A DNA stretch of 64,000 bases, taken from NCBI RefSeq assembly GCF_016586355.1, contig NZ_BLYI01000062.1:62001-126000 (forward strand), read 5' to 3'. Under the pieces are notes generated by a model that saw nothing but the letters and a program-made list of their open reading frames with translations, was not told where the DNA came from and ran no database searches. The position numbers and the translations under genes were made by a program. The DNA is from Anaerostipes butyraticus (lineage in GTDB: Bacteria > Bacillota > Clostridia > Lachnospirales > Lachnospiraceae). Of the stretch, positions 1-64,000 are shown one piece after another (the first letter of the stretch is position 1; every line of letters begins with the position of its first letter).

Positions 1-61
1 TTTTTACAAGCTCCCATAGCAGGAACCTGTACTTCTTAAAATTCTCAATATAAGTTTTCAT
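1..61 (-). CDS. Polysaccharide ABC exporter permease, N-terminal fragment
   Basis: Only the first 20 codons are inside the window; the gene continues beyond base 1. The start at 61 has a good ribosome site (GGAGAAAGG) just upstream. The residues MKTYIENFKKYRFLLWELVK match the usual beginning of ABC-2 type permeases of the Wzm/TagG/RfbA family, where the segment RFLLWELV precedes the KRDIKLKYRRS stretch. Such permeases export teichoic acid or O-polysaccharide chains with a Wzt/TagH ATPase. The polymer genes that follow on the same strand fit this role. The family call rests on a short stretch plus context. Confidence 0.6.
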   Translation of the reverse strand, partial: MKTYIENFKKYRFLLWELVK

Positions 62-134
62 TACCTTTCTCCATTTTCGAACATTCTCTGCTTTATTATA
101 CTATCGAATGCGCAATTATTCAACATTTCCGGTA

Positions 135-1190
135 CTAAAACTTACCAATCATAAACTTTGCTCTTTCATTAATAAATGTAATAATGGAATATTCCAGAAT
201 CAGTACAATGGCCAGAGCTCCCAGGCTGTCCAAATAGTATCTCCAGGACAGCGCTTCCACGGCTCCGGATATTTCCTGCCATCCCACTTTTCCGACAGCC
301 AGGATATAAAACGCTCTCTGTGTCGACATAAGAATCAGGGAGTTCCTGCCAAAATAATTAAGGATTGGAAAACTCCAGTATTTTTCCAAAAACTGAAATA
401 CAAACAGGGCTCCGAACGATCCCAGAATTCCTCCGATGAAAAATAATTCCGGGTGAATGCCAAAATCCATATGATTCATATCCACTTCCATATTCTGCTG
501 TGACAGATAAATATTGATAACAGAAAATATAATCCCTGCCCCAAACAGCAGTTCCCCGTTTTGGATCTGCTGACATAATCTGCAGCCCAGATATCCAATG
601 TACAGATACCACAATGCTACAATGGTTTTCCCTGCCGGAAACAGCACAAAAGACACTCTTTCATACCACAGCGGCGACAAAACCATCTGCAGCTGTTCCA
701 GATATCCGCCGTACCATGTGGCAATTAGCGGTGGCAGCAGAATCACCAGCAGTTTCACTATTCTCGGAGCATATCGAATCAAACAGTAAAACAAAATTTC
801 TGCAAAGAACAGCACCGGCAGAAACCAGAGAGCAAAAATACCTCTCAAAGTAATGGTCGCAAAAATGTAGGATTTGATAGAATCCATATTGACCGCATTC
901 TGCAGGACCATAGCAAAATAACGAAAAGTAATTCCAAATGCACTGAACAGCACATATGGCACCATCAATGATTTGAGCAGTTTAAAAACATATCTTTTCA
1001 AAGTCTGTTTCTCATAAGAATTTGTATAGCAGATCAAATATCCTGCTGCAACAAAGAAAATACTCAATTTCATGGATGACATCCACTGATCCAGAGGATT
1101 TGCCAGGGTTGTCACATGCCCCAAAGTTACCATCAATATTCCTAACCCCTTGCATAAATCAATATACTTTATTCGATTCTTTTCTTCCAT
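135..1190 (-). CDS. Acyltransferase 3 family membrane protein
   Basis: A 351-residue polytopic protein with about ten hydrophobic segments. The beginning, RIKYIDLCKGLGILMVTLGH, is the classic acyltransferase 3 (OafA/OatA/WecH) signature: first membrane helix after a YID motif, with a His in GH. Members transfer acyl groups, usually acetyl, from the cytoplasm onto extracytoplasmic sugars or polymers. No SGNH esterase-like domain follows, so it is the membrane-only type. It lies between the exporter permease and the TagF-like genes on the same strand and probably decorates the same polymer. The acyl donor and acceptor cannot be read from sequence. Confidence 0.85.
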   Translation of the reverse strand: MEEKNRIKYIDLCKGLGILMVTLGHVTTLANPLDQWMSSMKLSIFFVAAGYLICYTNSYEKQTLKRYVFKLLKSLMVPYVLFSAFGITFRYFAMVLQNAVNMDSIKSYIFATITLRGIFALWFLPVLFFAEILFYCLIRYAPRIVKLLVILLPPLIATWYGGYLEQLQMVLSPLWYERVSFVLFPAGKTIVALWYLYIGYLGCRLCQQIQNGELLFGAGIIFSVINIYLSQQNMEVDMNHMDFGIHPELFFIGGILGSFGALFVFQFLEKYWSFPILNYFGRNSLILMSTQRAFYILAVGKVGWQEISGAVEALSWRYYLDSLGALAIVLILEYSIITFINERAKFMIGKF

Positions 1191-1271
1191 TTTTTATCCT
1201 TCTACACTCTCTAACTTATTTTTTATCATCCTCCTACACTTACCTCTTTTATCCTTTTCTTATATTTTTAA

Positions 1272-4200
1272 CTAATATCCTTTGCTGATAATATACTGAT
1301 ACGTCCTTTTACTATTATTATTATCTCGATATTCAAAATAGTAATCTCTCATTTCAGCATATTTTTTTTCTTCTTCAAAATCATTTTTCACATATTTTTT
1401 TATACCATCTATCAACTCCTCATATTTTATGTACCGTTCTCCAAATAATGCATGTTCCATATCTAAATAACTTCCATGTACCTGCATATAAACATCATAA
1501 TCAAATTGATAAAATAATACTGGTTTTGCAAGATAATAAACATCCCAGCAGACACTTGAATAATCTGTGATCAACATAGAACATTTTTTCATAATTTCAT
1601 TCAACGGTTCAGTTCCAAATGGTATTAGTTCCAAGTTTTCCCCGCTGACATTAAATTCACTTAAATAATCTTTAAATTTGGGATGTATATAAAATACCAA
1701 TTTTACATTATTCTCTTTTAAAATTTCAGCTAATCTTTTACTTTGGAGAAGTTTCATATAGTTATAATAGTAATCACTATTCTTGAATTCTTCCGCACTC
1801 TTCTCTTCCAGCCAAGATCTCCATGTCGGCATCGCCAAAATAATTCTCTCATCTTTTTTGGATGTATCCTCCAATACATCCCATCTCGTAAATCCTAAAA
1901 TTGGTACATTTTCCGGCTTATAGCCAAAATTATCCACTACTATTTTTTGTTCAAATTCCGAAGTTGTTGTAAAATACGTCATAGGACTTGATCCTTTTCG
2001 ACCAAAAATCCCATCTACCCTTTTTAAAGCTGTTACTCCATGCTGAAGGAATAAAATATCTTTTTTAGAAATCCTGTTAGAGATAAAATTCGGTTTTGCT
2101 CTCCATATGTAAAGATGTTTTTTCGAGTCTGAGCCTACATATATTTTAGATGCCAGCGCATACAAGATATGTTTAAAGCTCATAAATGGAATTACCTGAT
2201 TACCATATTGACACATTTTATTCCAATCAGCAGAATTTCGATCAATAATATAATAAATGTGTTTTTTTTCTTCTTCTATCAAATTCTCCATACAATATTT
2301 GAAAAAGAAGTATCCATTATCCTGTGCCATTGAACAAAATTTTTCAAAAACCAGCCAAATACGTTTTTTTCTCCAGTACGGATATAAAACTATAAATACA
2401 AATAGAGCTGATAATTCTTTCATTTTTGTGCATATTCCATCATACTTAGATATATGCCGATAAGTTAAAGCTAATTTATGCCCCATTGTTGGATATGGGA
2501 AAACAATATGTTCATTTTTTGCTTTGCAATGCTGACTCCAGAGCATCATCTGTATTCTTTGCTTTTTATTTAAATACGGGCTTATCTGAATTTCTTCTCC
2601 ATTTTTCTCTGTGATAAGAAAAATATCCCAAAATAATTCTTCTAAATCAATTTCCATCATATTCATGCGAGCGTTAACGATCCAATATCCTTTTTCTTCA
2701 CTCACATCATATTGAAAAGAATACTCGATCTTTTCTAACTTGCTTCGATAAGACAAAACAATATCTCGTATTGGTTTGTCCTGCTTCTTAAATTTCATTT
2801 TTATTCTTATATCAGAAGCAGACAATCTATAGCTTATTACTTGTCCTCGAACAGTTTGTGAAATTAATTTTTTTCTACTTCCAACAAAAATGGAAAGATA
2901 ACCTTTTCCAAATGTCATATATGGAATTACTTTAATCTCTTTTTTCTTTTTACCTGCCAGTTTTGCATTTTCAAAATTAAATTCATCCATATAAAGTGAA
3001 GACTTATCCAATTCGTCTGCAAGTTTTTTTCTTTGATGATACAGTTTTTTATCTACCAGATAATACGGATAGATCTCTCCTTCCTTATCTTTTATTTCTG
3101 CCATCAGCAAATATCTTTTATTTTCTGCTAAAACAGGCTCACTCAATATCATTCTAAAATTTTCTATAATTTTTCCCGATTTTTTTTCTTCATATGATAT
3201 ATTACGAACCCACAATATATTTCCGAAATTATCAGTAATTAAAATTTTTGTAAGTTCTCCATATTTTATTTCCCCAAAGTCTAATTCTAATTGCTTTTTC
3301 TTTGTCGTAATTGTTATAGATAATGTTTTTTTTGATTTTACATGGAATGTTTCATTTCGTTCTCCATGATAATATTCATCTATAAATTCTGAATTCACAG
3401 GAAGCTCCCCAAACAACCTCTTTATTTCTCTTTTGTGAAGTTCTATTTCTATTTGGGGATTTTTATTTCTCCTAAATTCCTCCAAAAATGTTCTTGGCAT
3501 ACTTTTTGTAACAAAAATGAAATTAAATTTTTCTAAATAATTATCATATAAATAACTACTCAACTCCGCATTAAAGTAGTTTTTCTCAAATATAACTATA
3601 TCATCTTTATTTTTAACAACTTTCGCCACTGTATTTAATGCCTCTTTTGTTCGTACAGCTGGATAGAAGTGAACTTTTCTTCTAACTTTTTTATTAAACC
3701 CATAATCAATAATCGGAAGACCACAATTATTACTTTTAAAAATCAACTTCGCTGTCTTTTTTGCTGCATCAACTGAATCATACTGGATAAAAGTTTTTTC
3801 ATAAGTTCCATCCTTTTCATAAGAATCAGCTCGAAATTCTTCATTCACTATATAATCCACCAGCTCGCTTATATTATATATTTTCTTAAATGGCAATTTT
3901 TTTATATCGAAATACATTCCACGATCGTGCAAATATTCCTCGTAATCGTATAAAAAAAGAACAATTGGCTTTCTTGTAATTGAAAAATCAAAAAAAACAC
4001 TGGAATAATCTGTAATCAGCATATCCACACTATTTAGAAACTCATATTTTTCCACATTATTTGGAAACGGATAAATATGTTCGTATTTATCCAATACAAC
4101 ATCTTGTTGCAACATTGGATGGAAATTGACATAAAGTTTTTGGTTTGCTTTCAAATTTTTATCTAAATAAGCCAATATTTTTTCTGTTTCTTGGCTATAT

Positions 4201-4922
4201 TTAACAATATCCACATCATGATTGCTTTTCCCTCTCCAAGTAGGCATATAGGCCATCGTCGTATACTCACTATTTCCAAGCCTATTTGATACCTCTGCCG
4301 CTTTGGTTTCATTCAAAAATACACTATTTCTTGGATAACCATTCATTACAACTTTCCCTGTATATAGTTGATTTAAATTATAGTCTTCCATTATAACATC
4401 TTTGGTAAATTCGTTTGGAAACATAATATAAGTTGCCTGTAAAAAATTATGCTGAACATTATACATAGATTCAATTCCAAAACGCATTTTCTTCCCTAAT
4501 GTCTTTAAAGGAGTTCCATGCCATGTCTGTAAATATGTTTGCTCCGGTCGACGAATAAAAAAAGCTGGAAATGAACTATTATTAATCAAATATTTTGATG
4601 TTGCCAAGACTTTTGCATATTTAAATGTAGTAATATCTACCAAGCGAATCCTCAAGCCCATATCAGAAATGACTTTTTTATCCCGTTTTATATTATTCGT
4701 TGCAAAATATATTTTATACTTCCTTTTCTTGTCCATTTTTAATAATTCTAAAAGTACAGCTAACGGCGAATCTGATATATTTTTTCCATGAAATGACTCA
4801 AATAAAACCTGGTGTTGTTTTACCCTTGAATGTTTATAATGCCATGCAAAAACATATTTTAACATGGGTGCTTTGGCTAATATTTCTCTAATAACTTGTA
4901 TTATTTTTCTTAACTTATTCAT
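1272..4922 (-). CDS. Tandem TagF-like CDP-polyol phosphotransferase
   Basis: A 1216-residue protein with two complete Glyphos_transf (TagF/TagB) domains. The first has TWHGTP around residue 135 and TDYSS around 305; the second has LQHG near 960 and TDYSS near 1116. These His-Gly and Asp-Tyr-Ser-Ser motifs are the active-site signatures of enzymes that move glycerol- or ribitol-phosphate from CDP-polyol to teichoic-acid-like polymers at the inner membrane face. The roughly 450 residues between are beta-rich and unassigned. I start at 4922 because AAGGAACG precedes that ATG; the upstream ATG at 4946 has no ribosome site. The gene is very AT-rich, which suggests transfer. Two catalytic domains may add two different units or act as primer and polymerase. 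Confidence 0.85.
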   Translation of the reverse strand: MNKLRKIIQVIREILAKAPMLKYVFAWHYKHSRVKQHQVLFESFHGKNISDSPLAVLLELLKMDKKRKYKIYFATNNIKRDKKVISDMGLRIRLVDITTFKYAKVLATSKYLINNSSFPAFFIRRPEQTYLQTWHGTPLKTLGKKMRFGIESMYNVQHNFLQATYIMFPNEFTKDVIMEDYNLNQLYTGKVVMNGYPRNSVFLNETKAAEVSNRLGNSEYTTMAYMPTWRGKSNHDVDIVKYSQETEKILAYLDKNLKANQKLYVNFHPMLQQDVVLDKYEHIYPFPNNVEKYEFLNSVDMLITDYSSVFFDFSITRKPIVLFLYDYEEYLHDRGMYFDIKKLPFKKIYNISELVDYIVNEEFRADSYEKDGTYEKTFIQYDSVDAAKKTAKLIFKSNNCGLPIIDYGFNKKVRRKVHFYPAVRTKEALNTVAKVVKNKDDIVIFEKNYFNAELSSYLYDNYLEKFNFIFVTKSMPRTFLEEFRRNKNPQIEIELHKREIKRLFGELPVNSEFIDEYYHGERNETFHVKSKKTLSITITTKKKQLELDFGEIKYGELTKILITDNFGNILWVRNISYEEKKSGKIIENFRMILSEPVLAENKRYLLMAEIKDKEGEIYPYYLVDKKLYHQRKKLADELDKSSLYMDEFNFENAKLAGKKKKEIKVIPYMTFGKGYLSIFVGSRKKLISQTVRGQVISYRLSASDIRIKMKFKKQDKPIRDIVLSYRSKLEKIEYSFQYDVSEEKGYWIVNARMNMMEIDLEELFWDIFLITEKNGEEIQISPYLNKKQRIQMMLWSQHCKAKNEHIVFPYPTMGHKLALTYRHISKYDGICTKMKELSALFVFIVLYPYWRKKRIWLVFEKFCSMAQDNGYFFFKYCMENLIEEEKKHIYYIIDRNSADWNKMCQYGNQVIPFMSFKHILYALASKIYVGSDSKKHLYIWRAKPNFISNRISKKDILFLQHGVTALKRVDGIFGRKGSSPMTYFTTTSEFEQKIVVDNFGYKPENVPILGFTRWDVLEDTSKKDERIILAMPTWRSWLEEKSAEEFKNSDYYYNYMKLLQSKRLAEILKENNVKLVFYIHPKFKDYLSEFNVSGENLELIPFGTEPLNEIMKKCSMLITDYSSVCWDVYYLAKPVLFYQFDYDVYMQVHGSYLDMEHALFGERYIKYEELIDGIKKYVKNDFEEEKKYAEMRDYYFEYRDNNNSKRTYQYIISKGY

Positions 4923-4997
4923 ACGTTCCTTCGGTCCCTTCCTCATTCCATGTATACAAACCCACTCAGCCTTCTTTCTATACTACAAATAGCACTT

Positions 4998-5504
4998 TTA
5001 CAAAAGCTGCATATTGGCGACTATCGCTTTCATTTTACCTACTTTTGAATTATTAGGTACCATTTCTATCAATTTATTCTTCCTTTGAGCAAGCATCCAA
5101 TTTCTTCCAACATAAATAAATCTTTTGTTTTCAAAACGTTCTCTTTGTTTTTCATTTTTAAAGTTTATCTCTGCCTTAATTCTATTTCCATAAAGTAAAC
5201 TCTCTATTCCAAATCTCTTACCTTTTAATTTATCCACAGCAAATTTTAACTTTATTGAAATCTCATCTTCTGATGTCTTCTCCCAATTAACCGAATAATT
5301 CTCTTTGGGAATACTAATAGAAACATCAATTTTTTCAATTTGAGGTACAAATTTTGAATTCAATTTACCACACATATACATTTCTGCATTTTGAATTTTT
5401 ATATCCGAGATTTGAAATATACCTCCTTTCCACTCGTCTACTAATTGATTTTTTTCATCATACCATATAATTCTATTTGCATTATAAGCCAAAAACTCTC
5501 CCAT
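4998..5504 (-). CDS. Small unknown protein of the teichoic-like locus
   Basis: A 168-residue protein with no signal peptide or membrane segment. I do not recognise a family. The pattern of alternating hydrophobic and charged residues suggests a beta-sandwich, and it resembles in style the non-catalytic beta-rich linker regions of the neighbouring TagF-like proteins. It has a good ribosome site (AAGGAG) and starts 10 bases after the stop of the GT2-TagF fusion gene, so it is co-transcribed with it. It could be an accessory or binding domain split off from such an enzyme. AT content matches the neighbours. Confidence 0.6.
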   Translation of the reverse strand: MGEFLAYNANRIIWYDEKNQLVDEWKGGIFQISDIKIQNAEMYMCGKLNSKFVPQIEKIDVSISIPKENYSVNWEKTSEDEISIKLKFAVDKLKGKRFGIESLLYGNRIKAEINFKNEKQRERFENKRFIYVGRNWMLAQRKNKLIEMVPNNSKVGKMKAIVANMQLL

Positions 5505-5514
5505 ATATTACTCC

Positions 5515-8193
5515 TTAAAATCGCTCCAACATTACATCATAAACTCGTTTACAATTATTTCGATCCAAATATTTAAAAAACTTCTTTGTCCTTCTTAAGT
5601 ATTCTTCTTCCAATTTGAATCCGTTATTAATATATTTTTCTATTTGCTGGATCAAATCTGCCTCATTATGTACAACCTTTCCCATTCCCATTGTATCGTA
5701 ATCAAAATATCCACTCGCTAAATGATTTGATCTAACATGATAATAAATTACCGGTTTCTTCAAATACGCAAAATCAAAAAAAGTAGAAGAATAATCTGTA
5801 ATTAAAAGTTTGCCCTTTCCAAATAGTTTCTGATATGACCATGAATCCGGTGCTAACACTATATTGTCACTAAATTCAAAATCTTCAATCTGTTTCATCA
5901 TATTAGGGTGAGGCTTAAATAATATTTTATATCCACTCTTTTTTAAAACCTCATTTAGTTTTTTATCATTGAGGAAATCATTGATTTCTTTATATAATCT
6001 ACTATGTTTAAATTCCGGACTATATACAGGCATTCCATCTTCTAATTTTAAAACAGAGCTATCCCATGTCGGTAAATATAAAATATAATTTTCTGAAAAA
6101 TCTTTTAAATTATCATACCTCGGGAATCCAGATAAAATAATTTCTCCATTATCATATCCATACTTTCCCTTTACTATAGATTCATATTCATATGGTGATG
6201 CAGTAACAAATATTTTCAAATCTTTATTTAATTTATGCAGCCACTCTGACAAATCATCCTTTGTAATACCGTGCTGCAAGAAAACTCTTTTGGCCGTTAA
6301 AAATCCCGTAAAATATTTTGTCATTTTATCTGGGAATGGACTATATGTATGATTGTTCGCATGAGACGAAATAATTACATCTGCTTCCATCATCGCCAAC
6401 TGATGCTCTTTGGATCCGTATTTTAATACAGTTCCATATTGCTTCATTCGCTTATAATCAACACTATCTTCCGAAACCACAAAATATTTTCTTATTCCAT
6501 CATTTTGCTGAACTGCATATCGAAATAAGTGTTCTGCATTATCATCTGCTTTATTGGGACGATCCATAAAGACCCAGGTTTTTATATGTTTCTTGGATTT
6601 CAAACAATCCAGATATTCTTTTCTCACTTTCTTTATACTGGACAATTCATTTCTTTTCAAATTTTCTCTGGTTTTTATTTCTTCTATAAATTCATTTTCA
6701 TACTTCGCTGCCAATTCTGGTGTATATTTTTGAACTCTTAAAGCATCTAACTCTTTTGAAACTAAATATCCACTCTCCAAAAGATACATCTTCTTATACT
6801 TATTACTCAATTTAGCAAGATTCGATCCGCCAATTTTCATTACTGTATCTACACCACCAAGATGCAATATACATGAAATCTTCATATCATCTTTTATTGC
6901 AAGCTCTGGTGTCTTAAAATAAAATCTCCTCTTTATGTCTTCATTTAAAGCAAATGTATCAGATCTCCAGTCATCCTTTTCTATGACTGGATATTCCCTT
7001 CTTTCACCTTGACAATCAGTAATTATAGACAGACCTATTTTTTCTTTTGGAATTGCCCCTCCAATTTTCCCTTCCAGCAATATTGTGTCATTCTTTATCT
7101 CAATTATCTCAATAAATACTTTTACCGATTTAACCGTTGATAGAATAAAATTCTTCCATACAACAAACTGATCTTCTTCTCCTGAGATAATTTTATATTG
7201 TTTTTCCATCTCCTCTATAGGAATCTTATATTTTATTGATAACATAAATATTTTGTGGATTATAGGATATCTATTCAAATACATTATTGATCTATCATCT
7301 ATTTCTTGTAATAATTCGGAAACTTCCTCTAAAAATTTTCCTTTCCCTTCTTCACCAAATACCTCTTCATCCACTTCTTTACGGCGTAATTTCCATTTTA
7401 AATCATATAAAATTAAATTTTCCAGATATTTAGAAATATGTCCTTTTCCGCTGAGCTGCTTTTCATATTTTATCAGACTCCAGTATAAAAATCGAATAAC
7501 CGGGAAATAATTATCATATGATTTTTTTGACTTCTGCATCGCTGAATCATCGCTGGCCCGAAATCGATACATATATGCTGTATCACTTATAACCCCATAT
7601 TTTCTTTTTTGCAAAATGCACTTATTGATTAATTCCGCATCTTCTCCATATTTCAATTTTGTAAGGAAGCGGAATTTCTGTACAACTTCACGTCTTATAA
7701 ACGAACTGCTAATGTGCATTTGAACAGCTTCATATTCTCGATCAATATCTACAACTCTGGTTTCAGAGAATTTCCAATTTAAAATATGATTTCCTTCCTT
7801 TGCATCAAAATATATAAGCGGAAGTGAAACTACATCTACATCATGTCTTTCAAAAAATTGCAATACCTTTTCACATGCATCTTCTTTCAATTTATCATCT
7901 GCATCCATAAAATTAATAAATTTTCCTGTCGCCTTTTTAAGCCCTAAGTTCCTTGCTGAGCTAACTCCCCCATTTTCTTTATCAATCACAATAACGCTAT
8001 CAGGATATTTTTTTTCATACTTCCTACAGATATCTAAGCTTGTATCTTTACTTCCATCATTCACCAGTATCAACTGTATCTTATCAATTCCCAGCGTTTG
8101 ATTAACAATACTTTCAATTGCCTCCTCCAAATATGATTCCATATTATATACCGCTGTTACAACTGAAATCATTGGTCTCTTATTGATTCTCAA
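5515..8193 (-). CDS. GT2 glycosyltransferase fused to TagF-like domain
   Basis: An 892-residue two-domain enzyme. Residues 1 to about 230 are a family 2 glycosyltransferase (ISVVTAVYNMESYLEEAI, LVNDGSKD, FMDADD as the DxD nucleotide-sugar motif). From about 560 on is a TagF-like CDP-glycerol/ribitol phosphotransferase with LQHG near 639 and TDYSS near 801. The combination would make a polymer repeat of sugar and polyol-phosphate at the cytoplasmic membrane face. Translation starts at TTG 8193: AAGGAG sits 8 bases upstream and no ATG has a better site. Next gene downstream is 10 bases away. Strongly AT-rich, like the preceding TagF gene. Fusions of this type occur in capsule and teichoic loci. 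Confidence 0.85.
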   Translation of the reverse strand: MRINKRPMISVVTAVYNMESYLEEAIESIVNQTLGIDKIQLILVNDGSKDTSLDICRKYEKKYPDSVIVIDKENGGVSSARNLGLKKATGKFINFMDADDKLKEDACEKVLQFFERHDVDVVSLPLIYFDAKEGNHILNWKFSETRVVDIDREYEAVQMHISSSFIRREVVQKFRFLTKLKYGEDAELINKCILQKRKYGVISDTAYMYRFRASDDSAMQKSKKSYDNYFPVIRFLYWSLIKYEKQLSGKGHISKYLENLILYDLKWKLRRKEVDEEVFGEEGKGKFLEEVSELLQEIDDRSIMYLNRYPIIHKIFMLSIKYKIPIEEMEKQYKIISGEEDQFVVWKNFILSTVKSVKVFIEIIEIKNDTILLEGKIGGAIPKEKIGLSIITDCQGERREYPVIEKDDWRSDTFALNEDIKRRFYFKTPELAIKDDMKISCILHLGGVDTVMKIGGSNLAKLSNKYKKMYLLESGYLVSKELDALRVQKYTPELAAKYENEFIEEIKTRENLKRNELSSIKKVRKEYLDCLKSKKHIKTWVFMDRPNKADDNAEHLFRYAVQQNDGIRKYFVVSEDSVDYKRMKQYGTVLKYGSKEHQLAMMEADVIISSHANNHTYSPFPDKMTKYFTGFLTAKRVFLQHGITKDDLSEWLHKLNKDLKIFVTASPYEYESIVKGKYGYDNGEIILSGFPRYDNLKDFSENYILYLPTWDSSVLKLEDGMPVYSPEFKHSRLYKEINDFLNDKKLNEVLKKSGYKILFKPHPNMMKQIEDFEFSDNIVLAPDSWSYQKLFGKGKLLITDYSSTFFDFAYLKKPVIYYHVRSNHLASGYFDYDTMGMGKVVHNEADLIQQIEKYINNGFKLEEEYLRRTKKFFKYLDRNNCKRVYDVMLERF

Positions 8194-8209
8194 CTTTCTA
8201 TCTCCTTTC

Positions 8210-9313
8210 TTATCCTCTTTCTGTCAATTGTCCTATCTTTTGACTGCATATTTCTTTCATCCGTCTAAGTTTGTCATTCCATCTGATGAGCTTTTTAAAA
8301 TATTCAATTAATATAGATAGACATATCGTAACAATTAATAAAAATATCAGAATCAACCCTGCATAACGAAAAGAATATGTTAATTTATTAAACCATATTT
8401 CTCTTATAAACGTATGGATATAGAACATATTCGCAGAATGTCGTCCTAAAAACTCAAAAATTGAATTTATTTTTCGCTTTTTATAAAAACAATCATATAA
8501 AATTAAAATCATTATTACAGGTATCAGACTATTAACAATTAGTCGTATATGTGCCCATCCCCAAGGATGTGGCCGTAAATAAATCAATACTATAAAAATA
8601 AAATAAATAATCACTCTTTTTATCCAACAAGTAACTTTATTAAGTCTAATCCATTGATAGATTTTTTGAAACCATTTCAAATCTGCAAAACAAATGCCCA
8701 GAGGAATAACAAGCAGCCAACGGTTCATATTATCAACTTCTTCTACTCCCAAAAGCAGGCAAATTATTGTTAATGGAATAATTAGTATACTATATTTTTT
8801 GTACAAAGCTATTGCAAATGGTAAAACAACAATAAATAGGACTGTTAAGCTTAAATACCACCAAGTGGTTGTCAACATTGGAGTATCAAAAAAGCTGCTT
8901 AATCCAAACATGTCTAAAATAAAATTACAAACATGATTTACAATACCCTGCCCATATTCATCATATGACATAAATGCAGACACAATTTGACAAAAGAAAA
9001 AAGGAATCCAAAATCCTCCCAATAACCCAATATAGCGTCCTGCTACAAATTGAATTTTTTCTTTTATAGTTAAATCTAAATTCAAATTCTTATTTTTTAT
9101 CGTTAATGTCATTCCAAATACTGATAAAAACGCAAACATACCTACACATATATTCATACTGTCAGAAATAAACATTCCCGTCTTCTGTGACAACGGGAAA
9201 AAAACAACATCTACTCCACTTAATCTTGAATAGCTGGAAAAGCAATGATAACAGTATAAAAAAATTATTGCAAAGCCCTTCATTAACAAAGTATCATTTT
9301 TTGAAAAATTCAT
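8210..9313 (-). CDS. Second acyltransferase 3-like membrane protein
   Basis: A 367-residue polytopic protein with about ten membrane segments. The N-terminus (LLMKGFAIIFLYCYHCF) and the C-terminal EFLGRHSANMFYIHTFI are typical of acyltransferase 3 proteins that modify surface polysaccharides. It is the first gene of the AT-rich operon: the promoter at 9355-9383 is just upstream and the GT2-TagF gene begins 16 bases after its stop. The ribosome site is GAGGCG. It is only distantly similar to the acyltransferase at 135-1190, so they probably have different acceptors. Confidence 0.75.
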   Translation of the reverse strand: MNFSKNDTLLMKGFAIIFLYCYHCFSSYSRLSGVDVVFFPLSQKTGMFISDSMNICVGMFAFLSVFGMTLTIKNKNLNLDLTIKEKIQFVAGRYIGLLGGFWIPFFFCQIVSAFMSYDEYGQGIVNHVCNFILDMFGLSSFFDTPMLTTTWWYLSLTVLFIVVLPFAIALYKKYSILIIPLTIICLLLGVEEVDNMNRWLLVIPLGICFADLKWFQKIYQWIRLNKVTCWIKRVIIYFIFIVLIYLRPHPWGWAHIRLIVNSLIPVIMILILYDCFYKKRKINSIFEFLGRHSANMFYIHTFIREIWFNKLTYSFRYAGLILIFLLIVTICLSILIEYFKKLIRWNDKLRRMKEICSQKIGQLTERG

Positions 9314-9354
9314 TCTATCGCCTCTAAATCTGATTTAGTCTATCATTTCACATA

Positions 9355-9383
9355 ACTTTAACACATTTGTAACATTTACGCAA
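9355..9383 (-). promoter_or_regulatory. Promoter of the acyltransferase/TagF operon, with WalR-like box
   Basis: On the minus strand: -35 TTGCGT (9378-9383), 17-base spacer, -10 TAAAGT (9355-9360). The spacer and -10 hold TGTTAC-AAATG-TGTTAA (9358-9374), which fits the WalR consensus TGTWAH-N5-TGTWAH. A site there would block RNA polymerase, so repression would be expected if real. The promoter call is moderate, the operator call weak. Confidence 0.5.
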
Positions 9384-9562
9384 TCTTTCACTCTGTGCAG
9401 AGATACTTTTTTTCTATAGGCAGTTATATTCTTTCAAATCTATCTTTTCCTCATTTTATTTTTTCTTAAATTTTACGTATTTTTTTCATTCTATCATTTC
9501 TATCATTATTAGGCAATATTTCGACTTTTTGAATTATTTAAAATCTTACTTTCAAAAATTAA

Positions 9563-9605
9563 AAGAAGTCTGCTGATAACCCAATAGTCATCTTTCAGAC
9601 TTCTT
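9563..9605 (-). terminator. Terminator of GT cassette 1
   Basis: Perfect 10-base stem AAGAAGTCTG/CAGACTTCTT, partly paired interior, followed on the minus strand by TTTTAATTTTT. It lies 12 bases past the stop of the GT2 gene. The same outer stem ends the paralogous cassette at 16832-16876. Confidence 0.85.
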
Positions 9606-9616
9606 ATATAATATAT

Positions 9617-10567
9617 TTATTTTCTGTTAAGTATTTCAGCGATAATATATCTTGGCCGTTGCTTTGTTTCACTGTAAATTTTACCAATATACTCACCCAC
9701 AATGCCAAGACCTAATAACTCGATTCCACCCAACAGCCAAATTGAACAAGCTAAAAATGTCCAGCCTCCTATTGTAAATCCGAATATTTTTCTTATTAGA
9801 GAATAAATAATTACCAAAATACTTCCTGCAAAAATAAGAAATCCTGTCATGGCCACAAACCGAATAGGTTTGACACTAAAAGAAGTAATACCATCTAATG
9901 CAAATGCAAGCATTTTCTTCAATGGATATTTTGATTCTCCAGCGAAACGTTCATTTCGATTATAAGCAGCTGTCGTATATCTATATCCTATCAGTGGAAC
10001 AATTCCTCTCAAAAACAGATTCACTTCTTTAAACTTCTCTAATCCATCCAATGCTCTTTTGCTCATCAGCCGGTAATCGGCATGATTATATACAGCATCC
10101 ACTCCCATAAACGCTTGAAATTTATAAAACGCAAGTGCAGTATTTCGTTTAAAAAATGTATCCGTTTCCCTCTTATTCCTTACGCCATATACAATATCAT
10201 AGCCTTCGTAGTATTTTTCTACAAATTTATCTATGGCATTAATATCATCTTGAAGATCCGCATCGAGTGAGATTACCATATCTGCATATTCCTTTGCTGT
10301 CATCAATCCTGCCAACAATGCATTCTGATGTCCCCTGTTTCTGCTAAGGGCCACTCCGCTGAATATTTCATCTTTTTGATGTAATTTCTGAATAATATCC
10401 CATGTATTATCCTTGGAACCATCATTCACAAACATAATCCTGCTTTCTCTAGAAACCGCTCCATCCGCAATCAATTCATTCATTTTCTTCTTTAACTGCT
10501 TTGCTGTTTCTTCTAACACTTCTTCCTCATTATAGCAAGGAATTACCAAATATAATATATCTCTCAT
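9617..10567 (-). CDS. GtrB-like polyprenyl-phosphate glycosyltransferase (cassette 1)
   Basis: A 316-residue GT2 enzyme of the DPM1/GtrB/CsbB type: VNDGSKD at 47-53, LDADLQDD at 101-108, and two C-terminal membrane helices around 230-290. Such enzymes load a sugar from a nucleotide donor onto undecaprenyl phosphate on the cytoplasmic side. The start ATG overlaps the stop of the upstream GT-C-like gene (ATGA), so the two are translationally coupled. The protein is nearly identical over long stretches to that at 16909-17859, yet its codons are more AT-rich. The sugar is unknown. Confidence 0.88.
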   Translation of the reverse strand: MRDILYLVIPCYNEEEVLEETAKQLKKKMNELIADGAVSRESRIMFVNDGSKDNTWDIIQKLHQKDEIFSGVALSRNRGHQNALLAGLMTAKEYADMVISLDADLQDDINAIDKFVEKYYEGYDIVYGVRNKRETDTFFKRNTALAFYKFQAFMGVDAVYNHADYRLMSKRALDGLEKFKEVNLFLRGIVPLIGYRYTTAAYNRNERFAGESKYPLKKMLAFALDGITSFSVKPIRFVAMTGFLIFAGSILVIIYSLIRKIFGFTIGGWTFLACSIWLLGGIELLGLGIVGEYIGKIYSETKQRPRYIIAEILNRK

Positions 10568-12762
10568 TTTATCCTTGAAACCTCCCTCTTTCCAATTGTT
10601 TTATAAAAAAATGCACTAATAAGGATTTCTATAATTATTACCATACTCCAAAGCAAAATAAATATCCTTTGTGAAAAAATCGAATCTACATGCTGATCAG
10701 ATACTATAAACGTCAAATCATTAGATTCTTCCTCTTTATTTCCAACATATAAACAACCATTAAGATAATAATCAGGCGGTTCTTTATAATCTTGATATAA
10801 AGGATACGTTGCCGTATTTACTCCTATATATTCTTCATATTGCCGATATGGGCGAATAGTTAAAAGCAATTTTTCTTTATTTACACGTATATCGCCTAAA
10901 TGGAACGCATGCATTTTATTATCTTGTATGCTGTCAGAAGAAAATTTTTCTTTATGAATAACATCTCCTTTAGTATTTAGAATCGACAGTATATATTCTT
11001 GTTCTTTTAACTTTTTAGGATTTACAAAATTAATTTCTATAGTATTGAAGTCTCCTTCTGCCATAAAAGACTGTGCTACACCCTCATATCCTATTTCTTC
11101 AATTTTTCCTTCTCCATACGCAATTGTCTGCTTTACTCTCAAATCTTTCTGTTTGCTTTTTTCTGACACATATTGAAAATATGACAAAGTTCCTACTATC
11201 ATCGTAAAAGCTATAACCAAAATACTTAATCTTTTCATCCACAATTGTAATGATTGGCTATTAAAACAAGTTTCTTTTTGATCAACTGTCTGAATTTTTA
11301 TACAATTAATCTTTTTGAATTCTGTTAACTTTGTTATGGCATATGATTCAATGATATAAAAAATTGGCAAAAAGCAGAGACTATACTTAGGTTTCACTTC
11401 CCAAAAAAGGTAAAAAATAATTCCACCTAGAATTGTAATAAACATCCATGCATTAATATTTTCTTTTCGCTTCAAAGTAATAATCCCTGCTAAAAAGGCA
11501 AATATCAACATTGTACAGCGAACTATTTGAAGCCAATAATTAAAAGCTTTGGCCGATCGGCCTATCGTATATTTATATAAAGTATTATAACTTTCAACCG
11601 TCGTTTGCAGCGATTCAGTATACGCTGCCGATGACCAACTTTTACTTATTTTTTTCATAAATAGTTTTTCCAGGCCTAAAATTCCTTTTTCTTTTACTCT
11701 TTTTTTTATCGTACTTATGTTTTCATTTACTTTTTTTTCATAAGTGTTCTGAGCCTTTGTATTATTGTTATCCTCAGCTGTATACATTCCATTTTCACTT
11801 AATCCTAATTTTATCCAATGAGTTATTGGATATTCGTATCTCCTATCCCTTACTCCATATATGTTCGTTATGCTATTGCTTAATATAATTGCACAAATCA
11901 AACCAATGGCTATAAAACTTATCTTTTTAAAAAACAAATGCATTGTATTTTTTATAAATAAAAAAATACAAATTGCAATTAGCGGAAAAACTGCCGTCAT
12001 ACGTATCTTTCCGCCTATAAAAATAACAAAAGCTGCTAAAACTAAAAACAAATCTCGTTTTCTCTTTGATTCTGTTCTCTCCGCATAAAGAAACAGTAAA
12101 ATACCACCAAGCATAAACGGCATACATAATGTATCTGAATAATAATGAGATGACCAGCTAAAAAGCATTGGATCCACTATGAATGCTATCAAACTAATAA
12201 TTCCTGCCTTCAAAGACCATAAACAGCAAATTCTATAAGTAAACCATGCGGATAGAAAAATCATTAGTATATTAAAAATGATTCCAACATCGTTATAATT
12301 TGTAATCCCAAAGTATTTTGCAATAGAAAACACAAAATACAAAAGGATTGTAAGAGGCTGCTGATTTGGATAACCAGCATAATACACAATGTTAGAAATT
12401 TTCCCTGTTTCAAGCATATCCACTGCTTCTGCATGAACATTAATTAAATCGTACGGAGGAACATACTTAAGATAAATTCCAAAGATAATGAGATTTACTA
12501 ATATTAATGCTAATAAAACTACGCTGATAATTCTTAATGCTTTTTCAGAACACGATTTTATCACTTGTGCAACAGCTATAAAACCAGAAACTAAAACAAT
12601 AATCCCCAGTATCAAAATCGAAGGATTATATTTTTCTATAGATGGTACTCCTCCAATATAAAACAACCCCTGCCAGATGCAAATTCCCATTAAGACCATT
12701 AGAATCATAAGTAAAATTCTATAGAAGCTGTTACAAATTTTTAATCTTAACCCGTCTTTCAT
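10564..12762 (-). CDS. Multi-spanning GT-C-like glycosyltransferase (cassette 1)
   Basis: A 732-residue protein with about twelve membrane segments, a large loop in the middle and a C-terminal extracytoplasmic beta domain followed by a last helix. The layout matches GT-C enzymes (PMT/ArnT/GtrC-like) that use polyprenyl-phosphate sugars outside the membrane. Early residues YVPPYDLINVHAEAV carry an acidic loop after the first helices, as expected for GT-C catalytic loops. It is partnered with the GtrB-like gene that overlaps it by four bases. Paralogue of 17869-20055. The acceptor is presumably a surface polymer. Family assignment is from topology, not from a firm motif. Confidence 0.7.
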   Translation of the reverse strand: MKDGLRLKICNSFYRILLMILMVLMGICIWQGLFYIGGVPSIEKYNPSILILGIIVLVSGFIAVAQVIKSCSEKALRIISVVLLALILVNLIIFGIYLKYVPPYDLINVHAEAVDMLETGKISNIVYYAGYPNQQPLTILLYFVFSIAKYFGITNYNDVGIIFNILMIFLSAWFTYRICCLWSLKAGIISLIAFIVDPMLFSWSSHYYSDTLCMPFMLGGILLFLYAERTESKRKRDLFLVLAAFVIFIGGKIRMTAVFPLIAICIFLFIKNTMHLFFKKISFIAIGLICAIILSNSITNIYGVRDRRYEYPITHWIKLGLSENGMYTAEDNNNTKAQNTYEKKVNENISTIKKRVKEKGILGLEKLFMKKISKSWSSAAYTESLQTTVESYNTLYKYTIGRSAKAFNYWLQIVRCTMLIFAFLAGIITLKRKENINAWMFITILGGIIFYLFWEVKPKYSLCFLPIFYIIESYAITKLTEFKKINCIKIQTVDQKETCFNSQSLQLWMKRLSILVIAFTMIVGTLSYFQYVSEKSKQKDLRVKQTIAYGEGKIEEIGYEGVAQSFMAEGDFNTIEINFVNPKKLKEQEYILSILNTKGDVIHKEKFSSDSIQDNKMHAFHLGDIRVNKEKLLLTIRPYRQYEEYIGVNTATYPLYQDYKEPPDYYLNGCLYVGNKEEESNDLTFIVSDQHVDSIFSQRIFILLWSMVIIIEILISAFFYKTIGKREVSRIK

Positions 12763-12818
12763 TCATTACCCTCCTGAATTCAAAATCTTTATTGATTTTT
12801 CTCCTGAATCCCTTATGT

Positions 12819-12860
12819 TTTAATATATAATAAATAAATATTAATTTATTATATATTAAA
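12819..12860. repeat. Perfect 17-base inverted repeat at the cassette 1 promoter
   Basis: Arms at 12819-12835 and 12844-12860 are perfect inverted copies, all A/T except none, separated by 8 bases. The right arm covers the -10 element (12848-12853) of the cassette promoter. Since transcription would begin near 12841, the RNA cannot form the full hairpin, so a DNA-level operator is more likely than an attenuator. Confidence 0.7.
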
Positions 12861-12876
12861 GGCAGGAATTTGTCAA
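12848..12876 (-). promoter_or_regulatory. Consensus promoter of GT cassette 1
   Basis: Minus strand: -35 TTGACA (12871-12876), exactly 17 bases, -10 TATAAT (12848-12853). A full sigma-70/sigA consensus. The -35 lies in the loop of a hairpin downstream of the amidase gene and the -10 in the right arm of an inverted repeat. Confidence 0.85.
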
Positions 12877-12893
12877 AAAGTCCCTGTCTTTAA
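12856..12893 (-). terminator. Hairpin behind the amidase gene
   Basis: An 11-base stem with one G-U pair (12856-12866 with 12883-12893) and a 16-base loop, about 30 bases past the amidase stop. There is no proper U-run after it (TATATAATAAAT), so it may be a weak terminator or an RNA 3' end stabiliser. The loop holds the -35 of the next promoter. Confidence 0.45.
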
Positions 12894-12924
12894 TATGTTT
12901 CTTACTTTATTATTATTTTTATTT

Positions 12925-15900
12925 CTATGCTTTTTTCAAACTATCTATAAGTTTAGAAATAGAAACCCCGTAATTTTCAGATGTTGCCCATCCGTATCCG
13001 TTCGGATTCTCTTTCTGTCCCAGAATCTCTACATACTGTGCACATCCCCTCTTTATTCGATCAAATCTTGGATCTACACAGCTTTGCTTTAACTCATCAG
13101 TTGATGCATATGCTTTTAAATGCTGAATTTGTGCACGTACTCCTGTCCTGACATCTTCAAAACTTGCTCCACATGCTCCTCCGTCTGTAGCTCCAATTCC
13201 CGCAAAATTATATTGTTCAATTTTAACTTGTCCGCCAAATTTCAGCCATCCAGTTTCTTTCATTGTTTGTGCCCATGCTACCTCTGCTTTTATCCCTTCT
13301 GCCTTGGCCTCCTCATAATATATACGTGCGAAATCTTCTATTGTTGCAGCTCCACCTTCTTTCAGCGCTTCCGATGGATATTTGATAGATGAATGCTTTT
13401 CATAAAACCTTACCATTTGCTGAATCGTTGTAGAACTATTTCCGGAAATTTTGTAAAAAATATTTCCATACTGACTAACCGGAATCAAAACTCCATTCGC
13501 TCCATAATATTTATGATTGGCAAAACCATTTTTTAATAATTCTCCAGTACTTTCTCTGAAATAATAAGATTTTCCATTTATTATTGTTTCACCTTTTGCC
13601 ATGGCTCCATTACTTTCATAATAAACTCTTTTATTTGGAAAATTGTACCATCCAGTCACCATGGCTCCTGTTAACTCTTTAAACAAATACCATTTCCCGT
13701 CAATTTTTTTCTCACCTTTAACCATGGCTCCATCCATTCCATAGTACACCTTTTTGTTTGTGAAACTATGCCATCCGGTTTTCATAGCCCCTGTCAAATA
13801 TTCGAAAAAGTACCATTTCCCATCGATCTTTTTCTCTCCTTTGACCATCACCCCATCACTTCCATAGTACACCTTTTTGTTTGTGAAACTATGCCATCCG
13901 GTTTTCATAGCTCCTGTCAAATATTCGAAATAATACCATTTCCCGTTGATCTTTTTCTCTCCTTTGACCATCACCCCATCGTTTCCATAATATACTTTCT
14001 TGTTTGTGAAACTATGCCATCCAGTTTTCATAGCTCCTGTCAAATATTCGAAATAATACCATTTCCCGTTAATCTTTTTCTCACCCTTAACCATGGCTCC
14101 GTCACTTCCATAGTACACCTTTTTATTCGTGAAACTATGCCATCCGGTTTTCATAGCCCCTGTCAAATATTCGAAATAATACCATTTCCCATCAATCTTC
14201 TTCTCACCTTTGACCATGACTCCATCACTTCCATAGTACACCTTTTTATTCGTGAAACTATGCCATCCTGTTTTCATGGCTCCTGTCAAATATTCAAAAA
14301 AGTACCATTTACCTTTAATCTTCTTTTCACCTTTGACCATCACCCCATCGCTTCCATAGTATACTTTCTTGTTCGTGAAACTATGCCATCCTGTTTTCAT
14401 AATTCCCTTTTTATCAAAGTAATACCATTTTCCATTAATTTTCTTCTCCCCTATTACTTTTTGTCCATTTTCATAATAATATCGATTTCCTTTGCTATCT
14501 GTCCTCCATTCACCTTTACTTATCCCTAAATATTTGGCAATCCCTGACGCATCCGCCACACCCAGCTTTTTAAGACCTGCCTCCGTCTTAAGATATGTAT
14601 TCACTTCCTCTGTATTCGTAATAAAAGCATGTTCAATAATAATACCTGGAATATTTCTCAGCTTGCTGTATCGCTGTACAGAATAATAATCCGCCGCACT
14701 GCCATCTGCATACTTCTTATTATTCACGGCATTTTTTGAATAAATAGGTGTTGCCCGTTTCGTTATTCCGATTTTTTCTAATTCGTCTAAAACAGCACCT
14801 GCCAGTTTTTCACCTTCTGACGCAACTGCCGGTCTCCAATTTTTGTTCTGAACAATAACTTCTGCTCCTTTCGCTCTGGATGAAGTAAAAGAATTCAAAT
14901 GAAAACTGACAAAAATCTGGGCACCTGCATCTGCTGCTGCATTCACTCTGTCTTCAATGCAGTCGGAACTTGCTTTATTAAACGGACACTCTGGTCCCGT
15001 TCTCGTCATATAGACTTCAACTCCTGCATATTGCTCCAATTCTTCCTTGCAATACTTTGCAATTTTTAATGTAAGTTCCTCCTCTTTCAGCCCATTCGCA
15101 TGAGCTCCAATGCTGTTCGCATCATGTCCGGGATCTAATGCCACCATTATTTTTCCAGAACGCGCTGCCCCAATCCTTGTCCTGCCAGTCGTTTCATTCT
15201 GAGCTTCATTCAAAGCTGCGGCAATACTTGTCTGCGCCTTTGCAGTACCATTTTCATCAATTACAGCCACAGAAGCACCAGCTTCTCCACTTCCATCATT
15301 GGTAATTGGCTGCAATTCATCAATTCCCTCATATTTTTTATTTACGCCAAATTCTGCCTGGACATTCAAATTAGATAGACTGATAGTTTCTTCCTTATCT
15401 TCTGCAATGAGATGAATCTTTTCTGCTTTATATATACCAGAGGCTGCGCTGCTGTATTTCTTTTCAAAGAGATACACGCCATCTTTCTGTTTTGAAAGCA
15501 GCCAGTTTTCTTTCTTTCCGGACTCATCTTTTACCGTTAAAGTAAGTGTTTTAACCCCGCTTATCGCTTTTTCAAAAGCAATAACGATTCTTTGTGTCCC
15601 TGGGGTTTCTAAATACGGACTTTCTATGTACACAAAATTAATTTTTCCTGCAGCGATAGATGAGGTTTTCTCTTCCTCTTTTTCTTCCATCTGCTGAGAA
15701 TCTTTATTTGCTTCTAATGCTTCTAAATCTCTTTTCTCCGTACCTGCAGTGTTGTTTGTTTCATTTTTTTCTTCTGGCATATTGGCTGTGCCATTCTTCT
15801 CCTGCTCAGTTCCCTTTTTCTCTAAGTTATCTGTCTTCTCTTCCGTCGCTGTTTCCGATGATTTTTGATCTATATCCTTCTGTGTAATCGCCGTACTGTT

Positions 15901-16038
15901 CTCCTGTACTTCTTGACTTTCCTCTTCCACCGCTGCAACATTTGTTCCAACTATAGCTGCGGTCCCCGGAGATACAATGCTTAATATCATTGCAAAAATC
16001 AAAAAGCCTGCCATTATCTTCACTAATCTTTTCTTCAT
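12925..16038 (-). CDS. Secreted two-headed wall hydrolase: amidase 3, binding repeats, GH73
   Basis: About 1037 residues. A signal peptide (MKKRLVKIMAGFLIFAMILS) is followed by an acidic low-complexity spacer (about 40-130), a domain of unknown fold (130-225), an N-acetylmuramoyl-L-alanine amidase 3 domain (about 300-500; zinc ligands in ALDPGHD, EEEL and SFHLNS, catalytic Glu in IEHAF), eight cell-wall-binding repeats (520-860), and a C-terminal glucosaminidase (GH73) domain with ETGW. It would cut both peptide-sugar and glycan bonds outside the cell. I start at ATG 16038 (GGGGAAAGAG upstream); a TTG at 16053 also has a weak site. It follows the GerMN lipoprotein gene by 49 bases, probably one transcript from 16730-16758. 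Confidence 0.92.
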   Translation of the reverse strand: MKKRLVKIMAGFLIFAMILSIVSPGTAAIVGTNVAAVEEESQEVQENSTAITQKDIDQKSSETATEEKTDNLEKKGTEQEKNGTANMPEEKNETNNTAGTEKRDLEALEANKDSQQMEEKEEEKTSSIAAGKINFVYIESPYLETPGTQRIVIAFEKAISGVKTLTLTVKDESGKKENWLLSKQKDGVYLFEKKYSSAASGIYKAEKIHLIAEDKEETISLSNLNVQAEFGVNKKYEGIDELQPITNDGSGEAGASVAVIDENGTAKAQTSIAAALNEAQNETTGRTRIGAARSGKIMVALDPGHDANSIGAHANGLKEEELTLKIAKYCKEELEQYAGVEVYMTRTGPECPFNKASSDCIEDRVNAAADAGAQIFVSFHLNSFTSSRAKGAEVIVQNKNWRPAVASEGEKLAGAVLDELEKIGITKRATPIYSKNAVNNKKYADGSAADYYSVQRYSKLRNIPGIIIEHAFITNTEEVNTYLKTEAGLKKLGVADASGIAKYLGISKGEWRTDSKGNRYYYENGQKVIGEKKINGKWYYFDKKGIMKTGWHSFTNKKVYYGSDGVMVKGEKKIKGKWYFFEYLTGAMKTGWHSFTNKKVYYGSDGVMVKGEKKIDGKWYYFEYLTGAMKTGWHSFTNKKVYYGSDGAMVKGEKKINGKWYYFEYLTGAMKTGWHSFTNKKVYYGNDGVMVKGEKKINGKWYYFEYLTGAMKTGWHSFTNKKVYYGSDGVMVKGEKKIDGKWYFFEYLTGAMKTGWHSFTNKKVYYGMDGAMVKGEKKIDGKWYLFKELTGAMVTGWYNFPNKRVYYESNGAMAKGETIINGKSYYFRESTGELLKNGFANHKYYGANGVLIPVSQYGNIFYKISGNSSTTIQQMVRFYEKHSSIKYPSEALKEGGAATIEDFARIYYEEAKAEGIKAEVAWAQTMKETGWLKFGGQVKIEQYNFAGIGATDGGACGASFEDVRTGVRAQIQHLKAYASTDELKQSCVDPRFDRIKRGCAQYVEILGQKENPNGYGWATSENYGVSISKLIDSLKKA
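13594..14451 (-). repeat. Tandem 123-base repeats coding wall-binding motifs
   Basis: Seven in-frame copies, the first 120 bases and the others 123, each starting GEKKI and encoding GKWYYFEYLTGAMKTGWHSF plus NKKVYYGSDG. Five central copies are nearly identical at DNA level; an eighth diverged copy follows (GETIINGK). The Trp/Tyr/Gly pattern is that of choline-binding/CW_binding_1 repeats. High identity means copy number can change by slippage or recombination. Confidence 0.95.
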
Positions 16039-16087
16039 TACTCTTTCCCCCAATATTTAATATCTCTCCACTACATGATTAAAAAAT

Positions 16088-16687
16088 TTACAGATCATTT
16101 ATTCTGCCTATATAGCCTTCAAAATCCGCTCCATGAGCGGTCTGAAATACTTCTCCTCCTTCCGTTAATTTTATTTCCGTGCAATCATATGCCTCCAGAT
16201 ATGTATTAACAATACAGCCTATAACTGCTGTCTCTCCCGCTGTTCCCATAGTACGAATGTATTCCCCGGTTGCCTTATTAAAATCCAAATTTATTTGTTT
16301 CTTTTCCTTATTGACTTTTATACTCAGCAACTTACAGCCTTCTGTTAAAACTTTTTGTTTCTGCAAAACATTCCATATATCATATTCATCTTCAATTTCA
16401 AACCCTTCCCCTATTACTTCTGCACTTGCATCATCAATAAAATAAATCGTAACCTGTTTTTTCTTTTTGATTAAAGTATCTTTCTCCTCATCTGTTGTTT
16501 TTTCAGCAGAATTTTCTTCCGTTATTTTTGATTCCTCTGATGCTGCCTCACTTCTGTCACTTGTATTGCTTTGTGCTGATTTTCTCTCATTTTCGCTTTT
16601 CTCTCTTTTTCTTGAACATCCGGCAGCCAGACAAAAAATCAGGCTCACAGCAGCAAAGTACACAAGCAAACGCTTGTACTGTGCCAT
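16088..16687 (-). CDS. GerMN-domain lipoprotein
   Basis: A 199-residue lipoprotein: lipobox LAAGC near residue 24, a charged Ser/Glu linker to about 75, then a GerMN domain (QVTIYFIDD, LLSIKVNKEKKQINLDFN, GETAVIGCIVNTYLEAY). GerMN domains occur in the spore germination protein GerM, in the LpqB family and beside peptidoglycan amidases. It is anchored outside the membrane. Strong ribosome site GAGGAGGGG. The amidase/GH73 gene follows at once, which suggests the lipoprotein recruits or activates that hydrolase; this is inference. Confidence 0.85.
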   Translation of the reverse strand: MAQYKRLLVYFAAVSLIFCLAAGCSRKREKSENERKSAQSNTSDRSEAASEESKITEENSAEKTTDEEKDTLIKKKKQVTIYFIDDASAEVIGEGFEIEDEYDIWNVLQKQKVLTEGCKLLSIKVNKEKKQINLDFNKATGEYIRTMGTAGETAVIGCIVNTYLEAYDCTEIKLTEGGEVFQTAHGADFEGYIGRINDL

Positions 16688-16729
16688 TTTCCCCTCCTCA
16701 TTTCATTCAGTTTATAATCTATTGTACAA

Positions 16730-16758
16730 ATAGTATCATCTATATCTATCTTTTTCAA
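16730..16758 (-). promoter_or_regulatory. Promoter of the GerMN-amidase operon
   Basis: Minus strand: -35 TTGAAA (16753-16758), 17-base spacer, -10 TACTAT (16730-16735), about 45 bases before the lipoprotein start. Confidence 0.65.
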
Positions 16759-16831
16759 TGAAAATAGTATTTATACAATAAATTAGACAATATTTTTATT
16801 TTTCTCCCCTCAAAAATCCTTCACAAAACAA

Positions 16832-16876
16832 AAGAAGCCTGCCGATGACCTGAATCCGTCATCTCACAGACTTCTT
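16832..16876 (-). terminator. Terminator of GT cassette 2
   Basis: Stem AAGAAGCCTG/CAGACTTCTT (one G-U pair) plus an inner GATGAC/GTCATC stem, followed on the minus strand by TTTTG. Homologous to the terminator at 9563-9605. Confidence 0.85.
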
Positions 16877-16908
16877 TGTATCCCTTTTCAGTTAAGACAA
16901 ATTTTAAT

Positions 16909-17859
16909 TTACTGTGTATTCAGTACATCGGAAATAATATACCGCGGCCGCTGTTTGGTTTCATTGTAAATTTTACCAATGTATTCACCTACAACCCCAA
17001 GTCCCAGCAGTTCAATTCCACCTAACAGCCAGATGGAGCAGGACAGGAAGGCCCATCCTCCTACTGTAAAGCCTAATGCTTTTCTTATGAAAGAATAGAT
17101 GATGACCAGAATGCTTCCTAAAAAAATGAGAAATCCTGTCATGGTAACAAATCGAATCGGTTTAATGCTAAAAGAAGTAATCCCATCCCAAGCAAATGCG
17201 AGCATCTTTTTTAATGGATATTTAGATTCACCAGCAAACCGTTCGTTTCTGTCATAAGTCACCGTTGTATACTTATATCCGATCAGCGGAACAATACCTC
17301 TCAGGAACAGATTGACTTCCTTAAATCCTTCTAATCCCTCCAGCGCCCGTTTACTCATCAAACGGTAATCTGCATGATTATATACTGCGTCAACTCCCAT
17401 CAATGCCTGAAACTTATAGAATGCCAGCGCCGTATTCCGCTTAAAAAATGTATCTGTCTCTCTTTTATTTCTTACTCCATAGACAATATCATATCCCTCG
17501 TAATATTTTTCTACAAACTGATCGATCGCATTGATATCATCCTGAAGATCCGCATCCAGGGAAATCACCATATCCGCATATTCTTTCGCTGTCATCAGTC
17601 CTGCCAGCAGGGCGTTCTGATGCCCTCTGTTCCTGCTGAGAGAAACACCGCTGAAAACGGAATCTTTTTCATGCAGTTCCTGGATAATATTCCATGTATC
17701 ATCTTTAGATCCATCATTTACAAACATAATACGGCTTTTTATGGAAATCATACCCTCGGATACCATCGTCGATATCTTTTCTTTCAGTCTCTTTGCCGTC
17801 TCATGTAAAACCGCTTCCTCATTATAACAGGGAATTACCAAATATAATATATCCTTCAT
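16909..17859 (-). CDS. GtrB-like polyprenyl-phosphate glycosyltransferase (cassette 2)
   Basis: A 316-residue GT2 enzyme, same length and same motifs as the protein at 9617-10567: VNDGSKD, LDADLQDD, then two C-terminal membrane helices. Long blocks around residues 77-175 are identical between the two proteins. It would make an undecaprenyl-phosphate sugar for the GT-C-like protein whose gene ends 9 bases upstream. Because the catalytic part is almost unchanged, both copies probably use the same donor sugar. Codon use is less AT-biased than in cassette 1. Confidence 0.88.
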   Translation of the reverse strand: MKDILYLVIPCYNEEAVLHETAKRLKEKISTMVSEGMISIKSRIMFVNDGSKDDTWNIIQELHEKDSVFSGVSLSRNRGHQNALLAGLMTAKEYADMVISLDADLQDDINAIDQFVEKYYEGYDIVYGVRNKRETDTFFKRNTALAFYKFQALMGVDAVYNHADYRLMSKRALEGLEGFKEVNLFLRGIVPLIGYKYTTVTYDRNERFAGESKYPLKKMLAFAWDGITSFSIKPIRFVTMTGFLIFLGSILVIIYSFIRKALGFTVGGWAFLSCSIWLLGGIELLGLGVVGEYIGKIYNETKQRPRYIISDVLNTQ

Positions 17860-17868
17860 CTTATCTCT

Positions 17869-20055
17869 TCAGACCTCCCGCGCTCCAATTGTTTTATAGA
17901 AAAATACGCCAGCAGCAATTTCTATTATGATCACCATGCTCCAGATCAAAAGAAATATCCGCTGTGAAAAAATTGAATCCATGTGCTGCTCCGATACGAT
18001 AAACGTTAAATCATTGGCCGGCTTTGCCTGACCGCCAGCATAAAAACAGCCGTCAAGATAGTAATCCGGCGATTTCTTATAGCCATGGTACGAAGGGAAA
18101 ACCGCAGTATTCACCCCTATATACTCCTCATACTCCTGACATGGGCGAATGGCTGCAAACATTTTTTCTTTATCAGCATGTATTTGATCTAAATGGAATG
18201 TGTGCATTTTATTGTCTTCTATATGATCAGAAGAAAACGTTTTTTCGTAAATCGTTTTCTTTTCACTGTTCAGAATCGATAAGGTGTATTTCTGTCCTTT
18301 CAGCTTATGCGGATTTATAAAACTAATTTCTATCGTATTAAAATCTCCTTCCGCTGTAAAAGACTGTGCCACACCCTCAGATCCTATTTCTTCCATTCTT
18401 CCATCCCTGTACAAGGTATCCTGCTTTACTCTTAAATCCTTTTGTATGCTCCGCTCTGGCACATACTGAAAATAGGATAAAGTTCCTATGACGATCGTAA
18501 AAATCACAGCAAAAATGCTGATTCCTTTGATCCATGGCTGTAACGATCGTCGATTGAAAAGGTATTCCTTCTGATCATCACGCAGGATTTTTATACTGTC
18601 GATTTTAAAAATTCCCGATAAACCAATGATACTGTATGACTGAATGATATAGAAAACCGGCAAAAAGCAGAGAATATATTTAGGCTTCACTTCCCAGAAA
18701 ATATAAAATACAATTCCGCCTAAAATCGTAATGAACATCCAGGCATTAACATCTGTTTTCCGTCTCAGCGCCAGTATCACACCTGCAAAAACAAAAATTA
18801 GCATCGTACAGCGGACGATTTGAAGCCAGTATTTAAAGGCTTTCGACGATCGGCCTGTCGTATACTTATACAATGTATTATAACTTTCAACGGTTGTCTG
18901 CAGCCGCTCTGTGACTGCCGCCGATGACCAGCTTTTACTGATCTTTTTTAAATACAGCTGTTTCAGACCCAGGACGCCTCTTTCCTTTATCCTCTCTTTT
19001 ATGGTGCTGATATTTTCATTTACCTTTTTTTCATAGCTGTCCTGGGCTTTCGTCGTATTGTTATCTTCTGTTGTGTACATTCCGTTTTCGCTCAACCCCA
19101 ATTTTAACCAGTGAGTGACCGGATATTCATATCTTCTGTCTTTTACGCCATATGTGTTCAGCATACTGCTGATTAATATCATTGCACAAAATAATCCGAT
19201 GACGATAAAAGCGAATCGTTTCAGGAAGGATTTCACCGGATATTTTATAAACAGAAACATACAGATTGCTATGAGCGGGAAAACTGCCGTCATACGTATC
19301 TGCCCGCCAATAAAAATAAGAAAAGCGGATAAAATCAAAAACAGAATTTTCTTCTTTTTTGATTCCGTCTTCTCTGCATGAAGAAATAATAAAACTCCTC
19401 CCAGCATAAACGGCATACAGATGGTATCTGTGTAATAATGAGATGCCCAGATGAACAGCATCGGATCGATCAGAAACACGATCAGACTGATTACTCCTGC
19501 TTTCAGTGACCATAAAGAACATATTTTATGCGTACACCATGCAGATAAAAAGATCATAACAATATTGAACCCGATGCCAGCCGCATTATAATCTGTAATC
19601 CCTAAATGTTTTGCAATAGAAAATAAAAAGAAAAGAAAAATCGTAAGCGGCTGCTGATTTGTATAGCCGGCATAATACTCTATATAAGATATTTTCCCAT
19701 TTTCCAGCATATTAACAGCTTCGGCATGAATATTGATCAAGTCATACGGCGGAACATAGATAAGCTGGGTTCCAAAAAAAATAAGCTCTGCCAGTATTGC
19801 TGTCAGCAAAATAAAGCTGATTACCTTCAGCCTTTTTTCGGAACACTTCTTTATAATCCTGGCTGCAGCCATAAGACTGAAACTCAAAACAAAGATACCC
19901 AGCAGCAATACCGCCGGACTATATTTGTCGATAGACGGTTCCCCATTGATGTAAAATAGTCCCTGCCAGAAGCAAATTCCCACCAGTATTAATAAACTCG
20001 CAAGAAGAATCCTGTAAAACTTACCGCAGACTTTTTCTTTTATCACATTTCCCAT
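17869..20055 (-). CDS. Multi-spanning GT-C-like glycosyltransferase (cassette 2)
   Basis: About 728 residues, paralogue of 10564-12762 with the same topology: about twelve helices, central loop, extracytoplasmic C-terminal domain and a final helix. I place the start at ATG 20055, which has GGAGGG five bases upstream and gives a length close to the paralogue (732); the reading frame is open to 20133 but those ATGs have no ribosome site. Similarity to cassette 1 is highest in the loop EYPVTHWLKLGLSENGMYT and lower in the C-terminal domain, so the acceptor could differ. Promoter at 20142-20170. Confidence 0.72.
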   Translation of the reverse strand: MGNVIKEKVCGKFYRILLASLLILVGICFWQGLFYINGEPSIDKYSPAVLLLGIFVLSFSLMAAARIIKKCSEKRLKVISFILLTAILAELIFFGTQLIYVPPYDLINIHAEAVNMLENGKISYIEYYAGYTNQQPLTIFLFFLFSIAKHLGITDYNAAGIGFNIVMIFLSAWCTHKICSLWSLKAGVISLIVFLIDPMLFIWASHYYTDTICMPFMLGGVLLFLHAEKTESKKKKILFLILSAFLIFIGGQIRMTAVFPLIAICMFLFIKYPVKSFLKRFAFIVIGLFCAMILISSMLNTYGVKDRRYEYPVTHWLKLGLSENGMYTTEDNNTTKAQDSYEKKVNENISTIKERIKERGVLGLKQLYLKKISKSWSSAAVTERLQTTVESYNTLYKYTTGRSSKAFKYWLQIVRCTMLIFVFAGVILALRRKTDVNAWMFITILGGIVFYIFWEVKPKYILCFLPVFYIIQSYSIIGLSGIFKIDSIKILRDDQKEYLFNRRSLQPWIKGISIFAVIFTIVIGTLSYFQYVPERSIQKDLRVKQDTLYRDGRMEEIGSEGVAQSFTAEGDFNTIEISFINPHKLKGQKYTLSILNSEKKTIYEKTFSSDHIEDNKMHTFHLDQIHADKEKMFAAIRPCQEYEEYIGVNTAVFPSYHGYKKSPDYYLDGCFYAGGQAKPANDLTFIVSEQHMDSIFSQRIFLLIWSMVIIIEIAAGVFFYKTIGAREV

Positions 20056-20141
20056 TGTTCCCTCCTGCATCAAATAATTCATTTGATTATATTTCAAAAA
20101 TCCTCTGTCATTGGTTCGGTCTATACTCTTCAATATCGCCT

Positions 20142-20170
20142 ATTATAGATTAGTAATAAACTTTTGTCAA
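20142..20170 (-). promoter_or_regulatory. Consensus promoter of GT cassette 2
   Basis: Minus strand: -35 TTGACA (20165-20170), 17 bases, -10 TATAAT (20142-20147). As perfect as the cassette 1 promoter, but without the 17-base inverted repeat. Confidence 0.85.
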
Positions 20171-20236
20171 AAAATATCTTTTAAATATATGTATTTTAAC
20201 ATCAGTTTTACTTTTCTGTTATATTCGTATAACAAA

Positions 20237-20286
20237 AAATCAGTTTCTGTCCCCATGTTGCTTATTGTACTTTCAGAAACTGATTT
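20237..20286 (-). terminator. Terminator behind the degenerate glycosyltransferase gene
   Basis: Perfect 13-base stem AAATCAGTTTCTG/CAGAAACTGATTT with a 24-base loop, followed on the minus strand by TTTGTT, 22 bases past the stop at 20308. Confidence 0.85.
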
Positions 20287-20307
20287 CTTATAATGATGAT
20301 ACTCTTT

Positions 20308-22143
20308 CTATTTTTTCATTAAAATCTCTTCCCAGCTTTTTTCCATATAACTTAGATAATCCTGTTCACTGTTAAAACATTTTTCATCCTGTCTGATCAG
20401 CTTCTGATTCTTATAAACTAAGATCTCTTTTCCGAGAAATTCCATGCTGATCCAAATTGGACTGAATTTCCATTCCGCCGCTGCGATACATCCCTCAAAA
20501 TATCTCAAATACCCGCTCATAAATGGAGAGGACGTTAACATATCCCTGTCAATTATTTTCAAATAATTTATCTGGTATTTTTCTTTCAGACGCTTCGAAT
20601 CATATCGTTCGACAGCACAGATTGTAAGATCCATATCTTGATTTAACAAAGTCCCCCTCTGGATCTCTTTTAAAATTTCTTCTATGCAGTGTAAATCTCC
20701 ATCTATGATATACGCTTTCTTTTTTTCATTGGGCAGAGGCAGCAATTCTATTTGTCCTCTTCCACAGGCGCTTATCTTTTCTGACGCCACAAAAAATTGA
20801 TCTTTCTGATACCAAATCAGATTATTGCTATCCTCCTGCTCCGGTATCACATTCCCTGCCGGATAATAAAAATGCTCTCCCTTTCCTTTCATAATAAAGT
20901 GCCGCTTAATGGCTTGTATCATGTCAGATTTTGACGGGAAAATAATTTTATCAAATATAAGCTGATACAGCTGCATCATGTTGAGAAAAGATTTTTTCTT
21001 ATTTTTCGTCTGACACCTTTGTTCTTCCTGCTCCAGATTTCTCGATTCGATACGGATTTTTTTCTTGGCTTTTACTCCACCGGCGATTACCGGCCATACA
21101 GCGCTGTGATTACCGACATAAATAACAGCATCAAACTCCACATTGCCCCATAATCTGCGGCACTCCCGCTGCACTATCCTCTGATTCAGAAATTTGTATG
21201 CCCTTTCCAAATCTTCAAAGGCGTGAAAATTTTTCAGCAAATACTGAATATCGATATATTCCTCCATGCTGCACGAAAAAGAGCCTTCCCGATAAATCAG
21301 ACGGACATTGGAGTTTAAATTGTTTATTTCCTCATCTTCTATATTTGCTGCCTTCTTCATGGCCAGTGTAATATCATACTGACGGGAATCCAGAGAGTCT
21401 GCGATAACACCTATCATTTTCCCCTCTTCCCTCATTCCCTGTCCATTTAATATCAGGATTTTTTTCCTGGAAATATCTAAGTTGACGCTCTGTTTGTCAT
21501 TCTCAGATATCCTGCATCTCAATTCAGAAATCCAGTTCTTTTTTATCTGATTTTCTGATATAACCGCAATTTCCCCTTCAAACAAACCCTTTAACTGATA
21601 ATCTAGTTCCAGAATTCTTTTTTCTTCTTCTGTCTCCACAAAAATCAGAGAAGAATTCATAAACCAGGAGATTCTGTTTTGTGCCAGCCAGCTGCGCCCT
21701 GGTTTTCCTTTTACAAAAGATAGAAAACGGATAACCATCTGCTGTTTCTTTTTCACAAAATATTTTGGCAGCCCGTTACCCGCAATTATAAATTCCGCGC
21801 ACGCAATCGCTTCTTTTGCCTCTCTTCTGTTTTCCTCTAATATGAAACTTCTGTATTTGGCTGGCAGTACTTCCTTTTGAACTTTATTTGATATAATGAT
21901 GAAAAATGACTTTTCTTTTTCCTTCATTTCCGACAGCATATAATCTGCCATCATTCGAAAAACAGGATTCTGCCTGTCCTCCTGATGAAAATAATATACG
22001 ATTTTATTTTTCGTTATCGGCAGATCATAATACTCTCCATATATAATGCCATCCTTGATTCTCCCTTTTCGCTGGCTCATTTTATTTTCTAAATCTGTTT
22101 TGAAATCACTGTATACATCTTTGAAAGAATTTAAAGATTCCAT
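20308..22143 (-). CDS. Degenerate TagF/GT4-type protein, active-site motifs lost
   Basis: A 611-residue soluble protein. It lines up end to end with the plan of its neighbours at 22156 and 24830: an N-terminal TagF-like region and a GT4-like region beginning KKILILNGQG. At the place where the neighbour has YINTWHGTPLKSMG this one has VIRFLSFVKGKPG, so the catalytic His is gone; no DYSS motif and no GT4 EGxP/E-x7-E motif can be seen. The reading frame is intact with a good ribosome site (GGAAGGGG) and a strong terminator, so it is probably expressed, perhaps as a non-catalytic partner. It follows the 22156 gene by 12 bases. Confidence 0.65.
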   Translation of the reverse strand: MESLNSFKDVYSDFKTDLENKMSQRKGRIKDGIIYGEYYDLPITKNKIVYYFHQEDRQNPVFRMMADYMLSEMKEKEKSFFIIISNKVQKEVLPAKYRSFILEENRREAKEAIACAEFIIAGNGLPKYFVKKKQQMVIRFLSFVKGKPGRSWLAQNRISWFMNSSLIFVETEEEKRILELDYQLKGLFEGEIAVISENQIKKNWISELRCRISENDKQSVNLDISRKKILILNGQGMREEGKMIGVIADSLDSRQYDITLAMKKAANIEDEEINNLNSNVRLIYREGSFSCSMEEYIDIQYLLKNFHAFEDLERAYKFLNQRIVQRECRRLWGNVEFDAVIYVGNHSAVWPVIAGGVKAKKKIRIESRNLEQEEQRCQTKNKKKSFLNMMQLYQLIFDKIIFPSKSDMIQAIKRHFIMKGKGEHFYYPAGNVIPEQEDSNNLIWYQKDQFFVASEKISACGRGQIELLPLPNEKKKAYIIDGDLHCIEEILKEIQRGTLLNQDMDLTICAVERYDSKRLKEKYQINYLKIIDRDMLTSSPFMSGYLRYFEGCIAAAEWKFSPIWISMEFLGKEILVYKNQKLIRQDEKCFNSEQDYLSYMEKSWEEILMKK

Positions 22144-22155
22144 ATTTCCCCTTCC

Positions 22156-24693
22156 TCACTGTATCGCCATCTGAAATTCTTCATATGCTTCCTGATTATA
22201 GGTTCCCAGATCAAATTTGCATTTAGGCACCGTTCCTTCTATCAATGTTTTCAAGCCATTGTATATACTTTCCTCATCTGTTCCGATCAGCAGCTGCCCG
22301 TCCGGATACAGGCTGTCGTTTACCGTAGAGAAGTCAGATACAATAATCGGCAGTCCGCAGGCTCTTGCTTCTAAAAGCACCATGGGCTGTCCTTCGTGAA
22401 TCGAAGGCAGAATAAAGCAGTCACTCCGCTTCATAAACGCAAAGGGATTCTCTATGTTTCCAGTCAGCGTTATATACGGACATAAGTCCAGATTCGAAAT
22501 ACATTCTCTGATTTTCTTTTCGAGAGGTCCCGCTCCTATGATAAACAGCCTTGTTTTTTCGTATTCTGCATGCAGTCTGGAAAATGCATGAATCAAAGCA
22601 GTCTGATTCTTTTCCACCGACATCCTCCCCATTGTCAGAAAATTAATGTTCTCTCTTTCCGGAAGCCTTATAACATCCACTCGTTTGGAATCCCAGCCTG
22701 TCTGACTTTCATTTTTCATCAGATATTCCCGGTTCTTTATTTTGATGGTCTCCTGATGCCGCAGATAATATTCCATTCTTTTCTGATTTACCGTATTTTT
22801 AGCATACCTGAATTTCTGATATGTTTCTTTTACAGCCAGTTTTTCTCTGTTCACTTTCATGACTTCTCTGCTGCAGGAAACCAGAAAATCAAAATAGGGA
22901 TACATTGAGACATTATAATGCAGACACTCCCAGTTCTTTTTCTTTCCATTTACTTTTTTATTCATATCCGCCAGTATGTCATTGTGCAGCCAGATTGACT
23001 TTTTCTTTGCTTTCCCTGTACTTAAAACAGAGGTTAGAATGACATTATACCCCTGAAAATCAACGATATAATCAAATTCTGCCATTCCAAAAATCCGCCT
23101 GTACTCCCTCGCATACATTTCCCACGGACAAATTCTTTTCCAGACGGGATGGTACAGTCCATGACGGACGGTTATCACTCTCCGCTGTTCTTCCTTCGTC
23201 GTAGAAATCCGAAATCCACACAAAACCAGTGTCCGGACATTTTGATTTAATCCATTGACCTTTCCGTGTTTTGCCGGATCTTTCGGATTATCTCCTACCA
23301 GAGCCGTAACATCCCAGTCATCATAATTCATCTGCTCCAGCAAGCTTAAAAACGAATGCGTAATACCGTTTTCCGCTAATCCTCCACAGGATATCAGCAG
23401 CCGTTTCTTATTATGCTGTCCTGTTATGGTGCTGCATGTTTTTCTCTTCTCAAAAACAGCGTTTACAATTCTCGCGCAGACATCTCCATCATCCCTGCCG
23501 CAGATATCCTGGCGCATTCTCTGGTATTTTTCTTTAAATTGTTCCTGAACTGTCTCTATGTCTCTGATATTCTCGGCAATATCTGAAATACAATCGCTGC
23601 AAGGACCGGGAAGTTCATCTAACCTGATATTCAGCCCCCGCATTTCCTTGTAGTGTTCCAAATCCGGAACATAAAATAAAACAGGCCGGTTTAAAACCAG
23701 ATAATCTAAAAAAATGCTGGAATAATCTGAAATCAGCATATCTGCCAGGATCATCAGTTCATTTGCATCAACTGTGGCGGGAATTAAGAGATTCCGGTAT
23801 TCTTCCCTGTCTTTTAACTGCTGATATACATACTGATGAGGTTTGATCAGAATCTGATACCGCTCCTTTCCAATGATTTCTTCCAGCTTCTTTTTTACTT
23901 CCAGCAGTTCTTCTGGATTTACCTTCAGTCCTCCCTCCTGGGCTTCTCTCCATGTTGGCGCATATAAGATCACTTTTTTATTCCGGTCAGCTGTAATCCC
24001 ATATTGTTCCAGCTTTTTATATACAGCATCCTTTCTTTCATGAAACAGCAGATCATTGCGCGGCTGTCCTTCTTCTATGATCTTTCCCGGGAGGAGTCCT
24101 TCCATCTTATAACTTTTCAGATACATTCTGGTCATCCGTTCATTTGCTGACAAAAGATAATCTGCATGCAGAAAATTACGGACTGTATTGGCGGAACTGC
24201 TGTTTCCGCCTTTTACTTCATATCCCATGCTTTTCAACGGAGTTCCATGCCAGGTATTGATATAAATCTGCTGTTCTTTCTTTGCAAAGTATTGTGGATA
24301 AGTCGTATTGTTGATCAGATATTTCGCACTGGCCAGTTCGTAAAAATACTCATCACTTCCAAATAGAACAAACCGTACATTAGGATTTTCTCTATATTCC
24401 CGCAGAGCAGGCTGATTGTTTTCAAAATCATCCAGCACCCATACATGTGTAAATGCACGATATCGTTCTCTGGACATTAGCTCCAGAAAAATGGCGTATG
24501 GATTATCAATCATCCCTCTGCCCCAATAGCTTTCATAAAGGATTTTTTTATCGTCTATTTTCGCTCTCTTGTATGCTTCCGCAAATTTTACACTGGCTCT
24601 CCGGGTTCCTGTCTGGTTTAGAAAGACACGGCTTTCCTTTTTTATCGTTTCCCATTCCTGCCGGATTGTTTTTATTTTTCTCAATGCATTCAT
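22156..24693 (-). CDS. TagF-like phosphotransferase fused to GT4 glycosyltransferase
   Basis: About 845 residues. The N-terminal half is a TagF-like CDP-polyol phosphotransferase with TWHGTP near 149 and SDYSS near 321. The C-terminal half is a GT4 (GT-B fold) glycosyltransferase with TMGRMSVEKNQ, GAGPL and HEGQPMVLLEARACGLP near 769. A single chain could therefore add both a polyol phosphate and a sugar to a growing polymer. I prefer ATG 24693 (GGAGACGG upstream) to 24717. The downstream gene at 20308 is in the same transcript; upstream it is separated from 24830-26722 by a terminator. Confidence 0.85.
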   Translation of the reverse strand: MNALRKIKTIRQEWETIKKESRVFLNQTGTRRASVKFAEAYKRAKIDDKKILYESYWGRGMIDNPYAIFLELMSRERYRAFTHVWVLDDFENNQPALREYRENPNVRFVLFGSDEYFYELASAKYLINNTTYPQYFAKKEQQIYINTWHGTPLKSMGYEVKGGNSSSANTVRNFLHADYLLSANERMTRMYLKSYKMEGLLPGKIIEEGQPRNDLLFHERKDAVYKKLEQYGITADRNKKVILYAPTWREAQEGGLKVNPEELLEVKKKLEEIIGKERYQILIKPHQYVYQQLKDREEYRNLLIPATVDANELMILADMLISDYSSIFLDYLVLNRPVLFYVPDLEHYKEMRGLNIRLDELPGPCSDCISDIAENIRDIETVQEQFKEKYQRMRQDICGRDDGDVCARIVNAVFEKRKTCSTITGQHNKKRLLISCGGLAENGITHSFLSLLEQMNYDDWDVTALVGDNPKDPAKHGKVNGLNQNVRTLVLCGFRISTTKEEQRRVITVRHGLYHPVWKRICPWEMYAREYRRIFGMAEFDYIVDFQGYNVILTSVLSTGKAKKKSIWLHNDILADMNKKVNGKKKNWECLHYNVSMYPYFDFLVSCSREVMKVNREKLAVKETYQKFRYAKNTVNQKRMEYYLRHQETIKIKNREYLMKNESQTGWDSKRVDVIRLPERENINFLTMGRMSVEKNQTALIHAFSRLHAEYEKTRLFIIGAGPLEKKIRECISNLDLCPYITLTGNIENPFAFMKRSDCFILPSIHEGQPMVLLEARACGLPIIVSDFSTVNDSLYPDGQLLIGTDEESIYNGLKTLIEGTVPKCKFDLGTYNQEAYEEFQMAIQ

Positions 24694-24786
24694 ACAACCG
24701 TCTCCATCTGTATTCATTCTATTCTTTCATTTGCTGATACCCTCATTTTCTTCATTCTTCTGCAAAATTATTCTTAAAATTAAGAA

Positions 24787-24821
24787 AGAATCCTGCTTTA
24801 CAGGATTCTCCGCCTGCGGAG
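24787..24821 (-). terminator. Overlapping hairpins between two TagF/GT4 genes
   Basis: On the minus strand CTCCGC/GCGGAG (24808-24821) comes first, overlapping by two bases a 9-base stem AGAATCCTG/CAGGATTCT (24787-24809) that is followed by TTCTTAATTTT. The second works as a terminator for the gene ending at 24830. The two hairpins cannot both form fully, so some control of read-through into the next gene is possible. Confidence 0.7.
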
Positions 24822-24829
24822 GGGCGTTT

Positions 24830-26722
24830 TCATTTTCCTTTCAGCAGGTTTTCAAATTCCCGGTAAGCTTTTTTGTTATACTGTTCCGGCTTGAAGTGAT
24901 AACCACATTTTCTATTTTGATACAACTGCTTCATTCCCTGGTATATGCTCTCCGGATCCTGTTTTACCACAATCTGTCCAGCCGGCATACAGACATCTCT
25001 CCTTGTTTCAAAATCCGAAATAAGAATCGGAAGACCTAATACCCGTACTTCCAGGACGGACATCGGCTGTCCTTCATACAAAGAAGGCAGAACAAAACAT
25101 CCGCATTCTTTCAGCAGGGCAAACGGATTCAAAAGGTTACCGGTTAAAATCACATCACGCTCCAGATGGTATTCTCCGGTCAGCTTTTCCAATTCTTCTT
25201 TTAACGGTCCGTCTCCCAGAATGTACAGCTGTGTATCATGGTATTCTTCGTGGAGTTTTCGGAATGCTTCAATCAGGTTTTTCTGGTTCTTTTCCGGTGA
25301 CAGCCGTCCCATGTTCGCGTATACCATACAATTTTTCTCCGGACGCTGAAAACGCCGGTATTCTTCGATCTGATCATATGGCACCTCTGCGTCTGTCCGC
25401 ACCCGGTCCGCTGAAAAACTGTTCCTGACATATACAAATTTATCTCCTGCTGCCTCACTGTCCAGTGTTTTCCGATTCAGATTTCTGACACTCTCACTGC
25501 AGGCCACGATTTTATCATAATATGGATACAGAGAAAAAACGGTTCCCAGCGTTTGCTGCAGACTGACGCCCTTTTTTAATTCCTTTTTCGTCTCCCGGCC
25601 CAAATCACTGTGCTGCCAAATATATTTTCTGCCCTTCTTTACTGCAGCAAAGAGCATCCCATAGTGAGGACTGTATCCTGTAAACTCAATAAGATGATCA
25701 AAATCAGCTCTGCCGAACATTCTGCGGAACTCTCGTTCCATATACTGTCTCAGGGCTTCTCTTTCCGCTGCCTCAGCGGGGATCCCCTGCTTCAGGGCTT
25801 TTTCATATCGTTTTTGTTCCTGCGGCGTCCCGTTTGGCGCTCCAAATCTTGTAATCACCCGCACATTAGGATTGACCGCGCATATTTTCTCCCGGTTCGT
25901 TCCTTCCCGGTTCAGTACAGCCAGCAGAGTCACATCATATTTTCTATAATCTATGGAATCCAGCAGGCTCAGCAGAGAATATGTTACCCCATTTTCTCTC
26001 AGGTCACTTCCATAAAATAAAACGGTTTCTTTTTTCCGAGCTGCTTTTTTCTTTATTTTTTTCAAAATCGATTCTTTCTTTGGAATTCCTGCATGGTCGA
26101 TGATAATGTTTAAAAGACGCGTTCCATTTTCTTCCCAATTTTGCAGACTGTTATTATCCATATCCAGTCTGGGCTCTCCTCCCCGCAAAATGATTCCTTT
26201 GTATATTCCTTTCAGCTTAAAAGATTTCTGATAGATTTCCTCCATCCTGTCATCAGACGCCAGCAGATAATCTGACGCCAGAAAATTCCGAATGATATTC
26301 CTGACTTCTACATTTCCATCCCGGGCGTCAAATCCGTATTCTCCCGGTTTCATCTCATGCCAGGTATTGAAATAAATCTGCCCCTTCCGCGGTGTATAAA
26401 AAGAAGGAAATGCAAGATCATTGATCAGATACGCGGCGGTTGCCGCATGATACAGATATTCTTCGCTCATATATCGAATGAAATGCACATTTTGGTCATT
26501 TTTATAAAGTTCCATGATCCTGGCATTCTCCTTCCAGTTTTTCATGACCCAGAAATGCTCATATTGTGTAAAGTCTTTTCTTTTCCGAAATGCCCGGAAG
26601 ATACCATACGGATTGCCAGTCATTCCTCTCCCATAATCAGCTTCGTATAAAATATGATTTTTTTCAATTTCATGCTGCGTATAAAATTTTGCATAAACCT
26701 GCCGGCGTTCCTGTTCTTTCAT
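24830..26722 (-). CDS. GT4 glycosyltransferase with remnant TagF N-domain
   Basis: A 630-residue protein. The N-terminal 200 residues follow the first TagF subdomain (ILYEADYGRGMTGNPYGIF), but the motif is NTWHEMKPG near residue 122 instead of NTWHGTPLK, and the second TagF subdomain with DYSS is absent. The chain passes directly into a GT4 domain with NMGRLSPEKNQ near 474, GDGPL and YEGQPMSVLEVRVLGLP near 554, which looks fully functional. So it is a glycosyltransferase with a vestigial or re-purposed N-domain. Its own promoter is at 26748-26776. Base composition is balanced, unlike the AT-rich genes at 1-13 kb. Confidence 0.82.
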   Translation of the reverse strand: MKEQERRQVYAKFYTQHEIEKNHILYEADYGRGMTGNPYGIFRAFRKRKDFTQYEHFWVMKNWKENARIMELYKNDQNVHFIRYMSEEYLYHAATAAYLINDLAFPSFYTPRKGQIYFNTWHEMKPGEYGFDARDGNVEVRNIIRNFLASDYLLASDDRMEEIYQKSFKLKGIYKGIILRGGEPRLDMDNNSLQNWEENGTRLLNIIIDHAGIPKKESILKKIKKKAARKKETVLFYGSDLRENGVTYSLLSLLDSIDYRKYDVTLLAVLNREGTNREKICAVNPNVRVITRFGAPNGTPQEQKRYEKALKQGIPAEAAEREALRQYMEREFRRMFGRADFDHLIEFTGYSPHYGMLFAAVKKGRKYIWQHSDLGRETKKELKKGVSLQQTLGTVFSLYPYYDKIVACSESVRNLNRKTLDSEAAGDKFVYVRNSFSADRVRTDAEVPYDQIEEYRRFQRPEKNCMVYANMGRLSPEKNQKNLIEAFRKLHEEYHDTQLYILGDGPLKEELEKLTGEYHLERDVILTGNLLNPFALLKECGCFVLPSLYEGQPMSVLEVRVLGLPILISDFETRRDVCMPAGQIVVKQDPESIYQGMKQLYQNRKCGYHFKPEQYNKKAYREFENLLKGK

Positions 26723-26747
26723 TTTCCCATTCTCCTGTCTTCAATTT

Positions 26748-26776
26748 ATGTTACGGAATATCATGGAAAATATCAA
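26748..26776 (-). promoter_or_regulatory. Promoter of the 24830-26722 gene
   Basis: Minus strand: -35 TTGATA (26771-26776), 17 bases, -10 TAACAT (26748-26753), followed by GGAG and the start ATG at 26722. Confidence 0.55.
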
Positions 26777-26821
26777 AAAAATGCAGGTAAGATTTCTGTT
26801 AGATGCTCGTAAAAAGCAAAA

Positions 26822-26851
26822 GAGACCAACTCCGCATCTGGAATCAGTCTC
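26822..26851 (-). terminator. Terminator of the YfhO gene
   Basis: A 12-base stem (26822-26833 with 26840-26851, three G-U pairs in the RNA) with a 6-base loop, followed on the minus strand by TTTTGCTTTTT; 11 bases past the YfhO stop. Confidence 0.85.
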
Positions 26852-26862
26852 CCTTCTTTGAT

Positions 26863-29565
26863 TTATTTTTCCTTTTTGATCGTCTTTTTCTTCTGCATTG
26901 CGATAACAAATACAATAAAAATGATCCATGCCGCTGCGCTGACTGCAGCCCCAATCTTAAGTCCTGGCGTTGTATAGCTTAATTCTATGGTATGGGCGCC
27001 CTTTTCTACCGGAATTCCCATATACATGCCATTTGCCTGATAGATCTTCGTTTCTTTCCCGTCAACGTATGCCTTCCAGCCGCTGGAATAAGGAACTGCC
27101 ACACAGACGATCTTTTCCCGGTCTGTTTTTATCTCTCCGAAAAAATGATTGCCGCTGTAAGAAATATGTTCCAGCGCATTCTTCTGGAGGTTCTGGATTT
27201 TTTGTATGGTGTCTTCCCGGTCTACTTCCACCAGATACAGCTGATCAAACTGGTAAGTTCCCGGTGACAGGAAATATAATTTTATCTTTTCCTTGTCTTC
27301 TGTTCCCCGGTGGTTAAGTTTTACCATATAATCTGTACGGCCGAAATAGTACGGACTGAATGTACTCTGAATATAAATCTTTTTACTGATGTCATTTTGT
27401 TTCACCCGGATTCCATCCGTACTCTTCTTTCCGCTCATGAAAATATTTCCTGTATTGCTCTGAGAATCATCGTAAACCAGATTCTTAAAGTACAGATAAG
27501 TTTCCTTATCCGGATTCGCCGGAATCGTTATCTCCGCGTATTCTTTCCCTTCCGGAGATGAAATCCGGTTTCCGGACAGTGGAATCGTTGTAACCGATGT
27601 GTTATCTGATACTTTTTCCTGTTTTACAGAGCATCCTTCGATTTCCTCCTTCAGCACGATGTTTTCCAGCATAGCCTGCTCCCTGCCGACTCCGTTCAGC
27701 GCCTCATACTGATTCTCGGTAATGTAAGTATCGTAGCTGTAGGCCAGCGGCAGCGCATATTGATTTTCATACAGACCGACCTTTCCATTCTGCTTAATTT
27801 TCTTAAATCCATACGGCACATCATTTTCCTTGGATGTAGTCATGTATTTCACCCCTGACAATGTCAGGAGCCCCATTCTCTGATCCAGGCCGTGATATTT
27901 ATCAGAATACTGCATTCCCAGCGTCTGAAAACTGTTGATGGTCTTTGAAATATTCCCCGGAGTGATGCTGTAATATCCGCTGATCGTATTCAGATTATTA
28001 TACAGTCCATAATTCTTATATTTGTATCCTTCTGCATGGACTCTGTATAAGGAATCATCCTTTATCTGATTCAGCATCTCCACCTGTTTTGCCTGCAGAG
28101 TCTCTGCCGCGGTTCCGTAATCCAGAAATTCTTTTACATATCCCTTCTGATCCATATCAAAACGGTAGTATCCGTGAACTCCTGCAGAAACCACCATCAG
28201 CACCGCTATACAAATCCGGCAGAGTTTGTTTTTATGATCCCATTCCCTGCTCTGTGCCAGCAGAAAAACAAGGAAAAATACTGCCATCAGCGCTCCTGCC
28301 AGAAGATTCCCCTGATTATTGCCCAGCAGCGATTCATTGCCGGAGAGAAGACTGATGCCGACAATGGCAATATAAAGAACAATGCCGGCGGCGATTCCTA
28401 TTTTCTGCTTCTTTGACATCAGGAAAAACCTTGGATACATCTCCGCAACCAGCAGCGCTGCAATAAAACTCAGAACAAAGCTCCAGCGGTTGCTGGCATA
28501 AGAAAATCCATTGAATGCGAAGCCGAAAATCGGAAATGCCAGCGCTATGATGCAGGCCAGAAACGCAGCCTTATATTTTTTGTGTTTCATCCTCTGAGAG
28601 AAGAGAACAAATAAGATCGCAATTCCCGCGATTGGAAGATACCCTACATTTGTATTGTTTCCCGCATTTCCATATCCGATGATGTTATCCAGCACCAGCA
28701 TATAATATTTTGCCGGATAAACGATCAAAGTTAAAAGATTCACACCATTTCCATAACGTCCATTTCCCAGAAATCCTATGACAGACGGTAAAAGAACGGC
28801 CGCCGCCATGGCAATCCCCAGTACATAATATCCGATAAACTGCCCTACCGTCAGGAAAAACTTCCTGATCCTGTCTTCTTTTACATACTCATAAAAACGA
28901 ATCCATGCATAAATCACAGAAAAGATTGTCAGCATGTACAGGAAATAATAGTTGCTCATTGCCGCTACGGCCACAGTCAGAATAAACACATAAGGTTTTT
29001 CCTTTTTATAGATCTTTTCGATTCCAAGGCAGAGCATTGGAAAATAAATCATGGAATTCAGGAAAAACGGATGCCGCAGTCCCAGGCGGAAACTGAATCC
29101 GCAAAATACATAGACCAGTGCTCCCATTACAGTGCCGAAACTTCTTTTCTTCATCTTCCTGCTGTATATGACAAAAGCCAGGCCAGCCAGATACATTCGA
29201 AGAAGAATCATAAAATTATACATCTGCTCCATATTTTTTTCCGGCACAAGCCCATACAATAAATTCAGAGGATCTCCTACTCCGTAATAGTTCAGCGTTG
29301 CAAGAATATCCGCTCCATATCCTATGCTCATATTCCACATGGGAAATTCCAGATGTCCGCTGAATAAATTGGAAACTGCCTCTCTGATCCACCGTCCGTA
29401 ACAGGTCAGCGCAGTAAAGTGCTGGCTTAGTCCGTCTTCCACTCCTGCTCCCCATATGAATCCCTTGCCTTCTTCGTAAAACGGATAAAAGGCCGCGGCA
29501 CACATAACAAGAAACATCAGCGTATAGATCAGATATACTTTCCCTCTTTTCCTTTCTTCTACCAT
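26863..29565 (-). CDS. YfhO family membrane protein
   Basis: A 900-residue protein with about twelve membrane helices, a large extracytoplasmic C-terminal domain (from about 450 to 860) and a last helix before a Lys-rich tail (KKKTIKKEK). The opening AFYPFYEEGKGFIWGAGVED and GWKAYVDGKETKIYQANG are typical of YfhO. In Bacillus and Listeria YfhO-type GT-C proteins transfer a sugar from undecaprenyl phosphate to lipoteichoic or wall teichoic acid outside the cell, working with a CsbB-type GT2 and a GtcA/GtrA flippase. Both partner types lie within 2.5 kb (29769 and 31034). Divergent from the gtrA gene. Confidence 0.88.
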   Translation of the reverse strand: MVEERKRGKVYLIYTLMFLVMCAAAFYPFYEEGKGFIWGAGVEDGLSQHFTALTCYGRWIREAVSNLFSGHLEFPMWNMSIGYGADILATLNYYGVGDPLNLLYGLVPEKNMEQMYNFMILLRMYLAGLAFVIYSRKMKKRSFGTVMGALVYVFCGFSFRLGLRHPFFLNSMIYFPMLCLGIEKIYKKEKPYVFILTVAVAAMSNYYFLYMLTIFSVIYAWIRFYEYVKEDRIRKFFLTVGQFIGYYVLGIAMAAAVLLPSVIGFLGNGRYGNGVNLLTLIVYPAKYYMLVLDNIIGYGNAGNNTNVGYLPIAGIAILFVLFSQRMKHKKYKAAFLACIIALAFPIFGFAFNGFSYASNRWSFVLSFIAALLVAEMYPRFFLMSKKQKIGIAAGIVLYIAIVGISLLSGNESLLGNNQGNLLAGALMAVFFLVFLLAQSREWDHKNKLCRICIAVLMVVSAGVHGYYRFDMDQKGYVKEFLDYGTAAETLQAKQVEMLNQIKDDSLYRVHAEGYKYKNYGLYNNLNTISGYYSITPGNISKTINSFQTLGMQYSDKYHGLDQRMGLLTLSGVKYMTTSKENDVPYGFKKIKQNGKVGLYENQYALPLAYSYDTYITENQYEALNGVGREQAMLENIVLKEEIEGCSVKQEKVSDNTSVTTIPLSGNRISSPEGKEYAEITIPANPDKETYLYFKNLVYDDSQSNTGNIFMSGKKSTDGIRVKQNDISKKIYIQSTFSPYYFGRTDYMVKLNHRGTEDKEKIKLYFLSPGTYQFDQLYLVEVDREDTIQKIQNLQKNALEHISYSGNHFFGEIKTDREKIVCVAVPYSSGWKAYVDGKETKIYQANGMYMGIPVEKGAHTIELSYTTPGLKIGAAVSAAAWIIFIVFVIAMQKKKTIKKEK

Positions 29566-29705
29566 CTCTTTTCTACTCCTTTATTTTCTCCTATTCCATA
29601 TTCTGATCAGCGATTCCTGATCCGCAGATCATACTTTCAAATTGTAGTATATCAAATTACAGTTGAAAAATCTTAAAAAATGTCTTAAGATATTAGCTAT
29701 ATTAA

Positions 29706-29734
29706 GACAAATTTCTTATATCAGGAAATTTGTC
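29706..29734. repeat. 10-base perfect inverted repeat before gtrA
   Basis: GACAAATTTC (29706-29715) and GAAATTTGTC (29725-29734), 9-base spacer, between the divergent yfhO-like and gtrA-like genes. It is 35 bases before the gtrA start and is followed by CATGTTTTTGTTTT on the plus strand. It may be an operator or a leader terminator/attenuator for the gtrA transcript. Confidence 0.55.
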
Positions 29735-29768
29735 CATGTTTTTGTTTTATAAGGAAAAGGAGTAGGTT

Positions 29769-30191
29769 ATGCTGCACGTTGTAAAAAAGCTTTATCATGA
29801 TTCACGGATCCGTTATCTGTTTTTCGGCGGATGCACCACTTTAGTGAATCTTGGACTGTTTGCGGTTTTGAAAGGCCCTCTGGGCATTGATTACCGGATC
29901 AGCAATTTCTTTTCTGTTGCCGCGGCGATCTGTTTCGCCTTTGTCGTCAACAAATTGTTTGTCTTTCAGTCCAAGACATCTTCTTTCACTGAAGGGTTTC
30001 GGGAATTTATCCGTTTTGTCCTCGGCCGTCTTGTTACCATGGCCGTAGAGGTGGGCGGCGTCCCTTTCTGCGTAGAAATTCTCCATCAGCCGGAAATGAT
30101 TGCAAAACTGGAAACTCAGGTAATTGTCACCGTTGTCAATTACTTTATCAGCAAGTTCCTGGTTTTCAAATCAACAGGCGGAAAAGTGTGA
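29769..30191 (+). CDS. GtrA/GtcA family flippase-like protein
   Basis: A 140-residue protein with four membrane helices and the GtrA signature (RYLFFGGCTTLVNLGLF near the start, NYFISKFLVFK at the end). GtrA/GtcA proteins are thought to flip undecaprenyl-phosphate sugars from the inner to the outer face for a GT-C enzyme such as YfhO or GtrC. Ribosome site AAGGAG. Its stop is 4 bases before the start of the PIG-L gene, so the two are co-transcribed. It may serve all three GtrB-like enzymes of the window, because it is the only GtrA here. Confidence 0.9.
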   Translation: MLHVVKKLYHDSRIRYLFFGGCTTLVNLGLFAVLKGPLGIDYRISNFFSVAAAICFAFVVNKLFVFQSKTSSFTEGFREFIRFVLGRLVTMAVEVGGVPFCVEILHQPEMIAKLETQVIVTVVNYFISKFLVFKSTGGKV

Positions 30192-30195
30192 CTGT

Positions 30196-30930
30196 ATGAG
30201 ATATTTTGATCGAGTACAAAAAATATTTCTGATTGCCTGCATGGTGTTTGCTTTCTTCTGCATTATGAATACAAATCCTCCTGATACAGAGGATTATGTC
30301 GATACTTCCTATCTGAATAAAATTTGTCTGGATCATGTCGACCGCATTATGATCGTTGCGCATCCGGATGATGAAAGTCTCTGGGGCGGCGCTCACCTGG
30401 CGCAGCACCGCTATTTTGTTGTATGTCTGACTAATGCAAAGACCTATAACCACCGGCGCTACTGGGAATTTAAAAATGCTATGAAGATCACCAATACGCC
30501 AAATATTATCCTGAATTATCCGGATTATGAAAATGGACACCGTATCGACTGGGCTCCATATGAAAAAGAAATCGAACAGGATATCCGGTCTCTTCTTTCT
30601 TATCGTGACTGGAAAGAAATCGTTACCCATAATCCGGATGGCGAATATGGACATCAGCATCATATTGCTGCTTCCCGCATTGTGACAAAAGTCTGCAAAG
30701 AAACTGGCCAATACGACCGTCTGCAGTATTTTGGCATTTACCAGTGGGATTTGAAAGATGTAAAAGATATTGTAACCGTTGACCGCAAATATCTTGAGAT
30801 CAAGCAAAAGATGTTCCGCCCATATTACAGAGAAAGAAACACCATCAAAAAACACCAGCTGATGCACCCTTATGAACAATGGATCAAAGCATCGGACTGG
30901 AATAACGCAAAAAGAAAGTTCCATAAATAA
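30196..30930 (+). CDS. Membrane-anchored PIG-L family deacetylase
   Basis: About 244 residues: N-terminal anchor helix (IFLIACMVFAFFCIM), then a PIG-L/LmbE fold with the metal motif AHPDDE at 55-60 and a second ligand motif GHQHH near 152. The family removes acetyl groups from N-acetylhexosamines in phosphatidylinositol, mycothiol precursors or lipid-linked sugars. I start at ATG 30196, just after the gtrA stop; an open frame back to 30124 would overlap gtrA. With one helix and its place after gtrA, it probably deacetylates a sugar outside the membrane, giving glucosamine-type decorations. The substrate is inferred. Confidence 0.85.
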   Translation: MRYFDRVQKIFLIACMVFAFFCIMNTNPPDTEDYVDTSYLNKICLDHVDRIMIVAHPDDESLWGGAHLAQHRYFVVCLTNAKTYNHRRYWEFKNAMKITNTPNIILNYPDYENGHRIDWAPYEKEIEQDIRSLLSYRDWKEIVTHNPDGEYGHQHHIAASRIVTKVCKETGQYDRLQYFGIYQWDLKDVKDIVTVDRKYLEIKQKMFRPYYRERNTIKKHQLMHPYEQWIKASDWNNAKRKFHK

Positions 30931-30933
30931 AAG

Positions 30934-30974
30934 AAAAGCGAAGAATCTATACATAACACAGATTCTTCGCTTTT
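30934..30974. terminator. Bidirectional terminator between PIG-L and GT2 genes
   Basis: Perfect 15-base stem with AAAAGCGAAGAATCT on one side, 11-base loop, T-run on the plus side and A-run before it, so it works for the plus-strand PIG-L gene and for the minus-strand GT2 gene. Confidence 0.9.
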
Positions 30975-31033
30975 TATTCTGGAAAAAGCTTCTTCATAAA
31001 TTATGATTTGCTTCATTGTCTGACAAAAAACTT

Positions 31034-31966
31034 TTATTCTTCATCAGATCCAACTATTTCCGAAATAATATACCTTGGTCTCATTTTTACTTCTTCATAA
31101 ATCTTTGAAATATAGTATCCGATCACACCGAGACTGAACATCAGAACACTGCCCACAAATAACAGCAGCAAAATGACCGTTGTAAATCCTTCTACAGCGT
31201 GTCCGGAAAAATACATATAAAGAGACTGGATACCTAACACCACCGCAACCAAAAAGAAAATAAATCCAAAAAATGTTACAATCTGCATCGGCGCCGCACT
31301 AAAAGCCGAAATATTGTTGACGGCATATTTTACCAGAGATTTGAAAGACCACTTGGATTCTCCTGCTTCTCTTTTCTGTACGTCAAACTCTACATATGTG
31401 GTCTTAAATCCAACCCAGGAAGATAAGGCGCGGAAAAAAACATTCCGTTCCGGCAGCTTCAGATATTCATCCACTACCTGTCGATCCAGAAGCTTGAAAT
31501 CAGACGCCCGGGACATATCAATGCCTGTGGCGTTGCTGATGATCTTATAGAAAGTTTTTGCAAACATCTTATAAATCGGGCTTTCTTTTCCCCTGGATGC
31601 TTTGATTCCTTCAATTACCTGAAATCCGCTTTCCCATAAACGATACATGGTTACCAGCGTCTCCGGAGGATGCTGCAGATCACAGTCCATAACTGCGACA
31701 CATGCACCTGCTGCCTGATCAAGTCCGGCAGAAATGGCCGATTCTTTTCCAAAATTCCGGGAAAAACAGACTCCTTTGACATGAGTGTTTTTCTCCTTCT
31801 GCTCCAGGATCTTATCCCATGTTCCGTCTTTTGATCCGTCATTGACAAAAATCAGCTCATAAGGAATTCTTTCCCTTTCCATAATATCACTGATTGTTTC
31901 TGTGGTTTTTTCAATCATCTGCTCTTCATTATACGATGGAAGAACAATCGATAATGTTTTATCCAT
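31034..31966 (-). CDS. CsbB/GtrB-like GT2 glycosyltransferase
   Basis: A 310-residue enzyme: FVNDGSKD near 40-47, MDCDLQHPPE as the DxD segment near 95, two C-terminal membrane helices, and the RPRYIISE tail common to GtrB/YkoT/CsbB proteins. It would charge undecaprenyl phosphate with a sugar for YfhO. It differs clearly from the two cassette enzymes (for instance DCDLQHP against DADLQDD). The gene begins 15 bases after the cdaR stop and has AAGGAG, so it is probably transcribed from the c-di-AMP cyclase operon. Ends at a shared terminator. Confidence 0.9.
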   Translation of the reverse strand: MDKTLSIVLPSYNEEQMIEKTTETISDIMERERIPYELIFVNDGSKDGTWDKILEQKEKNTHVKGVCFSRNFGKESAISAGLDQAAGACVAVMDCDLQHPPETLVTMYRLWESGFQVIEGIKASRGKESPIYKMFAKTFYKIISNATGIDMSRASDFKLLDRQVVDEYLKLPERNVFFRALSSWVGFKTTYVEFDVQKREAGESKWSFKSLVKYAVNNISAFSAAPMQIVTFFGFIFFLVAVVLGIQSLYMYFSGHAVEGFTTVILLLLFVGSVLMFSLGVIGYYISKIYEEVKMRPRYIISEIVGSDEE

Positions 31967-31981
31967 AGTTTCGTGGTCTCC

Positions 31982-33205
31982 TTATTTTACCGTAATCGTT
32001 GTGCTGACATTTCCCTTGATCGATACATTGTCAATATCCGTCAGCTGTACCTGAACTGTATGAGTTCCTTCTTTGTACAGACTCATATCAATCTTTGGAT
32101 TCAGATCTTTTGCTTTTACACCATCCACTGCAGACTGCAGTCCTGTAAGCTGAACTTCTATAGTTTCATCATCAAATGTCACATCATAATTGTCCGTATT
32201 ATTTTCCAATGTGATCTGACTGACTGGTATCTCCAATGTACGCTCTTTTTGCTTTTCAATGTTGGCACGTATCACGATATTTCCAATGTCGCTGGCATCT
32301 TTTACAAAGCTGATGCCATCTGGAAGTTTAATCTCTGATGCTTTAATCGTCTTTTCCACATCTTCCGCGCTGTTGGAAATGTCCAGTGTTGCCAGTTCAA
32401 TCTCATCAATCTTATCAAGATCATCTGCATTTCCTGTGATCTCAATCTCTTTCGGCTTATAAGTTACACTTCCCAGAATATATCCGCTCGCCGGACTTCC
32501 CTTTGTTTTAACAGTAAACGGAACTGTCTTGGTCTTGGAAAGCTGTACGTGTACATGGATCTCCTTCGTATCCAGGGTAATATCATTCTGACTGATCTCT
32601 TCCCCGTCGGAATCATAACATTTCAAGGTCTGTGTCGTCGTGACATCTTTCTTCAGTCCGCTTACATCCACTTCCGCCACAACCTCATCAATCTGACTGA
32701 TCGTGCTTTTTGGGCCTGACACCGATACCAGATTCGGGCTTGCTGTCTGATCTGTCACCGTATAACCGCTGGCAGGCTCTCCTTTGACCTTGACTGTTAC
32801 CGGGAACTGGTCACTCTTTAAGTCTTCCAGAACGATCTTAACCGTTGCGTTTCCTGTATCAATCTCCAGCTGCTCCTTATATTTGAGGGCATCCACCTGA
32901 ATTGGTATTGCATGAACATCAGACATGGAAGAAACATCCGCTGTTGCCCGGAAATCTGATTTCTTTAACTGGTCTACAATATCCTTTTTTCCCCGCACGG
33001 TAAAACTTACCGTATCCCCGTCTTCGATGGTATATGTCTGATTCAGGTCATCCAGCACCTGTTCATTCAGCATATCAACCGGTACATCGGAAAAGCTTCT
33101 TGTAATAACAGGATTGTCTACATTAATGACAAATACCCATAATAAGAACGCAAAAATAACGGAAAATATTTTCAAAACCAGGTTATTCCCTATTTTTTCT
33201 TTCAT
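31982..33205 (-). CDS. cdaR: CdaR, YbbR-domain regulator of CdaA
   Basis: A 407-residue protein with one N-terminal membrane helix (LKIFSVIFAFLLWVFVINV) and about four YbbR repeats outside the membrane; the repeated ASGYTV/ASGYIL and TKEIHVHVQLS-type strands are visible. CdaR binds and modulates the membrane diadenylate cyclase CdaA, linking c-di-AMP level to the cell envelope. Its start overlaps the end of cdaA by 23 bases. In most Firmicutes glmM comes next; here a GT2 gene takes that position. Confidence 0.93.
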   Translation of the reverse strand: MKEKIGNNLVLKIFSVIFAFLLWVFVINVDNPVITRSFSDVPVDMLNEQVLDDLNQTYTIEDGDTVSFTVRGKKDIVDQLKKSDFRATADVSSMSDVHAIPIQVDALKYKEQLEIDTGNATVKIVLEDLKSDQFPVTVKVKGEPASGYTVTDQTASPNLVSVSGPKSTISQIDEVVAEVDVSGLKKDVTTTQTLKCYDSDGEEISQNDITLDTKEIHVHVQLSKTKTVPFTVKTKGSPASGYILGSVTYKPKEIEITGNADDLDKIDEIELATLDISNSAEDVEKTIKASEIKLPDGISFVKDASDIGNIVIRANIEKQKERTLEIPVSQITLENNTDNYDVTFDDETIEVQLTGLQSAVDGVKAKDLNPKIDMSLYKEGTHTVQVQLTDIDNVSIKGNVSTTITVK

Positions 33206-34061
33206 TGCGATTCAGTCCCTTCCATAACTTAAACTTCTTGCTGCTGGTATTTTCCTCCCGCAGAACAGAAAGTTCATCTCGAAATTCCTGCGGAGCCAGG
33301 GCATGCTTGATCTTGCCGTTGACAGCAATGGAGATATCCCCTGTCTCTTCAGAAACGATAACTGTGATACTGTCAGACACCTCACTGATTCCAACCGCCG
33401 CACGGTGCCGGGTTCCCAATTCCTTTCCGATCTCCACACTGTCACTCAAAGGCAGGTAACAGGTTGCAGAAACAATCCGGTTATTTCGAATGATGACCGC
33501 GCCATCATGCAGAGGTGTATTATGTTCAAAAATATTGATCAGAAGCTGACTGCTGACTTTTCCATCGATAGGAATTCCCGTCCTTTCGTACTCACCCAGC
33601 ATAACTTCTCTCTCAATTACGATCAAAGCTCCTGTTTTCACTTTGCCCATCTCAATGGCTGCTCTGTAGATTTCCTGCAGGGTTCTGGCAGTATAGCCTT
33701 CCTTGACCTGATCTGTATCTGTGGAAAAAATATTCGCGATCCAGTTCTTTCTTCCCAGCTGTTCCAGGGCACTCCTAAGTTCCGGCTGGAATACGATCAA
33801 AACAGCCGTAATTCCCACACTCATCGTATTCGCCAAAATAAATGTGATCGTATGCAGCTGCAGAAGATAGGCTGCCAGCGCAATACAAAGCAGCAATATA
33901 ATTCCTTTTAACAATACCCACGCTCTGGTTGTCTTGATCCATTTTACAATCTGATAAAACAAAATACTGACAATCAGGATATCCAGTACATCTGTAAAAC
34001 CGATCCGGGGTATTGATAACCAATATAAATATTTTCCAACTGTATTAACAATATTGTTCAA
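33183..34061 (-). CDS. cdaA: CdaA diadenylate cyclase
   Basis: A 292-residue enzyme with two to three N-terminal membrane helices and a DAC (DisA_N) domain from about 95. The catalytic motifs DGA (186-188) and RHR (218-220) are present. It condenses two ATP to c-di-AMP, the essential second messenger for osmolyte and potassium balance and wall homeostasis. The start ATG overlaps the stop of the upstream membrane protein gene (ATGA). Confidence 0.96.
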   Translation of the reverse strand: MNNIVNTVGKYLYWLSIPRIGFTDVLDILIVSILFYQIVKWIKTTRAWVLLKGIILLLCIALAAYLLQLHTITFILANTMSVGITAVLIVFQPELRSALEQLGRKNWIANIFSTDTDQVKEGYTARTLQEIYRAAIEMGKVKTGALIVIEREVMLGEYERTGIPIDGKVSSQLLINIFEHNTPLHDGAVIIRNNRIVSATCYLPLSDSVEIGKELGTRHRAAVGISEVSDSITVIVSEETGDISIAVNGKIKHALAPQEFRDELSVLREENTSSKKFKLWKGLNRNERKNRE

Positions 34062-35035
34062 GATTCCTCTCCCTTATCATCATGCTTCTCTTTATGCTTC
34101 AAATAAAATCTCCTGGCAGGTACAATTACTTTCTTTACACTCATTTCTTCTTCCATAGAGATTTTCGGTATCGCCCTTACATAATAATAATACTCTTCAT
34201 CTTCATATTCAAAATTTTCTTCCCTGGTATAATCAATGACGCTGTACAAAAACTGCCCCGCCATAACAATCAGCAGACTTGCCAGAATCATCAGAAGCTG
34301 CGGAACGATATGGACTTCATTGTCTAAGAAATATCCTCCGGTCAGCACAGCAAATAAATACAGTCCTCCGCCTGCAAGAATTGCGATATACCATCCATAT
34401 GCGATCCAGAGCTTTCGTATTCCTGCAACCGCCGCAGTGACTATAATAAACACCAGAAGGCCCAGCATCAGCTCTTTATTCTCAGCCGTACTGCTCATGA
34501 TCAGGCTGTAAATCTGTCCCCCTTCGTTTCCGCCTCCGCTCATCTGGCGGATTCCTTCCTGTACTGTGACAGCGAAATAATAACAGCAGGATCCCATTAA
34601 AATAGCAGGAAGTCCATACAGCCCGATAAACGATCCTACAACGATCGGCAGCACTGCCGGTATATGGAAATAAAAAAGAACCGGCGTCATCAATAACAAT
34701 AATTCTGTCTTTTTAAACATTCTCTGATAAATAAGATAATACAGTCCGATCACAATCAGATATAAGATTCCAATTTCCATGGCCAGTGCGGACAGCTGAA
34801 AGGCAACAATCAGATGATATAAAAGAAAAATGACGGAAACCGGCAAAAAAATACAGGCAATTCCCAGGATCAGGAACATAAACGGCTGCGACAGCAGAGA
34901 ACCGTAGGCGTACATTTCTCCTGCCACATAAAACAGCAATGCTCCCCCGATAAATTTACCCGCAAGGCGAAGCACCCTTCCATTAGAAGAAAGAAATTTT
35001 AAAATCCGTTCTCTAAATATTAATAGTTTCTCCAT
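34058..35035 (-). CDS. Unknown polytopic membrane protein of the cdaA operon
   Basis: About 325 residues with nine or ten hydrophobic segments and a charged cytoplasmic C-terminal tail (KKVIVPARRFYLKHKEKH). I do not recognise the family. The start is put at ATG 35035, which has GGAGG nine bases upstream; the frame is open further but that would overlap the upstream gene by 80 bases. It overlaps that gene by 23 bases and cdaA by 4, so tight co-translation suggests a role in c-di-AMP signalling, as a sensor or as a membrane partner of CdaA. That role is inference. Confidence 0.75.
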   Translation of the reverse strand: MEKLLIFRERILKFLSSNGRVLRLAGKFIGGALLFYVAGEMYAYGSLLSQPFMFLILGIACIFLPVSVIFLLYHLIVAFQLSALAMEIGILYLIVIGLYYLIYQRMFKKTELLLLMTPVLFYFHIPAVLPIVVGSFIGLYGLPAILMGSCCYYFAVTVQEGIRQMSGGGNEGGQIYSLIMSSTAENKELMLGLLVFIIVTAAVAGIRKLWIAYGWYIAILAGGGLYLFAVLTGGYFLDNEVHIVPQLLMILASLLIVMAGQFLYSVIDYTREENFEYEDEEYYYYVRAIPKISMEEEMSVKKVIVPARRFYLKHKEKHDDKGEES

Positions 35036-35468
35036 CTTCCTTTTCCTCCGAAATGATTGTAGGACTGTCATCCTCCTTCTCTTTCTCTTCATAAAGCCGA
35101 AGGAGTTCTTCTAACTGCTTATCGTAAACCCTGGTTCTTACTTCTGCTTCCTGATATTCCCGTTCTGCCCTCTTCTTCGTAAAATGAATGTAAATGAGGA
35201 ACAGCAGAATATAAGAAACCAGCAGTCCCAGCAGAATCAAAGTAAGCTTATCCTGACGCAGCATGGAAAGGACCAGATCCATCTGAAAAAACGCAAGCAG
35301 AAGGATAATGCCCAGAAACGCCACCGTCAGAGCCATGCTTACTTTAATGATTTCCAGCCGGACATAGTCCTCTTTCTGATATCGATTGATATAGAAGTCT
35401 TTTCTGCCATATTCTTTTTCATAGCGGGCAAGTTCCGTCATAATCTTCACTTTCTCTTCTGAAATCAC
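35013..35468 (-). CDS. Small membrane protein with coiled-coil, first gene of the cdaA operon
   Basis: About 151 residues: a charged N-terminus, two membrane helices in hairpin form (SMALTVAFLGIILLLAFF and LTLILLGLLVSYILLFLIYI), then a Glu/Arg-rich coiled-coil tail. No family recognised. The start is unclear: GTG 35468 has GGAG at good distance, GTG 35477 has the site too close, and ATG 35441 would give a shorter form. It leads the cdaA operon behind an extended -10 promoter at 35539-35547. Confidence 0.65.
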   Translation of the reverse strand: MISEEKVKIMTELARYEKEYGRKDFYINRYQKEDYVRLEIIKVSMALTVAFLGIILLLAFFQMDLVLSMLRQDKLTLILLGLLVSYILLFLIYIHFTKKRAEREYQEAEVRTRVYDKQLEELLRLYEEKEKEDDSPTIISEEKEDGETINI

Positions 35469-35538
35469 CGATATCACTCCGTTTCATACACATTTGAAAA
35501 TGTTCTGATCTATGGACTGTCCTGTATCCAATACGGAT

Positions 35539-35547
35539 ATTATAGCA
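35539..35547 (-). promoter_or_regulatory. Extended -10 promoter of the cdaA operon
   Basis: Minus strand TGC-TATAAT (TATAAT at 35539-35544). The -35 position (about 35562-35567) is only a T-run, belonging to the tail of the NlpC/P60 terminator. An extended -10 (TGN) can replace a poor -35. Confidence 0.55.
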
Positions 35548-35563
35548 TGTAAGATAAGAAAAA

Positions 35564-35594
35564 AAAAGGCAGAACCCATGAGGTTTTGCCTTTT
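35564..35594 (-). terminator. Terminator of the NlpC/P60 gene
   Basis: Stem AAAAGGCAGAACC/GGTTTTGCCTTTT with one mismatch or wobble and a 5-base loop, followed on the minus strand by TTTTCTTATC. It lies 35 bases past the stop at 35629. Confidence 0.8.
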
Positions 35595-35628
35595 CCTTAT
35601 TATCTTTTTCTTAAATTTCTTACGAAAA

Positions 35629-36549
35629 TTAGTTTGCAATTCTTCTTACGCTTAATACTGTACGGTAATTTGCCGGTGATGTGATCTTGATACCGTCTTT
35701 TGCGTTACTTGCATGTACGATCTTATTGTTTCCAATGTAGATTGCCACATGTCCTGAATAGCAGATCAAATCTCCCGCTTTTCTCTGAGACCAGCTTACT
35801 GATTTTCCAGCGCTTCTCTGTGAAGAAGATGTTCTTGGAATGCTATATCCAAATTTTTTATATACAGACTGTGTAAATCCTGAGCAGTCTGCTCCCTTTG
35901 TTAAGCTTGTTCCGCCATAGCGGTATGGATTTCCAACAAACTGCTGTGCGTAATTTGCAATCTGCTGTCCTTTACTGCTGCTGGATGAAGTTGAACTGCT
36001 GCTTGCAGATGATCCTGGTTTCTTTGTGGACAAATACTGGCTGGAGACATATCTTGTCTTTCCGCTGTGTTTTACCTTTGTCCAGCTTCCGCTTTTTCCA
36101 TAGCAGGAAACTTTTGATCCTTTTTTGTAGGATCCAACTTTAGATGAGCTTGTGCTCGCTTTGGATCTGATATTCAAAGATGATGCTGTGACATATCTTG
36201 AATATGCAGAAGTACTTGTACTGGAACTGCTTGTGCTGGATCCTGGTTTCTTTGTAGATAAATACTGGCTGGAGACATATCTTGTCTTTCCGCTGTATTT
36301 TACTTTCGTCCAGCTTCCGCTTGTTCCATAACAGGTAACTTTTGTTCCTTTTTTATAAGATCCAACTTTAGATGAGCTTGTGCTCGCTTTGGATCTGATG
36401 TTCAAAGATGATGCTGTGACATATCTTGAATATGTAGAAGACGCAGATACATTTTTTACATTATTTTCACTGGTAATTACTGAAACACCGCCTGCCATCA
36501 TTAAGCTCATTGCACATGCCGCAGCCTTTGTACAGAATTTTCGGTACAT
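35629..36549 (-). CDS. Secreted SH3b-NlpC/P60 endopeptidase
   Basis: A 306-residue secreted enzyme. Signal peptide to about residue 35 (AACAMSLMMAGGVSVITS), two SH3b wall-binding domains at about 40-105 and 116-180 each followed by a Ser-rich linker, and a C-terminal NlpC/P60 domain with Cys222 (GADCSGF), His267 (SGHVAIY) and His279 as catalytic residues. It cuts gamma-D-Glu to diamino acid bonds in wall peptides. The ribosome site is GGGAGGAAC. The upstream region has a strong promoter and WalR-like boxes, consistent with control by the essential WalKR wall-stress system. Confidence 0.93.
   Translation of the reverse strand: MYRKFCTKAAACAMSLMMAGGVSVITSENNVKNVSASSTYSRYVTASSLNIRSKASTSSSKVGSYKKGTKVTCYGTSGSWTKVKYSGKTRYVSSQYLSTKKPGSSTSSSSTSTSAYSRYVTASSLNIRSKASTSSSKVGSYKKGSKVSCYGKSGSWTKVKHSGKTRYVSSQYLSTKKPGSSASSSSTSSSSSKGQQIANYAQQFVGNPYRYGGTSLTKGADCSGFTQSVYKKFGYSIPRTSSSQRSAGKSVSWSQRKAGDLICYSGHVAIYIGNNKIVHASNAKDGIKITSPANYRTVLSVRRIAN
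35977..36432 (-). repeat. Two 228-base direct repeats (SH3b plus linker)
   Basis: Two adjacent copies of 76 codons, starting YSRYVTASSLNIRSKAS, differ at only a few residues. A recent internal duplication; recombination between copies would change the number of SH3b domains. Confidence 0.9.
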
Positions 36550-36613
36550 AGTTTCTTGTTCCTCCCAATTAAAATCACTTTATTACATTTCTTACATTTT
36601 TCTTACAACGACT

Positions 36614-36642
36614 AATATATCACATTTATTACGCCTTGTAAA
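36614..36642 (-). promoter_or_regulatory. Promoter of the NlpC/P60 gene
   Basis: Minus strand: -35 TTTACA (36637-36642), 17 bases, -10 TATATT (36614-36619). Confidence 0.75.
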
Positions 36643-36660
36643 CACTTTTTTCAATAATTC

Positions 36661-36677
36661 TGTAATAATTCTGTAAC
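36661..36677 (+). promoter_or_regulatory. WalR-like binding site
   Basis: TGTAAT-AATTC-TGTAAC exactly fits TGTWAH-N5-TGTWAH, the WalR (YycF) consensus, and ends 19 bases upstream of the NlpC/P60 -35. In the leader, three more TGTAA hexamers occur on the minus strand (36582-36607), two of them with 5-base spacing. NlpC/P60 hydrolases are typical WalR targets. Confidence 0.55.
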
Positions 36678-36693
36678 AAACTGCATAATGTCT

Positions 36694-38106
36694 TCACAAT
36701 TTTCTCTGCTGACGGATCAATAAAAGAAGCCCTCTGACGCACAATTCCACGGCCATGGCAGCCCATACGCCTCTCAGTCCCCATCTTCCTGCCAGCATAA
36801 CAGACAGGCTGATTCTCACACCCCAGATACTGATTAAATTTAACAGGCTTGGAATCAGAGAATCTCCGGCGCCCCGAAGAGCTCCTGCCGCGATAATAGA
36901 AACCCCATACAGCGGCTCCGCAAACAATTCGATCCGCAGCACTTCCACTGCTGATTTTCTTACCTGCAGATCTGGCGTCAGAATCTGAAATACAAACGGA
37001 CATAAGAAGAACATGAGCCCTCCGGCAATGCCCATGACTGCAGCCCCTGACAGTACCGCCATATTGGAAAAGCTTTTTGCCAGCTTTTTCTTTCCCGCTC
37101 CAAGGCTCTGTCCCACCAAAGCGGATATTGCCGTGGCAATTCCATATCCAGGCATATAACAAAAACTTTCCGCTGTTACCGCAAAGGAATTCGCTGCTAC
37201 TGCAGTGGTTCCAATCGGCGCAATGATTCTGGTTGTCACGATCATTGCTCCACACACTACAAGATGTTCAAAGCCCATGGGAACCCCCAGACGAAACGCT
37301 CTGGACAAAATTCCTGCGTCAAAGCGGTGTTTTTCTCCTTTTCGGCATCGATATACCGGTGATTTTACAAAAACTTCCCATATCATAATACATGCAATGG
37401 TCACTTCTGCCATTGCTGTTCCCAGCGCAGCTCCTATAACTCCGAAATGCCGGATAAAAATCCAGTTGAACCCCACATCCAGCAGACACATCGATGCATT
37501 CAGAATGCTGGGCGTCCGCATGTTTCCGCTGCTCTGCAGCATTAAGCTGCAGATGGAATTCATCTGAACAAACGGAAGAGAACAGGCAAATACAAGAAAA
37601 TATCCTGATGCCTGTTCTCTGATTTCCGGATCTGCCTTGAGCCATACTGGCAGTGCTGTGCTGACAGACGCCCCGAAAAGCGCAAGAAAAGAGGAAATAA
37701 GAATTGCTGTTATCATCCCATGCCTTAATACGTTTCGCGCGCCTTCCTTGTTTCCTGCTCCAATCTGATGGGAAGACTGAACGGAAAATCCTGTTGACAC
37801 TGCGCTGCACAATCCGCTTAACAGCCATGTACTCGTTGATACTACTCCGATGGACGCGGATGCCGCCGCGCCCAGTCCTCCAACCATTGCCGCGTCAATA
37901 TACTGCATAATAATAGAAGTAATCTGCGAAAGAATAGAGGGAACACTCATCCTGCATAAGAGAAACAGCTTCTGCTTTCTGTCCGGCTCCGGCTCCTGGC
38001 GGATAATCCTGGCCAGTTCCTGCTCCATATTCTTCTCATGATTTTGTCCGTTCAGCGTCTTCTTTTTACGCACATGCCGCATTGGAACATTTTCTGCATG
38101 GCTCAT
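36694..38106 (-). CDS. MATE family multidrug/metabolite exporter
   Basis: A 470-residue membrane protein with twelve predicted helices in two six-helix halves; segments such as IDAAMVGGLGAAASASIGVVS (shortened here) and GYGIATAISALVGQSLGAG are characteristic of MATE transporters, which expel drugs or metabolites using H+ or Na+. The first 41 bases overlap the DUF3737 gene. The ribosome site GGAAAGG lies inside that gene, so expression is coupled. There is a basic N-terminal extension of about 40 residues before the first helix. Substrate unknown. Confidence 0.9.
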   Translation of the reverse strand: MSHAENVPMRHVRKKKTLNGQNHEKNMEQELARIIRQEPEPDRKQKLFLLCRMSVPSILSQITSIIMQYIDAAMVGGLGAAASASIGVVSTSTWLLSGLCSAVSTGFSVQSSHQIGAGNKEGARNVLRHGMITAILISSFLALFGASVSTALPVWLKADPEIREQASGYFLVFACSLPFVQMNSICSLMLQSSGNMRTPSILNASMCLLDVGFNWIFIRHFGVIGAALGTAMAEVTIACIMIWEVFVKSPVYRCRKGEKHRFDAGILSRAFRLGVPMGFEHLVVCGAMIVTTRIIAPIGTTAVAANSFAVTAESFCYMPGYGIATAISALVGQSLGAGKKKLAKSFSNMAVLSGAAVMGIAGGLMFFLCPFVFQILTPDLQVRKSAVEVLRIELFAEPLYGVSIIAAGALRGAGDSLIPSLLNLISIWGVRISLSVMLAGRWGLRGVWAAMAVELCVRGLLLLIRQQRKL

Positions 38107-38935
38107 TTATGATCACCTTTCCTTTGGCTGTCTCGTCATCCATAATGATTTCACCAACCTGCGGAACTTTGATGTATCCTTCTTTTGGATTCTTTATGCT
38201 GATTACCGGTGTGGTAACTTCTGCTTCCACCTTAGACTTCTCAAATGCCAGATCTGTGTCAATCATTTCACAGTGAATCAGTTTCAGATTTTTGCAGTAG
38301 CATAAAGGCTGTGTACCGATGATCTTGCAATTTTCCAGTGTCAGGCCATCAGAATACCATGCAAGATATTCACCCTTTACCACACTGTTTTTTACTGTAA
38401 CATTTTCTGCATGCCAGAAAGCATCTTTTGTATCAAAATTACAGTTTTCAAAAACCGCATTTTTGATATACTGGAAAGAATATTTTCCTTTGAATTCTAC
38501 GTTTTTAAAGTGCAGATTCTCAGATCTCATCATAAAATATTCGCTCTCTGCCCTGGTGTCCTCCATTTGAATTCCGCGGACAGACCATCCAAATTCCGGT
38601 GAGATGATGTCGCAGTTCTTTATAACCACATCACTGCATTCTCTTAATGCCTTGATTCCATGCATTTTGGTCCCGGTAATTTCAATATGGTCAGAATACC
38701 ATAATGCTGCTCTGCACATCTGTGTCAATTCGGTATCTTTTATTTTTAAACCATGATCATGCCAGAATGGGTATCTAAGATTCCAGAAACATCCTTCTAC
38801 TTCTATTTTCTGGCATTCTTTCAATGCACTTTCTCCGTCTGCCGGTCCGTCAAAAACACAATCTTTTACCAGCAGATTTTTGCTTCCATATAGAGCTCTT
38901 TCCTGATCCAATGTTTGTTTTTCTATTATCTTCAT
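38066..38935 (-). CDS. DUF3737 right-handed beta-helix protein
   Basis: A 289-residue protein made of short repeats with the rhythm of a parallel beta-helix (for example LVKDCVFDG, IEVEGCFWN, VVIKNCDI, VFENCNFD, LTLENCKI). This is the DUF3737 family, common in Firmicutes and Bacteroidetes and without a known biochemical role; no signal peptide, so cytoplasmic. Coupled to a MATE exporter by overlap, a pairing that may mean a role in handling the exported compound. The Cys-rich end (PCRKCSNAACA) is notable. Confidence 0.82.
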   Translation of the reverse strand: MKIIEKQTLDQERALYGSKNLLVKDCVFDGPADGESALKECQKIEVEGCFWNLRYPFWHDHGLKIKDTELTQMCRAALWYSDHIEITGTKMHGIKALRECSDVVIKNCDIISPEFGWSVRGIQMEDTRAESEYFMMRSENLHFKNVEFKGKYSFQYIKNAVFENCNFDTKDAFWHAENVTVKNSVVKGEYLAWYSDGLTLENCKIIGTQPLCYCKNLKLIHCEMIDTDLAFEKSKVEAEVTTPVISIKNPKEGYIKVPQVGEIIMDDETAKGKVIINEPCRKCSNAACA

Positions 38936-39062
38936 TTCTATTACCTGCCTTCCAAAATCTTCTGTTTTCTACATCTTTAGTCTATGCTTCCTTTATAAAA
39001 ACATCAAATACTTATCTTGTATTTCTTTCTATACTTAAAAAGCATTTTATCTTTACAAGACT

Positions 39063-39103
39063 GAAACCCGCGAATAAAATATCCATTCATTCTAACGGGT
39101 TTC
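39063..39103. terminator. Possible terminator behind the broken flavodoxin gene
   Basis: Stem GAAACCCG/CGGGTTTC with a 25-base loop that has a small inner GAAT/ATTC pair. The T-rich side is on the plus strand (TTCTTCTTATTT), so efficiency for the minus-strand gene is doubtful. Confidence 0.4.
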
Positions 39104-39128
39104 TTCTTATTTAAATGTATTCTATTTC

Positions 39129-39827
39129 CTAATTAACTCCGAGACTTTCCACCCAGGATTTTACTTCATCTTCTGAATCTGCGGTTTCTGAATCACTCAG
39201 CTCCAGACCTTCCTGTACGTCCGCATCCGGCTCTTCTTCTTTGATTGCTGAAACTGTATCAGAAAATCCGCTGCCGCCAGACGTCACAAATGGAATCACT
39301 GTTTTCCCTGACAGATCATATTCATCCAGGAAACTGTAAACAGCCATTGGCATATCTCCCCACCAGTTCGGATATCCAAGGAAAACCACATCATACTAAT
39401 CCATATGATCTACATGAGAAGACAGTTTCGGTCTTGCATTTTCACTCTGTTCTTCCTGTCCCTGGTCTACAGTATCATCATAATCTCCCGGGTACTTTTC
39501 TTCGGTCTGAATGGAGAAAAGATCTCCGCCTGCGGCGTCACTGATCCAGTGAGCAGCAAGACCTGTATTTCCGGTAGTATCTCCGTCCCACGCCTGAATG
39601 CTTGCGCTGGAGGAAGCATCTACCCCGTCCGGCAGTTTGGCATTTTCTCCATATGTAAAATATGCCACCAGAATATTAGCATCTTCCGGAATTTCCACAT
39701 TTGCGCTGCTTTCTGTCTGCCCGCTATTCTGACTCTGCGAGCTGCTCTGTTCCCCGTCACTCTGACAAGCCGTCACTGAAACTGCCAGAATTCCGGTTAT
39801 GATCATTGCTATTATCTTCTTTCTCAT
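39129..39827 (-). pseudogene. Flavodoxin lipoprotein interrupted by an in-frame TAG
   Basis: The reading frame starts at ATG 39827 (GGAGG upstream), with a lipoprotein signal (ILAVSVTAC) and a flavodoxin fold (ILVAYFTYGENAK, GGDLFSIQTEEKYPGDYD). After SSHVDHMD there is a TAG at 39393-39395, and the same frame continues YDVVFLGYPNWWGDMPM and FVTSGGSGFSDT to a normal end at 39129. The second part is the conserved FMN-binding core, so loss of it would kill function. A single base change from GAG, AAG or CAG explains it. Either a recent nonsense mutation, a sequencing error, or read-through. Neighbouring flavodoxin gene is broken as well. Confidence 0.85.
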
Positions 39828-39844
39828 GCTATCATCCTCCATTT

Positions 39845-40671
39845 CTACTTTGCTATCTGAAATGTCATTTCCACTGTTTCAGGCAGTTCTTCTAATACCG
39901 ACAAATCGGATACAATCTTTCCAATCGGCTGCACTTCCATCGTCAGATCCGGATTTTCTGTCTGTGCATAAAAAACTGCCAATGTGTTATTCTGACTGCA
40001 GTAAGTAATATCCCATTTTCAAAGTTCATCTGTCCGTTTCCTGAATTTTTCGGTGTAAAATCAATTCCGCCATAAAATTCTCTCCCGCCATAATTCACCA
40101 TGGACATCGTTAAAGGAAATTGCTCCTGAATCTCATCTGCCAGATCTGTCCCATATAAAATTCCGCTTAAAACATGTTCCCCTGCAGTAACCGCGATGTA
40201 TATCTGTTCATTCCCATTGTCTGCACGTTCTGTCTCAAATCCCAGATTCTGTATCCACTGTGTTACTGTTTCTTGTGCATCCGGCACTTCTTCCGCTTCG
40301 ACTGCCAGGCCCTTCAAATTCTCTGCCTTCGGTACCGCATCATAATCTGACGGATACGCTTCTTTTGTCTCAATAGAATACAGATCTCCTCCGATTTCAT
40401 TTTGAATCATTCGTGCCATATACTCTGTCGTTCCATACTGTCTTCCATTTTCATCCAGTATGCTGGCCGAAGTTGTACCGTCCATTCCATCCGGGGTATT
40501 CCTGTTCTCTGCCAGAGAAAAATAAGCAATCAGTATCCTGCCATTGCGTATTTCCTGCTGTTCCATGGACGCCGTAGTGCTGCCTGTTTCCCTTCTCTGG
40601 TCTTTGCTCTGGCATCCCGCCGGAATCATCAGCATCACAAGGATACACAAAATTCCTGCAATTTTCCTCAT
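39845..40671 (-). pseudogene. Flavodoxin-cyclophilin-like lipoprotein, deleted and frameshifted
   Basis: From ATG 40671 (AAAGGAG upstream) a lipoprotein signal (LMIPAGC) leads into the flavodoxin start (ILIAYFSLAENRNTPDGMDG). The core with the YPNWW and SGG motifs is missing: DYDAVPKAENLKGLAVE joins the early part directly to the end. A cyclophilin-like domain follows (IYIAVTAGEHVLSGILYG). At FENG the frame breaks: one missing G in a G-run (GAAAATGGG-ATATTAC) throws the rest out of frame; the other frame reads ITYCSQNNTLAVFYAQTENP and ends at 39845 with MTFQIAK. So there are two lesions, an internal deletion and a one-base frameshift. Confidence 0.85.
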
Positions 40672-40707
40672 AGGCTGTCTCCTTTCTTCTTTTGAACGGT
40701 CAAAAAA

Positions 40708-40752
40708 ATGTAAGTGCCATCCGGGAGCCTCTCTCCCGGTTACACTTACATT
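40708..40752 (-). terminator. Long nested hairpin behind the PII-like gene
   Basis: Outer stem AATGTAAGTG/CACTTACATT (10 perfect pairs) and inner stem CCGGGAG/CTCCCGG, followed on the minus strand by TTTTTTTG. A strong rho-independent terminator for the gene ending at 40823. Its first arm overlaps the -10 of the flavodoxin promoter. Confidence 0.85.
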
Positions 40753-40783
40753 ATAAAATGGTATCTTGACCATGTCTAATACC
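40750..40783 (-). promoter_or_regulatory. Flavodoxin promoter with operator-like inverted repeat
   Basis: Minus strand: -35 TAGACA (40773-40778), 17-base spacer, -10 TATAAT (40750-40755). An inverted repeat GGTAT-N14-ATACC (40760-40783) covers the -35 and spacer, and a second one, ATGGT-N6-ACCAT, sits in the spacer. The GGTAT...ATACC layout resembles sites of MerR or Rrf2/HxlR-type redox regulators; which one binds is unknown. Confidence 0.5.
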
Positions 40784-40822
40784 CGTATTATATGATTTTT
40801 TATGCTCATGGAGCATATCTAT

Positions 40823-41503
40823 CTACTGAATCTCCTCCAGCCTGAGTCCGGCGACATCGGATACCGGAATGGAAAAAACAACTGATTTCGCCTCGCTGCT
40901 GAGTCCCGCCTTTTCCATAATGGATTTCATGATTTTATTTTTCTCTGTACCCTTAGTTACAATAAAAATCATTTCTTTCTCGTCCACAATGGATACTCCC
41001 AGGAATTTTTCCGCCTTTTTAAAGCCGGTTCCCTTGGCATGAAGAACCGTTCCGCCTCTGGCTCCCATCTCGCGTGCCGCATCCATAACTTCTTCCGTAT
41101 ACCCATGGTTTGCAACCACAACGATCAATTCATATGTCGTATCCTTCATAACACTCTCCTCTTCTTTCTCAAATGTCTGTCCATCCACAAAAAACCGCAG
41201 AGTCCGTCCGCCGCCTATGCTTGACAGAGACATCAGAAATGCAATGCCAGTTCCCGGCACATCAATCTGAATCTCTTGTTCCAGATCCCGTTTGACTTCT
41301 TTCCACGTATCTTCTGTTATGATTGATAAGGTTACCATCTTTTCGTTAGCCTCCATGCCAAAGCAGTCCAGCATTTCACTGGTGGCAGTTCCTTTGGCCA
41401 GCATACAGAGATTGACATCCAGATTATCTTTTTGATACAAGTCTAATATTCTTTTCCCGACAGAACGTTTCACAACTGTCATCAACATATAGATTCCGCT
41501 CAT
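40823..41503 (-). CDS. Double PII-like regulatory protein
   Basis: A 226-residue protein with two ferredoxin-like PII-type domains: 1 to about 105 (YMLMTVVKRSVGKRILDLYQ) and about 120 to 220 (YELIVVVANHGYTEEVMDAAREMGARGG, then IVTKGTEKNKIMKSI). PII proteins bind ATP/ADP and small ligands and control transporters or enzymes. It follows the DUF1538 membrane protein gene by 12 bases, with its own strong site GGGAGG, which fits a soluble regulator of that membrane protein. Classic GlnB signature sites are not preserved, so ligands cannot be assigned. Confidence 0.8.
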   Translation of the reverse strand: MSGIYMLMTVVKRSVGKRILDLYQKDNLDVNLCMLAKGTATSEMLDCFGMEANEKMVTLSIITEDTWKEVKRDLEQEIQIDVPGTGIAFLMSLSSIGGGRTLRFFVDGQTFEKEEESVMKDTTYELIVVVANHGYTEEVMDAAREMGARGGTVLHAKGTGFKKAEKFLGVSIVDEKEMIFIVTKGTEKNKIMKSIMEKAGLSSEAKSVVFSIPVSDVAGLRLEEIQ

Positions 41504-41515
41504 TTTTCCTCCCTC

Positions 41516-43075
41516 TTACAGTTCTATGATCTCATGGTCCGGAAGTTCTGAGAGCGCTGCCGGCTCTTTTCTGTCTCCCACAGTTTCTTCAGATTTGCTG
41601 CTCAGCTGATATACCAGTCCCAGAATCTGTATGGTGATCAGCGGCGTCATAGCAACCATAGCCACAACTCCAAATGCGTCTGTAACAATATTTCCCCCGA
41701 CGCTTTCACAGGCTCCCATGGCAAATGCCAGCAAAAATGTCGCAGTCATAGGACCGGAAGCAACTCCGCCTGAGTCAAATGCGATCGCCGTAAATATTTT
41801 CGGTACAAAAAATGACAGAATCAGCGCAATTCCATACCCCGGAATCAGGAACCAGAAAATAGAGACTCCTGTCAGAACCCGTATCATTGCCAGACCCAGA
41901 GATACCGCCACACCGATGGACAGACTGAGTCTCATAGCCTTCGCTGTGATGGTTCCGGATGTGATTTCCTCTACCTGATGAGTCAGTACCATAACGGCCG
42001 GTTCTGCCAGTACGATAAAGTATCCGATCAGCATTCCGATGGGCACGATAATCCAGGAATAAGAATTCCCTGCGATGATCTGCCCCAGATAATTGCCGGC
42101 AGGCATAAATCCCACATTGACGCCGGTGAGGAAAAGCACCAGCCCGATATAGGTATACACCATGCCTACGATGATTTTCACAATCATTTTCTTTTTCATT
42201 TTTTTGAAAATAATCTGGAAAATAATGAAAAATACGATAATCGGCAGTAAAGATACTGCCATTTCTTTCATGTATTCAGGAAATCCTTCCGCAAACAGAC
42301 TCCACAATTCCACGGAATTATGAATCTCCGGCAAAGGTTCCGCCGCATATTCTGTTGTTTCCGGATGATATATCAAACTCAAGATAAGAACAGAAAGAAT
42401 CGGACCCACAGATGAAAGGGCAACCAGCCCGAAACTGTCATCTTCTGCCCGTTCATCACTTCGAATCGCAGAAATACCAAGACCCAGGGCCATAATAAAT
42501 GGCACCGTCATCGGTCCGGTGGTCACGCCGCCTGAATCAAATGCAATGGCGATAAAATCACCGGGTACAAAATAGGTTAATATAAAGATAATTCCATACA
42601 GCACGATCAGCATATGCGCAAGTGTTATGCCAAACAGCATGCGCAAAGCAGCCGCAACCAGGAAAATCCCCACGCCGATCGCTACCGACAGGACAAGCAC
42701 CATGTTCGGAATAGACGGCACCTGTTCCGCCAGAACCTGAAGATCTGGCTCTGATATTGTAACAATGAAACCAAGGATAAAACTCAAAAGAGCGATCAGC
42801 CACAGTTTCTTTGTCTGTGTCATGCAGGTTCCCACATTTTCTCCGATCGGTATCATGGCCAGATCCACACCAAAAGTGAACAGGACCATACCGATGATCA
42901 GAAGGACTGCTCCCAGCAGAAACGCCAGCAGGATGCCGGATTCAATCGGAGCGATAGAGAAACAAAGAATCAATACAATGACAAGAATCGGAATCACCGC
43001 ATCCAATGTCTCCTTCAGCTTCTCCTGAAGCTTTTCCAGTATCTTTTCTTTTATTGTTGCTTTATTTAATTTCAT
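41516..43075 (-). CDS. DUF1538 duplicated membrane protein
   Basis: A 519-residue membrane protein with about twelve helices in two homologous halves. Each half has the DUF1538 features: GENVGTCMTQTKKLW and ISEPDLQVLAEQV in the first, GNYLGQIIAGNSYSW and LAEPAVMVLTHQV in the second, and AFDSGGVTTGPMTVPF repeated as AFDSGGVASGPMTATF. The repeated negatively charged loops suggest an inverted-repeat transporter or channel. Function is unknown in the family; the PII-like partner suggests control by energy or nitrogen state. Ribosome site GAGGGAG. Confidence 0.88.
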   Translation of the reverse strand: MKLNKATIKEKILEKLQEKLKETLDAVIPILVIVLILCFSIAPIESGILLAFLLGAVLLIIGMVLFTFGVDLAMIPIGENVGTCMTQTKKLWLIALLSFILGFIVTISEPDLQVLAEQVPSIPNMVLVLSVAIGVGIFLVAAALRMLFGITLAHMLIVLYGIIFILTYFVPGDFIAIAFDSGGVTTGPMTVPFIMALGLGISAIRSDERAEDDSFGLVALSSVGPILSVLILSLIYHPETTEYAAEPLPEIHNSVELWSLFAEGFPEYMKEMAVSLLPIIVFFIIFQIIFKKMKKKMIVKIIVGMVYTYIGLVLFLTGVNVGFMPAGNYLGQIIAGNSYSWIIVPIGMLIGYFIVLAEPAVMVLTHQVEEITSGTITAKAMRLSLSIGVAVSLGLAMIRVLTGVSIFWFLIPGYGIALILSFFVPKIFTAIAFDSGGVASGPMTATFLLAFAMGACESVGGNIVTDAFGVVAMVAMTPLITIQILGLVYQLSSKSEETVGDRKEPAALSELPDHEIIEL

Positions 43076-43199
43076 TCTCCCTCTTTCATTGTGCCTGTTT
43101 TCATGCTGCTTTTGCGAAATTCCCAGCGTAATTGTTATACTTTATTTATAACACGAATCCCTTCCTGCTGTCCACAAATAATTGATAAAAATCAATATT

Positions 43200-43979
43200 C
43201 TATAATTCCCAGATTTCCCAGAGTCTGTCATCCAGATATCTTCTCAGAATCTCTTCCCCGTCAAATCCGATGCCATGATAGAATTCTTCTGCTACGGCTC
43301 CACCGATTGCTCCAAGGGTATCACAATCACAGTTCAGCTGAAACAGATTTCTCATAAAGCCGTCAAAAGAACTGCTCTCATAAAAACATCTCATGGCTGC
43401 CGGCACGCTTCCCATGCAGGTTTCATTCCAGCGGTAATGTTTTCTCAGATAATTCAAATCCTTATCTATGCTGTATTCATAAGTTTCTGCCGGATACTGC
43501 TTTATCACATAATCATAAATTTCATCTTTTGTTTTTCCATTCTTTGCCATCCAGATACATACCGCCGTGGCAACGGCTCCCTTGATTCCCTCCGGATGAT
43601 TATGAGTCACTGCTGCCGTTTTTTCCGCTTCCCGGACCACATCTTCCAAACGGTTAAAATATTCCCCTATAAAAGACACTCTCATGGCGGATCCGTTGCC
43701 ATAACTGTTATAAGGTTTTGTATCTTCTCCCAGTATCCACCTGCGGAACTTTCCCCCATATCCGCAGTCAGGGTAATGCCTTCCGATTTCCTTCATGGTT
43801 TTCACAAGATCTGCTCTCGTTATGACCGCTTTTTTGACTGCCAGTGTCATCACCGTATCATCCGTAAATTCACAATCTTTCGTAAACAGTTCGCAGTTCT
43901 GTATATCCAGCCGAAACGGCCGTTTAAATTCAAACCGGGACCCTGCAATATCTCCCAGTATGGCTCCAAGTACTGCCAT
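43200..43979 (-). CDS. ADP-ribosylglycohydrolase (DraG/ARH family)
   Basis: About 259 residues. The fold is the all-helical DraG/ARH family with metal motifs TDDT at 39-42 and NCDCDTLGAIGG near 235, which hold the two Mg/Mn ions that cut ADP-ribose from Arg, Ser or nucleic-acid acceptors. I start at ATG 43979 (GGGGAAAA upstream); the frame is open further but would run into the VWA gene. It begins one base after the VWA stop. It is the last gene of the eight-gene operon from 49952, which also has a macrodomain gene, so reversal or processing of ADP-ribosylation is a likely theme. Confidence 0.92.
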   Translation of the reverse strand: MAVLGAILGDIAGSRFEFKRPFRLDIQNCELFTKDCEFTDDTVMTLAVKKAVITRADLVKTMKEIGRHYPDCGYGGKFRRWILGEDTKPYNSYGNGSAMRVSFIGEYFNRLEDVVREAEKTAAVTHNHPEGIKGAVATAVCIWMAKNGKTKDEIYDYVIKQYPAETYEYSIDKDLNYLRKHYRWNETCMGSVPAAMRCFYESSSFDGFMRNLFQLNCDCDTLGAIGGAVAEEFYHGIGFDGEEILRRYLDDRLWEIWEL

Positions 43980-43980
43980 A

Positions 43981-44643
43981 TTATTTTTTCCCCTTTCTCT
44001 TTCTGTAATCTTTCTCGATTGCCTCTTTCCATCTGCCATCAACCTGAGCCATAGAAGCTGCTGCCCGCATACAGCTTAAGGTTTCTTCCACTGCCTGATA
44101 ATTTACCGCGATTCCCTGGCTGTCATTTTGAAAAGTAACGGATCGGTCTGCTCGGATTCCCATTCTGCCTGCTTCCGCCACCGCGTCAATATTGGCGCCC
44201 AGAAACAGGAACTCCCATCCGTAGATTTCCTTTTCTTTTTCAATCATGGATTTTACTTCCTTATATCCATATTCCCGGCTGGCATTTTCCATTCCATCTG
44301 TCATGATAACAAAAATCACTTTCTCCGCTCTTTTTTTCTCCGGCAGATGTTTCTGGATATTCGCCATCTTTTGGATTGTCTTTCCCACTGCGTCCAGCAG
44401 CGCCGTGCAGCCTCCTACATAGTAATCCCTTTCCGTCATCGGCAGAATTGTTTTTAACGGAAACCTGTCATGAATCACATTACAGCGGTCATCAAACAAA
44501 ACAGTCGTTACATTTGCCTTGCCTTTCTGCTTTTTCTGTTTCCGGATCATTCCGTTAAACCCTCCGATGGTGTCACTTTCCAGCCCTGCCATAGAGCCGC
44601 TTCTATCTAAAATAAAAACCAATTCTGTTAATCCTTTTTTCAT
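43981..44643 (-). CDS. VWA-domain protein
   Basis: A 220-residue cytoplasmic protein consisting of one von Willebrand A domain with an intact MIDAS motif, D13-x-S15-x-S17 (LDRSGSMAG), Thr in GCTALLDAVG, and Asp in VIMTDGMEN. VWA proteins often work with AAA+ ATPases as adaptors for metal insertion or complex remodelling; a Ycf46-like AAA+ gene is two genes upstream. Tail is basic (YRKRKGKK). One base separates it from the ADP-ribosylglycohydrolase start. Confidence 0.9.
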   Translation of the reverse strand: MKKGLTELVFILDRSGSMAGLESDTIGGFNGMIRKQKKQKGKANVTTVLFDDRCNVIHDRFPLKTILPMTERDYYVGGCTALLDAVGKTIQKMANIQKHLPEKKRAEKVIFVIMTDGMENASREYGYKEVKSMIEKEKEIYGWEFLFLGANIDAVAEAGRMGIRADRSVTFQNDSQGIAVNYQAVEETLSCMRAAASMAQVDGRWKEAIEKDYRKRKGKK

Positions 44644-44720
44644 TCTGCTTACCTTCCTTTCTTTTGATAAGCTTATGATACCGAATTTCTGAATTGGTTT
44701 GGTCGCATGACAGGAGACAT

Positions 44721-45779
44721 TTATTCTCCCAGTGTCGGCTGATGAAATGAAAACAATGCTTCGTTAATCTCAAAAATATCATAATCTTTTTTTTCAATGA
44801 AATAACGAATGATCACATCAAATTTTGAACAGTTGGAAAATGCGTATCCTGCTTTCATCAGCAGATCATTGGTTTCCTCCAGAGACAGTTCCAGCGCAAC
44901 CGCAAATGCGATCACTGTCTTTTTATTTGGCGTATAATCCGGATGATTCCGAATCTTTGAAAAATGTCTCCGGTCAATATTTGCCTTCTTGTATACATAA
45001 GAATCCTTCAAGCCTCTCTCATCGATCATCCGCAGCAGTGCCTGAGAAAAGGTTTCTTCTTTTTTTCTCAGCAGCTGTTCCAGAAAATTCATCTGAACTT
45101 CCTGATCTGCTCTCTGTTCAATGCGCTGTGCGGCTCTTTGCGGACGCGGCATGGATGCCGTAACCGGTATATTATCCAGTTTCATCCGAAATTCTTCTTT
45201 TGCCGTTTCCGGGTAATCTTCATCTCCCGGAATCCTTTCATCATTTTCTTCTACATAGTGATCGTCTATGTAAGCTTCTATGGATTCTGACAATTTCCTG
45301 CTGATAGCAAAAGAATCCTGATCATAAAGAACCAGATATATTGTCATTTCATGATCCATAAGAAACTCACTGATGGCTCTTACCGCAGTTCTCATGGCAA
45401 TCTCTTTTGGGAAACCGTAATTTCCTGCGGAAAGCAGCGGAAACGCTATGGAATCCAGACGGTAGTCTTCTGCCAGACGCAGGGTTTCCATATAAGTATG
45501 ATAGAGAATTTCTTCCTCTCCTCTTTCCCCATTGATCCATACCGGTCCCACAGCGTGAAAAATATACTGCGCAGTCAGACGAAAGGCAGGAGTTGCCGCT
45601 GCCTTTCCCAGTTCACATCTTCCAATCTTACGGCAGGCTTTGTCCAGCTTTTCTTCCCCTGCTGCCAGATAGATGGCCCGGCTGGTTCCGCTTCCCTCCA
45701 GCAGTTCCTCGTTGGCCGGATTTACAATCGCATCGGCTCTGACTTTTGTAATATCATTTCTGATCATGAAAAATGGCAT
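44721..45779 (-). CDS. Macrodomain protein with C-terminal HTH-like domain
   Basis: A 352-residue protein. Residues 1 to about 175 form a macrodomain (NPANEELLEGSG near 20-31, GPVWINGERGEEE, SAGNYGFPKEIA), the fold that binds or hydrolyses ADP-ribose, O-acetyl-ADP-ribose or ADP-ribose 1''-phosphate. An acidic linker follows (to about 225). The last 125 residues (VYKKANIDRRHFSKIRNHP, KKTVIAFAVALELSLEETNDLLMKAGY) look like an XRE-type helix-turn-helix, a fusion common in Lachnospiraceae. It could couple ADP-ribose sensing to DNA or RNA binding. Ribosome site GGAAA; 37 bases after the DUF1257-like gene. Confidence 0.88.
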   Translation of the reverse strand: MPFFMIRNDITKVRADAIVNPANEELLEGSGTSRAIYLAAGEEKLDKACRKIGRCELGKAAATPAFRLTAQYIFHAVGPVWINGERGEEEILYHTYMETLRLAEDYRLDSIAFPLLSAGNYGFPKEIAMRTAVRAISEFLMDHEMTIYLVLYDQDSFAISRKLSESIEAYIDDHYVEENDERIPGDEDYPETAKEEFRMKLDNIPVTASMPRPQRAAQRIEQRADQEVQMNFLEQLLRKKEETFSQALLRMIDERGLKDSYVYKKANIDRRHFSKIRNHPDYTPNKKTVIAFAVALELSLEETNDLLMKAGYAFSNCSKFDVIIRYFIEKKDYDIFEINEALFSFHQPTLGE

Positions 45780-45816
45780 GTCTGATTTCCTTTCTTATAT
45801 TTCTCTTTTGACCGGG

Positions 45817-46287
45817 TTACACATTAAGGACGATCTTAATGGTATTATCCTCTAATACCTCTTCGGAATGAACTTCCATCCCTTCTGACGAAAGATGCTC
45901 TTTTAATCTCTGATACGTAAACTCCTGAACATTAAATCCATACTCTTCCTCCAGGGAAATCAATTCCTGCACCAGCTCTTCCGACTCCGGCTGACCGCCT
46001 AAATCCACTTCATAGACTCCCTGGAAATTCTTGCTGTATACCAGCTCTTTCTCTTCCGCGGAAGCCCGGATGGCTCCGTCTTCCTCCAGAATCACTTCCA
46101 TTCCATGTTCCTCTAATGTTTTGATCAGCAGACCTTCATCTGTAAAATTCGTTTCAATCCTGCTGGCAGTCTCTCTTCCCAGCATTTTCTCCTGCTGGCG
46201 GAATTTCAGAAATGTTCGAATACTGCTTATGCTGCATGTGCCGGTTACCGCGACAGACAATGCAACCATCGTTAATGTCATTGACAT
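45817..46287 (-). CDS. DUF1257/Ycf35-like protein with N-terminal anchor
   Basis: A 156-residue protein. A short hydrophobic N-terminus (LTMVALSVAVTGTC) is followed by a domain with the order seen in DUF1257 (Ycf35): IETNFTDEGLLIKTLEEHGMEV, a central beta part, and a C-terminal helix and strand ending NTIKIVLNV. The assignment is my reading of the pattern, supported by the neighbours: Ycf46-like AAA+ 9 bases upstream and DUF2997 in the same operon, a set that recurs in cyanobacteria and other bacteria. Function unknown; probably a substrate adaptor or target of the ATPase. Confidence 0.6.
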   Translation of the reverse strand: MSMTLTMVALSVAVTGTCSISSIRTFLKFRQQEKMLGRETASRIETNFTDEGLLIKTLEEHGMEVILEEDGAIRASAEEKELVYSKNFQGVYEVDLGGQPESEELVQELISLEEEYGFNVQEFTYQRLKEHLSSEGMEVHSEEVLEDNTIKIVLNV

Positions 46288-46296
46288 AATTTCCTC

Positions 46297-47949
46297 CTAA
46301 AAATCAAGCAGCCGTCCTCCCCGGCTTGTATTAATATCTCCTTCTTTATCTTCTTTACGCGCCTGCTCACTGACCTGATACTGCTTCAGATCTTCTTTGG
46401 CAGTGGCGGCTACGGCTCTGATATTGGCCCATTCTCTCAGCTCTTTGATCTGCTCCTTCTGCGTTACGGACAGAGGAATCGTCATGGCCACTGCCTGCTC
46501 AATATCTTCCGGCAAAACCTTTCGCTTCTCAAAAAAGGCTTCATACAGCGCATTGTAAATTACCTGTTCAATCTCCGCTCCCACAAATCCCTCACTGATC
46601 CGTGCCAGATGTTCCAGAAGTTCTTCTGTTATAACAAAGTTTTCCCCTGCTCTGCAGGAACAGATTTTCTTCCGGATATGCAGTTCAAAAATCTTCTTTC
46701 TCTCAGAAAAAGTCGGCAGATCCACAAAAAAGATCTCATCAAAGCGGCCTTTTCTTAATAATTCCGGCGGCAGGGTCCTGATATTGTTTGCTGTGGCAAT
46801 GACAAAAACCGGAGATTCCTTCTCCTGCATCCAGGTTAAAAAGGAGGCGAAAACTCTTGCGGAAGTTCCGCCGTCCCCGGTGGCTTCCCCGCCGGAGGCA
46901 AATCCTTTCTCAATCTCATCAATCCATAAAATCGACGGCGCCACCGCTTCTGCCGTGGCGATGGCTTTTCTCATATTTTCCTCTGAACTTCCCACCACGC
47001 CGCTGAAAATTCTTCCCATATCCATCTTTAACAAAGGGAGTTCCCAGATTGCGCTCATGGCTTTAGCGGTAAGACTTTTTCCGCAGCCGGGCACACCTGT
47101 GATCAGCACTCCTTTTGGCGCCGGCAGATGATAAAACGCTGCTCTTTCACTCCATGAATCTTTCCTTTTTAACAGCCACTTTTTCAGATTTTCCAGTCCT
47201 CCAATATCTTCCAGACTTAAATCTGATTTGATAAATTCCAGAATTCCTGTCTTCCGTATGACCTGATTCTTTTCTTCCATCACCGTCTGAAATGCTTTCC
47301 GGTTTAACCCTTTCAGCTCCACCATAGCCTTGGAAAAAGCGTTCTCCGCTTCCTGAAGGGTCAGGCCCAAAGCTGCCTTCGCCAGACTTCTTCTCTCACT
47401 TTCGTCTAAATCCACCTGGATAACATCCGCATTTGTTTCAATCAGATCATCCATGACAGAGTGTATCTGATCTGCCGTCGGAAGAGGAAATTCCAGGACT
47501 GTGATTTCCTTCTGCATATCTTCCGGCAGAACTAAAACCGGAGATAAGAACACGATGGTTTTCATATAAGTTCCTGTTGACCGGCTGTTGGACAGATAAT
47601 CTCTCAGCCTGCGGATCAGGGCATAATCCGGCGCCCGGTTCCCGGTTCCGAAAAACACATGAAAATCCTTTAATACAAGAATCATATTTTCTTCTGTTTT
47701 CTCTGCAAAATCAATGGCCGCGGAGGGATGGACCGTTTCATTCTTTTTTCCTGCTTCTCCCTTTTTCCGGATACCGGTCGTCTGACTCCAGACATATACT
47801 TCCCGTCCACTTTGAAAAAATTCTGTATTTTCTGCCACGTCATAAATCATCTGCAGCGCACGGTCTTCTTCCCAGGTAGGGATATACACAAATGGGAACC
47901 TTGCCTTTACCAGATTGGCAAACTGTGCGTCAATCCCATGATATTTCAT
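46297..47949 (-). CDS. Ycf46-like AAA+ ATPase
   Basis: About 550 residues. The N-terminal 260 have the Ycf46 style (ANLVKARFPFVYIPTWEEDRAL, MILVLKDFHVFF, KTIVFLSPVLVLPEDMQKEI, a degenerate ATPase-like region). The AAA+ core has Walker A GVPGCGKS near 288, Walker B ILWIDEIE near 341 and an arginine finger region RKGRFDE near 403. I start at ATG 47949 (GGAGG ten bases upstream) rather than 47973. The start overlaps the radical SAM gene by 20 bases. The C-terminus ends in GGRLLDF, nearly the same as the end of the HhH membrane protein two genes upstream (TGRVLDI). Presumably a remodelling ATPase of the operon's complex. Confidence 0.88.
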   Translation of the reverse strand: MKYHGIDAQFANLVKARFPFVYIPTWEEDRALQMIYDVAENTEFFQSGREVYVWSQTTGIRKKGEAGKKNETVHPSAAIDFAEKTEENMILVLKDFHVFFGTGNRAPDYALIRRLRDYLSNSRSTGTYMKTIVFLSPVLVLPEDMQKEITVLEFPLPTADQIHSVMDDLIETNADVIQVDLDESERRSLAKAALGLTLQEAENAFSKAMVELKGLNRKAFQTVMEEKNQVIRKTGILEFIKSDLSLEDIGGLENLKKWLLKRKDSWSERAAFYHLPAPKGVLITGVPGCGKSLTAKAMSAIWELPLLKMDMGRIFSGVVGSSEENMRKAIATAEAVAPSILWIDEIEKGFASGGEATGDGGTSARVFASFLTWMQEKESPVFVIATANNIRTLPPELLRKGRFDEIFFVDLPTFSERKKIFELHIRKKICSCRAGENFVITEELLEHLARISEGFVGAEIEQVIYNALYEAFFEKRKVLPEDIEQAVAMTIPLSVTQKEQIKELREWANIRAVAATAKEDLKQYQVSEQARKEDKEGDINTSRGGRLLDF

Positions 47950-48559
47950 TGCTGCTGTGCCTCCTTTTTTCATAATCTCTCAATCCTGCCAAATCTCCCA
48001 TTCCGTTGATCCATATTCTGCCGTCTTGATCAATTCGGATTTCAAAAGAATTCTTCCAGGACATGATGTCTTCCTTTTTGTACCGGTCTGTCAGAAAGTG
48101 AAATCTCTGATTGGAAGATCCCACAAGCGGCCGGTCAAAACTTTTCTTTTCTTCCTCAAAAGGACCATCAATCAGAAGATCCGTTCTTTTCAATAATTTT
48201 CTTTCTGCCGGTCCTTTTTTCCTCAGTTCTTCCAGCCGGTATCCGGTAAATGTCAGAACGCTCAATCCATGCTTTTTCGCTTCTTTTGCCAGCTGTGCCG
48301 CTTCCTGCGCCTGATCAAAGGGCTCCCCTCCTAACAGAGTAAGCCCTTCCAGGTCTTTCCTCTTTCCCGCTGCACTCTGAATGGCCCGGCGCAGATCTTC
48401 TTTTATGTCTTCTATCTCTATCCACCGGCCTTTTTCCGAATCCCAGGTGTCCTTTGCAAAGCATCCGGGACAATGATGGCTGCATCCCTGCACCCAGACA
48501 CAATAGCGCAGTCCCGGGCCTTCCGCGGCTGTCTCCCTTAAAATTCTGTGAACCCTCAT
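47930..48559 (-). CDS. NrdG/PflA-like radical SAM enzyme
   Basis: A 209-residue radical SAM protein with the cluster motif C26-x3-C30-x2-C33 (GCSHHCPGC) and LLGGEPFDQ as the SAM-binding GGEP motif. It is of the short activase class (NrdG-like), but no ribonucleotide reductase or glycyl radical enzyme gene is near. It lies between the HhH membrane protein (2 bases upstream) and the AAA+ gene (overlap). No ribosome site is visible, so translation is probably coupled. A dedicated protein substrate in the operon is a reasonable guess; both flanking products share a C-terminal tail. Confidence 0.88.
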   Translation of the reverse strand: MRVHRILRETAAEGPGLRYCVWVQGCSHHCPGCFAKDTWDSEKGRWIEIEDIKEDLRRAIQSAAGKRKDLEGLTLLGGEPFDQAQEAAQLAKEAKKHGLSVLTFTGYRLEELRKKGPAERKLLKRTDLLIDGPFEEEKKSFDRPLVGSSNQRFHFLTDRYKKEDIMSWKNSFEIRIDQDGRIWINGMGDLAGLRDYEKRRHSSNEISWD

Positions 48560-48561
48560 GA

Positions 48562-49722
48562 TCAGATATCAAGCACACGTCCGGTGTGCTTCCTCCTGTC
48601 ATCTTTTGGTACAGGAACGGCTTCTGCCATTTTTAAAATCTGAACCGCCATATGAGGTTTAACACCCAGAAGATCGATCAGCTCTTCCACTGATTGAAAT
48701 GCTTCTTTTTCTTCTCTGTACCCAATGGCCTTTTTTGCTAAAATGGCATTAATTCCAGGAAGCTTTGCCAGTTCCTCCTCTCCGCATCGGTTGATATCAA
48801 TCTTTTTTACCGAACGGTCAGGTTTCACATCCACTGCCCGGCCGGAAAGCGGCTTCTGTACTTCTTTGCCGGCCGGTGCTTTTGATACCGGCACTGTTTC
48901 TTCCGGCACAGATTCTGAATGCTTCTTCTCTGCTTTACGGCGGTTCTTTTCTCGATGACGCTCCATCACCCTGGCTTTCATAACTTCTTCCTCTCCTGGC
49001 CGGATTTTTTCATAAGCCTCCAGATACAAAAGATATTCTTTCCGCTTTGAGAAGCTGTGAATAATGCTTGCAAACCAGATCAGGTATACAATCCTTCTCA
49101 TTTCCGGCAGAACTGTCATCATAAAACTGTCCGAAAACCATCCCTGCCTGTCATGAGCATAAGGAATCACGATCATGCACAAAAGAAAACCGCACAGCAT
49201 AAGAAGATACGCTGCCATCCATTTCATATATTTCTTCACATGCGCTTTTTTTACGGCACAGCCAAAGCCTGCCCAGGCAAACATCGGCAGAGACAGCCAC
49301 GGCCATTTTACTTTTCTCAGACTGCCATCTGATAAGTCAGTGACCAACGTCTCTTTTGTATTTGTTTCTTTCCGGATTCTTTCCCGGAGCGCTTTGTCTC
49401 TCTGGCTGACATCTGTTCCATACATTTCAAATGTCATCCAGTATTCCTTTCTGAATTTCAGCGCGGAAATTATCCCTGCTCCCCACTGTAATATGAAAAT
49501 CAGAATCTGGAGCATCATAAAATTAACTCTGATTGTATTGACCACATTAAACAGCTCAAATATAAGGTTTGCCAGGTTAAAAGGGCCTGCAAGAAAAAAC
49601 AGCAGGAAATACCCTTTCCACTGTTTCGTATCCTGATACATTCTCCAATAAGTCACACAGCTCAGGCCAAAAAAAGCAAAACCTGTTTTGGGAATGTATT
49701 TCACTTTTTCATTCTTTCCCAT
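48562..49722 (-). CDS. Membrane protein with C-terminal helix-hairpin-helix
   Basis: A 386-residue protein. The N-terminal 230 residues hold about six membrane helices in a loose 2+1+2 layout. A Lys/Arg/Glu-rich stretch follows, then a ComEA-type helix-hairpin-helix pair (DINRCGEEELAKLPGI and AFQSVEELIDLLGVKPH, about 315-370). The end is TGRVLDI. HhH elements usually bind nucleic acid but in such proteins may bind protein partners. Ribosome site GAGGAG. Second gene of the operon, 20 bases after DUF2997. The membrane part would anchor the AAA+ complex at the membrane. Confidence 0.8.
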   Translation of the reverse strand: MGKNEKVKYIPKTGFAFFGLSCVTYWRMYQDTKQWKGYFLLFFLAGPFNLANLIFELFNVVNTIRVNFMMLQILIFILQWGAGIISALKFRKEYWMTFEMYGTDVSQRDKALRERIRKETNTKETLVTDLSDGSLRKVKWPWLSLPMFAWAGFGCAVKKAHVKKYMKWMAAYLLMLCGFLLCMIVIPYAHDRQGWFSDSFMMTVLPEMRRIVYLIWFASIIHSFSKRKEYLLYLEAYEKIRPGEEEVMKARVMERHREKNRRKAEKKHSESVPEETVPVSKAPAGKEVQKPLSGRAVDVKPDRSVKKIDINRCGEEELAKLPGINAILAKKAIGYREEKEAFQSVEELIDLLGVKPHMAVQILKMAEAVPVPKDDRRKHTGRVLDI

Positions 49723-49742
49723 AATGTTCCACTCCTCTTTTT

Positions 49743-49952
49743 TTATCGTTTTATTTTCATTTCCGTTTCCTGAATCTGCGTCAATTCTTCTTCTGTCTCA
49801 TAATATTCTGACGTATAATCAGAATCCACTGTCTGCGCATGCAGCATTTTTTCCAGTAATTCTACATATTTCAGGCAGCCTTTTCCTTTGATGCCGAACG
49901 TCTCAGCATCAATCTTTCCATCCGGATGGATACAAATTTCAATCTGTTTCAT
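49743..49952 (-). CDS. DUF2997 small protein, first gene of the operon
   Basis: A 69-residue protein: MKQIEICIHPDGKIDAETFG, then KGKGCLKYVELLEKML and an acidic tail with SEYYETEE. The order of a beta hairpin with PDG, the GKGC motif with one conserved Cys, and the tail is that of DUF2997, a family found next to DUF1257 and Ycf46-like genes. A small ubiquitin-like or modifier-like role can be imagined, given the conserved Cys, but nothing proves it. Ribosome site GGAAAAGGA. Confidence 0.8.
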   Translation of the reverse strand: MKQIEICIHPDGKIDAETFGIKGKGCLKYVELLEKMLHAQTVDSDYTSEYYETEEELTQIQETEMKIKR

Positions 49953-49985
49953 TCCTTTTCCTTTCCTCCCATTAAACTCCTTACC

Positions 49986-50014
49986 ATTATATCATCCCTA
50001 AGTAAAATTAAAAA
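49986..50014 (-). promoter_or_regulatory. Possible promoter of the DUF2997-AAA+-macrodomain operon
   Basis: Minus strand -10 TATAAT (49986-49991). The -35 position holds only TTTTTA (50009-50014), which is the U-tract of the bioB terminator. Weak -35, so an activator or low basal activity is likely. Confidence 0.45.
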
Positions 50015-50040
50015 GAAGAGCATAGAAAATATGCCCTTCT
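50014..50040 (-). terminator. Terminator of bioB
   Basis: Stem AGAAGAGCATA with TATGCCCTTCT (one mismatch), 5-base loop, then TTTTTAATTTT on the minus strand, 16 bases after the bioB stop. Confidence 0.85.
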
Positions 50041-50055
50041 AACCTTCTCTGCATC

Positions 50056-51021
50056 TTATAGTGAAACTTTGTATCCCAGCGACCGGATCATTTCCATATC
50101 GCTTTCTACCGTAATTCCGGCTGTTGTCAGCATATCCCCGGAGATTGCCGCGTTTACCCCGCTCTGAAAACACTGCTTTCCTTTATCCTCCATCAGACCT
50201 CTTCCTCCTGCCAGACGGATAAATCCATCCGGAATCAAAAATCGAAAAACTGCAGTGCATCGAAGAATTTCTTCCCCGGACAGCACCGGATTCTTCTCAT
50301 AAGGCGTTCCTGGTATAGGATTCAGCACATTCACCGGTATCGATCTGACTCCCAGATTTCTCACTGTCAGTACCATGTCAATCCGGTCTTCCATTGACTC
50401 TCCCAGACCAAGAATTCCCCCGGAACAGACAGAAAGTCCGGCCCTCTCTGCCGCCTGTATCGCGGCAGTCTTCTCCTCATAAGTATGCGTTGTGCACACC
50501 TGCGGAAAATATCTCTCGGACGATTCCAGATTGCAGTGCACCCTGTCAGCTCCCGCTTCTTTTAATCTGCGAAACTGTTCCTCCCTAAGCAGTCCCGGCG
50601 AAACACAGATCCGGATATCTGTTTCTTCTTTTATCCTGCGTATGCTGTCACAAAGCTGCTCCACCTCCCGGTCCGACAGACATCTTCCTGACGTGACAAT
50701 AGAATATCTGAGAACGCCTCTGTCCGCATTGTACTTTGCTTCTTTCAGAAGTTCTTCCGTTCCAAGCAGCGGATATGTATCTTTCAGCCCTGTATGATAT
50801 CTGGAACTCTGAGCGCAGAATTTGCAGTCTTCTGAACATTTTCCGGACTTCCCATTGATGATCGTACAAATATCAAAGGTATCCCCGCAATACCGCCTGC
50901 GGATCTCATCTGCCGCCTCTGTCAGTTCCTCCAATGGCGCTGCCGCCAGCTGCAGAGCTTCTTCTTTCCCGATCCACTCTCCAGACATTACTTTTTCCTT
51001 TAACTGCCGCACAATACTCAT
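50056..51021 (-). CDS. bioB: Biotin synthase BioB
   Basis: A 321-residue radical SAM enzyme that inserts sulfur into dethiobiotin. The 4Fe-4S motif is C62-x3-C66-x2-C69 (KCSEDCKFC), and the 2Fe-2S ligands and Arg are consistent with the family (YHTGLKDTYPL, VHCNLESS, LNPIPGTPY). No bioA, bioD, bioF or bioW is in the window, so this is a lone gene. A BirA-type operator is at 51087-51115 and a terminator follows. Confidence 0.96.
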   Translation of the reverse strand: MSIVRQLKEKVMSGEWIGKEEALQLAAAPLEELTEAADEIRRRYCGDTFDICTIINGKSGKCSEDCKFCAQSSRYHTGLKDTYPLLGTEELLKEAKYNADRGVLRYSIVTSGRCLSDREVEQLCDSIRRIKEETDIRICVSPGLLREEQFRRLKEAGADRVHCNLESSERYFPQVCTTHTYEEKTAAIQAAERAGLSVCSGGILGLGESMEDRIDMVLTVRNLGVRSIPVNVLNPIPGTPYEKNPVLSGEEILRCTAVFRFLIPDGFIRLAGGRGLMEDKGKQCFQSGVNAAISGDMLTTAGITVESDMEMIRSLGYKVSL

Positions 51022-51086
51022 TATGATTCCCTTCTTTCACTTCCAGTGTCTGATTTCCCATTGATTATAAGCAGTTCGGGCACTAT

Positions 51087-51115
51087 TGTCAACTCATTTT
51101 AATCAATAGTTAACA
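51087..51115. promoter_or_regulatory. BirA-type operator before bioB
   Basis: Inverted repeat TGTCAACT-N13-AGTTAACA (one mismatch between the arms), which fits the Firmicute BirA site with GTTAAC half-sites and a 13-16 base centre. It is about 65 bases before the bioB start, so bioB should be repressed by BirA-biotinyl-AMP. Confidence 0.75.
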
Positions 51116-51141
51116 TTCTGTGCTGAAGCAAAGCGGAATTT

Positions 51142-52011
51142 TCATATTTTGTACTTTTGAAACAACTGCTCCATATAATCTCCGTCTTCTGTTGCTTTCA
51201 GCAGAAGATCCTGCTGGTTCTGCCGGAGCAGAATACCAGACAGCTTTGCAAAACGTGCGATTCCTTCTTTTCTTCCATCTTCCTGTCCTTTTTTCCTCAT
51301 ATCTTCCAGTTCATCTGCCATCAGTTCCTCTAATGCCTGACACATCTTCTTCACCTCCAAAAACCGTTCCCGGTTTACCCGGACAATCATATCCATAACC
51401 GAACGATATTTTTTATCTCGTTTATGCTTCTCATATTCCTTTAATAAAGATTCTGCTTCTTCCCGTCCTGACATCTCTACTGATAAACTATGAAGCCACA
51501 GATTTTTCTCACCTGATAGTTGATGCAGCAGGACCATCTGTATGGGAATCTTATCTCCCATAACATAATAAATTCCCTTCTCCTTCTTTCTGACAAAATA
51601 GCCTCTGCTGCTTTCCAGATGCTGAATCAGTTTTCTTGGATATCTGCTGCACGCGATTGTAATTGTAATCTCATCAATCGAAACAGCGTCCGCCTCTTTC
51701 TGATCTGCTTTATACAAACATGCATATGCGTAAACCTTATAGAAATCATCAATCCCCATATAATCTGACGGGCTTTTATACTCGATGATATTATATCGGC
51801 GGAAAATCTCTCCTATATTCGAAGAAATCCTCTCATTTGTTTTCTTGATCACAAGAACATCAATCGCTCTGGGCTTAGTTCCCAGCTGATGCTCATTCTC
51901 AAACATCAAATGCTCCGACTCTTCTTCTAATTCAATCTGCAGCCCTGCATAAAAAGCAGGGTGCCACTGAAAAACATGATTTTCTTCCCGCTGTTCTTTT
52001 CTCAATAACAT
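51142..52011 (-). CDS. PD-(D/E)XK nuclease-fold protein
   Basis: About 289 residues. AIDVLVIKK followed by IIEYKSPSDYMGIDDFYKV gives the D...ExK catalytic core of a PD-(D/E)XK nuclease, like the Rpn/transposase-associated group common as multi-copy genes in Lachnospiraceae. The C-terminal third is a charged helical region (EELMADELEDMRKKGQEDG). I start at ATG 52011 behind AAGGAGG; a TTG frame to 52062 has no ribosome site. Promoter at 52189-52217. It is a single gene, not part of bioB. Role uncertain: DNA mobility or defence. Confidence 0.72.
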   Translation of the reverse strand: MLLRKEQREENHVFQWHPAFYAGLQIELEEESEHLMFENEHQLGTKPRAIDVLVIKKTNERISSNIGEIFRRYNIIEYKSPSDYMGIDDFYKVYAYACLYKADQKEADAVSIDEITITIACSRYPRKLIQHLESSRGYFVRKKEKGIYYVMGDKIPIQMVLLHQLSGEKNLWLHSLSVEMSGREEAESLLKEYEKHKRDKKYRSVMDMIVRVNRERFLEVKKMCQALEELMADELEDMRKKGQEDGRKEGIARFAKLSGILLRQNQQDLLLKATEDGDYMEQLFQKYKI

Positions 52012-52095
52012 TCCCCTCCTTAACACTTCGGAGTTTCTTCTTCTCAGAAACTCCTGCCTCAATCATGGAATAAAAAGCACGAATTTCCTGAAAAG

Positions 52096-52112
52096 ATCGT
52101 ATCTGATACGAT
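52096..52112. promoter_or_regulatory. 8-base perfect palindrome in the leader of the nuclease gene
   Basis: ATCGTATC-T-GATACGAT, symmetric around base 52104, between the promoter at 52189 and the start at 52011. Too short a loop for a hairpin, so a protein-binding site is the better reading. Confidence 0.45.
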
Positions 52113-52188
52113 TATGAAATGATATGAGACCTCAAATAGATTCACCTTTATATTGATGATTTTAGAAATTATATTATGCTTTTGATTT

Positions 52189-52217
52189 ATTATAACAAAT
52201 CTTTATCTATTTGTAAA
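52189..52217 (-). promoter_or_regulatory. Promoter of the PD-(D/E)XK gene
   Basis: Minus strand: -35 TTTACA (52212-52217), 17 bases, -10 TATAAT (52189-52194). Confidence 0.75.
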
Positions 52218-52283
52218 TATAAATAGTAAAAATATGGAAATATTAATTTTAGTAATTTACATTTTCCTCTCTCTGACGAACCT

Positions 52284-52982
52284 CTACACATAATATTCCC
52301 GGCCGTCTTCCAGACGGAGACACGCCAGCCGGCCACCGTCTCTGCGCCTTTCATTTCCGGTATCAATATCTGTATATCTCCGGTTCCGGTAGATTTCAGA
52401 CCGCTCCCAGTCCGGCAGCAACACTGTCGGATAATGCCCCACGATAATCTGCCGGTCAAACCTGACCGCAGCCGGTATGTAATGAATATCATTGGAGAAA
52501 AGATACCTCTCCTGGTCATGATCCACTGCTTCCTGAACGGACGCCTTAATATCTACAACGTCCCCTTCTCCACTGACGATATAATCCGCATTCAGTCCCG
52601 AATGGGTCAGAAAATATCGATTTTCTCCTATTATGACATCTTTATAAATTGGTAAGCTTTTCAGATATCCTGCCAGATCTTCTTTCTCACTCTCAGACAG
52701 AACGTCTACTTCTTTTCTCGTACTGAGGCCGCCGCAGGCATCCCAGAAAGACGCCCCTATGATTCCCTCCAGATACCGCTCACACAAATATTCATGATTT
52801 CCCTTGATCAGTCCTATATTGCCGGCTTCCCGAATCAATGCAATCAGGCGGAGATTTTCTTTTCCCTTATCTACGGCGTCCCCCAAAATATACATTTGAT
52901 CCTGCTTCGTAAAACGAATCTTATGAAGCATTTTTTCAAATGTACGGCAGTCACCATGTATATCGCTGGTTAAATAGATCAT
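52284..52982 (-). CDS. Calcineurin-type metallophosphoesterase
   Basis: About 232 residues with all family motifs: DIHGD at the start, GDAVDKG, GNHEYL, THSGL and GHYP. It belongs with the PrpE/ApaH-like serine/threonine-phosphatase or diadenosine-polyphosphatase group. I start at ATG 52982 (GGAGGTGGAG upstream). It is the last gene of the RlaP-KptA operon, 26 bases after xylB, so nucleotide- or RNA-end phosphates are possible substrates. Confidence 0.88.
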   Translation of the reverse strand: MIYLTSDIHGDCRTFEKMLHKIRFTKQDQMYILGDAVDKGKENLRLIALIREAGNIGLIKGNHEYLCERYLEGIIGASFWDACGGLSTRKEVDVLSESEKEDLAGYLKSLPIYKDVIIGENRYFLTHSGLNADYIVSGEGDVVDIKASVQEAVDHDQERYLFSNDIHYIPAAVRFDRQIIVGHYPTVLLPDWERSEIYRNRRYTDIDTGNERRRDGGRLACLRLEDGREYYV

Positions 52983-53008
52983 AATCTCCACCTCCTGCAT
53001 TCTTCCAA

Positions 53009-54475
53009 TTATTCTATGTGATAAAACTCCTTCAGTGCCGGATACAGTTTCCGATACTTCTGGTATTTTTCTTCATATTTTTCCGCCAGCTGCGGATCTG
53101 ATTCTTCCGTGTCTGTAATCTTTACCAGTCTGCCCGCTGCTTCTTCCACAGAGGAAAACACTCCGCATCCCACGGCTGCCAGGATTGCAGCTCCATATCC
53201 TGGTCCTTCCTCACTTTCAATTCTGTCAATTTTCATATTCATAACATTGGCAATAATTTTCCTCCAAAGAGGACTTTTCGCTCCGCCGCCGCATATTTTG
53301 CTGCGCTTCGGAGTCAGCCCTGTGCTTTTCGCCGCTTCCATCGAGTCTCTGAGTCCGAACGCAACGCCTTCCAGCATCGCCTGGGTCATATCTTCTCTGG
53401 TGGTGTCCATGCTCATTCCCACAAATGCTGCTCTGGCATCCGGATCATTGTGGGGCGATCTTTCACCCATCAAATATGGCAGATAAAATACCGGATTCTC
53501 TCCCAGTTTCCAGATTCCTTCCTGCTCTTTCTGATACTCTTTAGTTCTCAGAATTTCTTCCATCCACCATTTATTACAGGATGCCGCGCTCAGCATGCAT
53601 CCCATTAAATGATAATTGCCGTCTGCATGGGCAAAAGAATGAAGGGCATTATGTTCATCCACGCCGAAATTTTTACTGGAAATAAATACGGTTCCGGATG
53701 TACCCACAGACAGGTTGCATTGTCCTTCGCCTACTGTTCCCGTTCCCACAGCCGCCGCTGCATTATCCCCTGCTCCGGCTATGATTTTTACATCCTGAGG
53801 AATTCCCAGTTCTTCCGCAATTTCCGGCTTTATGGCTCCGGTCGGTTCCCAGCTTTCATAAAGCTTCGGAAGCTGAGATTCTCTGACGCCGCAGATTTCC
53901 ATCATTTTTTCTGACCAGCGCTTATGCTCCACATCCAGAAGCAGCGTGCCGGAGGCATCAGAAAAGTCTGTAGAAAATTCTCCAGAAAGATAAAATGCCA
54001 GATAATCTTTCGGCAGCATGATTTTTCGGACACGGGCAAAATTCTCCGGTTCCTTTTCCCTCATCCAAAGGATTTTCGGCGCCGTAAAACCTGCAAATGC
54101 AATGTTTCCAGTATAACGGGATAAAGTTTCCTTTCCAATCTCCTGATTCAGGTAATCCGTCTGTTTTCCCGTTCTTCCGTCATTCCAGAGAATGGCCGGC
54201 CGGATGACCTGATCCTTTTTATCCAGGACTACCAGACCGTGCATCTGCCCTCCAAAGCTGATTCCTTTGATCTGACTCTTGTCACACTGTGCGGTCAATT
54301 CTTTGATTCCCTCCATGCTCTGCCGGATCCAGTCCTGAGGATTCTGTTCTGACCATCCCGGCTGCGGGAAATACAAAGGATATTCCTTTGATACGACTTT
54401 ATGGATTTTCCCCGTTTCATCCATTAATAACAATTTTACTGCCGACGTTCCGAGATCGACTCCAATGAATAACAT
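53009..54475 (-). CDS. xylB: Xylulokinase
   Basis: A 488-residue FGGY-family kinase. The beginning MLFIGVDLGTSAVKLLLMDE (phosphate loop), PGWSEQNPQDW, GISFGGQMHGLVVLD with the catalytic Asp region, and GGGAKSPLWR are the marks of XylB, which phosphorylates D-xylulose. No xylA, no transporter and no pentose regulator is nearby; instead it lies between a zinc-ribbon gene and a phosphoesterase, downstream of kptA. Ribosome site GGAGG. Substrate may be xylulose or a related sugar. Confidence 0.9.
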   Translation of the reverse strand: MLFIGVDLGTSAVKLLLMDETGKIHKVVSKEYPLYFPQPGWSEQNPQDWIRQSMEGIKELTAQCDKSQIKGISFGGQMHGLVVLDKKDQVIRPAILWNDGRTGKQTDYLNQEIGKETLSRYTGNIAFAGFTAPKILWMREKEPENFARVRKIMLPKDYLAFYLSGEFSTDFSDASGTLLLDVEHKRWSEKMMEICGVRESQLPKLYESWEPTGAIKPEIAEELGIPQDVKIIAGAGDNAAAAVGTGTVGEGQCNLSVGTSGTVFISSKNFGVDEHNALHSFAHADGNYHLMGCMLSAASCNKWWMEEILRTKEYQKEQEGIWKLGENPVFYLPYLMGERSPHNDPDARAAFVGMSMDTTREDMTQAMLEGVAFGLRDSMEAAKSTGLTPKRSKICGGGAKSPLWRKIIANVMNMKIDRIESEEGPGYGAAILAAVGCGVFSSVEEAAGRLVKITDTEESDPQLAEKYEEKYQKYRKLYPALKEFYHIE

Positions 54476-54500
54476 ATTCCGATTCCTCCTTTCAGCTCTT

Positions 54501-54920
54501 TCAATTTGTTTCCAGCTGTATCCTCATATCGCAGCTGCCGCACCCGATGGTTGTTTTCCCGTTTTCGCTGGATATCAGCCCGACCTTTCCTCCGCAGAAG
54601 GGGCAGATCCAGTCGATGTCTTTTCCTTCTTTTACCACCTCCATCATCGCGGTAAACTTAGGAATGTCCACTGTCCTGGATGTACACGTCTCGGTCCAGT
54701 TTTCATCCGGCACTTTTTGCAGTTTTTTCTCTTCATCCAGAATCACCTCGTCTCCTTCTTTGATTTCCCTTTGATACAGCATCTGGTCTTCCTGCCGGAG
54801 TGTGATTTCCATTCCTTCTTCGTCCCTTAAAGTCACAACTGCCATGACCGGCTGGTTTTCATCTCTTTCTTCGCATCCGTAATCGATGTCTTCGTCTATT
54901 CGCAATACCGTATATTTCAT
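54501..54920 (-). CDS. Small protein with C-terminal zinc ribbon
   Basis: A 139-residue soluble acidic protein, family not recognised. The C-terminal 40 residues are a zinc ribbon, CPFCGG...IGCGSCDM (two C-x2-C pairs, 20 residues apart). The N-terminal 95 residues are strand-rich and acidic. It follows kptA by 37 bases and precedes xylB by 25. Zinc ribbons in such settings bind RNA or protein; that is inference. Confidence 0.72.
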   Translation of the reverse strand: MKYTVLRIDEDIDYGCEERDENQPVMAVVTLRDEEGMEITLRQEDQMLYQREIKEGDEVILDEEKKLQKVPDENWTETCTSRTVDIPKFTAMMEVVKEGKDIDWICPFCGGKVGLISSENGKTTIGCGSCDMRIQLETN

Positions 54921-54957
54921 ATGTTCAGCTTCCTTTTCTCTTATTTTCTGATATGTT

Positions 54958-55500
54958 TTATTCGCTTTTGATTTTTCTGAGAAACTCTGCCGGCACTTTC
55001 TTTGTCAGCCACACGCCGTTTACCGACTGATAAAATGTAAATCCCTGATCCGCCATCTCGCCTGCCAGCACTTGATAAATAACCGGTTTCCCGTGGCGGG
55101 CGCCTACTATTTTTGCTGTGGCTTCATCCGGAGACAGGTGCACATACAATCTGCCCCTTGGCAGCAGCCCCTGGCGGTCGATGGAATTTACAAATTTTTC
55201 ACCGGTTCCATGGTACAGAATCCGGGGCGGCTTCTTTTCCGGAAGTTCTACGTCTACAGGAATCGAATGTCCCTGATTGGCACGAATCAGCGTCTTGTTT
55301 TCATTAAAGGAATACCGCTGCTTCTTGTCCGTGCGGACAATCTCTTCCAGCATTTCCATGGAAAACGGATGCCGTTTGGAGATGCCCTGAATCAGCTCAT
55401 CTACCCTGGCCCACCCATGTTCATCCAAAGAAATCCCAATGGCTTCTGGTCTGTGTCTTAAAATCAGACTGATAAATTTACTCGTTTTCGTAAGATTCAT
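54958..55500 (-). CDS. kptA: KptA/Tpt1 RNA 2'-phosphotransferase
   Basis: A 180-residue NAD-dependent enzyme that moves an internal 2'-phosphate from RNA to NAD, releasing nicotinamide and ADP-ribose 1'',2''-cyclic phosphate. All four catalytic residues of the family are seen: R15-H-R (RHRPE), R73 with QGHS, HGT at 97-99, and the R117...H121 pair (GRLYVHLS). Bacterial homologues act on damaged or ligated RNA; the cells lack tRNA introns of the eukaryotic type. Ribosome site GGAGG. Located 15 bases behind the RlaP-like gene. Confidence 0.95.
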   Translation of the reverse strand: MNLTKTSKFISLILRHRPEAIGISLDEHGWARVDELIQGISKRHPFSMEMLEEIVRTDKKQRYSFNENKTLIRANQGHSIPVDVELPEKKPPRILYHGTGEKFVNSIDRQGLLPRGRLYVHLSPDEATAKIVGARHGKPVIYQVLAGEMADQGFTFYQSVNGVWLTKKVPAEFLRKIKSE

Positions 55501-55515
55501 TGACTGCCTCCTCTT

Positions 55516-56265
55516 TTATGATAACAGGGATTGGAAATAATGGTTCAGAGAATCCCAGGATGTTTCCGTTTTTGGCATGTCATCTGCCAGTTTTTTAAAC
55601 TTTTCCAGATTTGACTCCACATATGCATTGATCTTCCGGCTTCCCGGTACCAGCTCCATTTCATCCATTTCTTTTTTCATAACAAGAAGCCGTTCTGTTT
55701 CCGGCTTTAAATCTTCCTCCAGCTCTGCTTCCATTAATTCTGAAAACAGCATCGGCGGCCATATTTTCTTTTCCGCAATCCACTTTGCCGCCAGAATCGG
55801 ACGGAGGACATAAAAATATTTCTTTACTTTGATCTGGTCACACTGCAGAAACTTTCTGTAGTTGGATTCTGCCATATGAAGATAGTGGTACAGGCTCTTT
55901 TTCGGCGAAAAGTATGCTTTCCTTAACTGCTTCATCTGCTCAAATGCCTCACTGGTTCTATATACAATCGGCGACTCACACCACTCAAATACCGTAGGAT
56001 TGGAATTGTGCATGAGCTGCAGCGCTTTCTTTACATCCCATCCATTGATATCCAGCACATCGTCCAGCTGCCAGTCAATGACATCCCGAACCGTATCCAG
56101 CCTCAGATAATCCTCCTTTTTCCTTACATAGATAAAACGCACATCGTAATCACTGTCCGGCGATGCAAATCCCCATGCCCGGCTTCCGGATTCCACCGCC
56201 ATAAGAATGGTCACATTCTCTTTTTCTTCTATTTCTTTTAATTTATCTTTGATGATTTTCTGCAT
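55516..56265 (-). CDS. RlaP/YcgL-like nucleotidyltransferase
   Basis: About 249 residues. The Pol-beta superfamily core GSRAWGFASPDSDYD (27-41) gives the GS and D-x-D catalytic motifs, and the helical part (YHYLHMAESNYRKFL, KKYFYVLRPILAAKWI) fits the COG3541 group (B. subtilis YcgL, RlaP). RlaP proteins are known in association with RNA ligases and are thought to modify RNA ends. I start at ATG 56265 (GGAGGAAG upstream). It leads the operon with kptA. Confidence 0.85.
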   Translation of the reverse strand: MQKIIKDKLKEIEEKENVTILMAVESGSRAWGFASPDSDYDVRFIYVRKKEDYLRLDTVRDVIDWQLDDVLDINGWDVKKALQLMHNSNPTVFEWCESPIVYRTSEAFEQMKQLRKAYFSPKKSLYHYLHMAESNYRKFLQCDQIKVKKYFYVLRPILAAKWIAEKKIWPPMLFSELMEAELEEDLKPETERLLVMKKEMDEMELVPGSRKINAYVESNLEKFKKLADDMPKTETSWDSLNHYFQSLLS

Positions 56266-56337
56266 GGCTCTTCCTCCTCTCACAGGCATATCATACCATT
56301 CTCTTTTTTCCTTTTTGTTTTTTATATCTTGTAAATA

Positions 56338-56365
56338 AGTATAACAAAAAAGGCAGGGCATGCAA
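56338..56365 (-). promoter_or_regulatory. Possible promoter of the RlaP-KptA operon
   Basis: Minus strand: -35 TTGCAT (56360-56365), 16 bases, -10 TATACT (56338-56343). The -35 falls in the loop of the deoC terminator. Confidence 0.5.
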
Positions 56366-56392
56366 GTTAATGTCATGCAGCCTTACCTTTTT
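56347..56392 (-). terminator. Terminator of the nucleoside operon
   Basis: AAAAAGG/CCTTTTT outer and GCATG/CATGC inner stems with a bulge; on the minus strand TTTTTTGTTA follows. It lies 25 bases behind deoC. Confidence 0.75.
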
Positions 56393-56417
56393 ATCCTGTC
56401 CTTATACGAAGCTTGTT

Positions 56418-57089
56418 TTAATATCCGGCTCCTGCATCCGGGCTGTTTTTCATGATTTTAACCAGCCGGCTGGTTCCCAGGCGTTCTGCGCCGAGACGGA
56501 TGAATTCCTCTGCATCATCAAAGGAAGAAATGCCGCCGGCCGCCTTTACTTTTACGTTTTCTCCCACATGTTTCCTCATGAGATCTACATCCTCAAACGT
56601 TGCTCCGGCTGTTGAAAATCCCGTAGATGTCTTGATATAATCCGCTCCTGCTTTTGTGACGATTTCGCACATTTTGATCTTTTCATCTTCTGTCAGCAGA
56701 CAGGTTTCAATGATTACTTTTAATATTTTCTCACCGCAGGCTTCTTTGATCTGTCGGATCTCGGCTTCCACGTCCTGATACCGTTTATCTTTCAGCATGC
56801 CGATGTTGATGACCATATCAATCTCGGACGCTCCGTTTTCAATGGCATCCTTTGTCTCAAACACTTTGACTGCCGTGGTGCTGTAGCCGTTTGGAAATCC
56901 GATGACGGTACAGATCGGAAGTTTCCCTTCCACATATTCTGCTGACTGTTTTACATAGGCTGCCGGGATGCAGGCTGACGCAGTACTGTATTTGATTCCG
57001 TCATCCAGAATTTCTTTGATTTCTTCCCATGTGGCAGTCTGTGTCAGCAGTGTGTGATCTACATGTTTTAATACTTCATCTCGGTTCAT
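56418..57089 (-). CDS. deoC: Deoxyribose-phosphate aldolase
   Basis: About 223 residues, the usual DeoC length. It cleaves 2-deoxyribose 5-phosphate to acetaldehyde and glyceraldehyde 3-phosphate. The Schiff-base lysine is in [23 protein letters not shown] and KAAGGISS are family motifs. I start at ATG 57089 (GGGAGGGA upstream), which overlaps the add stop as ATGA. Last gene of the nucleoside salvage operon. Confidence 0.96.
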
Positions 57090-58057
57090 TTTGAAAGTCC
57101 CTCCCATTTTTCTTTAAAAATATCCTGAATGTCAGGATCAAAGGCAGTTTCTGCCGCATTTTTCAGCAGTTTCATAATCAGCTGATCATCCTGTCCATAT
57201 TGTTCATAAACTCTGATCAGCTCCTTTGTCATTGTCGTTCCGCTGACCGTCCTGTTATCTGTGTTGATACTTACTTTGATGCCCGCTTCTAAAAATTCCA
57301 TCAGCGGATATTCTTCCCAGCTTTCCACAGCTTTGGTCTGAAAGTTGCTGGTCGGACACATTTCCACGCCGATTCCCTTTTCACTGTAACGTTTGATCAG
57401 TTCCGGATCATCTTTCAAGGCAATTCCATGCCCGATTCTTGCAGCCTGAAGTTCATAGGCTTCTCTGACATTTTCAAGACTTCCTGTCTCTCCGGAATGT
57501 ATGGTGTACGGCATTTCCAGGCGTCTGGCTTCCCGGAAAATATCCCGGAATCCGGATGTCGGATACATGGACTCATCGCCTGCCAGATCCAGCGCGCAGA
57601 CACCATGCCCGAGGAATTCCCTTGCACATCTTAACATTTCCATGTTCTTCTCTGTGGTATGACTGCGCATGGCACATACAATGATGCCATAGCGGACGCC
57701 AAAATCCTCTCTGCCCCGTTCCATTCCTTTTCTCACTGCTTCGATGACTTTACCGCAGCTCAGATCGTCATGGACTGAAAGCATCGGAGCGAATCTTACT
57801 TCGATATACTGCACATTTTCTTTGGCAATATCTTCCACAAAGGCATAAGCGCCTTCTTCCAGTCCCTTTTCATCCTGAAGGCACTGCAGCGGAAGATCAA
57901 ATTTCTCCAGATATTCCGTCAGACTCCTGCAGTTGTCCGATACAGTCAGCTCACTTTCAGATACCGGACGGCCCAGATACCGTTCCATCATCGTTTTTAC
58001 AAGAGATCCATCAAGATGACAGTGAAGTTCCAGCTTTGGCAGTTGTTGGATGTTCAT
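57086..58057 (-). CDS. add: Adenosine deaminase
   Basis: A 323-residue metal-dependent enzyme converting adenosine to inosine. Seen: the H-x-H zinc pair in LHCHLDGS, catalytic HSGETG, GHG, and the Asp pair in NTDN. Somewhat divergent from E. coli Add, typical for Clostridia. Coupled to deoC by a 4-base overlap and 40 bases behind punA. Confidence 0.92.
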
Positions 58058-58097
58058 TCATATAACTCCTTTCCCAGACCGTACCGCAGCGGCCTTG

Positions 58098-58916
58098 TTA
58101 TTTCATATTTTCAATGACTGCTGTTATCAGTTTCTTAAATTCCCCGGATACCTTATCGGCAATTTCCTGCACTTCCTGATGATCCAGCGGCCGGTCAGAT
58201 ACCCCTGCAGCCATATTTGTGATACAGGAAATGCCGCAGACTTCCAGTCCCATATGCCGCGCCGCCATAGCCTCACAGGCCGTGCTCATTCCTACAGCGT
58301 CACCGCCCAGGATTCTGCACATTCTGATTTCTGCCGGCGTCTCATAATTCGGTCCTGTCAGCTGTATATACACGCCTTCTTTGAGATCAATGCCGCATTC
58401 ACCGGCTGATTTTCTCACAATGTCCTGTAACTTTTTACTGTACACTTCGCTCATATCCGGGAACCTGGTTCCGATTTCATCCATATTCGGACCGATCAGA
58501 GGACTCGGTACATGAGTTGATATGTGATCTGTGATCATCATAAAATCTCCCGGAGAGAATGTCTCATTGATGCCTCCCGCCGCGTTGGTCAAAATAATTT
58601 TTTTCGCTCCCATCATTCCCATCAGACGGGTTGGCAGAACCACGTCTGACATATCGTATCCTTCGTAGTAGTGGACCCTTCCCTGCATGATCACCACCGG
58701 TGTTTCTCCTACATAACCAAACACGAACCGTCCTTTATGTCCTTTTACCGTAGACACCGGAAATCCTTCAATCTCTGCGTATTGCACAAATGTTTCCACT
58801 TTAATTCCATCTGCATAATCTCCCAGACCAGATCCCAGAATCAGACCGATCTCGGGTTTGAAATCCGTTTTTTCTCTTATGCTTGACAGGCATTTTCTCA
58901 ATTTGTCATACATCAT
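58098..58916 (-). CDS. punA: Purine-nucleoside phosphorylase
   Basis: A 272-residue trimeric-type PNP: GLILGSGLGDYAD, GRVHYYEGYD, TNAAGGINETF and MSTACEAMAARHMG are the phosphate- and purine-binding motifs. It splits inosine and guanosine (and deoxy forms) to base and (deoxy)ribose 1-phosphate, the substrate of DeoB. Ribosome site AGGAGG. Confidence 0.95.
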   Translation of the reverse strand: MMYDKLRKCLSSIREKTDFKPEIGLILGSGLGDYADGIKVETFVQYAEIEGFPVSTVKGHKGRFVFGYVGETPVVIMQGRVHYYEGYDMSDVVLPTRLMGMMGAKKIILTNAAGGINETFSPGDFMMITDHISTHVPSPLIGPNMDEIGTRFPDMSEVYSKKLQDIVRKSAGECGIDLKEGVYIQLTGPNYETPAEIRMCRILGGDAVGMSTACEAMAARHMGLEVCGISCITNMAAGVSDRPLDHQEVQEIADKVSGEFKKLITAVIENMK

Positions 58917-58937
58917 ACTCTGAATCCTCCTGATCTG

Positions 58938-60128
58938 TTATTTTAAATCCGCAAGCAGCGAAGTTCCAATCGTACCTTCCGGCATGGATAATCCAAAATT
59001 GTCAAGAACTGTCGCTCCAATGACCGCAAAGGTTTCCTGTTCCGGCAGGACACCATTTTCTTCCATTGATTTTGAATATGCCAGAAATGGAACTTTTTCT
59101 CTCGTATGATCCGTCCCTGTGTACGTCGGATCATTGCCATGATCCGCTGTGATGATCAGAAGATCATCCTCCCGAAGTATTTCCATCAAAGTTCCAAGTT
59201 TCTGATCAAACGCCTCCAGTTCCTTTGCGTATCCTTTTGGATTTCTTCTGTGTCCCCATTTAGCGTCAAAATCTACAAGATTCACAAAACACAATCCATG
59301 AAAATCAGTCTCTGCAAGTTCTATGGTCTGTTCCATGCCGTGAACGGATGACCTGGACTTATGTCCTTCCGTAATTCCTTCCCCGTCAAAAATATCCCGG
59401 ATCTTCCCAACGGAAATCACATCAAATCCTCCGTCTTTCAATACATTTAAAGCCGTTCTGACCGGCGGTTTCAGCGCATAGTCATGACGGTTGCTCGTTC
59501 TTTCAAACTCTCCCTTTTTCTTTCCGATATAAGGCCGCGCAATCACCCTTCCGACTCTCCATTCTTCCTTCATCGTCAGTTCACGGGCAATCTCACAGCA
59601 GCGGTACAGTTCCTTTAAGTCAAATGTTTCTTCATTTCCGCAGATCTGGAGCACTGAATCCGCAGAAGTGTATACAATCATATGACCTGTAGCGATTTCT
59701 TCTTCACCCAGTTCTTCAATAATTTCTGTCCCGCTGGCACTTTTATTTCCAATGACTTTATGACCGGTTCGTTTTTCCAGCTCATCGATCAGCTCTTTGG
59801 GAAATCCGTGTTCTGTAAAAGTCTTAAATGGTTTCTTTGTCTCAACGCCCATCATCTCCCAGTGTCCGGTCATTGTATCTTTTCCATTGCTCTTTTCCCG
59901 CAGAATCCCCCGGTATCCAATTGGCTCCTTCAGAGGCTTCACCTGTTTTAACGGCGTCAGATTCGCCATTCCAAGTTTTTGCAGATTCGGGATTTCAAAA
60001 GAATCTACAGACTCTGAAATATGTCCTAAAGTATTGGTTCCCGCATCTCCAAACCTTTCCGCGTCCGGCATTTCTCCGATTCCAAGAGAATCTATCACGA
60101 TAACAAATATCCTTTTACACTTCTTCAT
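58938..60128 (-). CDS. deoB: Phosphopentomutase
   Basis: A 396-residue alkaline-phosphatase-superfamily enzyme moving phosphate from C1 to C5 of ribose or deoxyribose. Metal motifs: [13 protein letters not shown] at the start, [10 protein letters not shown] with the catalytic Thr, and [16 protein letters not shown] near the end. I start at ATG 60128 (GGGAGGGA upstream); the gene overlaps cdd by 14 bases. Confidence 0.96.
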
Positions 60129-60555
60129 GTCTTCCCTCCCGTAAATTACCTGGTCCAAATCCAAGAGGCATCAGATCTTTCAGTTTATACATCTTATAAT
60201 CATCTGCTCCCTTTGCAAGAATGATCTCAAACTCTTCCGGTGAGCAGAATTCCATCATTACCTGACGGCATACGCCGCACGGAGCAGTATAGTCTGTTAA
60301 TTTTCCATTCATACCCCCGGCAATACAGATGGCTTTGAACGTTCTGACCCCTTCACTGACCGCTTTAAAAAAAGCGGTCCGCTCTGCGCAATTGGTTGGA
60401 GTATACGCGGCATTTTCAATATTGCATCCTGTATAAATTGTTCCGTTCTCTGCCAGGAGCGCCGCCCCAACCTTAAAATGGGAATAAGGTGCGTAAGAAT
60501 AAGAAAGCTGTCTGACTGCCGTTTTGATCAGTTTCCGAATCACTGCTTCTTCCAT
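60115..60555 (-). CDS. cdd: Cytidine deaminase
   Basis: A 146-residue zinc deaminase of the short tetrameric type. CAERTAF has the catalytic Glu and first Cys, PCGVCRQ the other two zinc ligands. Converts cytidine and deoxycytidine to uridine forms for Udp. Ribosome site AGGAGG; overlaps deoB. Confidence 0.96.
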
Positions 60556-60565
60556 ACCACCCCTC

Positions 60566-61348
60566 CTATTCTTCTGCTTCCTGATCCTGTCTGATCAGCC
60601 TGCGGATGGCTTTTACTGCTGTCTGAACTGCCATATCCGTATCATGAACCACAGGATTGTCCAGGCCTTCCTTTTCTCTCTCCTGATTCGCCATTACAAG
60701 AAAGCATGCACCTGCCCTTACTTTTAAGTGGCTTGCGACAACAAACAAGGCCGCGGATTCCATCTCGGAGGCAAGACACCCCAGCCTCTTCCATGCTTCC
60801 CATTTATTGAGAAGTTCATAGCTGACCGGTTTTGTCTCCGGCGAATGCTGTCCATAAAAAGAGTCTTTACTCTGCACCACGCCAATATGATATTTCTGTT
60901 CCAGTTCATCCGCTGCCTGCATCAGGGCATTGGTAACCCGGATATCTGCTACTGCCGGAAATTCAATCGGCGCATATTCCCGGCTGGTTCCTTCCATACG
61001 GATGGCTCCGCTGGCTATTACTACATCTCCGCTTTTTACGTCCAGCTGCATACCGCCGCAGGTGCCAATCCTGATAAAGGTATCTGCTCCTGACATAACA
61101 AGTTCTTCCATGGCAATCGACGCTGACGGTCCTCCAATTCCTGTGGATGTTACACTGACTTTAACTCCGTCCAGATAACCTGTATAGGTCGTGTATTCTC
61201 TGCTGTCAGCGATCAGCCTGGCATCATCAAAATATCGGGCAATCTTTTTACATCGTTTCGGATCCCCAGGAAGGATCACATATCTGCCTACGTCGCCTTT
61301 TCCTACCTGGATATGATACTGCTTATTCGCATCTTCTGAATAATTCAC
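60566..61348 (-). CDS. udp: Uridine phosphorylase family protein
   Basis: About 260 residues, hexameric NP-I family. [10 protein letters not shown] and [19 protein letters not shown] and EMESAAL are the phosphate-, ribose- and base-binding motifs. It splits uridine to uracil and ribose 1-phosphate. The ribosome site AAGGAGG ends one base before ATG 61354, too close, but is 7 bases before GTG 61348, which I take as start. First gene of the six-gene operon. An imperfect promoter (TTTGCT/TAAAAT) and a palindrome at 61375-61385 lie upstream. Confidence 0.92.
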
Positions 61349-61374
61349 TGCCATACCTCCTTACCTGTTCTTAT

Positions 61375-61385
61375 GTAACTGTTAC
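61375..61385. promoter_or_regulatory. GTAAC-T-GTTAC palindrome before the nucleoside operon
   Basis: A perfect 11-base palindrome just downstream of a possible -10 (TAAAAT at 61390-61395, minus strand). At that position a bound repressor of nucleoside use would block initiation. The binder is not known and the site is short. Confidence 0.35.
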
Positions 61386-61469
61386 TTCTATTTTAACTTT
61401 AAATGAAAACCAGCAAAAGATGTTTTGTATCCTTTTTTCATTTTGCGCGTTTTATGCTACTCTTCTGTT

Positions 61470-62024
61470 TCAATGTGCTAAAAAGCACGCATCGTCATGA
61501 GAATAAATAATGCCAACGGCCTGCATATAAGAATAAAGGATCGTCGTTCCCACAAACTTCATTCCCCGTTTCTTCAGATCTTCTGATACCCGGTCTGAAA
61601 GCTCTGAGCTGGTCTTTCCCTGTTCATAGATGACTTGGCCATTTGTCCAGTGCCAGATATAATTGGAAAAACTCTGATATTCCTTTTGTATTTTCCGAAA
61701 AATCCTGGCGTTATTGACGGCCGCCCGGATCTTCAGGCGGTTGCGGATGATTCCTGGATCTTCTTTCAGTCTTGCTTCATCCTCCTGGGTATAGGCGCAG
61801 ACTTTTTCCAGATCAAAGTTGTCAAAAGCTTCTCGAAACGCCTCACGCTTATTAAGCACACATTCCCAGGACAAACCAGCCTGAAAAGATTCCAGCATCA
61901 GCATCTCGAACAGATGATGATCATCATAGGAAGGCACGCCCCACTCTTCATCATGATACCTTACATATGTCTCATTCTTTGGATTCGCCCACCGGCATCT
62001 TATCTTTCCATCTTTCCAGTCCAT
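61470..62024 (-). CDS. tag: DNA-3-methyladenine glycosylase I
   Basis: A 184-residue Tag-type glycosylase removing 3-methyladenine from DNA. Zinc ligands are as in Tag: C10 in IRCRWAN, H24 in RYHDEEWG, and His/Cys near the end (YSHDDACF). FESFQAGLSW holds the base pocket. Last gene of a run with ogt and an MGMT-like gene. Confidence 0.95.
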   Translation of the reverse strand: MDWKDGKIRCRWANPKNETYVRYHDEEWGVPSYDDHHLFEMLMLESFQAGLSWECVLNKREAFREAFDNFDLEKVCAYTQEDEARLKEDPGIIRNRLKIRAAVNNARIFRKIQKEYQSFSNYIWHWTNGQVIYEQGKTSSELSDRVSEDLKKRGMKFVGTTILYSYMQAVGIIYSHDDACFLAH

Positions 62025-62047
62025 TCTCTTCTTTCCTTTCGTTAAAA

Positions 62048-62551
62048 TTACAACACAGCCCCTTCATGTTCCAGAAGTTTTCTCTTCTTCTCAATTCCTC
62101 CGGCATAGCCTGTCAGATTTCCATCAGATCCGACTACCCGGTGACATGGTATGATGATGGAAATTGGATTATGGCCTACGGCTCCGCCGACTGCCTGAGC
62201 TGACATGCTCTCCAGTCCCCATTCATCGGCGATTCTCTGCGCAATCTCCCCATATGTTGTCACTTCCCCATACGGAATCTCACATAAAATCTTCCAAACG
62301 TTCTGTCTGAATTCCGATCCAATCGGACGCAGCGGCAGTTCTCTGATCTCCGGCCGTTTCCCTGTAAAATAACGTTCCAGCCAGTTTTTTGTTTCCCTGA
62401 AAATCTCCAGGCCGTCTTTTTGATGCATCGCTCCTGAGATGGACGCCGCAAAATATTTCTGTCCGTGAAACCAGAGACCGCATAAAGCATCACCATCGCT
62501 GGCAAGAGTCACTGTCCCCAGCGGTGTGATCAGTTCTGTTGAATAAAACAT
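62048..62551 (-). CDS. ogt: O6-alkylguanine-DNA alkyltransferase
   Basis: About 167 residues: N-terminal RNase-H-like domain and C-terminal DNA-binding domain with the acceptor Cys in PCHRVVGSDGNLTGYAGG. It takes alkyl groups from O6-guanine in DNA in a suicide reaction. I start at ATG 62551, with GGAGGAAG upstream; the frame to 62587 has no ribosome site. 23 bases before tag. Confidence 0.94.
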   Translation of the reverse strand: MFYSTELITPLGTVTLASDGDALCGLWFHGQKYFAASISGAMHQKDGLEIFRETKNWLERYFTGKRPEIRELPLRPIGSEFRQNVWKILCEIPYGEVTTYGEIAQRIADEWGLESMSAQAVGGAVGHNPISIIIPCHRVVGSDGNLTGYAGGIEKKRKLLEHEGAVL

Positions 62552-62640
62552 ATGCTTCCTCCTATTATTCTTTATTATACTTCTCAAAATAACATATTAC
62601 AATATTTTATCGAACATATTTTCGATTTCCAGATCTGAAT

Positions 62641-62940
62641 TCAACATCCGTCCCATTGATATTGTTTCAGATCCACATGCCGGCTGTCCTTTAATTCCAC
62701 TCCTTCCTGCTGAAGCAAAACCCCCTGGTCCGGCCAGCCCGGGACCAGTCTTCCGGCATGGTTTACAACTCTGTGACACGGATATTCCCCATATTTCTCT
62801 GCCATTCCAAGCACTTTTCCTATAAGCCTGGCGTTTTTATCTCTTCCGATCAGCCTGGCAATCTGTCCATAGGTGGCAACTTTTCCTTCGGGTATTTCAG
62901 CCACCACTGACAGTATTTCATAAATCAATGATTCCTCCAC
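62641..62940 (-). CDS. Small MGMT-domain protein (ATL-like) with retained Cys
   Basis: A 99-residue protein equal to the DNA-binding domain of MGMT only (IPEGKVATYGQIARLIG). Such alkyltransferase-like (ATL) proteins normally carry Trp in place of the acceptor Cys (PWHR); here the motif is PCHRVV, so it may still accept an alkyl group or just flag lesions for excision repair. Starts with GTG behind AAGGAG. 11 bases after the Crp/Fnr gene, 89 before ogt. Confidence 0.88.
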   Translation of the reverse strand: MEESLIYEILSVVAEIPEGKVATYGQIARLIGRDKNARLIGKVLGMAEKYGEYPCHRVVNHAGRLVPGWPDQGVLLQQEGVELKDSRHVDLKQYQWDGC

Positions 62941-62951
62941 GATACCACTCC

Positions 62952-63629
62952 TTATCCCATAAACTCCATTCCATTTTCCAGCAGTTCAAAATGATTTCTC
63001 TTTACTTTTATCAACCCGTCTTTCTGCATTCTGCTTAATTCGCTGGACATGGCAGAACGGTCTACTCCAAGATAATCTGCCAGCTGCTGCCGGTTGAATA
63101 CAATGTCAAACTCATTTTTCCCATAGATCAGCGCCTGGTCTGACAGATAAGACAATAATTTCGCACGGATTGTTTTCGGTGATGTATGAAAAATCCTTCG
63201 TGACAGACTCAGATTTTTCTGGGCTGAAATCGCAAGGAGATTTTTTATCAGCCTTCCATGAAACTGACAGGACTGAGGGCATGTTTCAATGACACGTTCA
63301 ATATGAAAAAACAGCACTTTTACATCAGTTGCCGCCGCCACATTTACCATCAGCTTTTCTCCTGTCACGCATGCATAAGTTTCCGCAAAAATCTGTCCCG
63401 GACCAATCTGATCTAAAATACTTCGATTTCCCCATATATCATCATTTTCAATCAGAACGCTGCCTGATATGACCATTCCCAGAGACGATACTGTATCTCC
63501 CATACGCAGAATCATTTCACCCTTTTTGTATTTCTTTTCTTCAGTCCGCAGACAGTCCAGCATCAAATGAATCTCCGGCTCAGAAATTCCCTGAAACAAC
63601 TTTGTATCCGATAATCTAATTTCTTTCAT
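62952..63629 (-). CDS. Crp/Fnr family regulator
   Basis: A 225-residue regulator: cyclic-nucleotide-binding fold (about 10-125, with MILRMGDTVSSLGMVISGSV) and a winged HTH (150-220, FNRQQLADYLGVDRSAMSSELSRMQ). No Cys cluster is seen that would mark a FNR iron-sulfur type, so it may sense haem, NO or another small molecule. It is divergent from hcp, a common pairing in Clostridia where such regulators respond to nitrosative stress. The three alkylation-repair genes follow in the same direction. Palindrome at 63643-63658 in its leader. Confidence 0.9.
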   Translation of the reverse strand: MKEIRLSDTKLFQGISEPEIHLMLDCLRTEEKKYKKGEMILRMGDTVSSLGMVISGSVLIENDDIWGNRSILDQIGPGQIFAETYACVTGEKLMVNVAAATDVKVLFFHIERVIETCPQSCQFHGRLIKNLLAISAQKNLSLSRRIFHTSPKTIRAKLLSYLSDQALIYGKNEFDIVFNRQQLADYLGVDRSAMSSELSRMQKDGLIKVKRNHFELLENGMEFMG

Positions 63630-63642
63630 AATTTTCCCCTTT

Positions 63643-63658
63643 TGTTGTTTTTACAACA
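63643..63658. promoter_or_regulatory. Crp/Fnr-type operator between regulator and hcp
   Basis: TGTTGT-TTTT-ACAACA, a perfect palindrome. If the hcp -10 is TATACT (63680-63685), start would be near 63692 and the palindrome centre near -41.5, the class II activator position. It also lies downstream of a likely regulator promoter on the minus strand (TATAAT at 63678-63683), where binding would repress. Confidence 0.7.
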
Positions 63659-63730
63659 TACCGTTATCAACAATTATATTATACTCTTGCCACAACATGA
63701 AACAAGTACAAATCAAGGAGGGTATGATTT

Positions 63731-64000
63731 ATGAAACATACAGCAAACATGTTCTGCTACCAATGTCAGGAAACCGCAGGATGCAAAGGATGTACCATAT
63801 CCGGTGTCTGCGGGAAACAGCCGGATGTTGCAGCCATGCAGGATTTATTAATATATGTGACCAAAGGACTTTCCGCTGCTGCCACACAGCTTCGCGAGGA
63901 GAACTCCTCTGTCCCTGCAGAAACCAGCCGGATGATTCTGACCAATCTGTTTACAACGATCACAAATGCTAATTTTGACAAGGAAGCGATCATTTCCCGC
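63731..64000 (+). CDS. hcp: Hybrid cluster protein, N-terminal part
   Basis: The first 90 codons of Hcp; the gene continues past the window. The N-terminal cysteines (FCYQCQETAGCKGC, then GVC) bind the 4Fe-4S cluster; the pattern C-x2-C, then C-x2-C and C fits class I or II Hcp. Hcp reduces NO or hydroxylamine under nitrosative stress in anaerobes. Ribosome site GGAGGG 8 bases before ATG 63731. Longer upstream frames lack it. Confidence 0.95.
   Translation, partial: MKHTANMFCYQCQETAGCKGCTISGVCGKQPDVAAMQDLLIYVTKGLSAAATQLREENSSVPAETSRMILTNLFTTITNANFDKEAIISR

Follow-up and report, generated by a model that had tools for sequence, protein, structure and literature searches.

Cyanobacteria retain Ycf46, Ycf35 and DUF2997, and algal plastids retain the first two; in the literature consulted these proteins are called hypothetical or are given mutant phenotypes only. 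In cyanobacteria, the DUF2997 and DUF1257 (Ycf35) genes are clustered with the 4Fe-4S ferredoxin gene fed7, in the arrangement DUF2997-ycf35-fed7 (PMC4284462). Pairs of an AAA-ATPase and a subtilisin are known as SgiAT and IetAS (PMC5006074). The locus studied here, in Anaerostipes butyraticus, encodes ATPase, DUF1257 and DUF2997 families related to those of the cyanobacterial and plastid Ycf46-Ycf35 proteins, and ATPase-DUF1257 pairs are present in two loci of the cyanobacterial phylum (L173 and L174). However, these two loci had no radical SAM or HhH match, their ATPases end in QRLEF and QRMEF, and DUF1257 proteins of the cyanobacterial phylum lack the hydrophobic N-terminal insert that their relatives in the present module bear. 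The same three families also lie close together in AAA-DUF1257-DUF2997 triads of phages and plasmids (for example Rhizobium phage RHph_I4, Paenibacillus polymyxa pPPM1a and an IncC plasmid), but no HhH membrane protein was seen in these triads and their tails are variable; a radical SAM gene is present in pPPM1a, and none is annotated in the RHph_I4 and IncC plasmid stretches. A related AAA domain (PADLOC IetA, E=1.4e-24), occurrence on mobile elements and an effector partner are held in common with SgiAT/IetAS, from which the locus differs in its partner set and in having no subtilisin or peptidase among its eight genes, so that it falls outside IetAS.

The window analysed is a 64,000 nt stretch of the A. 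butyraticus assembly GCF_016586355.1 (contig NZ_BLYI01000062.1, positions 62,001-126,000 of the forward strand). Eight minus-strand ORFs were confirmed at 43200-49952 (Table 1). The gaps between them, in order from gene 1 to gene 8, are 20, 2, -44, 9, 37, 77 and 1 nt, computed with the ADP-ribosylglycohydrolase (ARH) start at 43979 rather than at the TTG at 44042. This close packing, from overlap to gaps of 77 nt, is as the first-pass annotation described it, and its family names, including DUF2997 and DUF1257-like, were also right. The ATG at 47949 may be the true start of gene 4. A terminator-like stem lies directly upstream of the run (50040-50014), weak minus-strand terminator-like sites fall within gene 2 and within gene 4, the site at 46326-46310 being where gene 4 ends, and among the listed sites none lies on the minus strand between genes 5 and 8; in total, 12 such sites were found against 6.7 expected. 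A single transcript across the eight genes is possible. The downstream neighbour of the locus is not conserved in the genus, and the upstream neighbour has at most 58% identity outside the sister species.

Table 1. Features of the eight-gene locus, with positions in the window.
Feature	Position (strand)	Description	Matches and residues
Gene 1	49743..49952 (-)	DUF2997 protein, 69 aa	PF11211 E=5.7e-16; invariant G12, G23, C26
Gene 2	48562..49722 (-)	Membrane protein, three hydrophobic segments and C-terminal ComEA-type HhH	PF12836 (HHH_3) E=6.9e-14
Gene 2 tail	48565..48582 (-)	C-terminal tail GRVLDI	End ...TGRVLDI
Gene 3	47930..48559 (-)	NrdG-like radical SAM enzyme	CxxxCxxC at C26/C30/C33; PF13353 (Fer4_12) E=7e-37; Radical_SAM 1.5e-8
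Gene 4	46297..47973 (-)	Ycf46-type AAA+ ATPase	PF00004 (AAA) E=9.9e-30; phrog_8638 E=2.4e-140
Gene 4 tail	46300..46317 (-)	C-terminal tail GRLLDF	One more G before it
Gene 5	45817..46287 (-)	DUF1257 (Ycf35) relative with extra N-terminal hydrophobic segment	
Gene 6	44721..45779 (-)	Macrodomain and C-terminal HTH-like region; outside conserved module	PF01661 E=1.4e-31; HTH_26 only 0.21
Gene 7	43981..44643 (-)	VWA-like protein; outside conserved module	PF00092 E=0.0023 (below cutoff); phrog_7371 E=8.8e-59
Gene 8	43200..43979 (-)	ADP-ribosylglycohydrolase family, 259 aa; outside conserved module	PF03747 (ADP_ribosyl_GH) E=9.6e-31

The eight genes are two units: genes 1-5 are a module and genes 6-8 a separate cassette. 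Genes 1-5 recur jointly in Bacillota, Gastranaerophilales and Actinomycetota, and the complete set was found in 68 of 83 loci, which are best-scoring relatives and not independent of one another, and in 47 of the 48 where at least 4 kb flanks the AAA gene on each side. Gene order is shuffled between lineages, and some copies are carried on conjugative plasmids. Across the 68 complete loci, pairwise distances of the ATPase correlate with those of the radical SAM enzyme (0.84), DUF2997 (0.77), DUF1257 (0.72) and HhH (0.44) proteins. DUF2997 was found in 8 of 398 genomes of the phylum of the window (taken as Bacillota), the other seven being without a match to the radical SAM or HhH protein of the module, and one locus (L167) has the AAA, radical SAM, DUF2997 and DUF1257 genes with no HhH match. 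Genes 1-5 are one horizontally spread and undescribed bacterial module, and no description of them as a unit was found in the literature searched. An undescribed, membrane-linked remodelling complex with its own radical SAM enzyme had been suggested for all eight genes; the suggestion fits genes 1-5, given their co-occurrence, the presence of a second NrdG-like enzyme and the absence of a literature description, and is not supported for genes 6-8. Adjacency of all eight is nearly confined to this strain (two sister species), whereas that of the five is not.

Gene 1 is well placed, scoring 58.6 bits against DUF2997 (gathering cutoff 24.1), and its AF2 model is beta-beta-alpha-alpha (pLDDT 83). 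Gene 5 as a single sequence had no match to DUF1257 (PF06868), and a PF06868 search of 11 genomes gave two matches only, of 17.9 and 14.4 bits against a cutoff of 22.2. Eight of 50 members of the gene 5 family match PF06868 (best 7.1e-5), hhalign with cyanobacterial-phylum DUF1257 proteins gave a probability of 97.4 and E=1.2e-11, and an iterated search seeded solely from those proteins retrieves gene 5 (AF2 model pLDDT 76). Gene 5 is filed here as a divergent DUF1257 relative, not as Ycf35 itself; 61 of 79 DUF1257-like proteins bear the N-terminal hydrophobic segment. Gene 2 has an HhH_3-type domain in common with ComEA but adds a C-terminal tail, lies in a different operon and scores 37.2 bits against the ComEA model TIGR01259, far under the cutoff of 152; hydrophobic segments occur in 89 of 99 HhH-family ORFs. 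Gene 3 covers nearly the whole NrdG model TIGR02491 at 115.9-116.3 bits, below the equivalog cutoff of 126.1. The possibility that it is the cell's own NrdG was rejected because a canonical NrdG (173.9 bits) is present elsewhere in the same genome; neither the eight genes nor the conserved set includes an NrdD, and prokaryotic viperin (NF038283) is matched at 29 bits, short of its cutoff of 180. Gene 4 fits classical AAA, and AAA_3 and AAA_5 only weakly; across 84 sequences the family keeps the Walker A motif GVPGCGKS, Walker B and the LRKGRFDE region. Its family profile matches ATPases adjoining DUF1257 in the cyanobacterial phylum at 592 and 582 bits; those ATPases we take to be Ycf46, and gene 4 to be of the Ycf46 type, a name borne by no model or record used.

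A new feature of the module is that its AAA+ protein and HhH proteins share a C-terminal tail, R-x-[LIVMF]-[DE]-hydrophobic-COOH. The tail is exactly terminal in 70 of 83 AAA+ proteins, lies within two residues of the end in 80 of 83, and is present in 94 of 99 HhH-family copies. Those without even a loose tail (4/99) comprise ORFs of 170, 629 and 683 aa, the latter two long for the family, and one running off its contig. A third HhH-family copy in L039 is without the HhH domain and, by eye, has the end GRIIDF. The DUF2997, radical SAM and DUF1257 proteins together bear the tail in 2 of 222 cases, and other called ORFs of at least 100 aa near the module in 1 of 790, the sole outsider being an Mrr-type membrane nuclease encoded within the L096 cluster. 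When the loci are thinned at 70% AAA identity, the tail is kept by 26 of 27 AAA and 25 of 26 HhH proteins. Overlap with the following gene was rejected as the origin of the tail, which is independent of that gene's gap or identity and uses all six Arg codons. A role as a client tag throughout the genome was also rejected. In 11 of 12 genomes the exact DNA pattern occurs at 62 places; a single repeated sequence (taken by eye as tRNA) accounts for 18 and the module for 15, leaving 29 against 28 for a reversed control pattern, and none of the 10 of these 29 that were examined, in five module-bearing genomes and one without, ends an ORF of at least 40 aa.

Different proteasome regulators dock on one core through a shared C-terminal motif. 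Genes 1-5 may encode a membrane-bound AAA+ remodelling machine, a reading to which we give about even odds. In the manner of those regulators, the gene 4 ATPase and the gene 2 HhH protein would both dock through the tail R-x-[LIV]-D-[FLI]-COOH on a common receptor, for which the DUF1257/DUF2997 pair (genes 5 and 1) is the likeliest candidate. HhH proteins anchored in the membrane, and possibly binding DNA, would thereby be reached by the ATPase. In favour of this reading, 26 of 69 more distant loci (phages, plasmids and genomes of the cyanobacterial phylum) have DUF1257 beside DUF2997, mostly with an ATPase of this kind; a few, L280 and L281 among them, have no called AAA. The gene 3 enzyme would modify one component, candidates being the invariant Cys/Gly region of DUF2997 or the Gly-Gly-Arg of the ATPase tail. 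Neither the DUF1257-like nor the DUF2997 model matched a solved fold (best E 0.18 each), so any tail-binding pocket on them is hypothetical; a viral fold library gave one weak, nameless match to the DUF1257-like model (E=8.2e-4), and solved structures searched by sequence had no match under E=0.05.

A role in conflict with phages or plasmids is somewhat unlikely, although several features of the module point that way. Incoming DNA would be sensed or held by the membrane HhH proteins, the effectors bearing the tail (HhH, TPR, Mrr nuclease) would be swappable, and the ATPase would have an activating or restraining part. The sparse distribution of DUF2997 and the copies on conjugative plasmids would suit such a role, as would the repeated HhH paralogues (seven in L071), the tailed nuclease of L096, the TPR-HhH proteins of L095 and L096, and an AAA domain distantly like IetA models. 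However, PADLOC had no match for genes 1, 2, 5, 6, 7 and 8, and those of genes 3 and 4 were to viperin, IetA and mad8 only, via the radical SAM and AAA domains. When 96 flanking proteins were scanned, of 132 picked from 17 loci, PADLOC matches were few, the clear ones being isolated Ssp proteins, and among 102 flank Pfam families the 25 most frequent were largely transport, signalling and metabolic, in a comparison with no random control behind it. The defence-island context of the module is weak.

NrdG/PflA-type activases act on glycines near C-termini. Gene 3 is closest to these enzymes, which raises the alternative that the tail itself is the radical SAM substrate, the C-terminal region (for example Gly-Gly-Arg or Asp) of the ATPase and HhH proteins being modified and docking being secondary. 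All 70 exactly tailed ATPases have Gly at -6 and 67 of them have it at -7, and the tail is near-universal in loci bearing the module's radical SAM enzyme. A radical SAM gene also adjoins the ATPase in L277 (tail VRKLEM) and in L326, where two neighbours with hydrophobic stretches, by eye, end in SRVIHF and KRVIRL. Yet HhH tails keep Gly at -6 in only 51 of 94, with Glu in 30, and L266 and L285 have tail-like ATPase ends with no radical SAM detected. The converse is also seen: L167 has the radical SAM enzyme and an ATPase ending in PGGRTDRR, with no terminal tail, and the L326 ATPase ends in YRRISH. We regard modification of the tail as its primary purpose as unlikely.

The docking model can be extended to a general proposal, that Ycf46-type AAA+ machines use a tail R-x-hydrophobic-[D/E]-hydrophobic-COOH as an address code. 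Tailed proteins and the ATPase would be loaded on a DUF1257/DUF2997 platform, and the five genes would be a new surveillance or effector-loading system, bound to the membrane and matured by the radical SAM enzyme, whose tailed effectors are interchangeable. In 66 more distant AAA loci, a relaxed tail is found on 11 of 72 ATPases against 10 of 807 far genes (p=1e-7), and on 8 of 319 ATPase neighbours (p=0.11). The latter is not a significant enrichment, so a general tail rule is unproven, and we regard the proposal as a speculative and decidedly doubtful one. Tailed proteins comprise membrane HhH, TPR and nuclease proteins here, and SLOG and others in phage loci. Partners of 570-575 aa in L029, L336 and L337 had been guessed to be subtilisins, but they reach no Pfam cutoff.

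C-terminal hydrophobic tails are classical AAA+ degrons, and the hydrophobic segments of most HhH-family ORFs would be consistent with an ATPase that extracts or turns over HhH membrane proteins marked by a degron or quality-control signal. This is improbable, given that the ATPase is itself tailed and that the conserved set has no peptidase gene.

Genes 6-8 stand apart from all of these readings. Their close relatives lie beside the core in the window and one sister species only, and at E<=1e-3 none was found in any other core locus (113 loci). Among 29 macro-HTH genes elsewhere in the order, VWA is near 23 (adjacent, or one or two ORFs away), ARH near 10 and the core genes near none; the macrodomain/VWA/ARH part thus occurs apart from the AAA+ part, and we read genes 6-8 as a cassette of its own that came to lie downstream of the module. 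The proposed AAA+/VWA chaperone pair also falls. The VWA gene accompanies the macrodomain gene rather than the ATPase gene, and was rejected as an ATPase partner since no VWA relative was found in core loci outside the window and sister, while gene 4 is a classical AAA rather than half of a MoxR-VWA pair. The first-pass idea of one eight-gene stress system, joining protein remodelling to ADP-ribose removal or sensing, has the tight packing of the eight genes in both sister genomes and one ADP_ribosyl_GH protein among the 96 scanned flanking proteins of other core loci (most likely a 306 aa protein, distant and weakly like gene 8 at E=0.0049, about 4 kb from the L111 module) in its favour, but is highly improbable given the free-standing cassettes, and an ADP-ribose link to the five-gene unit is not supported.

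The membrane-bound remodelling machine remains the preferred reading of genes 1-5. A version that is compact, mobile and non-photosynthetic, and that brings its own radical SAM enzyme and recognisable tails, makes the function of Ycf46 testable. Were the tail to prove an address code in general, the partners of Ycf46-type ATPases would be findable from sequence alone.

The eight minus-strand genes are all present, and the families given in the first-pass annotation are sound. Pfam matches were confirmed for DUF2997, HHH_3, radical SAM, AAA, macrodomain and ADP-ribosylglycohydrolase (ARH; genes 1–4, 6 and 8), and the VWA match of gene 7 lay under the Pfam cutoff. As a single sequence, gene 5 had no DUF1257 match in the Pfam search. 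The gene 5 family was aligned to DUF1257 by hhalign (probability 97.4, E=1.2e-11), 8 of 50 members matched PF06868, and an iterated search started from cyanobacterial-phylum sequences retrieved gene 5; by these results it counts as a divergent DUF1257 family. For the gene 4 ATPase, the name Ycf46 is our assumption and is borne by no model used. The eight genes had also been proposed to form one unit linked to ADP-ribose. This has to be given up, because genes 6–8 matched only the window and the sister species at E<=1e-3 (phmmer, 113 loci and the window); the unit comprises five genes, and genes 1–5 and genes 6–8 are two separate units. Elsewhere in the window, a low-G+C stretch (0.29–0.34 vs. 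0.41–0.46 in the second half) resembles a foreign region.

Coordinates of the features discussed, in the window or in the locus named
Feature	Sequence	Coordinates	Strand	Gaps between genes, in order (nt)
Genes 1–8	Window	43200-49952	minus	20, 2, -44, 9, 37, 77, 1
Low-G+C stretch	Window	2001-14000		
ARH as two overlapping ORFs	L019, sister species	12849-13690		
HhH-family ORFs before radical SAM gene	L071	3290-8332		
ATPase with putative intein-like insert	L175, cyanobacterial phylum	3235-5913		
ATPase, DUF2997 and SLOG genes	L263, viral contig	5306-16399		
Radical SAM and ATPase genes	L277, NC_015386.1, Treponema succinifaciens plasmid	7336-9491		
GrpE, Hsp70, DUF1257, DUF2997 and ATPase genes	L327, Pseudanabaena plasmid	1586-7530		
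AAA, DUF1257 and DUF2997 genes	L328, CP009868.1, IncC plasmid	4959-7547		

Gene 4 was used to scan one genome per species, and the best 80 of at least 571 confirmed relatives were kept; adding the window and two loci of relatives (L020, L021) gives a set of 83 loci, from whose counts the near-identical sister locus (L019) was excluded. First-pass phmmer searches of 113 loci and the window gave 74, 88, 81 and 85 ORF matches for genes 1, 2, 3 and 5. All five core genes occur at 68 of these 83 loci; where both flanks reach at least 4 kb, the set is complete in 47 of 48 (exception, L065). Gene order varies (2-3-4-5-1 in Gastranaerophilales; 4-5-1-2-3 in L050 and L105), as do the flanks. By record title, the module loci belong to Bacillota, Gastranaerophilales/Melainabacteria and Actinomycetota, and individual titles that fit none of these (e.g., ‘Bordetella’, ‘Acinetobacter’) seem to stem from metagenome bins with wrong labels. 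The module is also carried by conjugative plasmids of Actinobacteria (L275, annotated AAA, hypothetical, DUF2997, HhH, 4Fe-4S; L276, in identical order and mostly without names).

The five-gene module is rare. Gene 5 was found in 2 of 61 relatives, the window’s own genome included, and the N-terminal half of gene 4 in 3 of 392 genomes of the order at E<1e-70 (13 of 392 at E<=0.001). DUF2997 is present in 8 of 398 genomes of the window’s phylum, the other seven of which gave no match to the module’s radical SAM or HhH proteins. In the phylum of the module locus L104, 2 of 198 genomes have DUF2997; the second (L285) has an AAA gene, and no radical SAM or HhH match was found there.

In the order, relatives of the macrodomain-HTH protein are widespread: at E<=1e-20 they were found in 172 of 392 genomes, many of them as partial-length matches. 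Among 29 other best-scoring loci, a VWA relative lies near this gene in at least 23 (a few times separated from it by one or two ORFs) and an ARH relative in at least 10, both lower bounds because flanks were at most ~1.5 kb; within these flanks no core gene was found (0/29). Across 14 loci with wider flanks, the sole core-family match was a radical SAM gene downstream of an NrdD gene (L310). Nine immediate upstream neighbours of the cassette were of differing kinds, two having ferredoxin domains. Against separateness, one of 96 proteins flanking core loci is an ADP_ribosyl_GH member, most likely a 306 aa protein ~4 kb from the L111 module, with weak similarity to gene 8 (E=0.0049). The sister species’ split ARH reflects a frameshift or an assembly error.

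Column counts revealed like ends on the gene 4 and gene 2 proteins, scored in the 83 loci as R-x-[LIVMF]-[DE]-[FLIVMWY]. This tail is exactly terminal in 70 of 83 ATPases and lies no more than two residues from the terminus in 80; the other three run off the contig end (L075), end in GGRALTF (L100) or have GGRVLAF farther in (L107). It terminates 94 of 99 HhH-family copies. Among the remaining core proteins it was seen at 2 of 222 ends, and among called ORFs of at least 100 aa outside the core at 1 of 790. After thinning at 70% ATPase identity it was retained on 26 of 27 ATPases and 25 of 26 HhH proteins. The residues preceding the HhH tail are variable, all six codons are used for its arginine, and the tail is independent of the distance and kind of the next gene. 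One L039 copy has lost the HhH domain and kept the tail (by eye), and in L095 and L096 the tail is also found on HhH-family proteins containing TPRs (by eye); in L096 it ends a membrane Mrr-type nuclease (PF04471, E=1.5e-19; membrane part by eye). Taken together, the pattern suggests selection for a short motif at the C-terminus that otherwise dissimilar proteins share. At L071, seven HhH-family ORFs (one of 87 aa), every one tailed, precede the radical SAM gene; an ORF of 177 aa lies within this row.

Beyond the module, the tail as a general rule is a lead. A pattern search of twelve genomes gave 62 places, 15 of them in the module and 18 a single repeated sequence, probably tRNA; the remaining 29 compare with 28 for a reversed control, and none of the 10 checked (five module-bearing genomes and one without) was an ORF end. 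In a distant set of 66 AAA loci (phages, plasmids, cyanobacterial-phylum genomes and relatives of the window), ATPases were enriched for a relaxed form of the tail (11/72 vs. 10/807 far genes), close neighbours not significantly so (8/319, p=0.11). Suggestive examples chosen by eye are KRIVEL, KRIVEV and KRIVEL on a SLOG (YspA) protein and two further proteins of viral contig L263, which also encodes a gene 4-family ATPase, DUF2997 and a protein of 851 aa that carries the shoulder domain of major vault protein; RRAVKL and RNRKLKL on phage proteins of AAA-DUF1257-DUF2997 loci; and SRVIHF and KRVIRL on two proteins following a plasmid radical SAM gene.

No description of the module or of combinations of its parts was found in searches of the open-access literature. 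PMC4284462 describes a conserved cyanobacterial DUF2997-ycf35-fed7 cluster and a stress-sensitive fed7 mutant. Synechocystis ycf46 (slr0374) lies in an operon responding to many stresses, and its inactivation lowered EcaB activity (PMC7496141, citing a 2015 study). Marine and freshwater red algae differ in the presence of ycf35 and ycf46 (PMC5940233), and an AAA-ATPase/subtilisin pair of SGI1 is a toxin-antitoxin system (PMC5006074). Relatives of the gene 4 ATPase at E<=1e-60 occur in 643 of 72,556 plasmid records. On the IncC plasmid L328 the AAA, DUF1257 and DUF2997 genes are near neighbours, the two small ones both annotated ‘hypothetical’. On the Treponema plasmid, genes of a contractile injection system (VgrG/Pvc8, baseplate V) enclose an NrdG-like radical SAM gene and a gene 4-family ATPase ending in VRKLEM. 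On the Pseudanabaena plasmid the genes form one run, and the GrpE and Hsp70 neighbours hint at a chaperone context. The L175 ATPase, also of the gene 4 family, is seemingly broken at Walker A by an intein-like insert (by eye).

Walker A, Walker B and the LRKGRFDE region are conserved in the gene 4 ATPase, so it is probably active. At least one hydrophobic segment is present in 89 of 99 HhH-family ORFs, and 61 of 79 DUF1257-like proteins have one at the N-terminus, so the proposed complex is likely at the membrane. DUF2997 conserves G12, G23 and C26. Pairwise-distance correlation is highest between the radical SAM protein and the ATPase (0.84), and the window’s genome has its own NrdG elsewhere; gene 3 thus probably serves the five-gene module. 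The simplest reading is that the ATPase and the membrane proteins would dock via the tail on one common partner. Of the new features, the shared tail is the most informative; it renders the module testable.
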